A program made the translations under genes and the position numbers. From assembly GCA_005503065.1 (NCBI GenBank), contig SCOE01000026.1, positions 1 to 64,000 of the forward strand: 64,000 nt of DNA, read 5' to 3'. Positions 1 through 64,000 of this stretch are shown one piece after another; within the stretch, counting starts at the first letter, position 1, and every line of letters starts with the position of its first letter. The DNA comes from Comamonadaceae bacterium ALPHA2B. Lineage in GTDB: Bacteria > Pseudomonadota > Gammaproteobacteria > Burkholderiales > Burkholderiaceae_C. Under the pieces are notes generated by a model. It searched no databases and had not been told where the DNA came from. It worked only from the letters and a program-made list of their open reading frames with translations.

Positions 1-1896
<1,896 letters not shown>

Positions 1897-1909
1897 CGTG
1901 CGCGCGCCT

Positions 1910-2811
1910 TCACAGTTGCCGGGCCAGGCGTGGATCGAGTGCGTCGCGCAGCCCGTCGCCCAGCAGGTTGATGGCCAGCACCGTCGCGGCCAGCAGCAGG
2001 CCCGGGTACAGAATGATGTGGAAGGCCACCGAAACGAAGTTGCGTCCCTCGGCCATCATGTTGCCCCAGCTCGGCGTGGTCGCCGGCACGCCGACGCCCA
2101 GGAAGGAGAGCGAGGCCTCGATCAGCACGGCCGACGCCGCCACGAAGGTGGCCTGCACCACCACCGGCGCCACCATGTTGGGCAGCACGTGGCGCGCCAG
2201 GATGGTCGGCAGCCGCGTGCCCACTGCGTGCGCCGCTTCCACGAAGAGCTGCTCGCGCAGCGTCAGCGCCAAGGACCGGACCAGCCGCACGACGCGCGGA
2301 ATCTCCGGAATGGTGATGGCGACGATCACCGCGCCCAGGCTGGCGCGGGTGATGGCCATGAGCGCGATCGCCAGCAGGATGCCGGGAATGGCCATCAGGC
2401 CGTCCATCACGCGCATGACCGGCCCTTCGGCCCAGCGCACGAAGCCGGCCACCAGGCCCAGCACCACGCCGGCCGCGGTGGCCAGGGCGGCGACCGTCAG
2501 GCCCACCGTCAGGGAGACGCGCGCGCCCCACAGGGCGCGGCTGTACACGTCGCGCCCCATGGCGTCGGTCCCGAACCAGTGCTCGGCCGACGGCGGTTGC
2601 AGGCGAGCGAGCGGATCGATGTCCTGCGGGTCGTGCGTGGCGGCCCATGGCGCGGCAATGGCGAGTGCCACCATGGCCAGCAGCAGCAGGGCGCCGATGA
2701 ACAGCGTGGGGTGCTTGCGCAGCCAGCGCAGGCGCGGCGGCACGAAGGGCTTGTCGTCGGCCGGGAGGGCGGCCGGCGTTCCGGCCGACAGGGCAGGCGT
2801 GCTCATGGACA

Positions 2812-2812
<1 letters not shown>
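1910..2812 (-). CDS. dppC: Dipeptide ABC transporter permease, DppC-type
   Basis: Inner-membrane permease of 300 residues. An N-terminal cytoplasmic stretch is followed by a first membrane span (around residues 35-56, [17 protein letters not shown]) and further spans, with the EAA-loop region [19 protein letters not shown] near the C-terminus that docks to the ATPases. The ATG at 2812 shares one base with the stop of the upstream permease (TGATG); a second in-frame ATG lies two codons later at 2806. A much longer open frame upstream in the same phase is only read-through across the next gene. Confidence 0.93.
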
Positions 2813-3747
<935 letters not shown>

Positions 3748-3779
3748 GACGCTTCAGGTCCGATGGCGGGGGGCGGCCG

Positions 3780-5369
3780 TCACTTGTCGAGCATCCACAC
3801 CAGCGGCAAGCCGCCGGCGAGCTTGTCCACGCCCTTGAGCTCCTTGCGCGCGGCGATGGCCGGCGAGTACTGGCCGACGCTGATGTAGGGCAGCACCTCC
3901 CACGCACGGGCGTGGAAGGCGTCGAGCAGTTCCTTGCGCCTGACCGGCTCGGTGGCCTTGAGCCATGCGGTGCGCAACTCGTCCAGCTTCTGGTCGCAGG
4001 GCCAGCCCGGCAGGCTGTTGCCGCAGGCGGCGCTCAGGTAGGCGTTGCTGATGGGCGAGTCGACGTCGAAGCCGCCGGCCACCGTCACGTACATGCTCCA
4101 GCCGCCGGCTTCGGGCGCATCGCGCTTGGCGCGGCGCGCGCCGATGGTCGCCCAGTCGGACGTCTGCACGTCCACGTTCATCCCGATGCTCTTGAGCGTC
4201 TGCGCGGCCATCAGGCCTTCGGCATTGAGGTAGGTCACGTCGCTGGGCACCAGCAGCACGGCCTTCTCGCCCTTGTAGCCGGACTCGGCCAGCATCTTCT
4301 TGGCGGCGGCCACGTCGGCGGCGCGGTACGCCTCCGCGCCGGCGGTGGTCTCGTTGGGCCCGCCGCACAGGAACAGCGCCACGCAACTGGTGAGCCGCAT
4401 GTCGCGCGGGTAGCCCATCGCGGCCATGAAGCGTTCCTGGTTCACCGCCTTGGCCACGGCCTGGCGCACCTTCGGGTTGTTGAAGGGCAGATGCAGCTGG
4501 TTCATCACCATCCAGCCTTGCCAGGCGCCGGAGGCCTGCACCTTCACATTGGCGTCGGCGCGCAGCGGCGTGATGTAGTCCGGCGGCAGCTGTTCGATCA
4601 GGTCCACCTCGCCCTTCTGCAGCGCGGAAATGGCGCTGTTGGCGTCGGGCAGGTAGAGCCATTCGACGCGGTCGAATGCGGGCTTCTTGCTGCCGGCCAG
4701 GTTCGACGCTGCGTCGCTGCGCGGCGCGTAGTGGGGATTGCGCACGAACACGACCTTGTTGCCCGGCACCCACTCGTCGCGCTTGAAGACGAAGGGGCCG
4801 GAGCCCAGCACTTCGCCGATGGGCGCCGTGGTGGGTTGCTTCGCCAGCCGCTCCGGCATGATCACCGGTGGGAACCCCGAGGGCTTGGACAGGCCTTCGA
4901 GCACCAGGCCGAAGGGCTCCTTGAGCGTCAGGGTGAAGGTGCTGGCATCCACGGCCTTCCATTCGGGTGCGGAGATCGCCGTCATCGCGCGGCCGATGCT
5001 GTCGCGCGCCGTCCACCGCTGCAGCGAGGCCACCGCGTCGGCGGCCGTGACCGGGCTGCCGTCGGAGAACTTCAGGCCGGGGCGCAGGGTGAAGGTCCAG
5101 AGCCTGCCGTCCTTCGACATGCTGTACTTGTCCACCATCTGTGGCTGGGGCTTGCCCTTGGCGTCCAGCCCGAAGGGCATGTCGTACACCATGTAGCCGA
5201 AGTTGCGGGTGATGTACGCCGTGGTGAAGGTCGGGTCCAGGATCTTCACGTCGGCGTGCGCCACCAGCTTGAGCGTCTTGGCCTGCGCCGCCGCGGGCAG
5301 GCTCGCCAGGCCGGCGGCAGCGCCGAGCGTCAAAGCGGCGAGGGAGGCGAACAATCGTCGTTTCATCAT
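3780..5369 (-). CDS. ABC transporter substrate-binding protein, family 5 (peptide/nickel type)
   Basis: Periplasmic binding protein of 529 residues. It has an N-terminal signal peptide with two starting Met codons (5369 or 5366), a KRR basic patch, a hydrophobic core and an ASLPAAAQA cleavage region, then a family-5 solute-binding fold of normal length. Family 5 proteins bind di- and oligopeptides, but also glutathione, nickel complexes and opines. It lies between a predicted M81 peptidase and the Dpp-type permeases, which favours a peptide or amide ligand. The ligand is inferred from context only. Confidence 0.92.
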   Translation of the reverse strand: MMKRRLFASLAALTLGAAAGLASLPAAAQAKTLKLVAHADVKILDPTFTTAYITRNFGYMVYDMPFGLDAKGKPQPQMVDKYSMSKDGRLWTFTLRPGLKFSDGSPVTAADAVASLQRWTARDSIGRAMTAISAPEWKAVDASTFTLTLKEPFGLVLEGLSKPSGFPPVIMPERLAKQPTTAPIGEVLGSGPFVFKRDEWVPGNKVVFVRNPHYAPRSDAASNLAGSKKPAFDRVEWLYLPDANSAISALQKGEVDLIEQLPPDYITPLRADANVKVQASGAWQGWMVMNQLHLPFNNPKVRQAVAKAVNQERFMAAMGYPRDMRLTSCVALFLCGGPNETTAGAEAYRAADVAAAKKMLAESGYKGEKAVLLVPSDVTYLNAEGLMAAQTLKSIGMNVDVQTSDWATIGARRAKRDAPEAGGWSMYVTVAGGFDVDSPISNAYLSAACGNSLPGWPCDQKLDELRTAWLKATEPVRRKELLDAFHARAWEVLPYISVGQYSPAIAARKELKGVDKLAGGLPLVWMLDK

Positions 5370-5436
5370 CGGGCTCCGGTGGAGTTCAGGGGAAGGGCGG
5401 GCGGGAGAGGAAGAGGGTGCGAGCGTCGGCGCGCCC

Positions 5437-6885
5437 TCAGTCCAGCGGCCACTTGGGCCGGCGGATCTTTCGGTAGGGCAATGCGCGCAGGTCCTGCGTC
5501 ACCGCGCCGGGCGCGGTGGCATAGATCACGTGCCTGCCCACCTGCGAGAACGACGCGTAGAAGTGCTGGGAGGACTTGACCACGACGATCTTCTTGGCCG
5601 CCAGGTCGCAGCCCAGCTGAGTGAAGGCGTCGGTCCCCATGGCCTGGTTGCGCAGGGTGATCAGCAGGATCTCGATGCCGGCGGCCTCGACCAGCGCGCT
5701 GTCGCCCATGGCGATGGGCGCACCGCCCAGGCCGGTCATCACCATCTCGGGCAGCAGGGCCTTGACGGTGCAGTCCAGGTCCATCGGGTCGCCCGACATC
5801 GGACCGATCTTGCCGCCGATGCGCAGCGGCAGCCGCGCCCCCGCGCCGGCCTCGAAGGCGATGCGCGCCGCGATGGGGTCCCACATCGGGCCGATGGCCG
5901 CGTTGCGGATGCCGCGCTCGACCATGCGGCGCAGGATGAAGGTCGAGTCGCCGGCCGCGCCGCCGCCCGGGTTGTCGGCGCCATCGGCAATGATGACGGG
6001 CCCGCCATCGAATGCGAGCGCCTCGTCCAGCGCCGCGTCGATCCCGGGGCTGCGCACCGCCAGGGCCTCGCGCAGGCCGATCAGCTCGTCGGCCAGTCCG
6101 CGGGCCACGGCCTGCGCCTTGGCGGGATCGCCGTCGGCATACACCAACAGCTTGGTGCCCATCTCGGGCACGTCGCCCCAGGGAAAGCCGTGCGACACCG
6201 AGATGGACAGGATGCCGTCGCGGCCTTCCAGCGCCTGGATGCGGTCCACGAAACCGCGGGCGGGTTGCCGCGAGGTGTGCATGATGACGGCCATGTCGCA
6301 GTCCACCACCGCAGCCACGGGGCGGACCTTGCCCTGCACCTGGGCCGCGCACAGGTCCACCAGCTCCATCGCGCGGTCCAGCACGTCCGTGTGCGGGTAC
6401 TCCTTGTAGGCGATCAGCAGGTCGGCGTTGTCCACCATCGCGGGGGTCAGGTGGTTGTGCGGGTCCAGCTCCGCGCCCACGACCACGCCGGGCCCGACGA
6501 TGGCGCGCACGCGCGCCAGCAGGTCGCCCTCGCAGTCGTCGTAGCCGTCGGCCACCATGGCGCCATGCAGGCCCAGCACCACCATGTCCACCGGGAAGGC
6601 GGCGCGCAGGTCATCCAGCAGTTCGTCGCGCAGCGCCTCGTAGGCCTGCCGGGTGGTGATGCCGCTGGGCTGGGCGGCGGCGACCATGCCTTCCTTGAGC
6701 ACCCAGCCGGCGTCCTTGCCGCGAAGCCTCGCCGCCCACAGCGGACCGGCGAAGAAGCTCATGTGGTCCGGGTGCCGGCCGGCCTTGTAGTAGCCGCGGT
6801 CCCGGAACGAGGCAAGCCCCGTGGGCATGGGGCCGAAGGTATTGGTTTCGGTGGCCAGGCAGCCGCTGAAGACGCGCAGGGTCAT
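5437..6885 (-). CDS. M81 family metallopeptidase (MlrC/microcystinase C-like)
   Basis: 482-residue protein beginning RVFSGCLATETNTFGP, the hallmark N-terminus of the M81 family (MlrC, formerly DUF1485 plus an MlrC C-terminal domain). The segments LGLHGAMVADGYDD, ELDPHNH and YKEYPHTDV carry the Asp and His residues expected to bind the metal. MlrC itself hydrolyses the linear products of microcystin; most family members sit beside peptide ABC importers, as here, and probably hydrolyse unusual imported peptides or amides in the cytoplasm. The gene is 21 bases from the FAD oxidase and 67 bases from the binding protein, within one operon. Confidence 0.9.
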   Translation of the reverse strand: MTLRVFSGCLATETNTFGPMPTGLASFRDRGYYKAGRHPDHMSFFAGPLWAARLRGKDAGWVLKEGMVAAAQPSGITTRQAYEALRDELLDDLRAAFPVDMVVLGLHGAMVADGYDDCEGDLLARVRAIVGPGVVVGAELDPHNHLTPAMVDNADLLIAYKEYPHTDVLDRAMELVDLCAAQVQGKVRPVAAVVDCDMAVIMHTSRQPARGFVDRIQALEGRDGILSISVSHGFPWGDVPEMGTKLLVYADGDPAKAQAVARGLADELIGLREALAVRSPGIDAALDEALAFDGGPVIIADGADNPGGGAAGDSTFILRRMVERGIRNAAIGPMWDPIAARIAFEAGAGARLPLRIGGKIGPMSGDPMDLDCTVKALLPEMVMTGLGGAPIAMGDSALVEAAGIEILLITLRNQAMGTDAFTQLGCDLAAKKIVVVKSSQHFYASFSQVGRHVIYATAPGAVTQDLRALPYRKIRRPKWPLD

Positions 6886-6906
6886 GGTCGGGATCCTCCG
6901 GATGGG

Positions 6907-8091
<1,185 letters not shown>

Positions 8092-8101
8092 CTATGGAGC
8101 A

Positions 8102-8119
8102 ATTTGCATATACGCAAAT
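8102..8119. promoter_or_regulatory. Palindromic operator 1, ATTTGC-N6-GCAAAT
   Basis: Perfect 6-bp inverted repeat arms with a 6-bp spacer, 20 bp upstream of the FAD oxidase start at 8082. Two further copies of the TTGC-N6-GCAA core occur at 8168-8181 and 8183-8196. A binding site for the adjacent XRE/cupin regulator is the simplest reading. Confidence 0.6.
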
Positions 8120-8165
8120 AAAAATGAAAGTCTCGTCGAAGAAGAACGAAGCGACTACCTCAGCA

Positions 8166-8198
8166 ATTTGCGTACATGCAATTTGCGGTTACGCAAAA
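8166..8198. promoter_or_regulatory. Tandem operators 2 and 3, TTGC-N6-GCAA
   Basis: Two copies of the TTGC-N6-GCAA core lie at 8168-8181 and 8183-8196, centres 15 bp apart and 64 bp from the centre of the first copy. The third site has arms TTTGC/GCAAA. They sit about 90-115 bp upstream of the regulator start at 8285 and 85-115 bp upstream of the FAD oxidase start, a position suited to control of both divergent promoters. Confidence 0.55.
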
Positions 8199-8284
8199 AC
8201 CGGGCCAGAGACCATGCCGCGCGGCTGGCAGAATCTCGGGGTCCGCATCCGCGCATCCACCGAGCGTTCCGCATCCTCCATCCC

Positions 8285-9001
8285 ATGCAAGACCAGCCCG
8301 TCCCTCCCTCCGGCCGGCGCGCCGGCGCCAACACGCTGGACAAGGAAACCTTCGGCCGTCGCCTGCGTGTCGCGCGCAAGCAGCTGGGCTGGACGCTGGC
8401 ACAGCTGTCCGAACGTTCCGGCGTTTCCATTCCGACCATTTCGCGGGCGGAGCGGGGTCAGCTCGCGCTGGGCTACGACAACTTCGCCGCGCTGGGCCAG
8501 GCGCTGCAGATGGACATGGGGCAGATGTTCTCCAGCGCGTCGGCCAAGACCAGCCGCTTCAAGGACCCCGTCGTCACGCGTGCCGGCGAGGGTGTGGCCT
8601 ATCGGGGCGAGAGCTTCGTCTACGAGTTCCTGGGCACCACGGCGGTGGGCAAGAAGATGATTCCCGTGCTCGGCACGGTGCATGCGCGCACCTTCAACGG
8701 GCCGGAGGACTTCGCCCGCCATCCCGGCGAGGAGTTCGTCTACATCCTCAGCGGCACCGTCGACGTCTACTTCGACACCGGTGAGACCTTGCGGTTGACG
8801 CGCGGCGATTCCCTGTATTTCGACAGCCGCATCGGCCACGCCTACGTGAGCGTGAGCCGCCAGCTGGCGCGCACCATCGGCGCCATGACGGGTGAGAGCG
8901 ATTCCGCGCAGAAGGCACGCGAGCGCCACGAGCCGGCCGCGGCGGAGACGCCCACCGGCCGCGGGCCGGCCGCACCCGCCAAGAAAACCCGGCGCCGCTG
9001 A
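8285..9001 (+). CDS. XRE family transcriptional regulator with C-terminal cupin domain
   Basis: 238-residue regulator. A helix-turn-helix of the XRE type spans about residues 23-80 (LAQLSERSGVSIPTISRAERG) and a cupin domain follows (HPGEEFVYILSGTVDVYF, GDSLYFDSRIGHAY). In this family (PuuR/SutR-like) the cupin usually senses a small metabolite. The ATG at 8285 was chosen because the HTH begins soon after it; the frame stays open upstream but crosses the operator palindromes. It is divergent from the peptide-use operon and is its likely regulator. The C-terminal tail is rich in Ala, Pro, Lys and Arg. Confidence 0.88.
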   Translation: MQDQPVPPSGRRAGANTLDKETFGRRLRVARKQLGWTLAQLSERSGVSIPTISRAERGQLALGYDNFAALGQALQMDMGQMFSSASAKTSRFKDPVVTRAGEGVAYRGESFVYEFLGTTAVGKKMIPVLGTVHARTFNGPEDFARHPGEEFVYILSGTVDVYFDTGETLRLTRGDSLYFDSRIGHAYVSVSRQLARTIGAMTGESDSAQKARERHEPAAAETPTGRGPAAPAKKTRRR

Positions 9002-9032
9002 ACAGGCCCGCGCCGCGGCTCCTGCAGGCGCT

Positions 9033-9944
9033 TCAGGCGTCCAGGGCGTTGAGAGGCGGGGCGAGTGCAGCGAGCCGTGCGAGCACCTCCTGCGGCGCCC
9101 GCGTCATGGGCGCGCGCAGCACGTCGCGCATCTCGCCATGCGCTGCCAGGAGTGCCTTGATGGCTGCCGGGTTGGGATGGGCGAACAAGGCTTCGATCAA
9201 TGGTGGCAGCGTGCGCCAGTGCCGGCGGGCCGCTTCGAGCTTGCCCGCGCGCAGGAGGCGGACCACGTCGGCGAAACATGCGGTCTGCGCGTGCGCCGCG
9301 GCCGAGATGGCGCCCACGCCGCCTTGCGCGACCGTCGAGAAGATCTGCAGGTCTTCGCCTGCCAGCACCTGCAGCAGGCCATCGGCCAGCAGCGCCTGCA
9401 GCTTGGCGCTGTCGCCGCTGCAGTCCTTGATGGCCTGGATGCGTGGATGGTGCGCCAGCGCCCTCAACGTCTCGAGCTGCAGCGTGGCGCCGGTGCGGTA
9501 AGGGATGTCATAGAGCACCACCGGTTGGGCGCTCGCGTCGGCGATGCGTGTGAACCAGGCATGCAGGCCGTCCTGCGCGGGGCGGACGTAGGAGGGTGCA
9601 GGCACGAGGATGCCGTGCAGGCCAAGGGTGTTGAGCCGTTCCAGCCGCCCGAGCACGTGGCCCAGGTTTTCCCCGCCCAGGCCCATGATGCGCGGCATCC
9701 GGGGCGCGGCTTCGTGCACCGTTTCCAGCACGGCCAGTTGCTCGTCTTCGTCCAGCGCGGCCGCCTCGCCGGTCGAACCGCAGACGACGAAGCCGGCCAC
9801 GCCCTGTGTCGCAAGGCGTCGCACGAGGCGCGAAAGGACGGCATGGTCGACCGCCTGGCGATTGTCGAACGGGGTGACCAGCGGGATCCACAGGCCCGAG
9901 AAATCGTTCGGGTTGGAGGCTTCGGGCGAGCGAAGGGATGTCAT
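9033..9944 (-). CDS. DapA family aldolase/lyase (dihydrodipicolinate synthase-like)
   Basis: 303-residue class I aldolase-type (beta/alpha)8 protein. Key residues are visible: GSTGE at 56-60 (pyruvate carboxylate pocket), Tyr145 in LYDIPYRTG, and the Schiff-base Lys173 in AIKDCSGD. The family includes dihydrodipicolinate synthase, N-acetylneuraminate lyase and several sugar-acid or aromatic-pathway aldolases. The monocistronic setting, convergent with the XRE regulator gene and away from other lysine genes, argues for a catabolic aldolase rather than the biosynthetic DapA. The substrate is unknown. Confidence 0.88.
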   Translation of the reverse strand: MTSLRSPEASNPNDFSGLWIPLVTPFDNRQAVDHAVLSRLVRRLATQGVAGFVVCGSTGEAAALDEDEQLAVLETVHEAAPRMPRIMGLGGENLGHVLGRLERLNTLGLHGILVPAPSYVRPAQDGLHAWFTRIADASAQPVVLYDIPYRTGATLQLETLRALAHHPRIQAIKDCSGDSAKLQALLADGLLQVLAGEDLQIFSTVAQGGVGAISAAAHAQTACFADVVRLLRAGKLEAARRHWRTLPPLIEALFAHPNPAAIKALLAAHGEMRDVLRAPMTRAPQEVLARLAALAPPLNALDA

Positions 9945-10231
9945 GGAGTTTCCTTTGCAGCAAAGACATGCGAATGCGACCGGTCGAGAACCGTTGGCAG
10001 ACGTGCGCAGTGCGATGCAGGGAAACCGGCCGGGGGCGGCCTTGGTCCGCGGGCTCCGTCGCTCATCCGACGACGGAACCGCAGCCCCGGTCAGACGAGC
10101 TGAGGTTTTTTGGCTTTGGCAGCCCCCGCGCGCACGGCGGCATGGACTTCGATCGAAGACCGGCGCTGTGCGATGTGGCGGAAGGCAGCCATGGCGGAGA
10201 GTGTAAGTGCGGCAGTGCCACAATTTGCGGC

Positions 10232-10732
10232 ATGAGTGCTTCTTCCACGCCCCGGGTGCGGGTCCAGGCCGAGGACTTCGACCTTTCGACCGAGCTGGCG
10301 GCCCTGCGCGCCGGCGACCCGCGGGTGGGCGCGGTCTGCGCCTTCGTCGGCACGGTGCGCGACCGCCATGTCGCCGAGGGCGGCGCCGCGGGCAGCGTGC
10401 GGGGGATGGAGCTGGAGCACTATCCCGGCATGACCGAGAAGGCCATCGAGGCCATGATCGACGAGGCCCATCGCCGCTTCGACATCCTCGGCGCCCGTGT
10501 CGTGCACCGCGTGGGCGCGCTCGCGCCGCAGGACCAGATCATGATGGTGGCCGTCACCTCGGCACACCGCGGCGAGTCCTTCCAGGCCTGCGAATTCCTC
10601 ATGGACTACCTCAAGACCCAGGCGCCTTTCTGGAAGAAGGAAGACACGCCCGAGGGCGGACGCTGGGTCGACGCCCGCGTGGCTGACGACGAGGCGCTGG
10701 CGCGATGGGGCATCGAGGCGCGCAACGCCTGA
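10232..10732 (+). CDS. moaE: Molybdopterin synthase catalytic subunit MoaE
   Basis: 166-residue large subunit of molybdopterin synthase, which transfers sulfur from MoaD thiocarboxylate to precursor Z in molybdenum cofactor synthesis. Family marks are GAVCAFVGTVRD near residue 33, ELEHYPGM, VHRVGAL, and the catalytic lysines in YLKTQAPFWKKED (Lys128, Lys135 or Lys136). The ATG at 10232 precedes the conserved N-terminus; the frame is open further upstream without family similarity. No moaD or moeA is adjacent, whereas clpB lies one gene downstream on the same strand, with a Bug gene on the opposite strand in between. Confidence 0.95.
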   Translation: MSASSTPRVRVQAEDFDLSTELAALRAGDPRVGAVCAFVGTVRDRHVAEGGAAGSVRGMELEHYPGMTEKAIEAMIDEAHRRFDILGARVVHRVGALAPQDQIMMVAVTSAHRGESFQACEFLMDYLKTQAPFWKKEDTPEGGRWVDARVADDEALARWGIEARNA

Positions 10733-10778
10733 GCCTTCGCGACGGTTCGACGCGTCGTTGCCATAGTGGGCAGCGCGA

Positions 10779-11789
10779 TCACTGTGGCTGGAAGCCGCTG
10801 GCCTTGATGATTCCCGCCCAGGTGTTGGTATAGGTGCGCACGCGGCCGGCGAACTGGCCCTGCGGCTCGAAGGCGACATTCAGGCCCAGGTCGGTGAGCT
10901 TCTTCTTCACGTCGGGCATGGCCAGCACCTTCTGCAGGGCCGCGCCGAACTTGTCGACCACCGGCTGGGGCGTGCCGACGGGCGCGAACACGCCGTACCA
11001 GGGGTAGTCGGTCAGGTTCTCGAATCCCAGCTCCGTGAACGTGGGCACGCTGGGCAGCAGCGGGTCGCGCTTGGCACCGATGGTGGCGACGATGCGCACC
11101 TTGCCCGTCTTCTGGTATTCGATGAAGTCGGGCACCGACGCGATGCCGGCCGAGATCTGGTTGCCCAGCATGTCGGCCGTCATGGGCGCGCTGCCGCGGT
11201 AGGGCGCGGCCTGCACGTCGATGCCGTACTTCTTGGCGATGAGCTGCACCAGGAAGACCGGGATCGAACCCGGCGCGGGCACGCCGATGGTTTCCTTGCC
11301 ACCCTTCTGGGACTTCACCCAGTTCACGTACTCGCTCATGGTCTTGGCGGGTGTGGCGCCCGAAACCGCCAGCACGTTGGCGAAGGTGGCGAAGCCCGCC
11401 ACCGGCGTGAAATCGGTGGCCGGATTGAAGCCCGGGTTCTTCGTGACCAGCGGCAGGATCGAGATGCTGTGGTCGTGGGTGAGGAAAAGCGTGTGGCCGT
11501 CGGCCGGCGCAGCGCGCAGGGCCTGGGCGGCGATCTGCCCGCCCGCGCCGGCACGGTTCTCGACCACCACCGCGGTGCCCAGCTCGTCCTTGAGCTTGTC
11601 GGCCAGCGCGCGGGCGATCGCGTCGGTGCCGGCACCCGCGGGAAAGCCCACCAGCAGTCGGATCGGGGCACCCGTGGGCTGGGCCTGCGCCAGGCCGGCG
11701 GCGGCCAGCAGGGCACCGACGGTGAAGGTTCGACGCAGCAGGCGCGTGCCGCCGGCGATGAAGGAATTCGGGGAGCAGGAAAGGGGCAT
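10779..11789 (-). CDS. Bug/TctC family tripartite tricarboxylate-type binding protein
   Basis: 336-residue periplasmic solute-binding protein of the Bug family. An N-terminal signal peptide ([19 protein letters not shown]) is followed by the family opening [18 protein letters not shown] and [15 protein letters not shown], and [13 protein letters not shown] further on. Bug proteins bind carboxylates or amides and feed TctAB permeases. No TctA or TctB gene is in the window. The ATG at 11789 has GGAG about 10 bases upstream and was preferred to a TTG ten codons earlier. It sits between moaE and clpB on the opposite strand to both, as if inserted there. Confidence 0.92.
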
Positions 11790-11975
11790 GGACGAAAAAC
11801 TCCGATGGGAAAGCTGCAAAGAGGCGCGACGCCATGCAGGAACTGCGCCTGCCGCGGGCGACCGGGCCGCATTGTGGGCCTTCTCCCGGTGCCATCGCCG
11901 CCGTCAACGGTGGCGTGTGGCCTGATCCAGCGCAAGCCTTCGCCCGAAAAAAGCGGCCGCGGCCGATGGAAACGC

Positions 11976-12003
11976 CTTGATTTCGCGGGTAGAAACCGCA
12001 AAT
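11976..12003 (+). promoter_or_regulatory. Possible heat-shock (sigma-32-like) promoter of clpB
   Basis: CTTGATT at 11976-11982 and CCGCAAAT at 11996-12003, separated by 13 bases, resemble weakly the sigma-32 consensus CTTGAAA/CCCCATNT. It lies 26 bp upstream of the clpB start. The match is imperfect, so this rests mainly on the known heat-shock control of clpB. Confidence 0.3.
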
Positions 12004-12029
12004 GCGCGGCAGTCCGGAGGTTTATTTTC

Positions 12030-14651
<2,622 letters not shown>

Positions 14652-14657
14652 TCGGGC

Positions 14658-15011
14658 ATGTTCAGCTTTCTGATCCGCGTCATTCTGTTGTTCATGGGCC
14701 TGCTTTTCGCGGCCGGCCTTGCCATGGCGGCTCTGGTGATGGTCGCGCTGTGGATGGTCCGCGCCGGCTGGGCCAGGCTCACCGGCAAGCCCTTGACGCC
14801 ATGGACGGCCATGTTCGTCAACCAATTCGACCCGCGGGCCGGCTTCGAGCGTTTTCGTGCGGCCGCCGCCCGCCAGGGCGGCCCCAGCGCCGCCGACGTG
14901 ACGAGCGCGCGTGCGCGCGGCGAATCCGTCAGGAGCCCGGTGGCCAACATCGGCAGCGGGCGCGATGACGTCACCGACGTGCGCGCACGGCCGATCGCCG
15001 GCCAGGACTGA
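14658..15011 (+). CDS. Small membrane protein of unknown function
   Basis: 117-residue protein that I do not recognise. A single long hydrophobic segment spans about residues 5-35, then a basic patch (VRAGWARLTGKP) and a polar, Ala/Arg-rich tail without obvious domain. This suggests one membrane anchor with the C-terminus in the cytoplasm. It starts 6 bases after clpB and is closed by a strong terminator at 15038-15072, so it is likely the last gene of a clpB transcript. Whether it takes part in stress response is unknown. Confidence 0.7.
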   Translation: MFSFLIRVILLFMGLLFAAGLAMAALVMVALWMVRAGWARLTGKPLTPWTAMFVNQFDPRAGFERFRAAAARQGGPSAADVTSARARGESVRSPVANIGSGRDDVTDVRARPIAGQD

Positions 15012-15037
15012 CGCCGCGCTTCACGCCTGCCGCCCCC

Positions 15038-15072
15038 GCGCCGCTGCCGGTCGTCCCGCAGCGGCGCTTTTT
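15038..15072 (+). terminator. Rho-independent terminator after the clpB transcript
   Basis: A perfect 10-bp stem, GCGCCGCTGC pairing with GCAGCGGCGC (15038-15047 and 15058-15067), is followed at once by five T residues (15068-15072). It sits 26 bases after the small membrane protein gene. Confidence 0.85.
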
Positions 15073-15077
15073 CGTTT

Positions 15078-15119
15078 GCTATTTTTTTGATAGCGAGCGG
15101 TCCATGTGCGGCGGGCGCT
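15078..15119 (+). repeat. Dispersed 42-bp two-part element, copy 1
   Basis: GCTAT, 7-base loop, ATAGC, 18 bases, GGGCGCT. This is the same geometry as four other copies in the window. It lies between the clpB-operon terminator and bktB. Confidence 0.85.
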
Positions 15120-15256
15120 GCGGGCCGATTCGGCACCCCATCGACCGCGCTCCGGCGCAGCCTCGGGCGACGCGTCCGGTCGGTGGCAGTCGGCCACCCG
15201 ATTTCGCGGCATAGTCGGCGCTGATCCCGCTGATCTTTCATCCCAGGAGTTTGCTC

Positions 15257-16444
15257 ATGACCTCTCGCGACATCTTCGTGGTCGGCACCGCCCGCACCGC
15301 CATCGGCACCTTCGGCGGCTCGCTCAAGGACGTGCCCAACACCCAGCTCGCCACCACCGCCGTCAGGGCGGCCATCGAACGCGCCGGCGTGGCTCCGGCC
15401 GAGGTCGGCCACATGGTGATGGGCAACGTGATCCCCACCGACACCAAGGACGCGTACCTGAGCCGCGTGGCCGCCATCGACGCCGGCTGCCCGGTCGAGA
15501 CGCCGGCCTTCAACGTCAACCGCCTGTGCGGCTCGGGGCTGCAGGCCGTCGTGTCGGCGGCCCAGGCCATCGCGCTGGGCGACTGCGATGTGGCGATCGG
15601 TGCCGGCTCCGAGTCGATGAGCCGCGGCCCGTACTTCGACACTGCGGCGCGCTACGGCGCGCGCATGGGCGACGTGCAGCTGGTCGACTACATGCTGGGC
15701 ATCCTGCACGACCCCTGGCAGAAGATCCACATGGGCATCACGGCCGAGAACGTGGCCGCGCGCCACGGCATCACGCGCGAACAGCAGGACGCGCTGGCCG
15801 CCGAGAGCCATCGCCGCGCGGCCGCTGCCATTGCCGCAGGCCGCTTCAAGGAACAGATCGTCCCCATCGAGATCAAGACCCGCAAGGGCGTCGTCGTCTT
15901 CGACACCGACGAGCATGTGAAGGCCGCGACCACGGTCGAGGTGCTGGCCGGCATGAAGCCCGCGTTCAAGAAGGAGAACGGCACCGTCACCGCGGGCAAT
16001 GCCTCGGGCATCAACGACGGCGCCGGCGCCGTGGTGCTGGCCGAAGGGGCACGCGCGAAGGCGCTGGGCCTCAAGCCGCTGGCCCGCCTGGTGGGTTACG
16101 CGCATGCGGGCGTCGAGCCGGCCTACATGGGCATCGGTCCGGTGCCCGCCACGCGCAAGGTGCTGGAGCGCACCGGCCTGAAGGTGAGCGACCTCGACGT
16201 GATCGAGTCGAACGAGGCCTTCGCCGCGCAGGCCTGTGCGGTGATGAAGGAACTGGACTTCGATCCGGCCAAGGTCAACGTGAACGGCTCGGGCATCTCG
16301 CTGGGCCATCCCGTGGGCGCCACCGGCGCCATCATCACCGTCAAGGCGATCGCCGAACTGCACCGGGTGCAGGGCCGCTATGCGCTGGTCACGATGTGCA
16401 TCGGCGGCGGGCAGGGGATCGCGGCGATCTTCGAGCGGGTCTGA
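15257..16444 (+). CDS. bktB: Acetyl-CoA acyltransferase / beta-ketothiolase (BktB-like)
   Basis: 395-residue thiolase. The nucleophilic Cys91 is in [11 protein letters not shown], the C-terminal catalytic Cys in MCIGGGQG and the His motif in GHPVGATGA and NEAFAAQ. It condenses or cleaves acyl-CoA and acetyl-CoA; the N-terminal region resembles the broad-range BktB of Cupriavidus, used in polyhydroxyalkanoate and fatty acid metabolism. The ATG at 15257 has AGGAG seven bases upstream; an in-frame TTG at 15251 is not needed. It is monocistronic with its own upstream region. Distinguishing BktB from PhaA or a degradative thiolase needs alignment. Confidence 0.92.
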
Positions 16445-16456
16445 AGGCGGACATCC

Positions 16457-16560
16457 GGACGCGAAGGGCGCGAAGGTTTCGCGAAGGTCGCGAAAGTGGG
16501 ACGAGCAATGCTTGGATCCTTTCGCGTTCTTCGCGTGACCTTGGTATTTCTTTCGCGTCC
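16457..16560. repeat. Long imperfect inverted repeat built from CGCGAA units
   Basis: The left arm at 16457-16496 (several CGCGAAGG-type units) is largely complementary to the right arm at 16519-16560, with a 22-base loop. The outermost nine bases (GGACGCGAA against TTCGCGTCC) and the inner CGCGAAG-NN-CGCGAAAG blocks pair well. It fills nearly all of the bktB-arfB intergenic space. Confidence 0.75.
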
Positions 16561-16581
16561 GGCTGCCCGCATTCGCTTGCC

Positions 16582-16983
16582 ATGACCTCCATCCTCGTCG
16601 ACGAGCGCGACGTCGAGTTCACCGCCATCCGGGCGCAGGGCGCGGGTGGGCAGAACGTGAACAAGGTATCGAGCGCCATGCATCTGCGCTTCGACGTGGC
16701 CGCCAGTTCGCTGCCGGAGGCGGTGAAGGCGCGGCTGCTGGCGCTGAGCGACGCACGGCTGACGCAGGAGGGCGTGATCGTCATCAAGGCGCAGCGCCAT
16801 CGCACGCAGGAACTCAACCGCGCCGACGCGCTGGCGCGGCTGCAGGCGCTGGTCGACAGCGTGGCCGTGCCGCCGCGCGTGCGGCGCGCCACGAAGCCCA
16901 CGCTCGGGTCCGTGCGGCGGCGGCTCGAAGGCAAGACGCAGCGCGCCCAGGTCAAGAAGCTGCGCGGACGCGTGGAAGATTGA
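16582..16983 (+). CDS. arfB: Alternative ribosome-rescue factor / peptidyl-tRNA hydrolase ArfB
   Basis: 133-residue release-factor-like protein of the YaeJ/ArfB type. It rescues ribosomes stalled on mRNA lacking a stop codon by hydrolysing peptidyl-tRNA. The catalytic GGQ is at residues 22-24 (RAQGAGGQNVNK), and the basic C-terminal tail (VRRRLEGKTQRAQVKKLRGR) fits the part that enters the empty mRNA channel. Its length is normal. It is convergent with the unknown gene at 16999. Confidence 0.93.
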   Translation: MTSILVDERDVEFTAIRAQGAGGQNVNKVSSAMHLRFDVAASSLPEAVKARLLALSDARLTQEGVIVIKAQRHRTQELNRADALARLQALVDSVAVPPRVRRATKPTLGSVRRRLEGKTQRAQVKKLRGRVED

Positions 16984-16998
16984 GCTTCGCGCGGCGCC

Positions 16999-17676
16999 TC
17001 AGCGCGACCGGCCCGACAGCGCCGCGAGCCGGTGCCTTGCACGAGCCAGCAGCCCGCGTGGCGCCGTCCCTGCATCGGCCTGGGCCTTGTCCGGTGCGAC
17101 CAGCTCGATGCAGCCGTCGCCCGACAGCCGGCCCCTGAGCGGATCGACCTGCCGCTGCCGGCGGAAGGCGGCCTCCGACAGCACCTGCACCTCCAGGTGC
17201 ATGCGCATGCGGCCCGACTTCAGCAGCTTGCGCAGGGCCGCGTCGAGCTCGGCAGGGTCGGGCATCTGCTCGCCGTGCACGACCAGCACCGAGACCGTGC
17301 CGGCGGTGACGTTCTCGCCGAGGATCCAGGCTTGGCGCACCGCGCGGCGGAACTTCGTTCGCAGCATCTGGCGCAGTGGCTCCGCGGCCGCGAAGGACTT
17401 CAGCGCCATGCGGCGCAGCTCCGGGTAGAACAGGAAGCCGGTGTTGGCGATGTACGTGGCGGGCCCGATGTCGCCATCGGTGTCGTCGCTCGGCACCGGG
17501 CCGGGCAGCAGGACGCGTTGGGCGAGCAGGTGTTCCAGGGCCCGCTCGAACGCGGCCGGATCGGCGCGGCCGGCCCGCGGCACGTCGCTGGCCGTGAAGG
17601 GCTCGGCGGGCCGGGCGTAGGCGGTCTTGAGAAGCTCCTGCACCTCGAGGGAGAGCAGGAAGTCGGCGATGCCCAT
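16999..17676 (-). CDS. Unknown protein coupled to the SulP transporter
   Basis: 225-residue protein with no family I can name. The N-terminal 70 residues look like a winged-helix (LLSLEVQELLKTAYARP, then a helix pair FERALEHLLAQRVLLPG); the middle (YELRRMALKSF-like, LGENVTAGTVSVLVVHGE) is reminiscent of nucleotidyltransferase-fold proteins attached to ArsR-like winged helices, but catalytic residues are not clear. The C-terminus is Arg-rich. Its ATG is only 6 bases after the SulP stop, so it is surely cotranscribed with the transporter and may regulate or modify it. The function is not assigned. Confidence 0.7.
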   Translation of the reverse strand: MGIADFLLSLEVQELLKTAYARPAEPFTASDVPRAGRADPAAFERALEHLLAQRVLLPGPVPSDDTDGDIGPATYIANTGFLFYPELRRMALKSFAAAEPLRQMLRTKFRRAVRQAWILGENVTAGTVSVLVVHGEQMPDPAELDAALRKLLKSGRMRMHLEVQVLSEAAFRRQRQVDPLRGRLSGDGCIELVAPDKAQADAGTAPRGLLARARHRLAALSGRSR

Positions 17677-17682
17677 GCCTGT

Positions 17683-19374
17683 TCAGTCCGCGGCGCGGCG
17701 GCGCAGGGCCGCCAGCGCTTCCGAATCGGTGCGGTAGGTGAACAGCAGCGGCCCGGGCTGCAGGAGCCCGGCGCGCTCCAGCACCTGCATCGCGGGCAGC
17801 TTCAGGCCCGACACGTGCAGACGGATGCCCTGGTTCTCGAGCGCGCGGCGGATGCTCCCGAACACCTCCGCGCCCGTGAGGTCCACGCGGTTGATGGGAT
17901 GGGCGAAGAGGCACACGTCGGTGAGGCCCGGCCGCTCGGCCACCGCCGTGGTGATGGCGCGCTCCAGCGTGCTGGCCGACGCGAAATCCAGCTCCGCATC
18001 CATGCGCAGCGCGTACAGGTTCGGCGCCAGTGCGGGCAGGCTCAGCAGGTGCCGGTCGCGCAGGCTGCCGTCGGGATGCAGGCCCACCTCGACGATGCGC
18101 GGATGCAGATGCCGGTACATGTAGTGCGCCAGCGCCGCCAGCAGGCCGCCCAGCACGCCCCAGTAGATCGACGGCGCGGTGGCGATGGTGAGCACGAAGG
18201 TGCCGAAGGCGATGGCCGCCTCGATGCGCGAGATGCGCCACAGCGCCACGAAGGCCGAGGGCTTGAGCAGGCCGAGCGTGGCGGTCGCAACGATGGCCGC
18301 CAGCACCGCCTGCGGCACGTGGTACAGCAGCGGCATGGCCCACAGCAGGGCGGCAGCGACGACTGCCACGCTGAACAGCGTCGACCACTGCGACTTGGCG
18401 CCCGCATACAGCGTGATCGCCGAACGCGAGAAGGACGAGCTGGTGGGAAAGGAGCCGCTCAGGCCGGAGGCGATCTTGCCCAGGCCCTGGCCGATCAGGT
18501 CCTGGTTCTCGTTCCACAGCTTGCCGGCGCGCGCGTTGTCCACCTTGGCGCTGGAGGCCGTTTCGAGAAAGCTCACCAGCGTGACGAGAAAGGCCGGCAG
18601 CAGCAGCGCGCCCAGTTCGTTCCACGACAGGCCCACGGGCAGGTAGAAGGAAGGCAGGCCCGAGGGCAGGGCGCCGATCACCGCGCCGCCGCGCAGCGCA
18701 TAGCTCACCGCAAAGCTCAGTGCGGCGCTCAGCGCCACCAGCGCCATGGTGGTCGGGAAGCGCGGCGTGAAGCGCTTGCCCGCCCACAGCATCGCCATGC
18801 TGCCGAGGCCGAAGGCGATCGCGATGAAGTCCGGCGCGGGGCCGTGCAGCGCCTGCGCGAAGCTGCGGCCCGTGAAGCCCAGCAGCGCAGGCAGCTGCGA
18901 CAGCGTGATGAGCACCGCCGCACCCTGCGTGAAGCCCATCAGCACGGGCGAGTTCACCAGCCGCAGCAGCCAGCCGAAGCGCGCCGCGCCCAGCAGCACC
19001 TGCATCGCGCCCGACAGCAGCGTGAGCCACACCGCCAGCGACACCCACTCGCGGCTGCCCGGCACCGCCAGCGGGGCCAGCGAGGCGCCCACCAGCAGGC
19101 TGGTGAGCGCGGTGGGCCCGACCGACAGCCGGGCCGACGAACTGAACAGCACGGCGATCAGGGCCGGGAACAGCGCCGCATAGATCCCGGTGATCAAGGG
19201 CATGCCCGCCAGCGCCGCGTACGCCACACCCTGCGGGATCACCATCAGCGCGACGGTGATGCCGGCCGTGGCTTCGTTGACGAGCAGTGCGCGGTCGGGG
19301 CGAGGCCAGTTCAGGAAAGGAAGCCAGCGCGTGAGGCGCTCGCGGCGGGCGGCAGTCGTTGCTATCGAATTCAT
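17683..19374 (-). CDS. SulP family inorganic anion transporter
   Basis: 563-residue membrane protein of the SulP/SLC26 family, which moves sulfate, bicarbonate or other anions. The N-terminal membrane domain has the family segments VALMVIPQGVAYAALAGMP and SSSARLSVGPTAL; a C-terminal STAS domain begins around residue 430 (LRMDAELDFASASTLE, VCLFAHPINRVDLTGAEV). The ATG at 19374 lies inside one of the dispersed GCTAT-N7-ATAGC hairpins, and the first five codons are made of repeat sequence. The Shine-Dalgarno sequence is weak (GGACAG). A different upstream start cannot be excluded. The anion is not determinable from sequence. Confidence 0.92.
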   Translation of the reverse strand: MNSIATTAARRERLTRWLPFLNWPRPDRALLVNEATAGITVALMVIPQGVAYAALAGMPLITGIYAALFPALIAVLFSSSARLSVGPTALTSLLVGASLAPLAVPGSREWVSLAVWLTLLSGAMQVLLGAARFGWLLRLVNSPVLMGFTQGAAVLITLSQLPALLGFTGRSFAQALHGPAPDFIAIAFGLGSMAMLWAGKRFTPRFPTTMALVALSAALSFAVSYALRGGAVIGALPSGLPSFYLPVGLSWNELGALLLPAFLVTLVSFLETASSAKVDNARAGKLWNENQDLIGQGLGKIASGLSGSFPTSSSFSRSAITLYAGAKSQWSTLFSVAVVAAALLWAMPLLYHVPQAVLAAIVATATLGLLKPSAFVALWRISRIEAAIAFGTFVLTIATAPSIYWGVLGGLLAALAHYMYRHLHPRIVEVGLHPDGSLRDRHLLSLPALAPNLYALRMDAELDFASASTLERAITTAVAERPGLTDVCLFAHPINRVDLTGAEVFGSIRRALENQGIRLHVSGLKLPAMQVLERAGLLQPGPLLFTYRTDSEALAALRRRAAD

Positions 19375-19402
19375 AGCTGTCCGCGCCCGGTGGACGGGCG
19401 CT
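19361..19402 (+). repeat. Dispersed 42-bp two-part element, copy 2, overlapping the SulP start codon
   Basis: GCTAT (19361-19365), 7-base loop, ATAGC (19373-19377), 18 bases, GGGCGCT (19396-19402). Its second half also forms a perfect GCGCCCG/CGGGCGC hairpin with a 5-base loop. The minus-strand start codon of the SulP gene is at 19372-19374, within the first hairpin. Confidence 0.88.
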
Positions 19403-19588
19403 GCAGGCACTTTCTGCTCAAGGCGGAGGGTGTGGCGGCATGCAGATGATCCGGCCGCGCGGTGTCGCCGATTGTGCTGGATGGGCGGGGCGCGGCGCAG
19501 GTGCGCATGCTGCCGCCGCTTACCATCGCCGCCGCATCGACGCACGACCGGTCATTCGATGCATTTCACAACCGGAGACAAGACAACC

Positions 19589-19990
19589 ATGTTCAGCCAT
19601 GTGATGGTGGGGTCCAACGACATCGAGCGCTCCAAGCGCTTCTACGACGCGGTGCTTGCCGTGCTCGGCGCCGGCGAGCCGGTGCGCAACCAGAACCTCA
19701 CCGGCCAGACCCGCCTGTTCTACCGCCACGACGGCGCGAGCTTCTGCATCAGCGAGCCCATCAACGGCGAATCGGCCTGCGGCGCCAACGGCGGCACCAT
19801 CGGCTTCAAGTGCAGCTCGCCCGAGCAGGTCACCGAGTTCCACGACGTGGCGGTGGCGCATGGCGGTACCTCCATCGAGGAGCCACCCGGCCTGCGCGAG
19901 GGCAAGCTCGGCGCGATGTACCTGTCCTACGTGCGCGACCCGGACGGCAACAAGCTCTGCGCGTTGCACCGGCCGGCGACGCCACGCTGA
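19589..19990 (+). CDS. VOC (glyoxalase/bleomycin-resistance fold) family protein
   Basis: 133-residue metal-site VOC fold protein: MFSHVMVGSNDIERSKRFYDAVL at the start, and YVRDPDGNKLCALHR at the end as in glyoxalase-like enzymes. Candidate metal ligands are His4 and the Glu/Asp of the last strand. The start at 19589 is chosen because GGAG lies 12 bases upstream and the family begins there; an ATG ten codons upstream also exists. No pathway partner is adjacent, so the substrate is unknown. Confidence 0.85.
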   Translation: MFSHVMVGSNDIERSKRFYDAVLAVLGAGEPVRNQNLTGQTRLFYRHDGASFCISEPINGESACGANGGTIGFKCSSPEQVTEFHDVAVAHGGTSIEEPPGLREGKLGAMYLSYVRDPDGNKLCALHRPATPR

Positions 19991-20093
19991 GGGCGCGTCG
20001 CTCTGTGCCGCGGCGCAGCGAGGACGTCCGATCCGGCCATGGCGGCCGCCCGCGTCGCGGTGGAGCGCTGCGCCCTTTCTCCTGGAGCTCGCC

Positions 20094-20546
20094 ATGAACC
20101 ATGCACTGGAGCGGGTTGCCCGCACGGTCGATCTCGACTCGCCGGCGAACGAGCGCTTGCGCCTCGCCTTCGCGCGCGCTTGCGTCCAGCGGGTGGCGCA
20201 CTTGCTCGAAGACCCGGAGGCCGTCGCAGCCCTGCAGGCGCTCGGCCACTTTCTGGCGGGTGAGACCGACCGTGACGCACTGGCCCGCGTGGCCGCGGAC
20301 GCGGCGCGCCTGGCCAATCGGCACCCCGGCTCCCGCTCCCTCGATGGCTGCGGCCATGCAGCCGTGTCGGCGACCTATGCAGTGGCCTGCGCGGTGGCCG
20401 GCAAGGCGCTGCAGGCCGCCGAGTACGCGGCCTATGCGGCGGTCTACGGACAGGGCGGGTACGGCGCGGTCGCCGACCCCGAGTCCTTCGAACCCGAGTA
20501 CGCCTGGCAGGCCGAGCGGTTCACGATGCTGGCCGAAGCGCACTGA
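20094..20546 (+). CDS. Helical Imm-5-like protein (putative immunity-type domain)
   Basis: 150-residue, Ala-rich and predicted all-helical protein. The pattern (FARACVQRVAHLLEDPEAVAAL, then AARLANRH and CGHAAVSATYAVACAVAGKALQAAEYAAYAA) recalls the Imm-5-like putative immunity domain found in many actinobacteria and proteobacteria. No toxin gene is next to it: the neighbours are a VOC protein upstream and a convergent acetyltransferase. The immunity label is therefore a fold resemblance only. It has a clear ribosome site (TGGAGCTC) before the ATG. Confidence 0.6.
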   Translation: MNHALERVARTVDLDSPANERLRLAFARACVQRVAHLLEDPEAVAALQALGHFLAGETDRDALARVAADAARLANRHPGSRSLDGCGHAAVSATYAVACAVAGKALQAAEYAAYAAVYGQGGYGAVADPESFEPEYAWQAERFTMLAEAH

Positions 20547-20558
20547 AGCACAGGCGCA

Positions 20559-21071
20559 CTACGGCGCTGGACGCGAAGAGTCTTGCGCCAGCACACGCAA
20601 GGCGGGTGCCACGAGCCGATAGCTCAGGCGGTCGGCCACGCGCTCGGCGCCCAGCCCTTCGTAGAAGGCGATGCCACGCAGGTTCCCCGCCTTGACGGGC
20701 CAGTCGATGCGGTGGCATCCATGGGCGGCGGCGTGCCGCGCGAGCCAGGCCATCAGAGCGCGCCCGACGCCGGCGCTGCGCTGGCCGGCCCTCACGTAGA
20801 GCTCCTTGAGCTGGCAGTGCCGCCGCAGCGCGGGGTCGAAGTCGACCAGGGAATGGACGAGGCCGAAAGCGGCCAGGCCGACGACTTCACCGTCGTCCGT
20901 CGCGGCCACGGCCAGCTGTTGCGGCGATCCCGGCGCCAGCAGCCGGTCGACCAGGTGCGTCTGCACGGTCCCACGCGGGACCGTGGCGCCGGCGTTGTAG
21001 AAAGCGTGCAGTTCGAGCAGCAGGTCGACCAGCGACTCGTGCTGCGCCTCGGACACCAGGTCGACGTGCAT
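20559..21071 (-). CDS. GNAT family N-acetyltransferase
   Basis: 170-residue acetyl-CoA-dependent acetyltransferase. Motif A is visible (LKELYVRAGQRSAGVGRALMAWLARHA, acetyl-CoA pyrophosphate loop) as is motif B (GIAFYEGLGAERVADRLSYRL). The substrate may be a small amine or a protein N-terminus; nothing nearby decides it. It starts 19 bases after the DUF2501 gene on the same strand, so the two may be cotranscribed. Confidence 0.87.
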   Translation of the reverse strand: MHVDLVSEAQHESLVDLLLELHAFYNAGATVPRGTVQTHLVDRLLAPGSPQQLAVAATDDGEVVGLAAFGLVHSLVDFDPALRRHCQLKELYVRAGQRSAGVGRALMAWLARHAAAHGCHRIDWPVKAGNLRGIAFYEGLGAERVADRLSYRLVAPALRVLAQDSSRPAP

Positions 21072-21090
21072 GCGAGCGCCGGTGCCCGCC

Positions 21091-21513
21091 TCAGAACAGC
21101 GAGCTCGCGTTCTTCAGAACGTAGTCGCAGGCCTTCTCCTTGAGCTTGCCCGAGAGGCCCTTGAGGTTGAGCGACTGGCCGTCGCTGCCCATGAGCAGGC
21201 CCTTGGCGCCGTTGGCATAGCCGGTCTGCTGCGGCTTCTGGCCGGTGACCATGCCCAGCAGCTTGTCCTTGATGCCGTTGGCGTTCGCGGCGTTGAGGTA
21301 GTTGTTCTTCACGCAGTACTGGATCACGCCGGCCGCGTTGCCGGCGGTGCTGGCGCCGATGGCGGGCAGCGCGTTGCCGACGCCCGAGTGGGCGAGCTGG
21401 TCCTTCATCGCGTCCATGAGCTTGTTGGCGTGGACCGGGGTGGCGAGCGCCGCGGCGAGGGCGAGGGTGGCGGCGGCCGGAATTCGCGGGAACGGGCGAA
21501 GCGAATGGGGCAT
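21091..21513 (-). CDS. DUF2501 family secreted protein (YjjA-like)
   Basis: 140-residue exported protein of unknown function. It has a signal peptide (residues about 1-29, ending TPVHA) and a mature part with one conserved Cys pair (QYCVKNNYLN and KEKACDYVL), as in the DUF2501/YjjA family. The ATG at 21513 has AAGGAG seven bases upstream, which decides it over an in-frame Met 15 codons earlier that falls in the repeat at 21551. YjjA is periplasmic in E. coli with no settled role. Confidence 0.82.
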   Translation of the reverse strand: MPHSLRPFPRIPAAATLALAAALATPVHANKLMDAMKDQLAHSGVGNALPAIGASTAGNAAGVIQYCVKNNYLNAANANGIKDKLLGMVTGQKPQQTGYANGAKGLLMGSDGQSLNLKGLSGKLKEKACDYVLKNASSLF

Positions 21514-21550
21514 GGGTGGACTCCTTGAAGTGCGGTGACAGGTCTGGTTT

Positions 21551-21592
21551 GCTATCAAAAATATAGCTGCCCACGCAGGCGCGACGGGCGCT
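21551..21592 (+). repeat. Dispersed 42-bp two-part element, copy 3, ending in the AraC stop codon
   Basis: GCTAT (21551-21555), 7-base loop, ATAGC (21563-21567), 18 bases, GGGCGCT (21586-21592). The last two bases are part of the minus-strand TAG stop (21591-21593) of the AraC-type gene. Confidence 0.88.
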
Positions 21593-22499
21593 ACGGCCTC
21601 TTTTTATGTTGAAACGCCGTCGGGGACTGCCCGGTGGCGGCCTTGAACATGGCGCAGAAGGCGCTGTCGGTCGCGTAGCCGCTGGCGGCCGCCACCTGGC
21701 TCACGGCCATGCCGCGCGCCAACAGCGGCAGGGCGTGGGCCAGCACGGCCTGCTGCCGCCATTGCTGCCAGCTCATGCCGAGCTGGTCGCGGAACAGGCG
21801 CGCCACCGTGCGTTCGCTGGCGCCGATGGTGGCGGCGCGCTCGGCCAGGGTGGCGCGGTCGGCCGGGTTGCGCAGCAGCGCCTCGCACAGCTGGCGCAGG
21901 CGCTTGTCGGCAGGCAGGGGCACGTCGATGCGGATCTGCGTGGCGCGCTCCAGCTCGTCGACCAGCAGCGGCGCGATCCAGCGCTCGCGCTGTGCCGCAT
22001 GCGGATCGGCGGGCGGCAGGCCGTCGGGGGTGGTGTCCAGCGCCAGCATCAGGGCGCGCAGCAGGGGGCTGATCTCCAGCACCTCGCAGCGCTCCCAGGC
22101 CGGGCCCAGCCAGCTGTGCAGATAGACGGTGCGCAGCTCCGCGTCCTCGATCAGCGTGATGCTGTGCGGCACATCGGCCGGCACCCACAGGGCGCGCGAA
22201 GGCGGCACGATGTAGCTGCCGTCGGCGGTGCTCAGGCGGATCACGCCACGCGTCGAGAAGGTGAGTTGCGGCCAGGGATGCTGGTGCAGCTCGACGAAGG
22301 TATCGGCGGTGAGGAAGTGCTCCTTGGCGCGCAGTGGCCGCATCGCGTCGGGCGCGTACAGGTGGGGGGTCAGCGGGCCGACGCTGGTGGTCGGCGCCTG
22401 CAGGCCGCCGGGCAGCGCCTGGCGGCGCTTCCGGGGCGCGGGCACCGTCGTCTCGGCGGGGTACGACGGGGATGGCTGATTTTCGGCAAATGTTGGCAA
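21591..22499 (-). CDS. AraC family transcriptional regulator with N-terminal cupin
   Basis: Up to 302 residues. The N-terminal cupin (HQHPWPQLTFSTRGVIRL, WVPADVPHSITL) is followed by two helix-turn-helix motifs (ATIGASERTVARLFRDQLGMSW and SQVAAASGYATDSAFCAMFKAATG). It is divergent from the MFS exporter at 22564 with 64 bp between, a frequent regulator-exporter pairing. The start is uncertain: the frame opens with TTG at 22499, a GTG lies at 22445 and the first ATG is at 22343. The stop codon is formed within a dispersed repeat. Confidence 0.85.
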   Translation of the reverse strand: MPTFAENQPSPSYPAETTVPAPRKRRQALPGGLQAPTTSVGPLTPHLYAPDAMRPLRAKEHFLTADTFVELHQHPWPQLTFSTRGVIRLSTADGSYIVPPSRALWVPADVPHSITLIEDAELRTVYLHSWLGPAWERCEVLEISPLLRALMLALDTTPDGLPPADPHAAQRERWIAPLLVDELERATQIRIDVPLPADKRLRQLCEALLRNPADRATLAERAATIGASERTVARLFRDQLGMSWQQWRQQAVLAHALPLLARGMAVSQVAAASGYATDSAFCAMFKAATGQSPTAFQHKKRP

Positions 22500-22563
22500 G
22501 GTGTCGCTATTCTGCCGCGGGCGGCGCGCCTAGCATCGGGCAGCCTCTTTCTCCGGTCGCCTC

Positions 22564-23814
22564 ATGTCTGCTTCTCCCGACACTTCCGCAGCTGCCTCCA
22601 CCTTCCGTTCCGACGCCTCGCTCATCGGGCTGGTCGGGCTGGCCCACGGCATCAGCCACTTCAGCCAACTGATCCTGGCGCCGCTCTTCCCGTGGCTCAA
22701 GGACGCGTTCCACGTCAGCTACACCGAACTGGGCGCGGTGCTCACGGTGTTCTTCGTCGTCTCGTGCGCGGTGCAGGCGGCGTCGGGCTTCATCGTCGAC
22801 AAGATGGGACCGCGCCCGGTGCTCTTCGTCGGCCTGGGCTGCCTGGGGCTGGCCGCCTTTGGCTATGCGCTGGCGCCCAGCTACTGGGCCATGCTGCCCT
22901 GCGCGGTGCTGGCGGGCATCGGCAACGGGGTGTTCCACCCGGTCGACTACACGCTCTTCAACCGCAAGGTCGCGCCCACGCGGCTGGGCCATGCCTACAG
23001 CGTGCACGGCATCACCGGCAGCCTGGGCTGGGCGCTGGCACCGGCCTTCGTGGTGCCGATCGCCATCGCCTACGGCTGGCGCGTGGCGCTGGCCTCGGCC
23101 GGCGTGCTCGCACTGGCGGTGCTGGTGGTGCTGTGGTTCAACCGCGGGGCACTGGCGCTGGATGTGAAGGCCGTGCAGAAGGCCACGGGCCAGGGCGCTG
23201 CAGCGCCGGCGGGCGGCGAATTCGACTTCCTGCGCATCCCGGCGGTGTGGATGTGCTTCGGGTTCTTCTTTTTCTATGCGATGGTCATCAGCGTCGTGCA
23301 GACCTTCGCGCCGGTGGCGGCCGGCAAGCTGCATGCGGTGCCGGTGGCGCTGGTGGCGATCTGCCTCACGGTCTACATGGTGGCCAGCTCGGTGGGCATG
23401 GTGGTGGGGGGCTTCCTCGCGTCCGACCCCTCGCGCTGCGAGCGCATCGTGGGCATCGGCTTCGGCATCGCTGCCGCCTTTGCGCTCGTGATGGCGTTGG
23501 CCGACTTTCCGCCGGTGGTGGTGCCGGTGCTCTTCGGTGCCATGGGCTTCGCCTCGGGCATCGCAGGGCCCTCGCGCGACCTGCTGGTCAAGCGCTCGAC
23601 GCCAGCCAATGCCAGCGGGCGCGTGTACGGCGTGGTCTATGCGGGCCTGGACATCGGGCAGGCGGTGGCGCCGCTGGTCTTCGGCCGCCTGATGGACGCG
23701 GGCCAGTACACCAGCGTGATCGTCGGCCTGGCGCTGGTGCAGGGCGTGCTGATCGCGAGCGCCTTCAACGTGCGCCGCGCCCGGCGCGAGGCGCTGCCGG
23801 CGGTGCCGGCCTGA
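22564..23814 (+). CDS. MFS transporter, fosmidomycin-resistance (Fsr)-like
   Basis: 416-residue major facilitator with about 12 membrane spans. The opening GLAHGISHFSQLILAPLFPWLK and ASGFIVDKMGPRPVLFVG and the FHPVDYTLFNRKVAPTRLGHAYSVHGITGSLGWAL-like region are typical of the Fsr branch (only short pieces are cited here as landmarks). Fsr exports fosmidomycin and related compounds; many homologues have unknown cargo. Control by the divergent AraC-type regulator is likely. Confidence 0.85.
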   Translation: MSASPDTSAAASTFRSDASLIGLVGLAHGISHFSQLILAPLFPWLKDAFHVSYTELGAVLTVFFVVSCAVQAASGFIVDKMGPRPVLFVGLGCLGLAAFGYALAPSYWAMLPCAVLAGIGNGVFHPVDYTLFNRKVAPTRLGHAYSVHGITGSLGWALAPAFVVPIAIAYGWRVALASAGVLALAVLVVLWFNRGALALDVKAVQKATGQGAAAPAGGEFDFLRIPAVWMCFGFFFFYAMVISVVQTFAPVAAGKLHAVPVALVAICLTVYMVASSVGMVVGGFLASDPSRCERIVGIGFGIAAAFALVMALADFPPVVVPVLFGAMGFASGIAGPSRDLLVKRSTPANASGRVYGVVYAGLDIGQAVAPLVFGRLMDAGQYTSVIVGLALVQGVLIASAFNVRRARREALPAVPA

Positions 23815-23864
23815 TGCGCCGCGGCGGTCGCGACGCGCATCGCTTTCAAGCCGAAAGTGCGCCC

Positions 23865-23906
23865 GGCGCCCGCTGCGCCTGCGCGAGCAGCTATCTTTTT
23901 CGTAGC
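23865..23906 (-). repeat. Dispersed 42-bp two-part element, copy 4 (reverse)
   Basis: On the minus strand: GCTAC, 7-base loop, ATAGC, 18 bases, GGGCGCC. It lies in the 140-bp gap between the MFS and TauE/SafE genes. Confidence 0.85.
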
Positions 23907-23954
23907 GTTTGCGGGCGTGCGCAGCTGGACAGCTGCGCACCGGCGCGTTGACGC

Positions 23955-24716
23955 ATGGCCGACGGCGCGTCGCTCTACCTCCTCGTGGCGCTCGGTGCCG
24001 GTGTGGCCGGCTTCGTCCAGGGACTGTCGGGCTTCGCCTTCGGGCTGGTCGCGATGTCCTTCTGGGCGTGGGGGCTGGAGCCGCAACTCGCCGCCGTGCT
24101 CTCCACCTTCGGTGCGCTCACCGGGCAGGTGATCGCTGCCGCCACCGTGCGGCGCGGCTTCGACTGGCGGGTGCTGCGGCCCTTCGTGGCCGGCGGGCTG
24201 GTGGGCGTGCCACTGGGCGTGTGGCTGCTGCCCCGGCTCGACATCGTGATCTTCAAGGCCTGCCTCGGCGGGCTGCTCGTGCCCTGGTGCCTGGCGATGC
24301 TGTTCGCGCGCAACCTGCCGCAGGTGCGCTGGGGTGGGCGCATCGCAGATGCCGTGTCAGGCCTGTTGGGTGGCATCTGCGGCGGCGTGGGCGGGTTCAC
24401 CGGGCCCATCCCGACGCTGTGGTGCACCTTACGCGGCATGGCGCGCGACGCGCAGCGCTCGGTGATCCAGAATTTCAACCTCGCCATGCTGGCCGTCGCC
24501 TTCACGCTGCAGGTCGGCGCGGGCAACGTCACGGTGCGCATGCTGCCGCTGCTCGCGGTGGTGGCGGTGTGCGTGCTCGTCCCGGTGCTGCTGGGCGCGC
24601 GCCTGTACATCGGGCTGAGCGAGCTGGCCTTCCGCCGCATCGTGCTGGGGCTGCTCACGGTGTCGGGGCTGGCGCTGCTGGTGTCGTCGGTGCCGTTGCT
24701 GCTGCAGCGCGTGTGA
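23955..24716 (+). CDS. TauE/SafE family sulfite exporter-type permease
   Basis: 253-residue membrane protein with about eight spans. The first repeat motif (GAGVAGFVQGLSGFAFGLVAM) and VGVPLGVWLLPRL are typical of TauE/SafE (formerly DUF81), a family that exports sulfoacetate, sulfite or other organic anions. No sulfonate or taurine gene is adjacent, so the cargo cannot be named. The EVE gene follows after 25 bases on the same strand. Confidence 0.86.
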   Translation: MADGASLYLLVALGAGVAGFVQGLSGFAFGLVAMSFWAWGLEPQLAAVLSTFGALTGQVIAAATVRRGFDWRVLRPFVAGGLVGVPLGVWLLPRLDIVIFKACLGGLLVPWCLAMLFARNLPQVRWGGRIADAVSGLLGGICGGVGGFTGPIPTLWCTLRGMARDAQRSVIQNFNLAMLAVAFTLQVGAGNVTVRMLPLLAVVAVCVLVPVLLGARLYIGLSELAFRRIVLGLLTVSGLALLVSSVPLLLQRV

Positions 24717-24741
24717 CGCGGCCCGCCCGCACAATCCGCGC

Positions 24742-25209
24742 ATGACCGCGAAGCAGTACTGGCTGATGAAGTCCGAGCCCGACGAGTGCTCGATCGACGA
24801 CGCGCTGGCGGCGCCCGAGTGCACCGTTCCCTGGACCGGCGTGCGCAACTACCAAGCGCGCAACTTCATGCGCGACGCCATGCGCATCGGCGACGGCGTG
24901 CTGTTCTATCACTCGAGCTGTCCCGAGCCGGGCATCGCCGGCATCGCGCGCGTCGCGTCGGGCGTGAAGCCGGATCCGACCCAGTTCGAGCCGGACTCGC
25001 CTTACTTCGACTCGAAGTCGAAAGCCGAGGATCCACGCTGGCTGCTGCTCGACGTGCAGGCCCTGCGCAAGACGCGCCTGCTGGGCCTGCCCGAATTGCG
25101 CACCGTGCCCGCACTGGCCGGCATGCGGCTGCTGCAGCGGGGCAACCGGCTGTCGATCACGCCGGTGACGGCGGACGAATGGGACGTGATCGAGGGACTG
25201 CTGCGTTGA
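24742..25209 (+). CDS. EVE domain protein (PUA-like, possible modified-base reader)
   Basis: 155-residue single EVE domain: YWLMKSEPDECSIDD at the start, WTGVRNYQARNFMRDAM, GDGVLFYHSSC and GIAGIARV. EVE domains resemble the YTH/PUA fold and are thought to bind modified nucleotides in DNA or RNA. Stand-alone EVE proteins like this are common in proteobacteria as conserved housekeeping genes. There is no restriction gene nearby. It is convergent with the GntR gene. Confidence 0.9.
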   Translation: MTAKQYWLMKSEPDECSIDDALAAPECTVPWTGVRNYQARNFMRDAMRIGDGVLFYHSSCPEPGIAGIARVASGVKPDPTQFEPDSPYFDSKSKAEDPRWLLLDVQALRKTRLLGLPELRTVPALAGMRLLQRGNRLSITPVTADEWDVIEGLLR

Positions 25210-25251
25210 TCTGGATGCGCCGCTGAAGAAGGGCCGCGGCGCACCGGTGTT

Positions 25252-25983
25252 TCAGCGGCCGCGGCCTGCCACCAGTTTCATCCCGGGCATCAGTTCCGCG
25301 GCCAGTTCGGGGCGTTCGAGCGCGTAGTCGAGGTTCATGCGGGCGATCTCGACGTGCTCCTCGCCCAGGGCCTGTGCCCGCGAGCCCTGGCCGCGCTCGA
25401 TCGCCTGCACCAGTGCGTGGTGGGTGCGGTGGGCCTGCTGCATCCATTGCTGGCCCTCGCGCATCGACGACTGCATGGGCAGCATGGCGCTGGGCGCCGC
25501 GAAGGGCTGGCTGTCGAGCATCTCCATGATGCGCCGCACCGACGCGTTGCCGCAGCCCTGGATGATGATGGCGTGGAAGCGGTCGTTCATCTCCACGTAG
25601 CCGGCGTAATCGTCCAGTTCCATGGTGGGCTTGTTCACGACCTTGTCGCCGGCGTCCAGGCACTCGTGCAACTCGCGCAGCAACTGTCGGGGCGCGCCGT
25701 CCTCGGCGAGCAGGCGGGCCGCGAAGCCCTCGATGACACCCCGCACGCGGATCGCATCCGCGATCTCCTGCGAGGTGAAGCGCCGCATCTGGTAGCCACC
25801 GGCGGGGGAGGGCTCGATGAGGCCTTCGTGTTCCAGACTGGCGAGCGCGAGGCGCACTGGCGTGCGTGAGGCGCCCAGCTTTTCGGCCAGGGGAATCTCG
25901 GCGAGCCGCTCGCCGGGGCCGAACTCGCCCTTGAGGATCAGGTCGCGCAGTTGAACCAGGACACGTGACTGTTGGGAATCCAT
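25252..25983 (-). CDS. GntR family regulator (FCD/VanR subfamily)
   Basis: 243-residue regulator with an N-terminal winged helix (LAEIPLAEKLGASRTPVRLALASLEHEGLIE) and an all-helical FCD ligand domain (AIRVRGVIEGFAARLL, MNDRFHAIII with metal-site Asp/His, HRTHHALVQAIERG). The ATG at 25983 was preferred to a Met ten codons earlier because the winged helix begins right after it. It is divergent from the Rieske oxygenase gene and almost certainly controls that cluster, with carboxylate sensing typical for the subfamily. Confidence 0.9.
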   Translation of the reverse strand: MDSQQSRVLVQLRDLILKGEFGPGERLAEIPLAEKLGASRTPVRLALASLEHEGLIEPSPAGGYQMRRFTSQEIADAIRVRGVIEGFAARLLAEDGAPRQLLRELHECLDAGDKVVNKPTMELDDYAGYVEMNDRFHAIIIQGCGNASVRRIMEMLDSQPFAAPSAMLPMQSSMREGQQWMQQAHRTHHALVQAIERGQGSRAQALGEEHVEIARMNLDYALERPELAAELMPGMKLVAGRGR

Positions 25984-25991
25984 GGCTCTCC

Positions 25992-26223
25992 TTGTATGCA
26001 GTAAGCGAAGCAAATTCTAGGCGCGTCGTCTGGTGTACGCATGAATCGATCTCTGGCGCGGATCATGCATGCATCAGCGGGTGAAAGATGCATTGAGTAG
26101 CGACTTTTGCCTCATTTAGTGCACCATGTTCCGAATCAGTGCATTGATTCTCCGCAAAAAATTGTTGACCCGATGCCACATTTCACGACAATGCATCCCA
26201 TTGCATACAACTGAATGCATTGA
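25992..26223. promoter_or_regulatory. GntR/oxygenase divergent control region with repeated half-sites
   Basis: TTGTATGCA at 25992-26000 and its inverse TTGCATACAA at 26201-26210 flank the region, near the gntR and oxygenase starts respectively. TGCATTGA occurs three times, at 26089-26096, 26140-26147 and 26216-26223. A TTGACC box at 26165-26170 could be a -35 element, but I see no convincing -10. The inverted TTGTATGCA-type sites look like FCD-GntR operators. Confidence 0.5.
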
Positions 26224-26245
26224 CTGAAAGGCTTGGAGCTTCACG

Positions 26246-27568
26246 ATGATCAGCGCCGAACAAAACGACCTCATCACCCGCGTCGGACGCGGCACGCCCG
26301 CCGGCAGCCTGCTGCGCCGCTACTGGCAGCCCGTGGCCCTGTCCGAAGAGCTGCGCGGCCCGCGTCCGCTGCGGCCGGTGCAGCTCATGGGCCAGCATTT
26401 CGTGCTGTTCCGCGACGAGTCCGGCCGGGTCGGCCTGCTCGATCGTGACTGCCCCCACCGCGGCGCCGACCTGGCCTACGGCCGGCTCGAGAACGGCGGG
26501 CTGCGCTGCGCCTTCCACGGCTGGCTGTTCGATGCCACCGGCCAATGCCTCGAGACGCCGGCCGAACCGGCGGGCAGCAAGCTGTGCACGCGCATCCGCC
26601 AGGGCGCCTACCCGGTGGTGGAGAAAAGCGGCATCGTCTTCGCGTACATCGGCGAGGGCGAGCCCCCCGCCTTTCCCGAATTCGACTGCTTCGTCGCGCC
26701 CGACAGCCACACCTTCGCGTTCAAGGGACTGTGGGAATGCAACTGGCTGCAGGCGCTCGAGGTGGGCATGGACCCGGCGCACGCCTCCTTCCTGCACCGC
26801 TTCTACGAGGACGAGGACACCTCCGAGAGCTACGGCAAGCAGTTCCGTGGTGCCTCGGCCGACTCCGAGCTGGCCATCACGCAGGTGCTGCGCGAATACG
26901 ACCGGCCCGACATCGCCGCCGAGCCGGCGCCGTACGGCATGAAGCTGACCACGCTGCGCAAGCTCTCCGAGCAGCAGACCCACGTGCGCGTGACCAACGT
27001 CGTCTTCCCGCAGGCCTTCGTGATTCCGATGAGTTCGGAGATGACGATCTCGCAGTGGCACGTGCCGGTCGACGACACGCATTGCTACTGGTACGCGATC
27101 TTCACCAGCTTCACCGGCCCGGTGGACAAGGAACAGATGCGCGAGCAGCGCCTGCAGACCATCGAGCTGCCGCTGTACACCTCGCGCAAGAACAAGCGCA
27201 ACGAGTACGGCTACAGCGTCGAGGAGCAACTGACCCAGACCTACACCGGCATGGGCGAGGACATCAACGTGCACGACCAGTGGGCCTGCGAATCGATGGG
27301 GCCGATCCAGGACCGAACGCGCGAGCACCTCGGCACGACCGACAAGGGCATCATGCTGTACCGCCGGATGTTGGTGAAGGCCATCGAGGCGGCGCAGGCG
27401 GGCGAAGCCGTGCCGATGCGACCCACGGCCGAGGAAGCCGGCACCCTGACCGGTCCGCCCTCGATCGACGGCGTGGCGGCGGCCGACAGGGCGGCCAGCT
27501 ACTGCGAAGAGGCCGACCGGGCCCGGCGGCAGGCATCGGACTGGGCCTCGGCCCGCCTGGCGGCCTGA
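26246..27568 (+). CDS. Rieske non-heme iron oxygenase, alpha subunit (phthalate-dioxygenase-like family)
   Basis: 440-residue terminal oxygenase. The Rieske [2Fe-2S] ligands are Cys69/His71 (CPH) and Cys88/His91 (CAFH). The catalytic domain holds the electron-bridge and iron ligands in NWLQALEVGMDPAHASFLH: Asp176 or Glu172 bridging, His179 and His184 on iron. There is no beta-subunit gene, consistent with alpha-only trimers of the phthalate dioxygenase group. Electrons are probably supplied by the ferredoxin and reductase at 29209 and 29532. Next door is a glutamine-synthetase-like enzyme, 1 base downstream. The substrate is unknown; an aromatic acid or amine is the likeliest class. Confidence 0.92.
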   Translation: MISAEQNDLITRVGRGTPAGSLLRRYWQPVALSEELRGPRPLRPVQLMGQHFVLFRDESGRVGLLDRDCPHRGADLAYGRLENGGLRCAFHGWLFDATGQCLETPAEPAGSKLCTRIRQGAYPVVEKSGIVFAYIGEGEPPAFPEFDCFVAPDSHTFAFKGLWECNWLQALEVGMDPAHASFLHRFYEDEDTSESYGKQFRGASADSELAITQVLREYDRPDIAAEPAPYGMKLTTLRKLSEQQTHVRVTNVVFPQAFVIPMSSEMTISQWHVPVDDTHCYWYAIFTSFTGPVDKEQMREQRLQTIELPLYTSRKNKRNEYGYSVEEQLTQTYTGMGEDINVHDQWACESMGPIQDRTREHLGTTDKGIMLYRRMLVKAIEAAQAGEAVPMRPTAEEAGTLTGPPSIDGVAAADRAASYCEEADRARRQASDWASARLAA

Positions 27569-27569
27569 G

Positions 27570-29018
27570 ATGAGCGCCTTCGCCGAACGCTTCGGTCTCT
27601 GGAGCGACGAACAACAGGCCCAGGCGAGCGAGATCGTCGGGCGCATCGACGCCGGCGAGCTCGACGTCCTTCGCTTCGCCTGGGCCGACCAGCACGGCGT
27701 GCTGCGCGGCAAGACGCTGGTGGCCGAAGCGGCCCGCGGGGCGCTGGCGCGTGGCGTGAACCTCACGACCACGCTGCTGGCCAAGGACACGTCGCACCGC
27801 TCGGTGTTCCCGGTCTTCTCGGCCGGCGGCGGTTTCGCGCTCGAAGGGCTGCAGGGCGGCGCCGACTTCACGGTCCTGGCCGACCCGTCCACCTTCCGCA
27901 TGCTGCCCTGGGCGCCCCGCACGGGCTGGGTCCTGTGCGATGCGTTCATGAAGGACGGCCGGCGCTGCCCCTTCGACACCCGGCAGATCCTGCGGCGCTC
28001 GATCGACCGGCTGGCCTCGCGTGGCCTGGAATTCGTGGCAGGGCTGGAGGTCGAGTTCCACGTGTTCAAGCTCGACGACGCGCAGATGCGCCTGGCCGAT
28101 GCGGGCCAGCCGGGCACGCCGCCGGCCGTGTCGCTGCTCACGCATGGCCACCAGTACCTGACCGAACTGCGCTACGACCGCGTGGATGGGCTCATGGAGC
28201 TGCTGCGCACCCAGCTGCAGGCGCTGGGCCTGCCGCTGCACTCGCTGGAGATCGAATTCGGCCCCAGCCAGTTCGAGCTGGTGTTCGGGCCCACGGCGGG
28301 CATGGCGCCTGCCGACACGATGGTGCTGCTGCGCAGCGCGATCAAGCAGATCTGCCAGCGCCACGGCTACCACGCCACCTTCATGTGCCGTCCGCGCATT
28401 CCCAGCGTCATGTCCAGCGGCTGGCACCTGCACCAGTCGCTGCGCCATGCGAAGGGCGGCGACAACGCCTTCATGCCCGAAGCCGCCGGCGACGACGCGC
28501 CCGCGCTGAGCCCGCTGGGCATGCAGTACCTCGCAGGCCTGAAGGCCCACGCCCGCGGTGCCGCGGCGCTGGCGAGCCCGACGCTCAACGGCTACCGGCG
28601 CTACCGGCCGTTCTCGCTCGCGCCCGACCGCGCCATCTGGGCGCAGGACAACCGCGGCGCCATGCTGCGCGTGCTCGGCGCGCCAGGCGACACCGCCTCC
28701 CGCATCGAGAACCGCATCGGCGAGCCGACCGCCAATCCCTACCTGTACCTCGCCTCGCAGATCTTCTCGGGGCTGGATGGCGTCGAGCGCGGGCTGGACC
28801 CCGGGCCGTCGGCCGACGCGCCCTACGAAACCCCGGCCGAGGAGCTTCCACGGACGCTCGACGCCGCGCTGGCGGCCCTGCAGGCGGATGCCGAACTGGT
28901 GGAGGGGCTGGGACGGCACTTCGTCGACTACTACTGCCACATCAAGCAGGCCGAGATCGCGCGCTTCAATCTCGAAGTCACCGAGTGGGAGCACCGCGAG
29001 TACTTCGACATGTTCTGA
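27570..29018 (+). CDS. Glutamine synthetase-like ligase (gamma-glutamylamide synthetase type)
   Basis: 482-residue glutamine-synthetase-fold enzyme. The N-terminal beta-grasp part (FAWADQHGVLRGKTLVA) and catalytic part (GLEVEFHVF with metal Glu, SSGWHLHQSL, NRIGEPTANPYLYLAS) are visible. It begins one base after the Rieske gene. In aniline oxidation a homologous enzyme makes gamma-glutamylanilide before the Rieske dioxygenase acts; in other systems such ligases glutamylate amines or polyamines. By analogy this enzyme may glutamylate the substrate of the oxygenase. No partner glutamine amidotransferase is present. It is not a standard GlnA, since the context is catabolic. Confidence 0.88.
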   Translation: MSAFAERFGLWSDEQQAQASEIVGRIDAGELDVLRFAWADQHGVLRGKTLVAEAARGALARGVNLTTTLLAKDTSHRSVFPVFSAGGGFALEGLQGGADFTVLADPSTFRMLPWAPRTGWVLCDAFMKDGRRCPFDTRQILRRSIDRLASRGLEFVAGLEVEFHVFKLDDAQMRLADAGQPGTPPAVSLLTHGHQYLTELRYDRVDGLMELLRTQLQALGLPLHSLEIEFGPSQFELVFGPTAGMAPADTMVLLRSAIKQICQRHGYHATFMCRPRIPSVMSSGWHLHQSLRHAKGGDNAFMPEAAGDDAPALSPLGMQYLAGLKAHARGAAALASPTLNGYRRYRPFSLAPDRAIWAQDNRGAMLRVLGAPGDTASRIENRIGEPTANPYLYLASQIFSGLDGVERGLDPGPSADAPYETPAEELPRTLDAALAALQADAELVEGLGRHFVDYYCHIKQAEIARFNLEVTEWEHREYFDMF

Positions 29019-29027
29019 GTGAATGAT

Positions 29028-29090
29028 GAATCCCCCAGTCTCCGCGCTGCGCGCTCCGCCAACCCCCTTCCGCTGCGCGAAGGGGGCGCA
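29028..29090. repeat. GC-rich CCCCC/GGGGG inverted repeat in the oxygenase operon
   Basis: CCCCCAGTCTCCGCGCTGCG at about 29033 and the block CCCCCTTCC...GAAGGGGGCG at about 29062-29087 form inverted arms. They lie in the 190-bp non-coding gap that separates the synthetase-like gene from the ferredoxin gene, while the neighbouring junctions are tight. It may be a dispersed extragenic element. Confidence 0.55.
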
Positions 29091-29208
29091 CCCAGCGGCC
29101 TGGCAGAGCCAGTTCCGCGGGTGCCCTGGCATGGCCTGCTCCGCGGCCTTCGGCACCGCGCCATGCGAGGCGACGCCGAGCCTGCGCAAGCGACATCCCT
29201 CAACATAA

Positions 29209-29532
29209 ATGCCCACGATCCACTACATCCTCAAGGACGGCAGCACGCGCAGCGTCGAGGCCAAGCTCGGCGCCAGCGTGATGGAAACGGCCATCCAGCA
29301 CAACATCCGCGGCATCGACGCCGAATGCGGCGGCAGCTGCTCGTGCGCGACCTGCCATGTCTACGTTGACGAGGCCTTCGTCGGCCGGCTGGCGCCGCCG
29401 GACGAGATGGAGGACGAACTGCTGGACGGCACGGCCAGCGAGCGCGCGCCCAACAGCCGGCTCAGCTGCCAGATCCCGGTGACGGCCGAGCTGGACGGCC
29501 TCACCGTGCGCGTGCCGGAGACGCAGGTCTGA
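29209..29532 (+). CDS. [2Fe-2S] ferredoxin (putidaredoxin/adrenodoxin type)
   Basis: 107-residue plant/vertebrate-type ferredoxin. Cluster ligands are Cys40, Cys46, Cys49 and Cys87 (C-X5-C-X2-C, then SCQIPV); Cys44 is an extra. It carries electrons from the reductase encoded next (stop and start overlap by one base, TGATG) to the Rieske oxygenase. It is separated from the synthetase-like gene by a 190-bp spacer. Confidence 0.93.
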   Translation: MPTIHYILKDGSTRSVEAKLGASVMETAIQHNIRGIDAECGGSCSCATCHVYVDEAFVGRLAPPDEMEDELLDGTASERAPNSRLSCQIPVTAELDGLTVRVPETQV

Positions 29533-30782
29533 TGGCCGATGCGCTGGTCATCGTCGGTGCGTCCTATGCCGGGGTGCAGCTCGCGGCCTCTGCGCGCGAG
29601 CTTGGCTTCGAGGCGCCGATCGTGCTGCTTGGCGACGAGCGCCACGCGCCGTACCAGCGGCCTCCGCTGTCCAAGGGATTGCTGAGCGGCAAGACCGCCG
29701 CCGACCAGCTCGCGCTGCGCGGCACGGACTTCTATGCCCAGCAGGGGATCGACCTGCGCCTGGGCACAAGGGCCACGGGCGTCGATCTCTTGTCGCAGCG
29801 TGTGCACCTGGCCGACGGCAGCGAACTGGACTACGGCTGGCTCGCCTTCGCCACCGGTGCGCGTTGCCGGCCGCTGGCCGTGCCCGGCGCCGATCTGCAG
29901 GGCGTGCACGAGTTGCGAACGCTGGACGACGCCCTTGCCGTGCAGGCTGCGCTGGGCCGCAGCCGGCGGGCCTGCGTGATCGGCGGCGGATTCATCGGGC
30001 TGGAAGTCGCGGCAGCGCTCACGACCGCCGGCGCCAGCGTCACCGTGGTCGAGGGTCAGCCGCGCCTGCTCGCACGCAGCTTTCCCACCCTCATGTCCGA
30101 CTACGTCGCGGACGCGCATCGCGCACGCGGTGTCGCGCTGGAGCTGGGGCGGGGCGTGGCCGCCCTGCTGGGCGACGCCCAGGGCCATGTGGCGTCGGTG
30201 CTGCTGGACGATGGCCGCCAGCTTGAGTGCGACCTGGTGGTGCTGGGCATCGGCGTGCTGCCCAATGTGGAACTGGCCCAGGCTGCGGGCATCGCATGCG
30301 ACGGCGGCATCCTCGTCGACGCGCTGGGTCGCACCAGTGCCCCCAACGTGCTGGCAGCCGGCGATGTCGCCAACATGGCGCTGCCGACCGCCGCAGCGCC
30401 GGGCAGGGCGCGCATGCGGCTGGAATCCATCCAGGCCGCCAACGACGGCGCGCGCGCCGCGGCGTCGGTGCTGGTCGGCCAGCCACAGCCATTGACGGCG
30501 GTGCCCTGGTTCTGGAGCGACCAGCACGAACTCAAGTTCCAGATGGCGGGGCTGCCCGCGCCGGGGGACCAGACCGTGCTGCGAGGCGAACTCGCCGACG
30601 ACCGCTTCACCCTGTTCTACCTGCGCGAGGGGCGCGTCGCCGCGGCCCATTCGGTGAATCGCCCGGCCGAGCACATGCTGGCCCGCAAGCTGATCGCCCA
30701 GGGCGCCGCCATTCCCCCTGACGTGCTGGCCCACCCGGCCAGCGACCTCAAGCCTTTTTCCATCCCCCGGCCTGCGGGCTGA
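29532..30782 (+). CDS. FAD-dependent ferredoxin reductase (putidaredoxin-reductase type)
   Basis: 416-residue NAD(P)H:ferredoxin reductase. FAD motif VIVGASYAGVQLA is near the N-terminus, the NAD motif VIGGGFIGLEVAAAL near residue 150, and the second FAD motif NVLAAGDVAN around residue 277; the Phe-rich C-terminal domain follows. It overlaps the ferredoxin gene by one base, so the two are a unit. Together with the Rieske protein it forms a three-component oxygenase. Confidence 0.93.
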   Translation: MADALVIVGASYAGVQLAASARELGFEAPIVLLGDERHAPYQRPPLSKGLLSGKTAADQLALRGTDFYAQQGIDLRLGTRATGVDLLSQRVHLADGSELDYGWLAFATGARCRPLAVPGADLQGVHELRTLDDALAVQAALGRSRRACVIGGGFIGLEVAAALTTAGASVTVVEGQPRLLARSFPTLMSDYVADAHRARGVALELGRGVAALLGDAQGHVASVLLDDGRQLECDLVVLGIGVLPNVELAQAAGIACDGGILVDALGRTSAPNVLAAGDVANMALPTAAAPGRARMRLESIQAANDGARAAASVLVGQPQPLTAVPWFWSDQHELKFQMAGLPAPGDQTVLRGELADDRFTLFYLREGRVAAAHSVNRPAEHMLARKLIAQGAAIPPDVLAHPASDLKPFSIPRPAG

Positions 30783-30804
30783 GTTCTTCCCACGGAGTTC
30801 CACG

Positions 30805-31983
30805 ATGAAGATGACCAAACGTACCCTGCTCGCCGCTGCCGTGCTGGCCTGCGTAGCCGGCGCGGCGCAAGCCCAGGACGCGCTCAAGATCGGCCTGATC
30901 GGCACCTATTCCGGGCCCTATGCCGACTACGGGCGCCAATTCGACGCGGGCGTCGCGCTGTACCTCAAGGAGCACGGCAACAAGATCGCCGGCCGCCCGG
31001 TGGAGATCATCAAGAAGGACACGGCCGGCCCCGCACCCGATGCTTCCAAGCGCATCGCGCAGGAACTGGTGGTGCGCGACAAGGTGCAGATCCTCACCGG
31101 CCTGGATTTCAGCCCCAACGCGTACGCCGTCGCGGCGGTCGCGACGCAGGCCAAGATTCCCACGGTGGTGATGAACGCCTCGTCGTCGGCGATTACCACC
31201 AGCTCGCCCTATGTCGCGCGGCTGTCGTTCACGGTGCAGCAGGTGTCCGACCCGATGGCGCGCTGGATGCTCCGCAACGGCACCAAGGAAGCCTATGTGG
31301 TGGTGGCCGACTACGCCTCGGGAACGGACGCGCTGACCGCGTTCAAGAAGGCCTTCGAAGGTGGCGGTGGCAAGGTGGTCGGCGAGCTGCGCACGCCGAT
31401 GAACAACCCGGACTTCTCGGCCTACGTGCAGCGCATCAAGGACGCCAAGCCGCAGTCCGTGTTCTTCTTCTTCCCCTCCGGCGTGATGCCGCCCGCCTTC
31501 CTCAAGGTGTGGAAGGAACGCGGCATGGACGAGGCCGGCATCAAGCTCTACGCCACCGGCGAGGCCACCGACGACAGCTACCTCGACGCCACCGGCGACG
31601 TGGCGCTGGGCCTCGTCACCAGCCACCACTACTCCTACGCCCATCCCTCGGCCAAGAACCAGAAGTTCGTGAAGGACTTCGAGGCACAGTTCGGCACCGG
31701 TCTGCGTCCGAGCTACTTCGCCGTGACTGCCTACGATGCCATGGCCGCCATCGACCTGGCCCTCAAGAAGACCGGTGGCGACGCCGATGGCGACAAGGTG
31801 ATGGATGCGCTCAAGGGCCTGGCCTTCGAGAGCCCGCGCGGCCCGATCGAGATCGATGCGGCCACGCGCGACATCGTGCAGACGGTCTACATCCGCAAGA
31901 CAGAGAAGGTCAACGGCAAGCTGGTCAACGTGGAGTTCGACAAGTTCGACCGCGTGAAGGACCCGGCCAAGGAAGCCAAGTGA
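30805..31983 (+). CDS. livK: Branched-chain amino acid-type ABC substrate-binding protein (LivK-like)
   Basis: 392-residue periplasmic protein with signal peptide (residues about 1-24, ending GAAQAQ), then the family opening LKIGLIGTYSGPYADYGRQF, followed by a type-I two-lobed fold. In this group, ligands include branched amino acids, but aromatic acids are common in catabolic clusters. The position directly after the oxygenase genes suggests it binds the oxygenase substrate. It is the first gene of a complete K-H-M-G-F set. Confidence 0.9.
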   Translation: MKMTKRTLLAAAVLACVAGAAQAQDALKIGLIGTYSGPYADYGRQFDAGVALYLKEHGNKIAGRPVEIIKKDTAGPAPDASKRIAQELVVRDKVQILTGLDFSPNAYAVAAVATQAKIPTVVMNASSSAITTSSPYVARLSFTVQQVSDPMARWMLRNGTKEAYVVVADYASGTDALTAFKKAFEGGGGKVVGELRTPMNNPDFSAYVQRIKDAKPQSVFFFFPSGVMPPAFLKVWKERGMDEAGIKLYATGEATDDSYLDATGDVALGLVTSHHYSYAHPSAKNQKFVKDFEAQFGTGLRPSYFAVTAYDAMAAIDLALKKTGGDADGDKVMDALKGLAFESPRGPIEIDAATRDIVQTVYIRKTEKVNGKLVNVEFDKFDRVKDPAKEAK

Positions 31984-32058
31984 CGCTTGCGCCCACCGGG
32001 CGCTGACTCCGGCACGGGGCGCACGCCAGGGCGCCCCGTGCCTCGCATCGGGAATCCA

Positions 32059-32919
32059 ATGGGAATCGTCCTTTTCGACGGGGTGGCCTATGGCATGCTC
32101 CTCTTCCTCATGGCTGTGGGCCTGTCCATCACCATGGGCTTGATGAACTTCGTCAACCTCGCGCATGGCAGCTTCGCGGTGGTGGGCGGGTACGCGGCCG
32201 CAGTGCTCATGAACCGGCTGGGCGTGCCGTACGGGCTGGCGCTGGTGGCGGCCTTCGTGGCCGCGGCGCTGCTCGGCGCCGTGCTCGAGTTCGCCTTCTA
32301 CCGCCGCCTGTACCGCGCGCATCCGCTGGACCAGGTGCTCCTGTCCATCGGTGTCGTGTTCGTGTCGATCGCCGCGCTGACTTACTTCTTCGGGCCGACC
32401 ATGCTGCCGTTCCACCTGCCGCCCGCGCTGCAGGGGCAGTTCTCGTTCGCCGGCGTCGGACTGGGCCGCTACAGGCTGTTCCTCATCGTCTGCGGCGCGG
32501 CGACGCTGGTCCTTCTGCTGCTGCTCATGAGCCGGACACGCTACGGCGCGATGGTGCGCGCGGCCGTGGACAACCAGCGCGTGGCGGGCGGCACCGGCAT
32601 CCACGTGCAGCGGCTGTTCTTCCTGACCTTCTCGCTCGGCTGCGGGCTGGCGGGCCTGGGCGGCGCGCTGAGCCTGGGCATGCTGGGCCTGGAGCCCTCG
32701 TTCCCGCTCAAGTACATGGTGTATTTCCTGATCGTGGTCTGTGTGGGGGGTGCCGGCACCATCATCGGGCCCTTCATCGCCGCGCTGCTGGTGGGCATCG
32801 TCGACGTGGCTGGCAAGTACTACCTGCCCGAGGCCGGCGTCTTCCTGATCTACGTCTTCATGATCGGCATGCTGCTGCTGCGCCCGAACGGCATCGTTCC
32901 CAAGAAGGGGCTCGCATGA
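32059..32919 (+). CDS. livH: Branched-chain amino acid-type ABC permease (LivH-like)
   Basis: 286-residue inner-membrane permease. The first span and GLMNFVNLAHGSFAVVGGYAA loop are diagnostic of LivH, with further spans ending VFMIGMLLLRPNGI. The ATG at 32059 follows a GGGAAT site and begins at the conserved N-terminus; the frame is open for 24 codons more upstream without similarity. The stop overlaps the LivM start by four bases (ATGA). Confidence 0.92.
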   Translation: MGIVLFDGVAYGMLLFLMAVGLSITMGLMNFVNLAHGSFAVVGGYAAAVLMNRLGVPYGLALVAAFVAAALLGAVLEFAFYRRLYRAHPLDQVLLSIGVVFVSIAALTYFFGPTMLPFHLPPALQGQFSFAGVGLGRYRLFLIVCGAATLVLLLLLMSRTRYGAMVRAAVDNQRVAGGTGIHVQRLFFLTFSLGCGLAGLGGALSLGMLGLEPSFPLKYMVYFLIVVCVGGAGTIIGPFIAALLVGIVDVAGKYYLPEAGVFLIYVFMIGMLLLRPNGIVPKKGLA

Positions 32920-33881
32920 AAGCCATCACCCTCTCGCCGGGCCAGCTGCGCGCGGCCGAAATCGCGTTCTGGCTGCTGCTGGCGTGCAGCTACTTCATCG
33001 CGCCCAACCACCTCACGCTGCTCAGCCAGATCCTGATCTTCGGCCTCTTCGCCGTGGCGCTGGACATGGCGCTGGGCTATGCCGGCATCCTGACCGTGGG
33101 CCACGCGGCCTTCTTCGGTGCGGGTGCGTACACCGCGGGGCTGCTGGCCAAGCACGGCTGGGGAGAGCCCTTCAGCGGCCTGCTGGCCGCACTGCTCGTG
33201 GCCGGCGCGCTGGGCTACGCGTTGAGCTACCTCATCGTGCGCGGTGCCGACCTCACGCGGCTGATGATCACCATCGGCGTGTGCGTGCTGCTGGCGGAAC
33301 TGGCCAACCGACTCTCGGGCATCACCGGCGGCACCGACGGCCTGCAGGGCATGCAGGTGAAGCCGGTCCTCGGCCTGTTCGAGTTCGACCTCTTCGGCAA
33401 GACCGCCTTCGTCTATGCCTTCGTCGTCGTGCTGGCCATGTTCCTGCTCGTTCGGCTGGTGCTGCGCTCGCCCTTCGGCCTGGCGCTGCGCGGCATCCAT
33501 GACAACCGAAAGCGCATGCTGGCGATCGGCTCGCCCGTGGAGGCGCGGCTGCGCATGGCCTACGCCTTCTCGGCGGCGGTGGCCGGCGTGGCGGGCGCGC
33601 TGCTCGCGCAGACCACACAGTTCGTGGGCATCGAATCGATCGGCTTCAACCGCTCGGCCGAGATCCTGATCATCCTGGTGCTGGGTGGCACGGGCCGGCT
33701 GTACGGCGGCCTGATCGGCGCGATCGTCTACATGCTGGTGCACGACTGGTTCGCCGACATGAATCCGGAGTACTGGATGTTCTGGCTCGGCATCTTCCTC
33801 ATTGCGGCCGTGATGCTGGGTCGCGGCGGCATCATGGGCGCGCTGTCGCGCCGCGTCCGCACGAAGGAGCACGCGCGATGA
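32916..33881 (+). CDS. livM: Branched-chain amino acid-type ABC permease (LivM-like)
   Basis: 321-residue partner permease: LALDMALGYAGILTVGHAAFFGAGAY and the ATPase-docking region FGLALRGIHDNRKRMLAIG are typical for LivM. It begins inside the end of the LivH gene (ATGA) and its own stop overlaps a 20-codon mini-ORF at 33878. About nine membrane spans are expected. Confidence 0.92.
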   Translation: MKAITLSPGQLRAAEIAFWLLLACSYFIAPNHLTLLSQILIFGLFAVALDMALGYAGILTVGHAAFFGAGAYTAGLLAKHGWGEPFSGLLAALLVAGALGYALSYLIVRGADLTRLMITIGVCVLLAELANRLSGITGGTDGLQGMQVKPVLGLFEFDLFGKTAFVYAFVVVLAMFLLVRLVLRSPFGLALRGIHDNRKRMLAIGSPVEARLRMAYAFSAAVAGVAGALLAQTTQFVGIESIGFNRSAEILIILVLGGTGRLYGGLIGAIVYMLVHDWFADMNPEYWMFWLGIFLIAAVMLGRGGIMGALSRRVRTKEHAR

Positions 33882-33940
33882 ACACCCTGTCGCATCACGC
33901 CTCCCGCGCTGCCCGCCTGAAGACGGGGAGGACGTCATGA
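33878..33940 (+). CDS. 20-codon mini-ORF bridging livM and livG
   Basis: The frame MNTLSHHASRAARLKTGRTS starts with an ATG overlapping the livM stop (ATGA, 33878-33881) and ends with a TGA overlapping the livG start (ATGA, 33937-33940). It carries the livG ribosome site (GGGGAGG) inside it. It may keep ribosomes coupled across the gap; whether it is translated is unknown, and the pattern may be chance. Confidence 0.3.
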   Translation: MNTLSHHASRAARLKTGRTS

Positions 33941-34710
33941 CCGCATTGCAGACCCAGGGCCTGGGCATCAGCTTCGGCGCATTCCAGGCCGTGGCCGACG
34001 TCAACCTGTCCCTGGAGCCCGGCGCGCGCCAGGCCCTGATCGGCCCCAACGGCGCAGGCAAGACCACACTGATCAACCTGCTGACGGGCATCTACCGGCC
34101 CAGCGCCGGCAGCATCCGCATGAACGGCGAGGACATCACGGCCTGGGCCGCGGACCGGCGCGCGCGCGGCGGCCTGGCGCGCACGTTCCAGATCAACACA
34201 TTGTTTCCCAGCCTCACGCCGCTGCTCTCGGTCGTGCTGGCGATCCACGAGCGCGAAGGGCAGGGCGCGACCTGGTGGCGGCCCTTCAGCCGCAGCAGGG
34301 CGGCGTTCGACGAGGCCCATGCGCTGCTGGACCGGCTGCGCCTGGGCGCGCTGGCCAACGTGCCCGTGGCCGAGCTGGCCTACGGCAAGCAGCGGCTGCT
34401 CGAGATTGCCCTGGCGCTGGCGGCACGGCCACGCATCCTGCTGCTGGACGAGCCGGCCGCCGGCGTGCCGGTGGACGAAAGCGGCGAGCTCTTCGAGGCC
34501 ATCGCCGAGCTGCCGCAGGACATCAGCGTCCTCTTCATCGAGCACGACATGAACCTGGTGTTCCGATTCGCGCGGCGCATCTCGGTGCTGGTGGCGGGGC
34601 GCATCCTGACCGAGGGAACGCCGGCCGAGATCGGCCGCGATCCGCGCGTGCGCGAGGTCTACCTGGGCAAGACGCACGTCAACATCCGCAAGGAGGCCAC
34701 CGATGCCTGA
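33937..34710 (+). CDS. livG: Branched-chain amino acid-type ABC ATP-binding protein (LivG-like)
   Basis: 257-residue ATPase with Walker A GPNGAGKT near residue 36, Walker B ILLLDEPAAGVP, and the LivG-type insert after Walker A (GGLARTFQINTLFP). The signature is ELAYGKQRLLEIA, a variant of LSxGQ seen in LivG proteins. It overlaps LivF by 8 bases. It powers import with LivF across LivHM. Confidence 0.92.
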   Translation: MTALQTQGLGISFGAFQAVADVNLSLEPGARQALIGPNGAGKTTLINLLTGIYRPSAGSIRMNGEDITAWAADRRARGGLARTFQINTLFPSLTPLLSVVLAIHEREGQGATWWRPFSRSRAAFDEAHALLDRLRLGALANVPVAELAYGKQRLLEIALALAARPRILLLDEPAAGVPVDESGELFEAIAELPQDISVLFIEHDMNLVFRFARRISVLVAGRILTEGTPAEIGRDPRVREVYLGKTHVNIRKEATDA

Positions 34711-35413
34711 ACTGCTGGCCTTCGATGCCGTCACTGCAGGGTACGGCAATGCCGTCGTGCTCCACCGCCTCGGCTTCGTGCTGCAGGCCGGCGAGAGCCT
34801 GGCCATCCTGGGCCGCAACGGCGTGGGCAAGACCACCACGCTCGAGACACTGATGGGCAACACGCGCGTCACCGGCGGCGCGATCCGCTGGCGAGGCCAG
34901 GACATCACCCGCCTGCCGGCGCACCAGCGGGTGCGCGCCGGCCTGGGCTGGGTGCCGCAGGAGCGCGAGGTCTTCCCGTCGCTGACCGTGGAGGAGAACC
35001 TGGGCGTGGTCGCCCGGCCGGGCGCGTGGAACCTCGACCGTGTGTACGGCCTGTTCCCGCGCCTGAGGGAGCGCCGCGCGAACTACGGCAACCAGCTGTC
35101 GGGCGGCGAGCAGCAGATGCTCGCCATCGGTCGCGCGCTGATGACCAACCCCACGCTGCTGCTGCTCGACGAGCCCATGGAGGGCCTGGCGCCCATCATC
35201 GTGGAGGAGCTCGCGCGTGCCATCCGCCGGCTCTGCGAGAGCGAGGGGCTGGCCTCCATCGTGGTCGAGCAGCACCCGGTGCTGGCGCTGGAGATGACGC
35301 ATCAGGCGATCGTGCTGGAGCGCGGCACGGTGGTGCATGCCGGCCCCAGCGCGGCGCTGGCCGCGGACCCGGAGCGGCTGGACCGGCTGCTGGGCGTGGG
35401 CATGCCTGCCTGA
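34703..35413 (+). CDS. livF: Branched-chain amino acid-type ABC ATP-binding protein (LivF-like)
   Basis: 236-residue second ATPase: Walker A GRNGVGKTT, signature LSGGEQQMLAIGRAL, Walker B LLLLDEPMEGLAP. The length is normal for LivF. Its start lies 8 bases inside the end of LivG. It closes the importer; a 115-bp gap follows before the amidohydrolase. Confidence 0.93.
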   Translation: MPELLAFDAVTAGYGNAVVLHRLGFVLQAGESLAILGRNGVGKTTTLETLMGNTRVTGGAIRWRGQDITRLPAHQRVRAGLGWVPQEREVFPSLTVEENLGVVARPGAWNLDRVYGLFPRLRERRANYGNQLSGGEQQMLAIGRALMTNPTLLLLDEPMEGLAPIIVEELARAIRRLCESEGLASIVVEQHPVLALEMTHQAIVLERGTVVHAGPSAALAADPERLDRLLGVGMPA

Positions 35414-35528
35414 GCGGAGCACAACCGGATTGGCGCTTGCCGCAGCGCTTACTTATTCGCGACGGGATTTCGGGCTCATCGGGCCACTCGGGGCAGGCAT
35501 CGCCTCATCCAGCAAGGACACAACCGAC

Positions 35529-37280
35529 ATGACAACCAACGCTTCCCATCCATCCGCTCGCTCGGCCGACGCCACGAGCCCCCGCGGTCGCCCGCTTGCG
35601 GTTGCCGCGCTGGCGATGGCCGCCGGACTGCTCGCGGCGGGCTGCGCGCATCGCACCGCCACGCCTGCCGACGTCGCCTACGTCAACGGCCGGATCATCA
35701 CGGCCGACAAGAGCTTCTCGATCGCCCAGGCCGTGGCGATCAAGGACGGCGCCTTCGTGGCGGTCGGCAGCGACGAACGCATCCGCCAACTGGTCGCCCC
35801 GCAGACCCGGGTGGTCGATCTGCAAGGGCGCACCGTCGTGCCCGGGCTCATGGATGCGCATACGCACATGGACGGCGCGGGAACGGTCGAGACGACGGCC
35901 CAGGTGATCCGGGCGAGGACGGTGGCCGAGGCGCAAGCCATCATCGGCGACTTCATCCGCACCAAGGCCATCCCCGCGGGCCAGTGGGTGCAGACGAGCC
36001 GCTGGCACCCGCCATCGCAGCTGAAGGAACAGCGCTACCTGACGCGCCAGGAACTCGATGCGGTGGCGCCGAACCACCCGGTCTACGTGCAGACGGTCGG
36101 CCATTTCGCGATGGCCAACAGCAAGGCGCTCGCCGCCGCAGGCATCACGCGCGACACGCCCGACCCGGTCGGCGGAAAGATCCACCGAGACGCCAGTGGC
36201 GAGCCGACCGGGGTCGTCGAATCGAGCGCGCTTCAGCTCGTCGAGAAGATCATTCCGCCACCCAGCTTCGAGCAGCGCGTGGCGCAGAACATCGCGGGCC
36301 AGCGGGTGTACAACCGCTCGGGCATCACCAGCACGGTGGTCGCCGGTCTGAACGAAGAGCAGATCAAGGCGTACTACGCCGCGGCCGAACGCGGCCAAGC
36401 CACGGTCCGGGCCGGCATGTTCTGGCTCTTCCCCGCGGCGGCGGCGCCCGACTTCGAGGCCAGGCTGAAGGCCGCGCCGTTCAAGGATGGCCAGGGCAAC
36501 GACTGGGCCCGGCTGGCGGGCATCAAGCTGATCTCCGACGGCGGGATGACCCTCAAGTCCGCGTACATCCGCGGCAACTATGCGAACGAGCCCAACAACC
36601 ATGGGATGGTCGCCGTCGATCCGGAGTCCTACATGCGCATGGTGCGGGTGGCCAACCGCAACGGATGGCGGGTCCACACGCACGCGGTGGGTGACGCGGC
36701 CGTGGACCTCACCTTGAAGGCGTACGCGGCCGCCAATGCGGACAGCTCCATCGCGGGCCGCCGCTTCAGCGTGGTGCACGGCAGCCTGGTCGCGGCCGAC
36801 CAGATCGAGACCGCACGTGGACTGGACGTGCGCATCGACGCCCAGAACGCGTTCCTGTGGGACAAGGCGGGAACCGTCGAGCGCTACATGGGGCCGCTGC
36901 TCGCCAACCGCGCGGTTCCCACGCGACGCCTGATCGACGTCCTGGGCATGGAACGCACCTCCGCCGGCACCGACAACGAAGTCAACCTGCTCAACCCCTT
37001 CATCGGCATGTACCTCATGGTGACGCGCAAGGACCCGCGCGGCGTCGTCTATGGGGCCGACCAGAAGATCTCGCGGGAGGAGGCACTTCGCCTGTACACG
37101 AACGCCGGCCCGTACCTGACCTTCGAGGAAAAGCGCAAAGGCTCCATCGAGGTCGGGAAGCTGGCAGACATGGTGGTCCTGTCGGCGGACTACCTGAGCG
37201 TGCCCGAGGAGAAGATCAAGGACATCGTCGCGTTGGAAACGATCGTCGGCGGCCGGTCGGTGTACCGCGCCACCCCCTGA
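35529..37280 (+). CDS. YtcJ-type amidohydrolase, predicted lipoprotein
   Basis: 583-residue metal-dependent hydrolase of the amidohydrolase_3/YtcJ group. A lipoprotein signal ends LLAAGC (Cys39 after a twin-basic-poor, hydrophobic stretch). The metal ligands include His111/His113 (DAHTHMDG), the later HTHAVGD and the HGS segment. The C-terminal GTDNEVNLLNP replaces the usual GSDxPV-like metal Asp loop but keeps an Asp. Homologues hydrolyse cyclic or N-acyl amides. As a lipoprotein it would act in the periplasm or at the cell surface, before import by the Liv transporter. The substrate is unknown. Confidence 0.85.
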   Translation: MTTNASHPSARSADATSPRGRPLAVAALAMAAGLLAAGCAHRTATPADVAYVNGRIITADKSFSIAQAVAIKDGAFVAVGSDERIRQLVAPQTRVVDLQGRTVVPGLMDAHTHMDGAGTVETTAQVIRARTVAEAQAIIGDFIRTKAIPAGQWVQTSRWHPPSQLKEQRYLTRQELDAVAPNHPVYVQTVGHFAMANSKALAAAGITRDTPDPVGGKIHRDASGEPTGVVESSALQLVEKIIPPPSFEQRVAQNIAGQRVYNRSGITSTVVAGLNEEQIKAYYAAAERGQATVRAGMFWLFPAAAAPDFEARLKAAPFKDGQGNDWARLAGIKLISDGGMTLKSAYIRGNYANEPNNHGMVAVDPESYMRMVRVANRNGWRVHTHAVGDAAVDLTLKAYAAANADSSIAGRRFSVVHGSLVAADQIETARGLDVRIDAQNAFLWDKAGTVERYMGPLLANRAVPTRRLIDVLGMERTSAGTDNEVNLLNPFIGMYLMVTRKDPRGVVYGADQKISREEALRLYTNAGPYLTFEEKRKGSIEVGKLADMVVLSADYLSVPEEKIKDIVALETIVGGRSVYRATP

Positions 37281-37347
37281 CGTATTGGCTGGCCAGCGCC
37301 ATCCCGCCGGCTCCAACGACTCCCGTCGACCCACCTTCGCGAACCGA

Positions 37348-37713
37348 ATGCCACACATCGTCATCGAGTACACCCCCAACCTGAAAGGCCTGCCGCTGGA
37401 CGCCATGCTGGCGGCCGTGACGCGGCGGCTGGCCGACAGCGCGGAAGTCGCCGACGAGGCGGACCTGAAGGCACGGGTGATCTGCGTCGAGGCTTTTCGC
37501 GTCGGCCTGGCCGAGTCCGCGCGGGCTTTCATTCACGTCACCGTGCGCATCCTGGCGGGCCGCGACGAGCGGGCCAAGAAGGATTTCAGCGATCGGGTCA
37601 CCGAAGGCATGCTCGAGCACATGCCGCGCCTGCCCCCGGGCCTGCAGGCCCACCTGAGTGTGGAGGTCGTCGACATGGACCGGGGCAGCTACCGCAAGAC
37701 GCGCCTGGCCTGA
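37348..37713 (+). CDS. 5-carboxymethyl-2-hydroxymuconate delta-isomerase-like tautomerase (HpaF/CHMI family)
   Basis: 121-residue tautomerase-superfamily protein beginning MPHIVIEYTPNL; Met removal would expose the catalytic Pro1. CHMI (HpaF) isomerises a ring-cleavage product in homoprotocatechuate degradation, and its length is close to the 126-residue E. coli enzyme. This start was chosen because it yields Pro at position 2; a longer open frame begins 21 codons upstream. It supports an aromatic ring-cleavage pathway, but no extradiol dioxygenase is in the window, so the substrate may differ. Confidence 0.85.
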   Translation: MPHIVIEYTPNLKGLPLDAMLAAVTRRLADSAEVADEADLKARVICVEAFRVGLAESARAFIHVTVRILAGRDERAKKDFSDRVTEGMLEHMPRLPPGLQAHLSVEVVDMDRGSYRKTRLA

Positions 37714-37733
37714 GGCGCCTTCGGCCGGTGCAG

Positions 37734-38627
37734 TCAGCGCCGGTGCGACTGCTCCTGCAGCAGGGTCGCGAAGGCCTGCGCCGCCGGCGACAGCGTCAGG
37801 CTGCGCCGCTGGTACACGAAGAACTCCCGGTTCAGGGCCGGCGAGCGCAGCGCCAGGAAGCGGATGCCGAAGTTCATTGCGAAGGTGCGCGCGTAATCCG
37901 GTACCATCGCCACGCCCAGCCCGGCGCCGACCAGCGCGAGCGCGGTGGTCAGGTAGCGCACCTCGGTCGCGGTCTGCATCGACAGCGATGCGTCGTGCTC
38001 GTGCAGCCGCTGTTCCACGTAGCGGCTGAAGTCGCCCGAATACACCACCCAGCGCTGGTCGCGCAGATCGCGCCACGACACGGTCTGCCGCCCGGCCAGC
38101 GGGTGGCTCGCCGCGCACACCAGGCGCATGGGCACGTGCATGAGGAAATGGCGCGTCACGTCCTCGCCCGTCACGCGCTCGGGGCCGATGCCCAATTCGG
38201 CGTCGCCGCGCCGTACCGCGGCCACGATGTCGTCGGCCGAGCCGTCGACGATGCGCAGGCCCACCGTGGGGTGCGCCTGCTCGAAGCGCGCGAGCACGCC
38301 GGCCACCCAGGTGCAGGCCATCAACTGCGGCGCGACGACGCGCAGCACGCCACTCTTGAGCAGGCGCAGGTCGCTTGCGCCTTCCTTGATCTGGCGCAGG
38401 TCGTCCAGCATGCGGCGCGCGAGCGGCAGCAGTTGCTGCCCGCCCTCTGTGAGGGTGACGGCATGGCGCGAGCGGTCGAACAGCTTCAGTCCGAGTTCGT
38501 CTTCCAACTGCTGCACCAGCATGCTGACGGCCGATTGGGTGAGGTTCAACTGCCTGGCGGCGAGAGTGAAGCTCGCGGTGCGTGCCACCACCGAGAACGC
38601 ACGCATCTGGCGGAGGGTGAGGTTCAT
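37734..38627 (-). CDS. LysR family transcriptional regulator
   Basis: 297-residue regulator. A winged helix covers residues about 2-60 (LRQMRAFSVVARTASFTLAARQLNLTQSAVS) and an effector domain follows (LRVVAPQLMACTWVAGVLARF). It is divergent from the oxidase operon at 38734, the standard LysR arrangement, with a symmetric TTGGC-N5-GCCAA site between. The ATG at 38627 begins at the family N-terminus; an ATG seven codons upstream is less likely. Confidence 0.92.
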   Translation of the reverse strand: MNLTLRQMRAFSVVARTASFTLAARQLNLTQSAVSMLVQQLEDELGLKLFDRSRHAVTLTEGGQQLLPLARRMLDDLRQIKEGASDLRLLKSGVLRVVAPQLMACTWVAGVLARFEQAHPTVGLRIVDGSADDIVAAVRRGDAELGIGPERVTGEDVTRHFLMHVPMRLVCAASHPLAGRQTVSWRDLRDQRWVVYSGDFSRYVEQRLHEHDASLSMQTATEVRYLTTALALVGAGLGVAMVPDYARTFAMNFGIRFLALRSPALNREFFVYQRRSLTLSPAAQAFATLLQEQSHRR

Positions 38628-38696
38628 GGTTGCACCATTGTGGCGCAATCGGGGCCGTTGAATCAGAAATCCTCATGCGTCGATCAAATGAATTCG

Positions 38697-38711
38697 TTGG
38701 CTTGATGCCAA
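38697..38711. promoter_or_regulatory. LysR-type box TTGGC-N5-GCCAA
   Basis: A perfect inverted repeat (TTGGC, TTGAT, GCCAA) with the T-N11-A frame of LysR binding sites. It lies 23 bp upstream of the DadA-like start and 70 bp from the LysR start. Confidence 0.55.
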
Positions 38712-38733
38712 AGTCCTGCCCACAATTCGCCCC

Positions 38734-39978
38734 ATGCATGTCGCCGTCATCGGGACCGGCATCGTCGGCACCTGCACCGCAGCATGGTTGCAGCGCGACG
38801 GTCACCAGGTCACCTTCTTCGATCCGCTGCCGCCAGGCGAGGCCTGCTCGTTCGGCAACGCGGGCTCGCTGTCGCCCAGTGCCTGCCTGCCGGTGGGCAT
38901 GCCGGGCATGGTCAAGCGCGTGCCGCAGTGGCTGCTCGATCCGCTGGGGCCGCTCACGGTGCGCTGGCGCTATGCGCCCGCCGTCCTGCCGTGGCTGGTG
39001 CGCATGCTGCGTCATTCCACGCGGGAGGAGGTCACGCGCATCGCCACGGCGCTTCGCAGCCTGCTGGAACCCATCTTCGAGTGCTACGGCCCGCTGCTCG
39101 AGCAAGCCGGTGCGCAGCACCTGGTGCGGCGTTCGGGCTGCCTGTACGTGTACTCGTCCCGCGAGAAGGCGGCGCAATGGAGTTGGGGCATGAACCTGCG
39201 GCGCTCGCTGGGCGTCGAGATGGTCGACGTGGGCCAGGACGAACTCGAGGCGCTGGAGCCCGACCTCAAGGGGCGCTTCCGTTTCGGCATTCGCGCACCC
39301 GAGAACGGCTCCACGCTCGACCCGTCGGCGCTCGTCAAGGTGCTCCATGCGCATTGCGTGGCCCAGGGCGCAGCCTCAGTTCAGCAGGCCATCACCGGCT
39401 TCGAACGCGAAGGCCGCGGCTCGCGGCAGGTCACGGCCGTGCGCACGGCCGACGGGCAGCGCACGCCCGTGGACGGGGTGGTCGTGGCGGCCGGGGCGTG
39501 GTCTGCCAAGCTTGCCGCCCAGCTGGGTTCGCGCGTGCCGCTGGAAACGCAGCGCGGCTACCACGTGACGGTGCGCAGTTCCAACCTGCAGTTGCGCCAC
39601 ACCGTGATGGCGGTGGAAAACAACCTGATGGTCAATCCCATGGCGATGGGCCTGCGGCTGGCCGGGACGGTCGAGTTCGCCGGGCTGAAGGCACCGCCGC
39701 GCTACGAGCGCGCACAGGCCTTGCTGCGGCTGGGCCAGCAGCTCTTTCCGCACCTGGACACCAGCGACACCACGCAGTGGATGGGCCATCGGCCCTGCCT
39801 GCCCGACAGCCTGCCGGTCATCGGCCGTGCGGGGGCTGCCGACAACGCCTGGCTCGCTTTCGGGCACGGGCACATGGGCATGTGCATGGGCGCGAGCACG
39901 GGGCGCGAAGTGGCGCACCTGGTGGCCGGGCGCGCCACGCAGGTCGATCTCGCCCCCTTCAGCCCGGCGCGGTTCTGA
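38734..39978 (+). CDS. FAD-dependent D-amino acid dehydrogenase-like oxidoreductase (DadA-like)
   Basis: 414-residue flavoprotein: GTGIVG FAD motif at residues 7-12, ACSFGNAGSLSPSACLP substrate-side loop typical of DadA-like enzymes, GYHVTVRSS, and the C-terminal FGHGHMGMCMGASTG. DadA deaminates D-amino acids to keto acids via the respiratory chain. Its stop overlaps the fusion hydantoinase start by one base, so they are coupled. A D-amino acid or imino acid released by the hydantoinase-like enzyme is a plausible substrate. Confidence 0.87.
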   Translation: MHVAVIGTGIVGTCTAAWLQRDGHQVTFFDPLPPGEACSFGNAGSLSPSACLPVGMPGMVKRVPQWLLDPLGPLTVRWRYAPAVLPWLVRMLRHSTREEVTRIATALRSLLEPIFECYGPLLEQAGAQHLVRRSGCLYVYSSREKAAQWSWGMNLRRSLGVEMVDVGQDELEALEPDLKGRFRFGIRAPENGSTLDPSALVKVLHAHCVAQGAASVQQAITGFEREGRGSRQVTAVRTADGQRTPVDGVVVAAGAWSAKLAAQLGSRVPLETQRGYHVTVRSSNLQLRHTVMAVENNLMVNPMAMGLRLAGTVEFAGLKAPPRYERAQALLRLGQQLFPHLDTSDTTQWMGHRPCLPDSLPVIGRAGAADNAWLAFGHGHMGMCMGASTGREVAHLVAGRATQVDLAPFSPARF

Positions 39979-41999
39979 TGGACAGCATGAGCGACATCGC
40001 GCTGATCTGCACCCGGGGCTTCGCCGACGTGCTGACGCTGGCACGGCAGAACCGTGCCGACCCGTATGTGCTGCACGTGCCGGCCTCGCCCTGGCCGGCC
40101 TTGCTGCCGTCGGCGTGGCGCATCGAGGCCGCTGGGCGCATCGATGCCTTGGGCGCCGAAGTCGAGCCGCTGGACAGGTCGGCGGCGCTCCATGCGCTGG
40201 CAAGGTTGCCGCGCCCGCCTCGGGCCGTAGCCATCGCCCTGCTGTTCGCGCAGCGCAACCCGGCGCACGAGCTCGCGCTGGCCGAGGCCATCCGGCAGCG
40301 CTGGCCCGACCTGCGTGTGGTCTGCTCGCACGAGGTGCTGCCGCAGGACGGCGAATACGAGCGCACGCTGGCCACGCTGCAGGCCCTGGGCCTGCACGTG
40401 CCTCGGGTGGAAGAGGCGGCACGTCGACCGGAAGACGCCGACCCGCTGCCCGAGCAACTGGAGCAGCTGTCCGACCGGATGCAGCAGCGGCTCGTGGCCG
40501 AGGCCGTGTCCAGCGTGGTGCGCGAGGCCATGGACTGTGCGGCCGCGGTCTTCCTGCCCGACGGCCGCCTGGTGGCCCAGGCGCGCACGCTGCCGCTGCT
40601 GCTGGGCAGCCTGTCGCCGGCGGTGGCCGGGCTGCTGGCGCTGTATCCGGCGGCCGGGATGCAGGAGGGCGACGGCTTCGTGCTCAACGACCCCTGGCAC
40701 GGCGGCACGCACCTGCCCGACATCACGCTGGTGCGTCCGGTGCGCGTGGACACGCAGGTGGTTGCACTGGTGGCCTGCGTGCTGCACCACCAGGACGTCG
40801 GTGGCATCGCGCCGGGGTCGGTCCCGACCCATGCCACCAGCATCCAGCAGGAGGGCCTGCGCATCCCGCCCATGCAGCTGTACCACGGCGGGCAGCTCGA
40901 TACGGCGTTGCTGCGCCTGCTGCGGGCCAACAGTCGCATGCCCGACAACCTGCAGGGCGACCTGGCGGCGCAATGGCAATGCCTGGCCCAGGGAGCTTCC
41001 GAACTGGCCCAGCTGTGGCGGGCGACGCCCGGCATGGCCGAGCGCTGCGCCGCCGCGCTGGCCGCTTCGGAAGCGGCGGCACGCGCCGCCCTGGCTGCAG
41101 CGCCCGATGGCGATTACCTCTTCGACGACGCACTGAACGGCGATGGCATTCGTCCGGACCCGGTGCGGGTGTCGGTCTGCATCCGAAAGCGCGGCGACGG
41201 CGCCGAGCTCGACCTGAGGGGCTGTGCCGATCAGACCGCCGGGCCCGTCAACGCGTCGCGCGGCGCGGTGCAGGCAGCTGTTGCCTATTTCGCGCGCATG
41301 CTGGCGCCGCAGGCGGCCTGCAACGACGGCAGCCTGGTTCCGCTCACGGTGGTCACGCGGCCCGGCAGCATCGTGGACCCGGCCTTCCCGGCGGCGGTCA
41401 ATGCCCGCACCAACCTCGTCAAGCTGCTGGCCAATGCGCTGCTCGGCGCCTGGTCGCGCGCCTTGCCCGCGCAGATGCCGGCGCCCAACGCGGGCGAGGT
41501 GGTGGTGCTCTCGCTGGGCGGTGTGCGCGCCGACGGCAGCCCATGGCTGCTGACGGAGATCATCGCGTCGGCCGCCGGGGGCGCGCCGTGGGCAGCGGGC
41601 GGCTCGGGCGTTTCCACCGACGTGGGCAATGCACGCAGCACGCCTGCGGAAGCCATCGAGGCCCAGGCGCCGCTGCGCGTGGAGCGCGTGGCCGTGCGCG
41701 CCGGCTCGGGCGGCGCGGGCCGCCACCGCGGCGGCGACGGCGTGGTGCGCGTCTACCGGCTGCTGCACGGCAGCGGCACGATTTCCTACCGCGGCGAGCG
41801 CCACGAGACGGCGCCCCAGGGCGTCGCCGGTGGAAGCCCCGGCGCCTGCGCCGCCGCACGCATCGAGCGGGCCGACGGCCGCATCGACGTCCTGCCGGCC
41901 AAGGCGCGCGCGCAGTGGCAGTCCGGCGACCGCCTCATCATCGAAACCGCGGGTGGGGGCGGCTGGGGACAGCCGGCCTCCACGGAGACAACCGCATGA
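39978..41999 (+). CDS. Fusion of a HyuA N-domain fragment with hydantoinase B (HyuB)/N-methylhydantoinase B
   Basis: 673-residue protein. Residues about 1-150 align by eye with the second half of the hydantoinase-A N-terminal domain (ALICTRGFADVLTLARQNR and CSHEVLPQDGEYERTLATLQ); the HyuA opening ATP motif and its large catalytic domain are absent. From about residue 160 it is a complete HyuB (VFLPDGRLVAQA, FVLNDPWHGGTHLPDITLV, DQTAGPVNASRG). HyuA and HyuB normally act together in ATP-dependent hydantoin or oxoproline hydrolysis. Here no separate HyuA exists, so the activity is doubtful or altered. The start overlaps the DadA-like stop. Confidence 0.8.
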   Translation: MDSMSDIALICTRGFADVLTLARQNRADPYVLHVPASPWPALLPSAWRIEAAGRIDALGAEVEPLDRSAALHALARLPRPPRAVAIALLFAQRNPAHELALAEAIRQRWPDLRVVCSHEVLPQDGEYERTLATLQALGLHVPRVEEAARRPEDADPLPEQLEQLSDRMQQRLVAEAVSSVVREAMDCAAAVFLPDGRLVAQARTLPLLLGSLSPAVAGLLALYPAAGMQEGDGFVLNDPWHGGTHLPDITLVRPVRVDTQVVALVACVLHHQDVGGIAPGSVPTHATSIQQEGLRIPPMQLYHGGQLDTALLRLLRANSRMPDNLQGDLAAQWQCLAQGASELAQLWRATPGMAERCAAALAASEAAARAALAAAPDGDYLFDDALNGDGIRPDPVRVSVCIRKRGDGAELDLRGCADQTAGPVNASRGAVQAAVAYFARMLAPQAACNDGSLVPLTVVTRPGSIVDPAFPAAVNARTNLVKLLANALLGAWSRALPAQMPAPNAGEVVVLSLGGVRADGSPWLLTEIIASAAGGAPWAAGGSGVSTDVGNARSTPAEAIEAQAPLRVERVAVRAGSGGAGRHRGGDGVVRVYRLLHGSGTISYRGERHETAPQGVAGGSPGACAAARIERADGRIDVLPAKARAQWQSGDRLIIETAGGGGWGQPASTETTA

Positions 42000-42079
42000 C
42001 GCTGCGCAGCGCACGCACCACGCTCCGGCAGGCACGCCTCGTGCGCGTCGGCCATGTTTCCAACCCCCTTCGTTCCTGA
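41996..42079 (+). CDS. 27-codon mini-ORF between HyuB fusion and Bug gene
   Basis: An ATG at 41996 overlaps the hydantoinase-type stop (ATGA) and runs 27 codons (Arg- and Leu-rich) to a TGA at 42077-42079, 7 bases before the Bug start. It has no recognisable domain. It is listed because a similar bridge occurs at the livM/livG junction; it may not be a gene. Confidence 0.2.
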   Translation: MTLRSARTTLRQARLVRVGHVSNPLRS

Positions 42080-42086
42080 TTGCGCC

Positions 42087-43088
42087 ATGAAACCCTCCTT
42101 GTCCCGTCGCCAGTCGATTCGCCGCGTGGCGATCGGCGCCTCGTCCCTGCTGGCCGCGTCGTGGCTCGCACCCTTGGCGGTCCACGCCCAGCCGGCAGCG
42201 AAGACTGTCCGCATCGTCGTGCCCTTTCCCCCCGGGGGCAGCACCGATCTGCTGGCACGCCGGACCGCCGAGAAGCTGTCGGTCGCGTGGGGCCAGCCGG
42301 TGATCGTCGAGAACCGCGCCGGCGCCGGCGGCACGGTGGGTGCGGACTACGTGGCCAAGTCGGCGCCCGACGGCACCACCTTGCTGATGGGCGTGACCGG
42401 GAGCAATGCGATCGCCCAGGCGCTGTACCCCCGTCTGCCCTACGACGTGCTGAAGGACTTCGCGCCGGTGTCCATGGTCGTGAGCTCGCCGCTGGTCGTG
42501 ACGGTCAACCCGGCCGTCAAGGCCAACACGCTGGCCGAGTTCGTGGCGCTTGCCAAGGCCAAGCCGGGATCGCTCAGCTACGGCTCGGCCGGCAACGGGA
42601 CCTCGATGCACCTCACTGGCGAGATGTTCAAGCAGGCCACCAAGACCTCGATGGTGCACATCCCGTACCGCGGCAGCGCCGGCATGCTGACCGACCTGAT
42701 GGCAGGGCAGATCGAAGCCACCTTCGGCGACCTGCTGGTCGTGATGCCGCAACTGGAGGCCGGCAAGCTGCGTCCGCTGGCGGTCACCTCGAAGCAGCGC
42801 CATCCCCAGCTGCCCAACGTGCCCACGGTCGCGGAGAGCGGCTACCCGGGCTTCGAGGCCCTGTCCTGGCAGGGCGTGTTCGCGCCCGCCGGCACGCCGC
42901 CGGAGCTGGTCGAACGCATCAGTGCCGATGTGAACAAGGCGGTCCGGGCGGCCGACGTGCGCGACTATTTCGCCGCGCGCGGCTTCCTCGTCGAAGGCAC
43001 GACCCCGGTGGCGTTCAAGACCTTCCTCGAGGCGGAAGTGAAGAAGTGGTCGGCCATCGTCAAGGTGTCCGGCGCCAAGGCGGACTGA
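42087..43088 (+). CDS. Bug/TctC family binding protein
   Basis: 333-residue periplasmic protein. The signal peptide includes an RRQSIRRVAIGASSLLAASW region (double Arg, possibly Tat-like) and the mature part opens TVRIVVPFPPGGSTDLLARR, with the Bug mark [12 protein letters not shown]. It overlaps the RidA gene by one base (TGATG). No TctAB permease is nearby. It probably binds the carboxylate metabolised by this operon. Confidence 0.9.
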   Translation: MKPSLSRRQSIRRVAIGASSLLAASWLAPLAVHAQPAAKTVRIVVPFPPGGSTDLLARRTAEKLSVAWGQPVIVENRAGAGGTVGADYVAKSAPDGTTLLMGVTGSNAIAQALYPRLPYDVLKDFAPVSMVVSSPLVVTVNPAVKANTLAEFVALAKAKPGSLSYGSAGNGTSMHLTGEMFKQATKTSMVHIPYRGSAGMLTDLMAGQIEATFGDLLVVMPQLEAGKLRPLAVTSKQRHPQLPNVPTVAESGYPGFEALSWQGVFAPAGTPPELVERISADVNKAVRAADVRDYFAARGFLVEGTTPVAFKTFLEAEVKKWSAIVKVSGAKAD

Positions 43089-43489
43089 TGGCGGCGCCCG
43101 GACAGGGGCTGGAGCGGCTCGGCCCGGTGGTCCGTGCGGGGCAGCGCCAGCCGATCTCGGCGGCCGTGGCCTGGGACCGGCTGGTGTTCGTCTCGGGCCA
43201 GGTGCCCATGCGCGGCGGCGCGCCGAGCGCGCCCGACATCGCCGGGCAGACGCACGCCGTGCTGGACGGCATCGCCGCCACCCTGGCGGAGGCCGGATGC
43301 TCGCTGGCCGATGTGGTGAAGACCACGGTGTGGCTCACCGACGCGGCCGACTATCCGGCCTTCAATGCCGCCTATGGGGAGCGCTTCGGCGCCGACGCCG
43401 CACCGGCGCGCTCGACGGTGATCGCCGGGCTGATCGCGCCCGTGAAGGTGGAGATCGAAGCCGTAGCCGTGCGGCCGGCGCGTGCCTGA
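43088..43489 (+). CDS. RidA (YjgF) family enamine/imine deaminase
   Basis: 133-residue trimeric RidA-fold protein: FVSGQVPMRGG, VVKTTVWLTDAADYPAFNAAYGERFG and PARSTV with the active-site Arg. RidA hydrolyses reactive imine and enamine intermediates, such as those made by amino acid oxidases. That fits well after the DadA-like oxidase and hydantoinase-like genes of the same operon. Confidence 0.9.
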   Translation: MAAPGQGLERLGPVVRAGQRQPISAAVAWDRLVFVSGQVPMRGGAPSAPDIAGQTHAVLDGIAATLAEAGCSLADVVKTTVWLTDAADYPAFNAAYGERFGADAAPARSTVIAGLIAPVKVEIEAVAVRPARA

Positions 43490-43580
43490 GCCCGTGCGAT
43501 GCGGCAGCGAACATGCCGCGCCACGAAGTCGAGCGTCGGCAGGCGACGCCAGGATGGCGGGTGGGACGCTGCGGCGGTGA

Positions 43581-43994
43581 TCAAGCGGCGGGCGCGCCCG
43601 GCAGGATCTCCAGGTCCAGGTCGAAGTTGAGTTCGACCTTGAGGCCCAGCGGGTCCTGCAGGAAGACCTGATGAAGCCTCGTGCCCTTGAGCGGCGTCTC
43701 GCTGAACGCCACCTCCGCGGCGGCCAGGGCCTCACGCGTTGCGGCGAGTCCGCGGGCCTTGAGCGCAATGTGGTCGACCGCGCCGCCCTGTCGCGCGGGC
43801 GAGCGCGGCAGCAACGCGTTGAGGTGCAACACCGCTTGCCCGCCGGCGTAGAGCCAGTGGCCTGGATGCCGCAGCCCAGGCCGGTAGCCCTCTTGCAGGC
43901 CGAGCGTGCCCGCATAGAAGGCCAGCAGCGCAGGCAAATCCTCGCGCGCACAGCCGATGGTGACGTGGTGGAGGGCAGAGACGTCAATGCTCAT
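43581..43994 (-). CDS. VOC family protein (extradiol dioxygenase/glyoxalase fold)
   Basis: 137-residue VOC-fold protein: SALHHVTIGCAREDLPALLAFYAGTLGL, VLHLNALLPRS, VFLQDPLGLKVELNF with a likely metal Glu. The start overlaps the stop of the flavin hydroxylase (ATGA, 43991-43994), so the two are coupled. It might act on the hydroxylated product, but the reaction cannot be named. It is convergent with the RidA gene. Confidence 0.86.
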   Translation of the reverse strand: MSIDVSALHHVTIGCAREDLPALLAFYAGTLGLQEGYRPGLRHPGHWLYAGGQAVLHLNALLPRSPARQGGAVDHIALKARGLAATREALAAAEVAFSETPLKGTRLHQVFLQDPLGLKVELNFDLDLEILPGAPAA

Positions 43995-45616
43995 GCCCCG
44001 CTCCCGGATCGGGCCGCGCCGCGGCACAGCACGAGCGCCAACGCGGCGTGCAGCGCTTGGGCCGCATCGGCGACGCCGCTGCGCGAACGCCAGGCGACGT
44101 GGCCGTCAGGCCGGACGAGCACGGCGCCGGCGTTTCCGAGGCCGTAGAGCCGTTCCCAGCCATCGTCGGCAGGTGCGATGCCCCCATCGCCCACGCTGGT
44201 CACGGCGACCGTCAGGCCTGTGACGTGCCGCGCGGCGTCTGCCCAGGCCTGGCCGTGTGCGCCTGTGAGCAGCACGAAGCCGCGGCCGAAGAGGTCGAGC
44301 GTGGAGAAACGCCGCTCGCCTTCCTGCAGCCACGCATGCGGCGCCCTGCAGCCCGGCTGCGCAGTCGGGATGTAGTCCTGCACTGCGTCGGCTGGAGGTG
44401 CCGACTGGCCGTCCTCCGGCACCACCGCGGCCGAGCGATAGGTGGCGCCGAAGACCAGCCCGACTTCATTGAGGAACTCCTTGCGCGGCAGCACCGGCTC
44501 GTCCTGGCGGGCGGTGCGGCCCATCGACAGGGCATTGAGCAGACTGCTGCGGGTCACCGCCTGTCCCACCGGCCGGCGCTCGGCGTCGTAGGTGTCGAGC
44601 AGTTCGTCTCCAGCCTGGCCGTGCAGCACGGCCGCCAGCTTCCAGGCGAGGTTCTGCGCGTCCTGCACGCCGGTGTTCAGGCCGAAGCCGCCGGTGGGCG
44701 GCATCTCGTGTGCGGCATCGCCGGCGAGGAAGACGGGGCCGCTGCGATAGGTTTCGGCGACGAGGGCCGATGCCTTCCATGCGCTCACGCCGAGCACCTT
44801 TACCTGCAGTTCGTCCGTCCCCACCGCGCGGCGGATGACCTCCGTGCAGAACGCGGGCGTGAACTGTTCGGGTGTGAAGCCGTAGTGCGAGAGCGAAGTG
44901 ACCAGGAAGCCCCAGCGGTCGGTGCCATTGATCGTGAGGAAGGTGCCGCGCAGTTCCGGTTGTTCGATCAGGTAGAGCGCCGCCGGCCGCTCGCGGACCC
45001 ACGGTGTGAGGTCGGCGTTGAAATGAATGTTGACGCTGTCGTACACGTCGCGCTCGCCACGTCGGTCGATGCCCAGTTGCGTGCGGATGCGGCTTTGCGA
45101 TCCGTCTGCAGCGATGAGGTAGCGCGCGCGCACCTCCTGGCGCCGGCCTTCGGCGTCCTGGATCGTCGCGTGAACCCCCTGGGAGGTGCAGGCCAGCTCG
45201 ATCAGCTCGGTGTGGAATCGCACCCGCCGGGTCCCGGCCGCTTCGGCGCCTCGGCGCAGCACGGGTTCGAGCAGGTCCTGCGAGCAACCGCAGCTGCCGG
45301 TCACGGAGAGGCCCTGGTTGGCGCCGGTGCCCCGGCCCGGGTTGAGGCGCTTGATCTCGGCGCCCGCCAGGCTTTCGGACCACAGGATCATGTCGCCGAA
45401 GCGCGCCGGCATCGCGACTGCGCGGATGTCGTCCTCCAGGCCGATCTGCCGGTACATCTCCATGGTGCGCGCGTTCAGGGCCCGGGCCTTGGGCAGGATG
45501 GCGGTGCCGGGATGGCGCTCGACCAACAGAGATTCGACGCCGTAGCGGGACAGGAAAATGGAAGCGGTGAGGCCGACGGGGCCACCGCCCACGATCAGCA
45601 CGGGAACATCGGTCAT
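43991..45616 (-). CDS. FAD-dependent aromatic hydroxylase (group A flavin monooxygenase, MhpA/PheA-like)
   Basis: 541-residue flavoprotein hydroxylase. The GGGPVGLT motif is at residues 10-17, the DG motif in AADGSQSRIR and the GD motif in GPVFLAGDAAHEMPP, followed by a thioredoxin-like C-terminal domain as in phenol and 3-hydroxyphenylpropionate hydroxylases. It hydroxylates phenolic rings with NAD(P)H and O2. It overlaps the VOC gene and follows the alpha/beta hydrolase in one operon. The substrate is not readable from sequence. Confidence 0.9.
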   Translation of the reverse strand: MTDVPVLIVGGGPVGLTASIFLSRYGVESLLVERHPGTAILPKARALNARTMEMYRQIGLEDDIRAVAMPARFGDMILWSESLAGAEIKRLNPGRGTGANQGLSVTGSCGCSQDLLEPVLRRGAEAAGTRRVRFHTELIELACTSQGVHATIQDAEGRRQEVRARYLIAADGSQSRIRTQLGIDRRGERDVYDSVNIHFNADLTPWVRERPAALYLIEQPELRGTFLTINGTDRWGFLVTSLSHYGFTPEQFTPAFCTEVIRRAVGTDELQVKVLGVSAWKASALVAETYRSGPVFLAGDAAHEMPPTGGFGLNTGVQDAQNLAWKLAAVLHGQAGDELLDTYDAERRPVGQAVTRSSLLNALSMGRTARQDEPVLPRKEFLNEVGLVFGATYRSAAVVPEDGQSAPPADAVQDYIPTAQPGCRAPHAWLQEGERRFSTLDLFGRGFVLLTGAHGQAWADAARHVTGLTVAVTSVGDGGIAPADDGWERLYGLGNAGAVLVRPDGHVAWRSRSGVADAAQALHAALALVLCRGAARSGSGA

Positions 45617-45676
45617 CGGAACACTCCAGGCGCCTTCGGGCGCATCACACAGGGAGAACGGAACGCAAGCATGGGC

Positions 45677-46453
45677 TCAGGCGCAGAAGGTGCGCACATG
45701 CCCGGCCACCACCTCGGGCACCTGCGCCAGGCTCAGGTGTCCTACGCCGGGCAGCACCACCGCGCGGCTGTCGCGCAGTTGTTCGGCCAGCGAGAGCGTC
45801 AGTGCCGTCGGCACCACGCGGTCGAGCTCACCGGCGATGAGCAGCGCGGGCTGCGCGATCGTCCCGATGTCGAGCGCAGGCCGGTCCTCGACCGCCGCGG
45901 CGCGCCGCTCGGAGCGCGCCGACCGCGGCGGCGCCGCCTTGAAGTGCGCGCGAGCGGCAGGGTGTGCGTCCAGGAAGGCCGGCGGATGGAACAGCGCGGC
46001 CAAGGCCTCGGCGCTGGATGGCAGCTCGGCACGGAGGCGAGCGATCTCGCTGGCCACTTGAGGGCTGGCCTGAGCGATCGACACCGGGAGCGGCCAGGTG
46101 TGGGCCAGCACCAGGCGTCGTGGGCATCCAGGATGGAGGACCGCCAGCGCCTGCGCGACCCGCCCGCCGAATGAGGTGCCGAACACGAAGGCGCTGCCGT
46201 GGCCCAGCGCCTCGAGCAAGGCCGCGGCGTCGTCGGCGAGTTCCGCCAGCGTCGCGGGCTGCAACGCGTCCGTGGTCTCGCCGCAGTCGCGCTGGTCGTA
46301 AGTGATGACGGTGTAGCGGTCGGCAAGGTACGGTCGCACGGCCTCGAACTGCCGTCGGCTGCCTTCGGCCCCGTGCAGCATCAGCAGAGGTGGGCCACTT
46401 CCGACCGCTTCGTAGGCGGTGCGGATGCCGCCCAGATCGATGAAATCCGGCAT
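45677..46453 (-). CDS. Alpha/beta hydrolase
   Basis: 258-residue hydrolase with nucleophile Ser94 in GTSFGG, acid Asp in LIAGELDRVVP and His in PGVGHLSL. It lies 61 bases upstream of the flavin hydroxylase and 11 bases after the Bug gene, in the same orientation. In aromatic pathways such enzymes often cleave meta-cleavage products (C-C hydrolases), or esters. The oxyanion-loop sequence LMLHGAEGSR fits. Specificity is unknown. Confidence 0.88.
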   Translation of the reverse strand: MPDFIDLGGIRTAYEAVGSGPPLLMLHGAEGSRRQFEAVRPYLADRYTVITYDQRDCGETTDALQPATLAELADDAAALLEALGHGSAFVFGTSFGGRVAQALAVLHPGCPRRLVLAHTWPLPVSIAQASPQVASEIARLRAELPSSAEALAALFHPPAFLDAHPAARAHFKAAPPRSARSERRAAAVEDRPALDIGTIAQPALLIAGELDRVVPTALTLSLAEQLRDSRAVVLPGVGHLSLAQVPEVVAGHVRTFCA

Positions 46454-46463
46454 GCGCGGGCCC

Positions 46464-47420
46464 TCAGCTCATCTGGATGCCCAGCGGCGGCAGCACCTTG
46501 CGATAGCGCTCGATCTCGCCGACGACATAGGGGCCGAACTGCTCGGGCGGCATGGCCGCCACTTCGCCGCCGTTCTCGCGCACGAAGTCCTTCACGGGTT
46601 GGGTCCGGGCGGCGCGTGCCAGCGTGTCGTACAGGCTACGGACCACCTCGGGGCTCATCCGCGGGGGCCCGAAGATGCCCGACCAGGCGGGGATGTCCTG
46701 CACCTTCAGTCCCAGCTCGGCGAAGGTGGGCACGTCGGGCAGCATCGGCGAGCGCGTGGGGCCCGAGATGCCCAGCGCGCGAAGCTGGCCCGCGCGGATC
46801 TGCGGCCCCGCCACCGAGGGCGAGAGGAACGCCAGGTCGACGGTGCCGCCGATGAGCTCGGTGGTCGGCGTGCCCTTGAAAGGCACATGCAGCAGGTCCA
46901 CCCCCACGCCATTGGCGAAGAAGACGCCCATCACATGCGTCGTGTTGCCCACGCCCGAGGAGCCGAAGCTGAGCTTGCCTGGCTGCCTGCGGGCTGCGGC
47001 GATGAGCTCGTCGAGCGACTTGTAGGGCGACTTCTCGCTCACCAGCAATGCAAAGCCCGAGGAGCGCAGCACCATGGTGAGAGGTGTGAAGTCCGTGACC
47101 GGGTCATAGGGCAGGTTCTTCATCAGCGCGGCGTTGGTCGTATGACCGCCGGTGGTGTAGAGCAGGGTGCTGCCGTCCGGCCGCGAGCGCACCACCTCCA
47201 GCGAGCCAACGACGCCGCCCGCACCGGGCTTGTTGTCGACGATGACCGTGCGGCCAGTGGTCTTGTGGATGGCCTGCCCCAGCACGCGCCCTCCGAGGTC
47301 GGTGCCGCTGCCGGCACTGAAGGGCACGACGATGCGCAGGACCGGGTCCTGCGCGCGGACGGTGAGCGGCCCTGCGGCTACCAGGGCGGCGGCGCCGAGA
47401 ACGGTTCTGCGATGCAACAT
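46464..47420 (-). CDS. Bug/TctC family binding protein
   Basis: 318-residue periplasmic protein. Start at 47420: MLHRRTVLGAAALVAAGPLTVRAQ gives a signal peptide with an RR pair; the mature part opens LRIVVPFSAGSGTDLGGR with DNKPGAGGVVGS, as Bug proteins do. A longer open frame upstream lacks signal-peptide character. It sits at the head of the operon with the alpha/beta hydrolase and flavin hydroxylase, behind a 189-bp control region. Confidence 0.9.
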   Translation of the reverse strand: MLHRRTVLGAAALVAAGPLTVRAQDPVLRIVVPFSAGSGTDLGGRVLGQAIHKTTGRTVIVDNKPGAGGVVGSLEVVRSRPDGSTLLYTTGGHTTNAALMKNLPYDPVTDFTPLTMVLRSSGFALLVSEKSPYKSLDELIAAARRQPGKLSFGSSGVGNTTHVMGVFFANGVGVDLLHVPFKGTPTTELIGGTVDLAFLSPSVAGPQIRAGQLRALGISGPTRSPMLPDVPTFAELGLKVQDIPAWSGIFGPPRMSPEVVRSLYDTLARAARTQPVKDFVRENGGEVAAMPPEQFGPYVVGEIERYRKVLPPLGIQMS

Positions 47421-47609
47421 GCTTTTGTCTCCTGCGTGGGGGGCTCGCCGGTGCACCGTGTGTCCCGGCGGCTCTTCGGGTGTCGTCCGGCCGGCGCTCA
47501 TGCGCTTGCCGGCGAACGTCCGCAAGATTAGGGAGCGGCAGTTGCCAAGTCCAAGAGAATTTGCTGACCGATCCGATAACGGCAGGTCATCGGCAGGCGG
47601 CGCCCGCAA

Positions 47610-48533
47610 TCACGACAGCTGCGCGTTGGGCCAGCGCCCTTCGCGCACGTGGCGCTCGACCACCATGCGCAGCAGGCCCATCACGCCCTCGGTGGCGCGC
47701 GAGACGGGGCGGTCGGCTGCGCGCGCCAGCACACGGTGCAGGTACAGGCCCTCGATGGGCACGGCACGCAGCCGGCCGGCGTCGACGTCGTCCTTGATCG
47801 CGGCGGCGAAGTGCGCAGTGAGGCCGACGCCTTCGAGGACGAGGCGGCGTGCGACTTCGGCGGTCTCGACCTCGACCACATGTTTCAGTTCGACGCGCGC
47901 GCCGGCCGCGGCGGCTTCCAGTTCCAGGCGCACCCCCGACTTGACCAGCCCGGTCATGACCAGCGGTACGCCGGCGAGGTCGCGGACGCCGACCCGTGCC
48001 GCCCGCAACCGGCGGTCCCCTGGCGGACCGATCAGGCAGATCTGTTCCTTGAGCAGCGGAACGGCCTGCAGGTTGGAGCGCTCGATCGGCTCGATGAGCA
48101 GGGCAACGTCGACTTCGCCCTGCGCCAGCATCGACTGCAGAGAGGGCGCAAAACCCTCGATGAAGCGCAGGCGGACCTCGGGAAGGTACTGCAGCACGGC
48201 CTGGGTGAGCAGCACTGTGAGCTGCTGGGCCAGCCCGGGAGAAAGGCCGATTGCCACGGGCCCGCGCGGCTCCCGCTGCATGGCCAGCAGGTCGGCCTTG
48301 GTCTGCTCGGCGTAGCGCAGCAGGAAGAGTGCGCGCTCCAGCAGCAGCCGCGCCTCGTCGGTGGGTGCGGCGCCGCGCGCATGGCGCTCGAAGAGCTTGA
48401 CACCCAGTTCCTCTTCAAGCAACCGGATCTGGCGGCTGAGCGCCGGCTGCGTGACATGCAGCACCTCCGACGCCTTGCCATAGTGCTGCTGGGTGGCGAG
48501 GGCGACGAAGTAGCGCAGCTGCCGCAGGTCCAT
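47610..48533 (-). CDS. LysR family transcriptional regulator
   Basis: 307-residue regulator beginning MDLRQLRYFVALATQQHYGKAS with the LysR winged helix (VTQPALSRQIRLLEEELG) and an effector domain. It is upstream of the Bug-hydrolase-hydroxylase operon in the same direction, 189 bp away, so it probably controls that operon from a codirectional position, unusual among LysR genes. The opening is of the CatR/BenM-like group, which often senses aromatic metabolites. Confidence 0.9.
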   Translation of the reverse strand: MDLRQLRYFVALATQQHYGKASEVLHVTQPALSRQIRLLEEELGVKLFERHARGAAPTDEARLLLERALFLLRYAEQTKADLLAMQREPRGPVAIGLSPGLAQQLTVLLTQAVLQYLPEVRLRFIEGFAPSLQSMLAQGEVDVALLIEPIERSNLQAVPLLKEQICLIGPPGDRRLRAARVGVRDLAGVPLVMTGLVKSGVRLELEAAAAGARVELKHVVEVETAEVARRLVLEGVGLTAHFAAAIKDDVDAGRLRAVPIEGLYLHRVLARAADRPVSRATEGVMGLLRMVVERHVREGRWPNAQLS

Positions 48534-48542
48534 GGACGGATG

Positions 48543-48911
48543 TTAGCCGGGCAGCACCTCCAGCACCTTCTCCTTCGGCCGTCCCAGCCGCGTGCCCAGC
48601 GTCGTGACGAGGACCGGCCGCTCCATGAGCACGGGGTGCTGCACCATGAAGTCCAGCAATTGTTCATCGGACCACTTCGGATCGTCCAGGCCCAGTTCCT
48701 CGTAGGGCGCGGCCTTGGTGCGCAGCAGCGCGCGCACCGAGCCGCCCATGGCATCGACCAGCTCGCGAAGCCGCGCCTTGCCCGGCGGAGTCTTGAGGTA
48801 TTCGACGACGGTGGGCTCGATGCCGCGCTCGCGCAGCATGGCCAGGACGTTGCGCGAGGTGCTGCAGCCGGGGTTGTGGTACAGGACGATGGAGGGATCG
48901 GCGGAGGTCAT
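48543..48911 (-). CDS. arsC: ArsC family (glutaredoxin-type arsenate reductase-like) protein
   Basis: 122-residue thioredoxin-fold protein of the ArsC/YfgD type: the catalytic Cys16 in NPGCSTSRN and Arg residues (LLRTK, RPVLV, RLGRP) that bind arsenate in the glutaredoxin-linked enzyme. No arsB, acr3 or arsR gene is adjacent, so it may act generally. It precedes the LysR gene by 9 bases on the same strand. Confidence 0.85.
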   Translation of the reverse strand: MTSADPSIVLYHNPGCSTSRNVLAMLRERGIEPTVVEYLKTPPGKARLRELVDAMGGSVRALLRTKAAPYEELGLDDPKWSDEQLLDFMVQHPVLMERPVLVTTLGTRLGRPKEKVLEVLPG

Positions 48912-48956
48912 GGGGGATTATTGGCCCGTGGCCGCAGCCGTCGCCATACTGGCGGC

Positions 48957-49763
48957 ATGCCCCGTCGATCTCTTGCCCTCGCGGCCTTCGCCGTCGCGTC
49001 GGCCGCAGCGTTCGCACAGCCCGCTCCCACATGGGTCGAGGAAGTGCCCTTCATCACCACGCCCGACCATGTGACGTTGGCGATGCTCGAGCTGGCACAG
49101 GTGCGCGCCGGCGACCACCTGATCGACCTCGGCTCGGGCGACGGGCGCATCGTCATCACGGCCGCCAAGCGTTTCGGCGCCAGCGGCCTCGGCCTGGAGA
49201 TCGTGCCCGATCTGGTCGCGAAGAGCGAACGCCATGCACGGCAGGCCGGCGTGGCCGATCGCACGGAGTTCCGTGTCCAGGACCTCTTCGACGCCGACCT
49301 GTCGTCGGCCAGCGTCGTCACGATGTACCTGCTGCCCGAGGTGAACCTGAAGCTGCGGCCCCGCCTGCTGGCCCTGGCGCCGGGCACGCGCATCGTGTCG
49401 CACGACTGGGACCTGGGCGATTGGCAGCCCGACCGCACCGTCACCCTCGAGGTGCCCGACAAGGCCGTGGGACGCGAGAAGCTCAGTCGCCTGCACCTGT
49501 GGCATGTGCCCGCGCCGGTGCAGGGTCGCTGGTGCGCCGGCCCGTCCACGCTGCACGTGGCGCAGCGCTTCCAGTCCTTCGACGCACGCATCGAGCGCGG
49601 CGGGCAGGCCGGTGCGGCGTGGTCGGGCCGCATCCGCGGCACGGTGCTCCCGGCGCCGGTGGGCGGACCGCCGCGCCCGGCCTTGGCCTGGGACGACGGT
49701 GCATTGCGGGTGACGGCCGGCGCCGCGGGGCTGCCGACGGACACGCGCTTCGTGCGCTGCTGA
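48957..49763 (+). CDS. Signal-peptide-bearing class I methyltransferase-like protein
   Basis: 268-residue protein. Residues about 1-20 form a clear signal peptide (PRRSLALAAFAVASAAAFAQ), followed by a Rossmann domain with motif I IDLGSGDGRI, acidic residue in GLGLEIVPD, and motif around YLLPEVNLKLRPRLL. This fold normally uses S-adenosylmethionine, which is cytoplasmic, so export is odd. The C-terminal 80 residues form a separate, beta-rich part. Homologues with the same layout seem common in Burkholderiales. Divergent from arsC by 45 bp. Confidence 0.8.
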   Translation: MPRRSLALAAFAVASAAAFAQPAPTWVEEVPFITTPDHVTLAMLELAQVRAGDHLIDLGSGDGRIVITAAKRFGASGLGLEIVPDLVAKSERHARQAGVADRTEFRVQDLFDADLSSASVVTMYLLPEVNLKLRPRLLALAPGTRIVSHDWDLGDWQPDRTVTLEVPDKAVGREKLSRLHLWHVPAPVQGRWCAGPSTLHVAQRFQSFDARIERGGQAGAAWSGRIRGTVLPAPVGGPPRPALAWDDGALRVTAGAAGLPTDTRFVRC

Positions 49764-49787
49764 CGGGCGACGTCGACGCCCGCGCTT

Positions 49788-50471
49788 TCAGGCGCCGGAG
49801 TCTTCCCAGTCGTCTTCGAAGGGAAAGCGTGCCGCCCAGAAGGCCTGCAGGCGCGGGTCGGCATCGACACGCCGCACCACCTCGGCCATGCGCGGCGCCT
49901 CGCGGTAGAAGCGGCGGCGGCGCGGTGTCCAGCGAGAGGCGACGGTGACATACAGGTCGAGCACGCTGATGTCGTCGCCCAGCAGGTAGGGCGTGCCGCG
50001 CGGCAGCTGCTCGCGCACCTGCGCGTCCATCGTGCGCCAGCATTCGGCGATGCGTTCGGCCGTGCGCTCGCGCATGAGCGCGATGCCGGCGTCGCCGGCC
50101 ACCAGGCGGGTGGGCACGTCGCGCACCCAGAACATCGAATAGACCGATGCCGGGATGAAGCACATCCAGCGCAGGAACTGCGCGCGCAGCGGTGCGTCGA
50201 GGGCCGGCGCGAGGCGGGCTTCGGGATGGCGGTCGGCCAGCCAGATCAGCATGGCCGCACTCTCCGTCATTGTCTGGCCGTCGGGCAGACGGAGCACGGG
50301 CACCTGGCTCATGGGGTTCACGTCGCGCAGGCGTTCGCGCTCGTCCTCGCTCTGCCAGGGCGCGACGTCGATCACCTGCACCGGCGCGCCGATGAGCGTG
50401 AGCGCGGCGTGGACCGGCACCGCACCCGAGCCGGGCGCGCCATGGAGCACATAGGGGGCTGCGTCGTTCAT
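49788..50471 (-). CDS. Glutathione S-transferase family protein
   Basis: 227-residue GST. The N-terminal thioredoxin-like part (YVLHGAPGSGAVPVHAAL, NPMSQVPVLRLPDG, ESAAMLIWLADR) contains the glutathione-binding Pro and the ESxA segment, followed by the helical C-terminal domain. The catalytic residue is not obvious (Ser14 or Tyr7 candidates). It is convergent with the methyltransferase-like gene. Function: detoxification or isomerisation, unspecified. Confidence 0.87.
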   Translation of the reverse strand: MNDAAPYVLHGAPGSGAVPVHAALTLIGAPVQVIDVAPWQSEDERERLRDVNPMSQVPVLRLPDGQTMTESAAMLIWLADRHPEARLAPALDAPLRAQFLRWMCFIPASVYSMFWVRDVPTRLVAGDAGIALMRERTAERIAECWRTMDAQVREQLPRGTPYLLGDDISVLDLYVTVASRWTPRRRRFYREAPRMAEVVRRVDADPRLQAFWAARFPFEDDWEDSGA

Positions 50472-50547
50472 GCCCCCAGTGTGGTGGCGCCGGCGTCGCG
50501 CCGCAAGTCGGACCGGGGCGTTCCGTGCGCCGGCCGTGCGCGGCCTG

Positions 50548-51051
50548 CTACGCGGCGACCAGCGCGTCGACGCGCTTGAGCCCTTCGATGGTCTTGACGC
50601 AGGCCTCCGCCGCCTCGGTGCCCTTCACGGCGAAATGGCGGTGGAAGTACTTGCGGTGCTCGATGTGCTCGTGGAAATGGTGCGGCGTGAGCACGGCCGA
50701 GATCATCGGCACGCCGGTTTCCAGCTGCAGGCTCATCAGCGTGCTGACGACCGTGTTGGCGACGAACTCGTGGCGGTAGATGCCGCCGTCGACCACCAGC
50801 GCGCAGCACACCACGGCCGCGTACTTGCCCGAGAGTGCCAGCCGCTTGGCATGCAGCGGGATCTCGAAGGCGCCGGGCACGTCGAGGATGTCGATGCGGG
50901 AGGCGGGCACGCCCAGGCGTTCCATCTCCGCGAGGAAGGCGTCGCGCGCCTGGTGGACGATGTCGGCGTGCCATTGCGCCTCGACAAGCGCAATACGCCG
51001 GCCGTCCTGGCTGGCGAGGGAACCGAGGGGGAGGTCGTTGGGCTGACTCAT
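50548..51051 (-). CDS. ribH: 6,7-dimethyl-8-ribityllumazine synthase, RibH2 type
   Basis: 167-residue lumazine synthase, the penultimate step of riboflavin synthesis. Its features (VEAQWHADIVHQARDAFL, DVPGAFEIPLHAKRLA, VVDGGIYRHEFVANTV, VLTPHHFHEHIEHRKYF) match the decameric RibH2 type of Brucella and Mesorhizobium rather than the housekeeping type. The start is ATG 51051, AGGA upstream. An FMN riboswitch precedes it, so transcript or translation falls when FMN is plentiful. A housekeeping ribH would be expected elsewhere in the genome. Confidence 0.92.
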   Translation of the reverse strand: MSQPNDLPLGSLASQDGRRIALVEAQWHADIVHQARDAFLAEMERLGVPASRIDILDVPGAFEIPLHAKRLALSGKYAAVVCCALVVDGGIYRHEFVANTVVSTLMSLQLETGVPMISAVLTPHHFHEHIEHRKYFHRHFAVKGTEAAEACVKTIEGLKRVDALVAA

Positions 51052-51085
51052 GGTGATCCTGGAAGGAAGAGAGGAACATGAATCA

Positions 51086-51116
51086 GGGCGCACGAGCGCA
51101 TGGCCACCGCGCGCCC
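51086..51116 (-). promoter_or_regulatory. Hairpin in the expression platform of the FMN riboswitch
   Basis: GGGCGC and GCGCCC (51086-51091 and 51111-51116) can pair across a 19-base loop between the aptamer and the ribH ribosome site. No T-run follows, which points to translational rather than transcriptional control. This is an inference from position. Confidence 0.4.
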
Positions 51117-51151
51117 CACGCAGGAAGACGCACGCCGGCCCCGGCGATCGC

Positions 51152-51313
51152 GCTCTCTTTCATCCGGACTGTGACCGTCGGCCCCGGGATCGCACCGGGT
51201 CTGCTGACCCTTCCGCCCTTTGCGGGCGGAAGGCGCTCGCGGGCTCGTGCCTTGCATGGATGCCATGCGCCGCCATCACCGCCGGTGGGGAGTTTCACCC
51301 CGCCCTGAGAACG
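51152..51313 (-). ncRNA. FMN riboswitch (RFN element) upstream of ribH
   Basis: On the minus strand the conserved RFN blocks occur in order: TCTCAGGGCGGGGTGAAACT, CCCCACCGGCGGTGATGG, GAGCCCGCGAGCG, GGGTCAGCAGACCCGGTG, CGGGGCCGACGGTCACAGTC and CCGGATGAAAGAGAG. The aptamer fills most of the 331-bp gap between ribH and the DMT transporter gene; the rest of that gap is the expression platform and no gene is seen in it. Confidence 0.95.
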
Positions 51314-51382
51314 CTTGCTGCCACATCCGTGATCGGACGCAGGCAGCCGGCCGATTCTAGGCAGGCCTGGGGGGAGCCGCTG

Positions 51383-52303
51383 TCACGCGCGCGGCGTGCC
51401 CGCCGCGCGCGTAGGGGCATGCCGCACCCGTTCGCGGTGTGCGGCATACACGCCCGAGCCCACCAGCAGCGCGATGCCGCCCCAGGCCCACGGATCGGGC
51501 CACTGGCCCCAGAGCAGGTGGCCCAGCACCACGGCGAAGAGCAGCGCGGAGTAGCGGAAGGGGGCGGTGAGCGAGATGTCGCCGGTGCGCAGGCTCGCGA
51601 TCAGCAGCAGGTAGGCCGTCGCGAGGAAGCCTGCGGCCAGGGCGAGCATCAGCAGGTGCCGCGGCGCGACCGGCTGCCAGCCCTGGGTGAGCGTCATGGC
51701 GCCGGCCACCAGCGTGAGGAAGACGCTCGTCGACAGCGCGATCACCATCGACGGCAGCGTGGGATCGATGCCGCGCGTGAGCAGGTCACGCAGCGCCTGC
51801 AGCAGCGTGCCGGCCACGCACAGCAGCGCCCAGGCATTGAAGCCGTCGCCCGTCGGCTGCACCACGGCGAGCACGCCGGCGAAGCCCAGGGCCACCGCGA
51901 TCCAGCGCGCCGGCGACGCGCGCTCGCCGAGGAACAGCACGGCGAACAGCGTCATGAACACCGGCGCCGCCAGGTTGATGGCGGTGGCATTGGCCAGCGG
52001 CAGATGGAAGAGCGAGAGCAGGTACAGCACCGTGCCGAAGGCGTCGCAGGCGCTGCGTGCCAGCACGCGTGGCTGCAACGCGCCGGCCAGCCGCGGCATC
52101 GCGCCCTGCTGGCGGATCAGCAGGAGGAACAGTGCGGCGGCAAGGAGGCTGCGCAGGAAGATCAGCTGCGGCCCCGGCAGCGACTGGCTGACGAACCTGA
52201 CGATCGCGTCGTTGGTGGCGAAGCAGCCGGAGGCGCCGACCATCAGCAGGATGCTCCGCCGGGCGGTGGCGCTGGCGTGCGTGGAGAGAAGAGAGGCGGT
52301 CAT
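51383..52303 (-). CDS. EamA/DMT family transporter
   Basis: 306-residue membrane protein with ten predicted spans in two EamA repeats (SILLMVGASGCFATNDAIVRF and ALLCVAGTLLQALRDLLTR starts). Such proteins usually export metabolites. It is the last gene of the minus-strand operon that begins at 61651 and starts 43 bases after the TIM-barrel gene. The ATG 52303 begins the first repeat; the open frame upstream lacks similarity. Confidence 0.87.
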   Translation of the reverse strand: MTASLLSTHASATARRSILLMVGASGCFATNDAIVRFVSQSLPGPQLIFLRSLLAAALFLLLIRQQGAMPRLAGALQPRVLARSACDAFGTVLYLLSLFHLPLANATAINLAAPVFMTLFAVLFLGERASPARWIAVALGFAGVLAVVQPTGDGFNAWALLCVAGTLLQALRDLLTRGIDPTLPSMVIALSTSVFLTLVAGAMTLTQGWQPVAPRHLLMLALAAGFLATAYLLLIASLRTGDISLTAPFRYSALLFAVVLGHLLWGQWPDPWAWGGIALLVGSGVYAAHRERVRHAPTRAAGTPRA

Positions 52304-52346
52304 GGGCGCGGCGAGGGTACCCGATGCGCCGCCGCCACGCCCAGGA

Positions 52347-53231
52347 TCAAACCGCGCTGCGGTGGCGTTCGATGCAGGTGTCGAGCACCTCGTCGCCGTC
52401 GCGCTGCCACCAGTCGAGCTGCGAGAAGATCTCGACCTCGCTGAAGCCCGCGAAGCCCGCGGCCTCCACCCAGCCACGCACCTTCTTCAGCTCGACGATG
52501 CCGTCGCCCATCATGCCCCGGTCGGACAGCAGGTCGCGCGTGGGCGTGAGCCAGTCGCAGACGTGGTAGGCCAGCAGGCGTTCCTTTCCGGCGCGCTCGA
52601 TCTGCTGCTGCAGCTTCGGGTCCCACCACACGTGGTAGATGTCCAGCGCCACGCCGAGCATGCCGCTTCGGTCCGGGTCGAGTTGGTCGCACAGGTCGAG
52701 CGCGTGCTCCAGCGTGTTGATGCAGGCCCGGTCGGCGGCCTGCATGGGATGCAGCGGCTCGATGGCCAGCGGCATGCCCACCTCGCGCGCATGCTCCAGC
52801 GAGGCGGCGATGCCGTCGCGCACCTCGCTGCGTGCGCGGGCGATGTCCTTGTAGGCCGCCTTGCCCTCGAGCGCGCCGGGCAGGGCGCCGACCACGAGCA
52901 CGAGGCAGGGCGCGTCGAGCGTCTTCGCCTCGTCGATGGCGCGGCGGTTGTCGTCCAGCGCGGCGCGCAGGCCGGCCGTGTCGGGCGCCGGGAAGAAGCC
53001 GCCGCGGCAATAGCCCGAGAGGCCGATGCCGTGCGCCTTCAACTGCCTCGCCACGTTGTCGAGGCCGACCGCCGCCACCTGGTCGCGCCACGGGCTGATG
53101 GCTCGGATGCCGCGCTCGGCGCACTGGTCGATGATGCGGGTCAGCGGTACCTCGGTACCGCGCTGCTTGCGCACCGTGGCGGTGTTGATCGAGAGCCAGT
53201 CGTGGTTCGGCGAGAAGTCGCGCATCGTCAT
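52347..53231 (-). CDS. TIM-barrel sugar phosphate isomerase/epimerase family protein
   Basis: 294-residue AP-endonuclease-2/xylose-isomerase-like barrel. The probable metal ligands are Glu in LAIEPLHP, Asp in ALDIYHVWWD, His in AYHVCDW and Glu in SEVEIF. The family covers isomerases of keto sugars, inositol metabolites and C-glycoside-cleaving enzymes. Its ATG overlaps the DUF993 stop (ATGA, 53228-53231). It forms a conserved-looking trio with the DUF993 and Gfo/Idh genes. Substrate unknown. Confidence 0.88.
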   Translation of the reverse strand: MTMRDFSPNHDWLSINTATVRKQRGTEVPLTRIIDQCAERGIRAISPWRDQVAAVGLDNVARQLKAHGIGLSGYCRGGFFPAPDTAGLRAALDDNRRAIDEAKTLDAPCLVLVVGALPGALEGKAAYKDIARARSEVRDGIAASLEHAREVGMPLAIEPLHPMQAADRACINTLEHALDLCDQLDPDRSGMLGVALDIYHVWWDPKLQQQIERAGKERLLAYHVCDWLTPTRDLLSDRGMMGDGIVELKKVRGWVEAAGFAGFSEVEIFSQLDWWQRDGDEVLDTCIERHRSAV

Positions 53232-54412
53232 TCCACGCCGTGCGTGGCCAGCAGCGCCTTCATGCGTCGCACCGCCAGCTCGGGCTGCTCCAGCAGGTCG
53301 GCCGCGTCGGCCAGGCGGAACAGCTCGGCCAGGTGCTGCAGCGAGCGCGTGCTCTGCTGGCCGCCCACCATCGTGAAGTGCGACTGGTGGCCGTTGAGCC
53401 AGGCCATGAAGACCACGCCCGTCTTGTAGAAGCGCGTGGGCGCCTGGAAGATGTGGCGAGACAGCGGCACGGTGGGGCCGAGGATGGCGTGGAAGCGCTC
53501 CAGCCTGCCCAGCGCCAGTTCGCCCAGCGCGGCGCTGGCCGCGGGCGCAATGGCGTCGAAGATGCCCAGCAGTGCATCGCTCTTGCCGTGCGTGGGCTCG
53601 CTGCCGTGGCCGTCGCCGGCGATCAGCTGGGCGTAGTTGAAATCGTCGCCGGTGTACATGCGCACGCCCGGGGCGAGGCGCCGGCGCATGGCGATCTCCT
53701 TGTCCTTGTCGAGCAGCGAGATCTTGATGCCGTCGACCTTGTCGGGGTGCGCGGCGATGATGCCCAAGGCGGTGTCCATCGCGGCGTCGAGGTCCGTGGT
53801 GCCCCAGTAGCCCTTGAGGGCCGGGTCGAACATGTCGCCCAGCCAGTGCAGCACCACCGGCTGCTTCGCCTGGCTCAGCACGCGGTCGTACACGCGCTCG
53901 TAGTCGGCCGGGCTCGTGGCCACGCGCGCCAGCGCGCGGCTGGCCATGACGATGAGCTTGCCGCCCAGCGCCTCGATGGCGGCCATCTGTTCCTCGTAGC
54001 CGCGGATCACGTCGTCGACGCTCTTCACCTCGTCAAGGTTCAGGTGGTCGGTGCCGCAACCGGAGGCGACGAGCGCGCCGGGCACGTCCTTGGCGGCGTC
54101 GAGCGAGCGGCGGATCAGTTCCAGCGAGGTCGGCCAGTCCAGGCCCATGCCGCGCTGTGCGGTGTCCATGGCTTCGGCCACGCCCAGGCCCAGCGACCAC
54201 AGGTGCCGCCGGTAGGCGATCGTGGCGTCCCAGTCGACGGCGGCGGTCAGCCACGGGTCGACGGCTGCGAGCGGGTCGGAGACGACATGGGCGGCCGAAT
54301 AGGCGATGCGGTTGAACTTGACGCCCGGTGCAGGCTTGACGGGCGGGTGGCCGCGCAGCGTGTAGGGTGCCAGCGCGCGGTCCGGCGTCGGGAGGGTGAG
54401 GGTCAGGGCCAT
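53228..54412 (-). CDS. DUF993 family protein (dihydrodipicolinate synthase-like barrel)
   Basis: 394-residue protein of the DUF993 family, distantly related to class I aldolases/DapA. Landmarks are TPYTLRG-type opening, CGTDHLN, GGKLIVMASRALAR, VLHWLGDMFDPALKGYWG, VDGIKISLLDK (Lys of the Schiff-base position) and MYTGDDFNYAQLIAGDG. No function is established that I know of. A retro-aldol cleavage of a keto-sugar acid is a reasonable guess from fold. It is coupled to the TIM-barrel gene by an ATGA overlap. Confidence 0.85.
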   Translation of the reverse strand: MALTLTLPTPDRALAPYTLRGHPPVKPAPGVKFNRIAYSAAHVVSDPLAAVDPWLTAAVDWDATIAYRRHLWSLGLGVAEAMDTAQRGMGLDWPTSLELIRRSLDAAKDVPGALVASGCGTDHLNLDEVKSVDDVIRGYEEQMAAIEALGGKLIVMASRALARVATSPADYERVYDRVLSQAKQPVVLHWLGDMFDPALKGYWGTTDLDAAMDTALGIIAAHPDKVDGIKISLLDKDKEIAMRRRLAPGVRMYTGDDFNYAQLIAGDGHGSEPTHGKSDALLGIFDAIAPAASAALGELALGRLERFHAILGPTVPLSRHIFQAPTRFYKTGVVFMAWLNGHQSHFTMVGGQQSTRSLQHLAELFRLADAADLLEQPELAVRRMKALLATHGVE

Positions 54413-54450
54413 GGGGGGGATCCAGGGAAATTCAAGCCAAATCGGGCTGC

Positions 54451-54492
54451 GGCGCCCGCGGGGCGGGCGCGAGCAGCTATCAAATTTGTAGC
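54451..54492 (-). repeat. Dispersed 42-bp two-part element, copy 5 (reverse), containing the Gfo/Idh stop codon
   Basis: On the minus strand: GCTAC (54492-54488), loop of 7, ATAGC (54480-54476), 18 bases, GGGCGCC (54457-54451). The final Leu, Gln and Ile codons and the TGA (54482-54480) of the Gfo/Idh gene come from the first hairpin, and the GCGCCCG/CGGGCGC hairpin follows. Confidence 0.88.
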
Positions 54493-55643
54493 GTCGGCAC
54501 GTCGATCCAGCGGCGGTCGCCCCAGCTTTGCAGCGCGGCCTCGACCAGTTGCACGCCCTTGGCGCCCTCGGGCAGCGTCCACTTGTACGGCGCGTTCTCG
54601 ACCACGTGGCGGATGAAGTGTTCCCACTGGATCTTGAAGCCGTTGTCGTAGACCTGCGAGTCCGGAATCTCCTGCCACTGGTCGAAGAAGTTCATGGTCT
54701 GCTTGATGTCGGGGTTCCACACCGGGCGCGGCGTCGCCACGCGCGATTGGGCGCGGCAGCTCTGCAGGCCGGCGACGGCCGAGCCGTCGGTGCCGTCGAC
54801 ATGGAAGGTCACCAGGTCGTCGCGCCGCACGCGCGTGACCCAGCTCATGTTGATCTGCGCGATCACCGGCTCGCCGTTGTGTCCGGTGAGCTCCACCGTG
54901 GCGTAGGCCGCGTCGTCCGCGGTGGCCTCATAGGGCTGGCCGGCCTCGTCCCAGCGCCTGGGGATGTGCGTGGTGCCCAGGCAGCTCACCGACTTCACCT
55001 CGCCGAAGAGGTTGTCCAGCACGTAGCGCCAGTGGCACATCATGTCCAGGATCATCCCGCCGCCGTCTTCCTTGCGGTAGTTCCAGCTCGGCCGCTGGAT
55101 GGGCTGCAGGTCGCCTTCGAAGACCCAGTAGCCGAACTCCAGGCGCACGCTCAGCATGCGGCCGAAGAAGCCGGCGCGGCGCAGCATGTCGAGCTTGCGC
55201 AGGCCGGGCAGGAAGAGCTTGTCCTGCACGGCGCCGTGCTTCAGGCCCGAGCCCTGCGCCAGGCGCGCGATCTCCACCGCCTCGTTGAGGTTGGTGGCGA
55301 TGGGCTTCTCGCAGTAGACGTGCTTGCCGGCGCGGATGGCCTGGGCCAGCAGCTGCGGACGCATCTGGGTGGTGCCGGCGTCGAAGAAGATCGTGTCGTC
55401 CTTGTTGGCCAGCGCGGCCTCGAGGTCGGTGCCCCAGCGCTCGATGCCATGGGCCTCGGCGAGCGCCTGGATCTTCTCGGCGTTGCGGCCGATGAGGATG
55501 GGGTCGGGCATCACCTTGTCGCCGTTCGACAAGGTCACGCCGCCTTCGGCGCGGATGGCGCAGATCGAGCGGATGAGGTGCTGGTTCATGCCCATGCGCC
55601 CGGTGACGCCGTGCATGATGAGTCCGAGCCGTTGTTGTGCCAT
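54480..55643 (-). CDS. Gfo/Idh/MocA family oxidoreductase
   Basis: 387-residue NAD(P)-dependent dehydrogenase. The Rossmann opening is atypical, GVTGRMG at residues 12-18 (DapB-like), and the family mark EKPIATN is at residues 112-118; a C-terminal barrel-face domain follows (GGGMILDMMCHWRYVLDNLFG, with a likely catalytic His). Typical substrates are sugars, inositols and their acids. It precedes the DUF993 gene; the intergenic space and the last codons are occupied by a dispersed repeat. Confidence 0.9.
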   Translation of the reverse strand: MAQQRLGLIMHGVTGRMGMNQHLIRSICAIRAEGGVTLSNGDKVMPDPILIGRNAEKIQALAEAHGIERWGTDLEAALANKDDTIFFDAGTTQMRPQLLAQAIRAGKHVYCEKPIATNLNEAVEIARLAQGSGLKHGAVQDKLFLPGLRKLDMLRRAGFFGRMLSVRLEFGYWVFEGDLQPIQRPSWNYRKEDGGGMILDMMCHWRYVLDNLFGEVKSVSCLGTTHIPRRWDEAGQPYEATADDAAYATVELTGHNGEPVIAQINMSWVTRVRRDDLVTFHVDGTDGSAVAGLQSCRAQSRVATPRPVWNPDIKQTMNFFDQWQEIPDSQVYDNGFKIQWEHFIRHVVENAPYKWTLPEGAKGVQLVEAALQSWGDRRWIDVPTLQI

Positions 55644-55679
55644 GGTGTTCCTCCGGAAATGACGGGTGGCGGTCGCGCG

Positions 55680-57110
55680 CTAGACCAGTTCGGCGGCGCG
55701 TTCGAGGGGTTGAAGGTGGTCGAAGTCGGGGTCGGCCGCGTGCGCGAATCCGGTGGCTGCGAGCAGGCTGCCGAGCTGCAGCCGGCCGTCTGCGATGGCC
55801 AGGCGGACCTGCCCGCCTTCATGGCGGTACAGGTCGGGATGCGCCGCGGCGAAGCGCTCGGCCTCGGCCCGGGGCGCCGGGCCGAAGCCGTCGACGTAGT
55901 GGTGGCCGTTGCGCTCGCAGTGCGTGAGGCCGAGCAGCGCGGCCATGGCCAGGTCCTGCTGCACCGCCAGGCCGGCCTGGCAGGTGAGGTCTTCGGCCGA
56001 CATGAAGAGCATGCCGCCGCTGCGCTCGCAGCGCGCGCGATGGATCAAGGCCTTGTAGACGCCCTTGCAGCCCTTGCTCGACACGCCCTGCCAGCCCTGC
56101 GCCACGGCGCGCGGAAACGCATCGAGCGTGCCGTCGCCTTCGTCCAGCAACAGCGGTGCGGGGGCGTCGAGCGTGCGCAGCGGCGCGTCGAGGTCGGCAT
56201 CGCGCGCCAGTGGCTGCTCGATGTAGAGCAGCGCATCGGGCCGTGCGGACAGGCGGGGCAGGGCGCGAAGGCGGTCGAACAGACCGGCGAGCGAATCGAC
56301 GCTCGCATATTGCTCGTTGCCGTCGAGACTGAAGCGGTGACCGGGCGCGATGGCGTCGAGCACGGACAGCACCGCGTCCAGACGGTCGATGTCGGCGGCA
56401 GGGTCGCCGCCCAGCTTGATCTTGAAGCTGCGGTGGCCGTAGCGGCGCACGACGTCCGGCAGGTGCACGGGCAGCGCCGCGGGGTCGGCATCCGGGTCGG
56501 CATCCAGCGCATCGAGCATCCCGACCGTGTGCCGCGCCTCGATGGTTTCTGCCGGTCGACGCGCGGCCAGCCAGGCAGGCCAGTCGAAGCCGGCGAGCTC
56601 GGGGGCCAGCGGCGTATCGGTCAGGCCGGCGATGTTGCGGCGCAGGCCGGCGGCGATATTGCACGCGGCGGTGCGGCACAGGGCATCCAGCACCGCGCGA
56701 TCCAGCACCGCCTGGCCGTAAGCCGAGGACAGGGCAGTCTCTCCCTGTGCGGCGCCCGCGGCCACCAGCGCTTCGTAGTGGCGCTCGAAGAGCCCGAAAG
56801 CGGTGGCCGGCGCATCGCCGCTGTAGGCATCGATGGCGCGCGCCAGGCTGGCCTGGAGATCCCGCACGTTGTCGGCCTGGCTGCGGGCGGGCCGCTTGTC
56901 GAACCAGCGCGGCACCATCATCTCGGCGCTGAAGCCCGCGGCCGTGCCCACGCCGGCCACCTCGACCGTGGCCCGCACGAACAGCTGCGGGCAGCGCGTG
57001 AGCACGACGGCGCCGAACTTGAAGGGCAGGCGCAGGTGCATGTCGCGCACGCCGGCTTCGACGGCACGCACGCGCAGCATGGGTGCCGGGGCAACGGTGG
57101 CGGTGGCCAT
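55680..57110 (-). CDS. Enolase-superfamily protein (mandelate racemase/muconate lactonizing enzyme-like)
   Basis: 476-residue protein of the enolase superfamily, longer than the usual 370-400. The N-terminal cap domain opens AVEAGVRDMHLRLPFKFG; the barrel shows a KxK motif in FKIKLGGD, Asp in SLDGNEQY, Glu/Asp in LLDEGDG, and a terminal HYVDGFGPAP region. This type of enzyme abstracts a proton alpha to a carboxylate (dehydration, epimerisation, lactonisation). An alternative start lies at 57080. Substrate unknown, likely an aldonic or sugar acid. Confidence 0.8.
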   Translation of the reverse strand: MATATVAPAPMLRVRAVEAGVRDMHLRLPFKFGAVVLTRCPQLFVRATVEVAGVGTAAGFSAEMMVPRWFDKRPARSQADNVRDLQASLARAIDAYSGDAPATAFGLFERHYEALVAAGAAQGETALSSAYGQAVLDRAVLDALCRTAACNIAAGLRRNIAGLTDTPLAPELAGFDWPAWLAARRPAETIEARHTVGMLDALDADPDADPAALPVHLPDVVRRYGHRSFKIKLGGDPAADIDRLDAVLSVLDAIAPGHRFSLDGNEQYASVDSLAGLFDRLRALPRLSARPDALLYIEQPLARDADLDAPLRTLDAPAPLLLDEGDGTLDAFPRAVAQGWQGVSSKGCKGVYKALIHRARCERSGGMLFMSAEDLTCQAGLAVQQDLAMAALLGLTHCERNGHHYVDGFGPAPRAEAERFAAAHPDLYRHEGGQVRLAIADGRLQLGSLLAATGFAHAADPDFDHLQPLERAAELV

Positions 57111-57136
57111 CACGGGGGCGAGCAAGAGCCGGCGCG

Positions 57137-57985
57137 TCAGTGCGCGTCGAGGTTGCCCTGGGCGAAGAAGTGGGCGCGCAGGGTGCGGGTGTAGGCCGCG
57201 AAGCGTTCGTGGCCCATCACGTCGAGCGGCCGCGGACGGGGCAGGTCGATGTCGTAGGCCGCCGCGATCTGGCCGGGTCGTTCGCTCATCACGAGCACCC
57301 GGTCGGACAGGAACACCGCCTCGGGGATGCTGTGCGTGATCAGCAGCACCGTCTTGCCGGCGCTCATCCAGATGCGCTGCAGCTCGAGGTTCATGCGCTC
57401 GCGCGTCATGGCGTCGAGGGCGCCGAAGGGTTCGTCCATCAGCAGCACCGGCGGGTCGTGCAGCAGCGCGCGCAGGATGGCCACGCGCTGCTGCATGCCG
57501 CCCGACAACTGCCACGGGTACTTGTGCTCGAAGCCCTGGAGCCCGGCCATCGCCATCAGTTCCTCGGCCCGGCGGCGCGCCGCGGCCATGGGCATGCGGC
57601 GGATCTCCGCCTGCAGCAGGATGTTGTCGATGACCCGCCGCCAGGGCAGCAGCAGGGCGTTCTGGAACACGATACCGACGTCGGTTTGCGGCCCCTTGAC
57701 GGTGTGCCCCGACAGCCGCAGGTCGCCGCCGGTGATCGGCAGCAGCCCGGCCACCATCTTCATCAGCGTGCTCTTGCCGCAGCCCGAGGGGCCGACGATC
57801 GAGACGAACTCGCCCGCGCGGATGTCGAAGTCCAGCGGCTTGAGGGTCTCGACCTCGCCCTCGCGGGTGCGGTAGGTCTTGCTGACGCCGCGGCCCTCGA
57901 TCAGCACCTCGCGCAGGGCGTGGTCGGCGCCGCGGCCGGCGCCGGGCCCATCGAAGGGAAGGACGTTGGTGGGAACGGCACTCAT
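57137..57985 (-). CDS. ABC transporter ATP-binding protein (SsuB/TauB-type)
   Basis: 282-residue ATPase: Walker A GPSGCGKST, signature LSGGMQQRVAILRAL, Walker B LLMDEPFGALDAMTRERM, as in nitrate/sulfonate/taurine importers. It forms an importer with the permease at 59063 and binding protein at 58022, in one operon. It starts 36 bases after the binding-protein gene stops. Confidence 0.93.
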   Translation of the reverse strand: MSAVPTNVLPFDGPGAGRGADHALREVLIEGRGVSKTYRTREGEVETLKPLDFDIRAGEFVSIVGPSGCGKSTLMKMVAGLLPITGGDLRLSGHTVKGPQTDVGIVFQNALLLPWRRVIDNILLQAEIRRMPMAAARRRAEELMAMAGLQGFEHKYPWQLSGGMQQRVAILRALLHDPPVLLMDEPFGALDAMTRERMNLELQRIWMSAGKTVLLITHSIPEAVFLSDRVLVMSERPGQIAAAYDIDLPRPRPLDVMGHERFAAYTRTLRAHFFAQGNLDAH

Positions 57986-58021
57986 CGGGTCGGGCTTGGC
58001 TGGGGAGCGAAGAAGAGCGTC

Positions 58022-59020
58022 TTACTGCGGCAGGAAATCGTTGGTGACCCAGTCGTCGGCCTTGCCGCGCAGCGACGCGTCGAGACCGCCGTACTGCACC
58101 AGCAGGTCGAGCGAGGCGTCGATGTCTTTCATCGAGGCGCGCAGCGGCCGCAGGTTCTTGGTCTCGGCCGTGTGGTAGAGCGGCGTGGTCAGCTTGATGC
58201 CGATGATCAGCGTGTCGCGCTGGCCGGCCTTGGCATTGGCCTTGAGCATCGCGTCGATCGCACCCTCGGGGTCTTTCTCGGTCGCTTCGAAGGCCTTCGT
58301 GGTGGCACGCATGAAGCGCTTGACCAGGTCGCCCTTGTTGGCGAGCGTGTCCTTGTTGGCCACGATGCCGGAGCTGACCATCTCGATGCCGTAGTCGGCG
58401 AAGCGGATCACCTGCACCGGCTTCTTGGTCGCGTCCTGCACCTTGATGTTCTGGTCCATCAGGTAGCCCAGCAGCAGGTCGGCCTGGCCGTTGATGACGG
58501 CGTTGAGCTTGGTCTGCGCGTCGCCCGAGACGACCTTGTAGTCGCCTTCCTTGAGGCCCGTCTTCTTGAGGAACAGCGGCCAGATCTGGCTCATCGAGTC
58601 GCCGGGCGTCATGGCCACCGTCTTGCCGACGATGTCCTTGGGTGTCTTGATGTTCTTCTCGGCCAGGCCCATCACCGACATGGGACTGACCTGCAGCGCC
58701 ACGCCCACGGCCTTGACCGGCGCGCCCTTGGTGGCGGCGCGGATCATGGTGGGCACGTCGACGTAGCCGAAGGTGGCCGAATTGGCGGCCACGGCCTGGA
58801 TCGACACTGCCGACCCACGGCCTTCCTGGATGTCGAGGTCGATGCCCTCGGCCTCGTAGAAGCCCTTGGCCTTGCCCATGAAGAAGGGTGCGTGCTCGCT
58901 GTAGACGTACCAGTTCAAGAGCAGCGTCACCTTGTCGCGCGTCTGCGCCACTGCGCTGGTTGCCATGCCCAGGGCGAGGGCGGCGGCGCAGGTGGCGCCG
59001 ATGAGTTTGCGTCGTTGCAT
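58022..59020 (-). CDS. ABC transporter substrate-binding protein (SsuA/THI5/NMT1-like)
   Basis: 332-residue periplasmic protein with signal peptide (QRRKLIGATCAAALALGMATSAVAQ) and NMT1/THI5-like fold: LLLNWYVYSEHAPFFMGKAKGFYEAEG and GRGSAVSIQAVAAN. Ligands in this family include aliphatic and aromatic sulfonates, nitrate, pyrimidine precursors. The operon context does not settle the ligand. Confidence 0.88.
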   Translation of the reverse strand: MQRRKLIGATCAAALALGMATSAVAQTRDKVTLLLNWYVYSEHAPFFMGKAKGFYEAEGIDLDIQEGRGSAVSIQAVAANSATFGYVDVPTMIRAATKGAPVKAVGVALQVSPMSVMGLAEKNIKTPKDIVGKTVAMTPGDSMSQIWPLFLKKTGLKEGDYKVVSGDAQTKLNAVINGQADLLLGYLMDQNIKVQDATKKPVQVIRFADYGIEMVSSGIVANKDTLANKGDLVKRFMRATTKAFEATEKDPEGAIDAMLKANAKAGQRDTLIIGIKLTTPLYHTAETKNLRPLRASMKDIDASLDLLVQYGGLDASLRGKADDWVTNDFLPQ

Positions 59021-59062
59021 GCGTGTCTCCGTGTGGTTGTGGTGCGGGGAACGAAAGAGGCG

Positions 59063-59845
59063 TCAGGCGGTGGCCTGCAGGTCGTGGCGTTGCGAGGCAT
59101 GCCAGGGCATGAGCCAGCGCTCCACCAACTCGACGATGAGGAACAGGATCACGCCCATCATCGACAGCACCACCAGGGCGGCGAACATCAGCGGCAGGTC
59201 GAAGGTGCCGGTGGCGCGCTGCAGCACGAAGCCCAGGCCGGAGTTGGAGCCGACGAACTCGCCGACCACGGCACCGACCACGGCCAGCGTGACCGAGACC
59301 TTCAGGCCGCTGAAGATCGCCGGCAGGGCCTGGGGCAGGCGGAACTTGAGGAAGATCTTCATCGGCCCGGCACCCATCGAGCGCGCCAGGTCGATCACGT
59401 CGGGCTCGACCGACTTGAAGCCCTGCACCGTCGACACCACCACCGGGAAGAAGCCCAGCAGGAAGGCGGCGATGACCTTGGGCACGATGCCGAAGCCGAA
59501 CCACACCACGAAGAGCGGCGCGACGGCGACCTTGGGGATCGACTGCGAGAACACCAGCAGGGGGTAGACGAAGCTCTCGACCGTGCGCGAGTAGGCGATC
59601 CACATGGCGATCGGCACGCCGATGAGGGCCGAGGCGACGAAGCCGCCCAGGGTCGCGTAGAGCGTCGGCAGGCTCTGCTGGAGCAGCATCGACCAGTCGG
59701 TCCCGAGCTGCTTGATGACGGCCATCGGCGGGGGGATCAGGTAGGGCGGGATCTTGAATATGCGCACCAGCAGGTCCCACAGGACCAGCAGGACCAGCAG
59801 GAGCCAGAAGGGCCGCGCGGCGGGGTGGGTGATCCAGCGACTCAT
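59063..59845 (-). CDS. ABC transporter permease (SsuC/TauC-type)
   Basis: 260-residue permease with about six spans and the EAA-like motif AARSMGAGPMKIFLKFRLPQALPAI-like region (ARSMGAGPMKIFLKFRLP). It is the partner of the ATPase and binding protein. It follows the PhyH gene; a 42-bp GC-rich inverted element (59881-59912) lies in that gap. Confidence 0.92.
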   Translation of the reverse strand: MSRWITHPAARPFWLLLVLLVLWDLLVRIFKIPPYLIPPPMAVIKQLGTDWSMLLQQSLPTLYATLGGFVASALIGVPIAMWIAYSRTVESFVYPLLVFSQSIPKVAVAPLFVVWFGFGIVPKVIAAFLLGFFPVVVSTVQGFKSVEPDVIDLARSMGAGPMKIFLKFRLPQALPAIFSGLKVSVTLAVVGAVVGEFVGSNSGLGFVLQRATGTFDLPLMFAALVVLSMMGVILFLIVELVERWLMPWHASQRHDLQATA

Positions 59846-59880
59846 GTCAATGGCGCCCGGCCGCCCGAAGGCATTGACGT

Positions 59881-59912
59881 GCCCCCTTGGGGGGAAGCGA
59901 TGAGCGTGGGGG
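59881..59912. repeat. GC-rich GCCCCC...GGGGGC inverted element
   Basis: GCCCCCTTGGGGGG at 59881-59894 is itself a hairpin and the element ends GTGGGGGC at 59912, so the ends pair. It lies between the PhyH gene and the permease gene. It resembles in style the element at 29028-29090. Confidence 0.5.
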
Positions 59913-59919
59913 CTTCATG

Positions 59920-60657
59920 TCATGACACCTGGAACTTCAGGGAGTGGTCGTAGGGCAGCGCCGGGTTGTCGAAGCTGTTGGCGTTGCTGACGAAGTGCAG
60001 GGCGCAGGCGCGGCGCCATTTGCTGCTGTGGTTGGGGCCGGAATGGTGGAAGGTGTTGCCGTGGTGGAAGCTCACGCCGCCCTTGCGCACGGGGGCCGGC
60101 GTCATCGGCTGCTTGTCGAGGATCTCGGGCGGAATCTGCAGGTTGTAGGGCTCGTTCTCGGGCGCGAAATGGGTATAGACGGGGCCGAGGTTGGTGCCGT
60201 CGCCGAAGTACAGGCAGCCGTTCTCCAGCGTGGCGTCGTCCAGCGCGATCCAGGCGGTGACCATGCCTTCCGGGTCGGCCGGTCCGAAGTAGAAGTTGTC
60301 CTGGTGCGCCGGCTTCGGCCCGCCACCTTCGGGCGGCTTGAAGAAGATCTGGCTGAAGTACACCGACACGCCCGAGCCGATCAGGGTCTCGACGTGGTCC
60401 AGCAGGCGCCGGTCGCGTGCCAGCGCCTGCACGGCGGCGCGGTGGAAGTGGGGGTTGTCGAGCTTGCGGAGCACGGTGCGCGCCTGCACGCCGCCGTCGA
60501 TGTACCAGGCGCGCTGCTGCTCGGGCAGGCCGGCGAGGAAGCTCTCGCCCCACTGCTCGATGTCGCGCACCACCGCGTCCATCTCGCCGGGCTCGAAGAC
60601 ATGGTTCACCGTGAGGTGGCCGTGGTGCCGATAGTAGGCGACGTCGTAGGCGTCCAT
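59920..60657 (-). CDS. Phytanoyl-CoA dioxygenase (PhyH) family Fe(II)/2-oxoglutarate oxygenase
   Basis: 245-residue non-heme iron oxygenase. The iron ligands are His118 and Asp120 (HQDN) with distal His204 or His205 in FHHGNTFHHSGPN; Arg near 215-216 would bind 2-oxoglutarate. PhyH proteins hydroxylate small molecules, for example 2-aminoethylphosphonate (PhnY). It lies at the start of an SsuABC-like importer operon, a position held by TauD in taurine loci. It may start oxidative release of a substituent. Substrate unknown. Confidence 0.87.
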   Translation of the reverse strand: MDAYDVAYYRHHGHLTVNHVFEPGEMDAVVRDIEQWGESFLAGLPEQQRAWYIDGGVQARTVLRKLDNPHFHRAAVQALARDRRLLDHVETLIGSGVSVYFSQIFFKPPEGGGPKPAHQDNFYFGPADPEGMVTAWIALDDATLENGCLYFGDGTNLGPVYTHFAPENEPYNLQIPPEILDKQPMTPAPVRKGGVSFHHGNTFHHSGPNHSSKWRRACALHFVSNANSFDNPALPYDHSLKFQVS

Positions 60658-60679
60658 GGCGCTGTGCTCCTGTGTGGTG

Positions 60680-61651
60680 TCACTGCTGCCCGGCGAGGCC
60701 CGCGGCCTTCACCACGTCGGCGTTGCTCGCGATCTCTTCCTTGATATAGGCATCGAACTGTCGGGGCTTGAGCGTCCAGGGGTCGGCGCCCAGCTTGGCG
60801 AACCGTTCCTTGACCTCGGGGGTGGCGAGCGCCTTCTCGACCTCGGCATGCAGCCGGTCGACGATCTCGCGCGGCGTCCTGGCGGGGGCCATCATCCCGA
60901 TCCAGAAGTTGAACTCCGAGCCCGGCACACCGGCCTCGGTGGTGGTCGGCACGTCGGGCAGGGCGCTGGCGCGCTTGGGCGAACCCACGGCCAGTGCCAG
61001 GAGCTGGCCGTCCTTGATCTGGCCGATGACCGGCGCGATGGGCGAGAAGTAGTAGTCGACCCGGCCCGCCAGCACTTCGGTCACCGCCTCGGCCGAGCCC
61101 TTGAACGGGATGTTGGTGGCCTGGATCTTCGCCGCGAGCTTGAACTTCTCGGCGTTCAGGTGCGTGGCGCTGCCCTGGCCGGCCGAAGCGAAGTTCAGGC
61201 TGCCGGGCTTGGCCCGGGCGGCGGCGAGCAACTCCTGCAGCGACTTGATGTTCTTGGCCGGCGAGATCACCAGTGCGTTCGACAGCGAGGAGATCGGCGT
61301 GACCCCGGCGAAGTCGTTCACCGTGTCGAAGGGCAGCTTCGCGAAAGTCGACGGGCTGACCGTGTGCGAGGACGAGTGGATGAGGATCGTGTAGCCGTCG
61401 GGCGCAGCCGTGGCGACGGCCTGCTGGCCGATGGTGCCGCTGGCGCCGCCGCGGTTGTCCACCACCAGCGTCTGGCCCATGCTCTGGCCCATCTTGTCGG
61501 TGATGGCGCGGGCAATGATGTCGGTGGTGCTGCCCGCGGCGAAGGGCACGACCACCCGGATCGGCTTGCTGGGATAGGCGTTCTGGGCCTGGATGCCCAC
61601 AGTGCTCAGGCTCACGAAGGCCGCCGTGGCGGCCAGTGCGGCGATGCGCAT
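60680..61651 (-). CDS. Bug/TctC family binding protein
   Basis: 323-residue periplasmic protein with signal peptide (RIAALAATAAFVSLSTVGIQAQ) and the Bug opening PIRVVVPFAAGSTTDIIARA with DNRGGASGTIGQ. It is the first gene of the ten-gene operon and has a good promoter at 61695-61724 with an operator at 61671-61688. AGGAG precedes the start. No TctAB permease is present. Confidence 0.91.
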   Translation of the reverse strand: MRIAALAATAAFVSLSTVGIQAQNAYPSKPIRVVVPFAAGSTTDIIARAITDKMGQSMGQTLVVDNRGGASGTIGQQAVATAAPDGYTILIHSSSHTVSPSTFAKLPFDTVNDFAGVTPISSLSNALVISPAKNIKSLQELLAAARAKPGSLNFASAGQGSATHLNAEKFKLAAKIQATNIPFKGSAEAVTEVLAGRVDYYFSPIAPVIGQIKDGQLLALAVGSPKRASALPDVPTTTEAGVPGSEFNFWIGMMAPARTPREIVDRLHAEVEKALATPEVKERFAKLGADPWTLKPRQFDAYIKEEIASNADVVKAAGLAGQQ

Positions 61652-61670
61652 GCTTGTCTCCTGTTCTTTT

Positions 61671-61688
61671 ATTCACCAGAAAGTGAAT
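61671..61688. promoter_or_regulatory. TetR-type operator, ATTCAC-N6-GTGAAT
   Basis: Perfect palindrome with 6-bp arms and 6-bp spacer. It lies at about +1 of the promoter upstream of the Bug gene, a place where a bound repressor would block transcription. The same pattern recurs at 62410-62427. Confidence 0.65.
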
Positions 61689-61694
61689 TAAAGA

Positions 61695-61724
61695 ATTCTA
61701 GGGAGACCGCCGCCGCGCCGTCAA
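61695..61724 (-). promoter_or_regulatory. Sigma-70-type promoter of the ten-gene operon
   Basis: Minus strand: TTGACG (-35, 61724-61719), 18-base spacer, TAGAAT (-10, 61700-61695). Both boxes match five of six consensus positions. The predicted start is near 61688, inside the operator. Confidence 0.7.
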
Positions 61725-61751
61725 CGCAACCTGTCTCGGTAGATACCCGTG

Positions 61752-62396
61752 TCAGCGCATCACGTAGCCGAGCACCAGTTCGGTCATGTGCGAGAGCCGC
61801 TGCGCCATCGCCTTGGGCGCGCGCAGGTCACGTCCGAAGATGGCCGACAGGGTAGGGTTGTTCGAGAGGTAGAAGTAGCACAGCGACGCGATCGAGATGT
61901 AGAGCTGGATCGGGTCGATGCCGGCGTGGAACAGCTGCTGTCGCCGGCCGCGCTCCAGGATGCCGTCGAGCAACTGCACCAGGGGCGAGTTCATCTCCTG
62001 GATGCGCTCCGAGCGCTTCAGGTGCACCGCCCTATGCAGGTTCTCGCTGTTGAGCAGGGTGATGAACTCGGGGTGTTCGAGGTAGTAGTGCCAGGTGAAT
62101 GAGATCAACTGGCGGATGGCCTCGACCGGCTCCACTTCATCGAGGTGCAGGCGTTGCTCGGCTTCGCGGATGTCGGCATAGGTGCGCTCGAGCACCGCGA
62201 GGAAGAGGTCGTCCTTGCTGCCGAAGTAGTAGTAGATGAGGCGCTTGTTGACGTCGGCGCGCTCGGCGATGCGGTCGACCCTTGCACCGGCCAGGCCGTG
62301 GTTGGCGAACTCGTCGCGTGCGGCAAGGAGGATCGCCGCCTGCGAGCGGTCGGCATCGCGCAGGCGGGTTTCGACGACGGGGGCGGCGGCGGACAT
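61752..62396 (-). CDS. TetR family transcriptional regulator
   Basis: 214-residue regulator with N-terminal TetR winged-type helices (LAARDEFANHGLAGARVDRIAERADVNKRLIYYYFGSKDDLFL) and a helical ligand domain. It lies between the operon and the divergent ThDP gene and ends 100 bp before the Bug start. A matching palindrome occurs on both sides, so it probably represses the operon and the ThDP gene and itself. Confidence 0.93.
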   Translation of the reverse strand: MSAAAPVVETRLRDADRSQAAILLAARDEFANHGLAGARVDRIAERADVNKRLIYYYFGSKDDLFLAVLERTYADIREAEQRLHLDEVEPVEAIRQLISFTWHYYLEHPEFITLLNSENLHRAVHLKRSERIQEMNSPLVQLLDGILERGRRQQLFHAGIDPIQLYISIASLCYFYLSNNPTLSAIFGRDLRAPKAMAQRLSHMTELVLGYVMR

Positions 62397-62409
62397 GGTC
62401 TGGGCTTCA

Positions 62410-62427
62410 ATTCACTATATGGTTAAT
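62410..62427. promoter_or_regulatory. TetR-type operator, ATTCAC-N6-GTTAAT
   Basis: Same layout as 61671-61688 with one mismatch in the right arm. It lies 13 bp upstream of the tetR start and 62 bp upstream of the ThDP gene start, so one bound dimer could affect both. Confidence 0.6.
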
Positions 62428-62488
62428 TCTTATGGGCCGCAATCGGCACTGCCGATAATCGCCGAACTCTGCAGCACCACTTTCTCCA

Positions 62489-64000
62489 ATGACCACCCAG
62501 ATCGCCGGACACCTCCTCGTCGAATGCCTGATCGCCCAGGGCGTGACCCATGTGTTCGGTGTGCCGGGCGAGAGCTACCTGGCGGCGCTGGACGGCTTCC
62601 ACGACCATGCGGACGAGATCCGCTTCGTGATCTGCCGGCAGGAGGGCGGCGCCGCCTTCATGGCCGAGGCGCACGGCAAGCTGACCGGGCGGCCCGGCGT
62701 TTGCTTCGTCACCCGCGGGCCAGGCGCGACGAATGCGTCGATCGGCGTGCACACCGCCTTCCAGGATTCGACGCCGATGGTGCTGCTGGTGGGCGATGTC
62801 GGCAGCGACTTCCGCGATCGCGAGGCCTTCCAGGAAGTGGATTTCCAGAGCTTCTTCGGGCCGAGCACCAAGGGCTTCGCCAAGCGCGTGGAGCGGGTCG
62901 ACGAGGCGGCACGCCTGCCCGAGTACGTCGCGCGTGCGTTCGCCACGGCGATGAACGGGCGGCCAGGACCGGTGGTCCTCGTGCTGCCGGAGGACATGTT
63001 GCGCAGCGCGGTCGACGCCGCGCCGCTGGCGCGCGTGGAGCCGGCGCTGGCCTGGGCCGACCCGGGCGGGCTGCGCGAGTTGCGGCAACTGCTGCTGGCG
63101 GCCCGGCGGCCGTTCGTGATCGCCGGCGGAGGCGGGTGGACGCCGCAGGCCGCCCAGGCGCTGCAACGCTTCGCGGAGAACTGGCAACTGCCCGTGGGCA
63201 ATGCCTTCCGCTTCCAGGATACCTTCGACAACCACCACCCGCTGTACGCGGGCGACGTGGGCATCGGCATCAATCCGAAGCTCGCGGCCCGGGTGCGCGA
63301 CGCCGACCTGGTGATCGCGATCGGGCCACGCCTGGGCGAGATGACCACCGGAGGCTACGCACTGCTGGAGGCCCCGCGCCCGGCGCAGAAGCTGGTGCAC
63401 TTCCATGCCAGCGCCGAGGAGCTGCATCGTGTGTACCAGGCCGATCTGGTGTTCAACACGACCATGAATGCAGCGGCGAGGGCACTGGAGGTGCTCACGG
63501 CGCCGCCCGAGCTGCCCTGGAGCGACTGGGCGCAAGCCGTGCATGCGGACTATGAAGCCAACCTCGTGCCGCAAGCACTGCCCGGACCCATCGACATGCC
63601 GGCCATCGTGCAGTGCCTGCAGAAGCACCTGCCGACCGATGCGGTGCTGACCAACGGCGCCGGCAATTTCGCGAGCTGGATGCATCGCTTCTTTCGCCAT
63701 ACCGGGCTGGCCAAGGGCTTCAAGACGCAGCTCGCGCCCACCAGCGGTGCAATGGGCTATGGCGTGCCGGCCGGTATCGCCGCCAGCATCGCGACCGGGC
63801 GCGTGGCCTTCACGATCGCGGGCGACGGCGACTTCCTGATGAACGGACAGGAGCTTGCCACGGCCGTGCAGCATGGCGGCAAGAGCATCATCGTGCTGCT
63901 CAACAACGGCATGTACGGCACGATCCGCATGCACCAGGAGCGCGAGTACCCCGTGCGGGTCAGCGGCACGGCGCTGAACAACCCCGATTTCTGCGCGCTG
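62489..64000 (+). CDS. Thiamine diphosphate-dependent enzyme (acetolactate synthase-like; partial, C-terminus off window)
   Basis: 504 codons from ATG at 62489 to the window edge. The N-terminal ThDP domain has the catalytic Glu52 (CRQEGGAAFMAEA) and VTRGPGATNASIGVHTAFQD; the C-terminal ThDP-Mg motif is GDGDFLMNGQELATAV near residue 446. It is of the IlvB/benzoylformate decarboxylase group: decarboxylase, lyase or carboligase. The divergent TetR gene and the shared operator tie it to the ten-gene operon. It is not IlvB proper, since no small subunit is seen nearby. Confidence 0.92.
   Translation, partial: MTTQIAGHLLVECLIAQGVTHVFGVPGESYLAALDGFHDHADEIRFVICRQEGGAAFMAEAHGKLTGRPGVCFVTRGPGATNASIGVHTAFQDSTPMVLLVGDVGSDFRDREAFQEVDFQSFFGPSTKGFAKRVERVDEAARLPEYVARAFATAMNGRPGPVVLVLPEDMLRSAVDAAPLARVEPALAWADPGGLRELRQLLLAARRPFVIAGGGGWTPQAAQALQRFAENWQLPVGNAFRFQDTFDNHHPLYAGDVGIGINPKLAARVRDADLVIAIGPRLGEMTTGGYALLEAPRPAQKLVHFHASAEELHRVYQADLVFNTTMNAAARALEVLTAPPELPWSDWAQAVHADYEANLVPQALPGPIDMPAIVQCLQKHLPTDAVLTNGAGNFASWMHRFFRHTGLAKGFKTQLAPTSGAMGYGVPAGIAASIATGRVAFTIAGDGDFLMNGQELATAVQHGGKSIIVLLNNGMYGTIRMHQEREYPVRVSGTALNNPDFCAL

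Follow-up and report, generated by a model that had tools for sequence, protein, structure and literature searches.

A probable TetR-regulated catabolic gene set with a conserved Gfo/Idh-DUF993-TIM-barrel core in a Comamonadaceae bacterium

Oxidative uronate (galactarate) catabolism proceeds through uronate dehydrogenase, galactarolactone cycloisomerase and KdgD, and the gene set described here, which lies in a 64,000-nucleotide stretch of Comamonadaceae bacterium ALPHA2B (the window), has in common with it an enolase fold, a DHDPS-fold enzyme and an acid importer. It departs from that route in that its DHDPS-fold protein (DUF993) lacks a GTTGE-type motif and in that the three core genes also occur without the enolase. 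Catabolism of myo-inositol uses IolG, IolE/IolI and IolD; its Gfo/Idh dehydrogenase and xylose-isomerase-like TIM barrel recur in our set, as does a ThDP enzyme in some strains, whereas the curated IolG (62 against 355 bits) and IolO cut-offs are missed and carboxylate carriers plus an enolase are added. DUF993 is not known to belong to the inositol pathway. Importers of the SsuABC/TauABC type belong to the same transporter class as the ABC set of the window, yet their curated cut-offs lie far above its scores (SsuA family, 76 against 163.5 bits; SsuB-type, 192 against 395; SsuC, 77 against 347). In S. meliloti, SMc04130-SMc04139 (tag order partly inferred) combine Gfo, DUF993, enolase and TIM genes under a TetR as here, and two structures from the region (4dnh, 3ju2) were deposited without function, but in place of the window's NMT1 importer the region has a CUT1-type importer for sugars together with additional Gfo/Idh genes.

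Open reading frames together with Pfam and NCBIfam matches give eleven minus-strand genes between 51383 and 62396, separated by 100, 22, 74, 42, 36, 26, 36, 67, -4 and 43 bp. With nine of the ten gaps shorter than 75 bp and all genes on one strand, the layout fits a predicted operon. All families named in a previous sequence-only reading were recovered; its minus-strand set and divergent ThDP gene stand, but its count of ten becomes eleven with the TetR included, and two coordinates had to be corrected: the enolase gene spans 55680-57110 (or 57125) instead of a 4.1-kb reading frame reaching 59780, and EamA starts, by codon score, at about 52303 (a longer GTG-start frame to 52477 would run into the TIM gene). 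The features are:

51383..52303, minus strand: EamA-family permease, lineage-specific last gene (Pfam; start by codon-score caller)
52347..53231, minus strand: xylose-isomerase-like TIM barrel, core isomerase/epimerase (Pfam; PDB relatives)
53228..54412, minus strand: core protein DUF993, a TIM barrel of DHDPS type carrying K230, proposed as a Schiff-base C-C lyase (Pfam, E 2.8e-185; PDB 4dnh)
54480..55643, minus strand: Gfo/Idh/MocA dehydrogenase, core (Pfam; PDB relative 3oqb)
55680..57110 (or 57125), minus strand: enolase-superfamily enzyme with MLE-like lysine pattern (Pfam)
57137..57985, minus strand: ABC ATPase (Pfam, family cut-offs)
58022..59020, minus strand: NMT1/THI5-type substrate-binding protein (Pfam, family cut-offs)
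59063..59845, minus strand: ABC permease, TauC/SsuC-like but below the TauC/SsuC cut-offs (Pfam, NCBIfam)
59920..60657, minus strand: PhyH-family Fe(II)/2-oxoglutarate oxygenase, accessory (Pfam)
60680..61651, minus strand: Bug/TctC periplasmic binding protein (Pfam PF03401, E 2.1e-72)
61671..61688, no strand: probable TetR operator 1, perfect ATTCAC-N6-GTGAAT, 19 bp ahead of the Bug start
61752..62396, minus strand: TetR/RutR-like regulator, TetR_C_29 (Pfam; NCBIfam, below the RutR cut-off)
62410..62427, no strand: second probable TetR operator, within the divergent TetR/ThDP promoter and with one mismatch
62489..64000, plus strand: divergent ThDP enzyme, PRK08199 family, above cut-off; the gene ends beyond the window at contig position 64180

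Conservation was followed in 80 named loci, the best of a scan rather than a random sample; Gfo could be scored in 77 of them, TIM in 77 and the wider set in 68. Genes of the relatives came from a codon-score caller (compared by eye at one annotated locus; in 10 of the 80 loci it assigned less than 70% of the sequence as coding), and because this caller was incomplete at some loci, neighbours were counted by tblastn. On this basis Gfo sits immediately upstream of DUF993 in 70 of 77 loci and TIM downstream of it in 72 of 77, making Gfo-DUF993-TIM the core. The comparison of trio neighbours across genomes that the sequence-only reading suggested supports its view of an apparently undescribed catabolic unit and shows the unit to be conserved. 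The order TetR-[transport]-enolase-Gfo-DUF993-TIM recurs across Burkholderiales and Alphaproteobacteria (Bradyrhizobium and Microvirga, for instance), which places the gene set above chance. Of 200 genomes sampled from the host's family, 47 carry DUF993; it is also found in Alphaproteobacteria and Actinomycetota, there mostly adjoining a dehydrogenase gene. At some other DUF993 loci the Gfo is replaced by SDR or shikimate-dehydrogenase-like genes; two loci pair DUF993 with the latter and have no Gfo: in P. caribensis the shikimate-dehydrogenase-like gene immediately precedes DUF993, and in genome G132 it lies three genes ahead of it. As for structures, the Gfo/Idh protein has a PDB relative deposited only as an oxidoreductase (3oqb, E 3e-187); it misses the cut-off for levoglucosan dehydrogenase (NF052479, 50 against 650 bits). 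Relatives of the TIM enzyme include 3ju2 (uncharacterized SMc04130), 3qc0 (sugar isomerase) and 7vpf (E 1e-62), followed by IolI at E 1.4e-5. Since 7vpf was deposited as a xylose isomerase, a plain sugar would fit as well, which we count against the reading preferred below.

Around this core the remaining genes are less constant. The enolase and a carrier, be it ABC or tripartite, form an exchangeable front end: the enolase is missing from 22 of 68 loci, the ABC set is always accompanied by it (32 of 32 loci), and some relatives have Tct carriers in place of the ABC set (best 80 throughout). Nearby Bug genes are split evenly, nine of 18 loci having the enolase and nine lacking it. Where two binding-protein types had been taken to suggest two ligand forms, what stands is two kinds of entry route. 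In the enolase, K230, K232, D263, E298, D323 and K346 are invariant in 31 of 31 sequences and give the MLE-like pattern (KxK on strand 2, D/E/D metal ligands, K on strand 6); the first fold matches of its AF2 model (pLDDT 92.9) include a putative sugar isomerase as well as OSBS and N-acylamino acid racemases. PhyH, previously proposed as the opening step, is accessory, being found in 4 of 68 loci of the best 80, though other loci of G046, G071, G082, G177, G192 and G199 hold further homologues, some of them sequence-identical to those counted; full-length homologues retain HxD...H...R. Nor does ThDP-dependent cleavage qualify as a general step, as the enzyme occurs in 18 of 68 loci, in relatives as divergent neighbour of TetR. 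Glyoxylate carboligase has a valine at a position where this enzyme keeps a glutamate, so we rejected that identity. EamA is found in 4 of 68 loci.

A TetR homologue (at least 44% identity) accompanies 59 of the 68 loci with at least 7 kb of upstream sequence, and the two palindromic sites of the window are its probable operator. Operator 1 is the sole perfect ATTCAC-N6-GTGAAT in the 6.0-Mb genome, and in Burkholderiales relatives the site stands ahead of whichever module opens the operon. Consensus sites number 38 in 28 of the 80 named loci and zero when the half-sites are swapped as a control, and every one of the 33 sites in the 70 well-called loci falls between genes, against an intergenic share of 12% of the DNA. 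One perfect site is present in 31 of 200 family genomes, 25 of the 31 lying within 8.5 kb of DUF993; as background, the palindrome occurs in 18 of 385 genomes of other families, whatever their DUF993 content, and in 4 of 153 family genomes without DUF993. We regard the perfect sites away from the DUF993 locus in G012, G062 and G115 as probable background. A wide regulon in the host genome was rejected, as besides both sites only one other (on G000:C16) comes within one mismatch, and its centre is unlike theirs. Genome G097 has the operator ahead of an epimerase-DHDPS-TctCBA-TIM2-enolase operon that is separate from its DUF993 locus. The TetR control that had been proposed is thereby strengthened, with predicted binding at the Bug start and the TetR/ThDP promoter and a spread within Burkholderiales. 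Counting against it, the strict operator was not found at Bradyrhizobium and Roseomonas loci. A set of 21 Bradyrhizobium-type loci revealed no palindrome shared by both promoters. In 15 of these 21 a half-site TTATCC (palindrome, spacer 4) precedes the permease.

With DUF993 as query, Foldseek returned 4dnh first, and the other 49 matches listed all belong to the DHDPS superfamily (E 2e-9 to 6e-8) at 12-18% identity. What DUF993 has in common with the DHDPS/N-acetylneuraminate lyase superfamily is this fold and the position of its lysine: K230, invariant in 33 of 33 sequences, falls in the Schiff-base column at the end of strand 6 when aligned with eight DHDPS-family proteins of the genome. 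Profile comparison with DHDPS40 gave a match at chance level only, so the correspondence rests on multiple alignment and fold. The YNVPG strand of DHDPS/NAL is replaced in DUF993, and so is the GTTGE-like motif, whose role is pyruvate binding: all 11 DUF993 rows of the alignment read EAMDTAQRG instead, with three of the eight DHDPS-family rows deviating as well. Fold and lysine column make DUF993 a possible Schiff-base C-C lyase, which retains part of the retro-aldol cleavage ascribed to it by the sequence-only reading; the missing pyruvate motif, however, renders the aldol donor uncertain and weighs against our reading. DHDPS-like families also contain dehydratases such as KdgD, and the same missing motif in a DHDPS-like fold would agree with DUF993 dehydrating, hydrolysing or isomerising a substrate of this type rather than acting as a lyase. 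We find no point specifically opposing this, as lysine and fold are compatible with all these activities, and regard it as somewhat doubtful.

Possible products are hinted at by neighbouring genes. Among 18 annotated plasmid loci, opened for diversity and not by random draw, seven have a glycerate kinase annotated within 6 kb of DUF993 and eleven have none; Pfam finds the kinase also in locus L192. None was seen beside the window operon; one sits elsewhere in the genome (G000:C5). TIM2 resembles ketose 3-epimerase/IolO below the curated cut-off, and a neighbour family present in few loci (c38) resembles tartronate-semialdehyde reductase, again below cut-off. The rarity of c38, the eleven plasmid loci lacking the kinase and its absence next to the window operon count against the reading preferred below. 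At another locus (L194), two neighbours are a CoA-transferase and an acyl-CoA dehydrogenase.

From the conserved trio, the operator pattern, the K230 column, the glycerate kinases and the replacement oxidoreductases we favour, at a probability of roughly 0.52, a regulon under TetR control that breaks down a polyhydroxylated carboxylate or a compound of the cyclitol type, with Gfo/TIM/DUF993 as its core and Schiff-base cleavage leading partly to glycerate. Uptake of the acid would rely on the NMT1-type ABC importer, on a carrier that depends on Bug, or on both. The enolase-fold enzyme may abstract the proton alpha to the carboxylate, thereby epimerising or dehydrating one form into that used by the core; PhyH might be a strain-specific oxygenase acting on a further modified form. 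Using NAD(P), the Gfo/Idh enzyme would then turn a hydroxyl into a ketone, which the presumably metal-dependent TIM enzyme would isomerise or epimerise, and a Schiff base on Lys230 of DUF993 could allow a C-C bond to be broken in a retro-aldol manner. At least one C3 fragment may pass via tartronate semialdehyde or hydroxypyruvate to glycerate.

The sugar acid of the sequence-only reading stays among the candidate substrates, with an alicyclic (cyclitol or quinate-like) acid as the other option. A linear route, running parallel to oxidative uronate catabolism, in which the enolase dehydrates or cycloisomerises an aldonate or aldarate and the 2-keto-3-deoxy acid goes on through oxidation by Gfo/Idh to cleavage by DUF993, would suit the Tct carriers, the ketose-3-epimerase-like TIM2, the glycerate kinase close by at some loci and a sister operon (same genome) that joins an epimerase-type SDR and a DHDPS protein of weak KdgD/NanA similarity to an enolase. 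We nevertheless think it unlikely, given the loci without enolase, the pyruvate motif absent from DUF993 and an epimerase-type protein with neither a PDB relative at E 0.001 nor an NCBIfam match. Alternatively, a ring hydroxyl may be oxidised and the ring of an alicyclic acid or cyclitol opened by DUF993 through retro-aldol cleavage, as a counterpart of inositol catabolism. The shikimate-dehydrogenase-like genes of P. caribensis and G132 and the weak IolG, IolI and IolO similarities point this way, as does a DctP/two FAD_binding_2/shikimate-DH-like/NIPSNAP/TIM operon in G170 with a same-clade TetR and the same operator. Yet IolG and IolO stay under their cut-offs, G170 is a single genome whose nearest TetR nodes are unsupported (0.16, 0; larger clades 0.77, 1.0), and Diaphorobacter has the same operon type under an IclR regulator, so this, too, seems improbable. 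Sulfonate or C-glycoside catabolism, for which speak the importer's likeness to SsuABC/TauABC families and a glycosyl hydrolase at a single enolase-family locus in Rhizobium, is very unlikely, as the scores of the three transport proteins fall well short of the Ssu/Tau cut-offs, Tct carriers take the ABC set's place in relatives, and the Pfam families of the window operon include no known desulfonating enzyme or glycosidase. DUF6379, the small partner subunit of C-glycoside deglycosidase systems, is not among the families listed for the scanned window proteins.

Within the literature searched, DUF993, 3oqb, 3qc0 and 7vpf are named in no paper, 3ju2 appears only in an unrelated mathematics paper, and SMa1400-SMa1414 gave an unrelated match only. 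PMC12542648 groups SMc04132, 04133, 04135, 04138 and 04139 into a single module, where their values are negative; passages there and in PMC11387232, PMC12904279 and PMC9608346 give no substrate, and 4dnh is mentioned once in PMC13209948 on the lizard gut. Relatives of the core enzymes thus have solved structures under general names and, in the papers found by our search, no role. More speculatively, and rather against the odds, DUF993 could be a new C-C cleaving class I aldolase without pyruvate binding, which would break open an oxidised ring substrate, be it a cyclitol or an alicyclic acid, or else cleave its open-chain keto acid in a widespread undescribed route, fed in different bacteria by Gfo/Idh, SDR or shikimate-dehydrogenase-like enzymes and widened in substrate range by enolase, oxygenase and transporter modules under one TetR. 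Given the probable operator, the core of three genes and the swap-in modules, the substrate may be hunted through the regulator, by screening TetR ligands, instead of by guessing at the enzymes.

The gene families that the sequence-only reading had assigned to the end of the window proved to be present when judged by Pfam and NCBIfam, and in this 6.0-Mb assembly they form a minus-strand row and a divergent ThDP gene, accompanied by two copies of a candidate operator.

62489 to contig position 64180, plus strand: ThDP gene, continuing past the window
62410-62427: candidate operator with one mismatch, between TetR and the ThDP gene
From 62396 downward, minus strand: TetR, Bug/TctC, PhyH, ABC permease, NMT1-type binding protein, ABC ATPase
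61671-61688: candidate operator, perfect ATTCAC-N6-GTGAAT, before Bug
Down to 51383, minus strand: enolase-superfamily, Gfo/Idh, DUF993, xylose-isomerase-like TIM barrel, EamA permease

The intergenic gaps from TetR to EamA are, in order, 100, 22, 74, 42, 36, 26, 36, 67, -4 and 43 bp. Elsewhere, the window holds a second catabolic stretch (26246-45616: Rieske oxygenase, Peripla_BP_6 binding protein, amidohydrolase, hydantoinase B, FAD aromatic hydroxylase) and, at 3780-9944, an SBP_bac_5 binding protein, an M81/MlrC-type protein and a DHDPS-family protein a few genes apart.

Our comparison set comprised the best 80 named loci from a DUF993 scan, whose top matches come from genera including Variovorax, Xenophilus and Pseudacidovorax (Comamonadaceae), and gene presence was counted by tblastn. 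Of the 77 loci whose upstream sequence is long enough, 70 have Gfo/Idh immediately 5' of DUF993 in the same orientation; the TIM gene follows in that orientation within 7 kb downstream in 72 of 77. Among the 68 named loci that extend 7 kb or more upstream of DUF993, TetR is found in 59, the enolase in 46, the ThDP gene in 18, and PhyH and EamA in four each; a close Bug gene occurs in 18 (nine with and nine without enolase), and the complete three-gene ABC set in 32, every one of which has the enolase. Fourteen loci combine enolase with lack of the ABC set: 11 carry Tct carrier genes plus a second TIM enzyme (TctA uncalled in L081), one has a sugar-type ABC set (L027), and in two the carriers are not callable (L021, L029). 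By these counts across named loci, the architecture is that of a core (the Gfo/Idh-DUF993-TIM trio), an exchangeable front end (enolase and carrier) and additions in some lineages (PhyH, EamA and the ThDP enzyme). PhyH retains HxD...H...R and has homologues in six more family genomes beyond the named loci. Past the ThDP gene of one locus (L005:6509-7846) lies an isocitrate lyase-family gene, which recurs nearby in several relatives and is probably an ordinary neighbour.

As for regulation, the site at 61671 is the sole perfect palindrome in the whole window genome, and one-mismatch sites are confined to 62410 and G000:C16:50274, the latter with an unlike centre. The 80 named loci hold 38 consensus sites spread over 28 loci and none with half-sites swapped; in the 70 well-called loci, 33 of 33 sites are intergenic, compared with 12% intergenic DNA there. 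At Burkholderiales loci, sites (up to two mismatches) precede TetR and/or the first gene of the next operon, be it Bug, TctC, permease, PhyH, Gfo or an epimerase gene. DUF993 is present in 47 of 200 family genomes and the perfect site in 31, always as a single copy; 25 of these 31 sites are no more than 8.5 kb from DUF993, measured between the two starts. The site occurs in four of the 153 family genomes lacking DUF993 and, as background outside the family, in 18 of 385 genomes whose DUF993 status was not checked; the reversed pattern was found in 0/200 and 1/399 genomes. TetR probably binds the palindrome. What counts against the regulon reading is that the strict pattern is absent from Bradyrhizobium and Roseomonas loci.

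Operators and sister operons also occur away from DUF993. One genome (G097) has the operator before an epimerase-DHDPS-TctC-TctB-TctA-TIM2-enolase operon, TIM2 being the second TIM enzyme, on a contig other than that of its Gfo-DUF993-Bug-SDR-reductase-TIM locus, and in another (G098, L200) the same modules stand in a single row together with the trio. In the window genome itself, a sister operon (G000:C33:189900-198000; L140:8925-16980) comprises genes for TetR (51%), NAD-epimerase-type SDR, GNAT, DHDPS, permease, NMT1 binding protein and ATPase, together with an enolase 46% identical to that of the window; neither the strict operator nor, among its called genes, DUF993 was found there. In G170, where the scan of 200 family genomes did not detect DUF993, the operator lies ahead of a row made up of DctP / FAD_binding_2 / shikimate-dehydrogenase-like / FAD_binding_2 / NIPSNAP / TIM / TetR / EamA (L191:819-9479). 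The TetR of this row is nested among the DUF993-linked regulators (clade nodes 0.77 and 1.0), the nearest nodes being unsupported (0.16 and 0). At a guess, this row might aromatise an alicyclic acid. In Diaphorobacter, a related gene row adjoins an IclR rather than a TetR regulator.

The DUF993 protein, modelled by AlphaFold2 at a mean pLDDT of 87.7, has 4dnh (hypothetical protein SMc04132) as its top fold match, and the other 49 matches listed belong to the DHDPS superfamily. K230, the lysine proposed for the Schiff base, is invariant in 33/33 DUF993 sequences and aligns with the Schiff-base lysine column of 8/8 DHDPS-family proteins from the window genome. At the position of the G-T/S/G-T-G-E motif, kept by five of these eight, DUF993 has EAMDTAQRG, and its HWLGDMF aligns with YNVPG of DapA. 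A comparison with the DHDPS40 profile gave a chance-level hit. No paper naming DUF993 came up in the library searched. One study (PMC12542648) lists S. meliloti SMc04132, 04133, 04135, 04138 and 04139 in one protein module. An apparent SMc04130-04139 region lies in a 3.7-Mb record named pSymB (L121, CP090106.1); its SMc tags suggest the chromosome, so the replicon name may be wrong.

The enolase keeps its KxK, D, E, D and strand-6 lysine in 31/31 sequences; a sequence search of the PDB at E 0.001 gave no relative, and among its leading fold matches are a putative sugar isomerase, OSBS and N-acylamino acid racemases. Distant enolase relatives (34-35%) lie close to Gfo/Idh genes on two haloarchaeal plasmids (L134, L135), the latter also with sugar isomerases, GNAT and polysaccharide-acting genes in the vicinity. 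Three PDB relatives of the TIM protein come before IolI (E 1.4e-5): the uncharacterized 3ju2, the sugar isomerase 3qc0, and 7vpf (E 1e-62), whose deposited name is xylose isomerase. TIM2 resembles psicose/tagatose 3-epimerases and IolO. Gfo/Idh matches 3oqb at E 3e-187, its other scores being weak, with IolG as best NCBIfam.

Among 18 annotated plasmid loci, chosen for diversity and not at random, 16 have TIM either adjacent to DUF993 or one gene removed from it (it is absent in L122 and L130), and seven have an annotated glycerate kinase no more than 6 kb from DUF993 (P. yeei, Rhodococcus, Glaciihabitans, Octadecabacter, M. ossetica, P. kondratievae and S. meliloti pSymA); Pfam detects the kinase in L192, too. 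A tartronate-semialdehyde/threonate-reductase-like gene was called in five named loci, 3' of DUF993 in four, and away from the operon the window genome encodes a tartronate semialdehyde reductase scoring over cut-off and a glycerate kinase. An SDR immediately precedes DUF993 in L123, L129 and L131-L133, and a shikimate-dehydrogenase-like gene accompanies it in P. caribensis (L119) and G132 (L194), two loci in which no Gfo gene was seen; loci of both types usually also have CoA-transferase, enoyl-CoA hydratase or acyl-CoA dehydrogenase genes.

Because of these facts of conservation, regulation, enzymes and neighbourhood taken together, we favour a regulon for breakdown of a polyhydroxylated acid or cyclitol, in which, after oxidation and isomerisation, a C-C bond would be cleaved through a Schiff base and glycerate would be one end product. 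For the sulfonate or C-glycoside roles envisaged by the sequence-only reading, support ends at the class of transporter. As to the substrate, the linear acid-sugar and alicyclic-acid options are about equally probable. To our minds, what had been proposed as an undescribed TetR-linked pathway is probably a variant, centred on the functionally uncharacterised DUF993 family, of a known kind of system, the TetR-controlled polyol/acid catabolic regulon.
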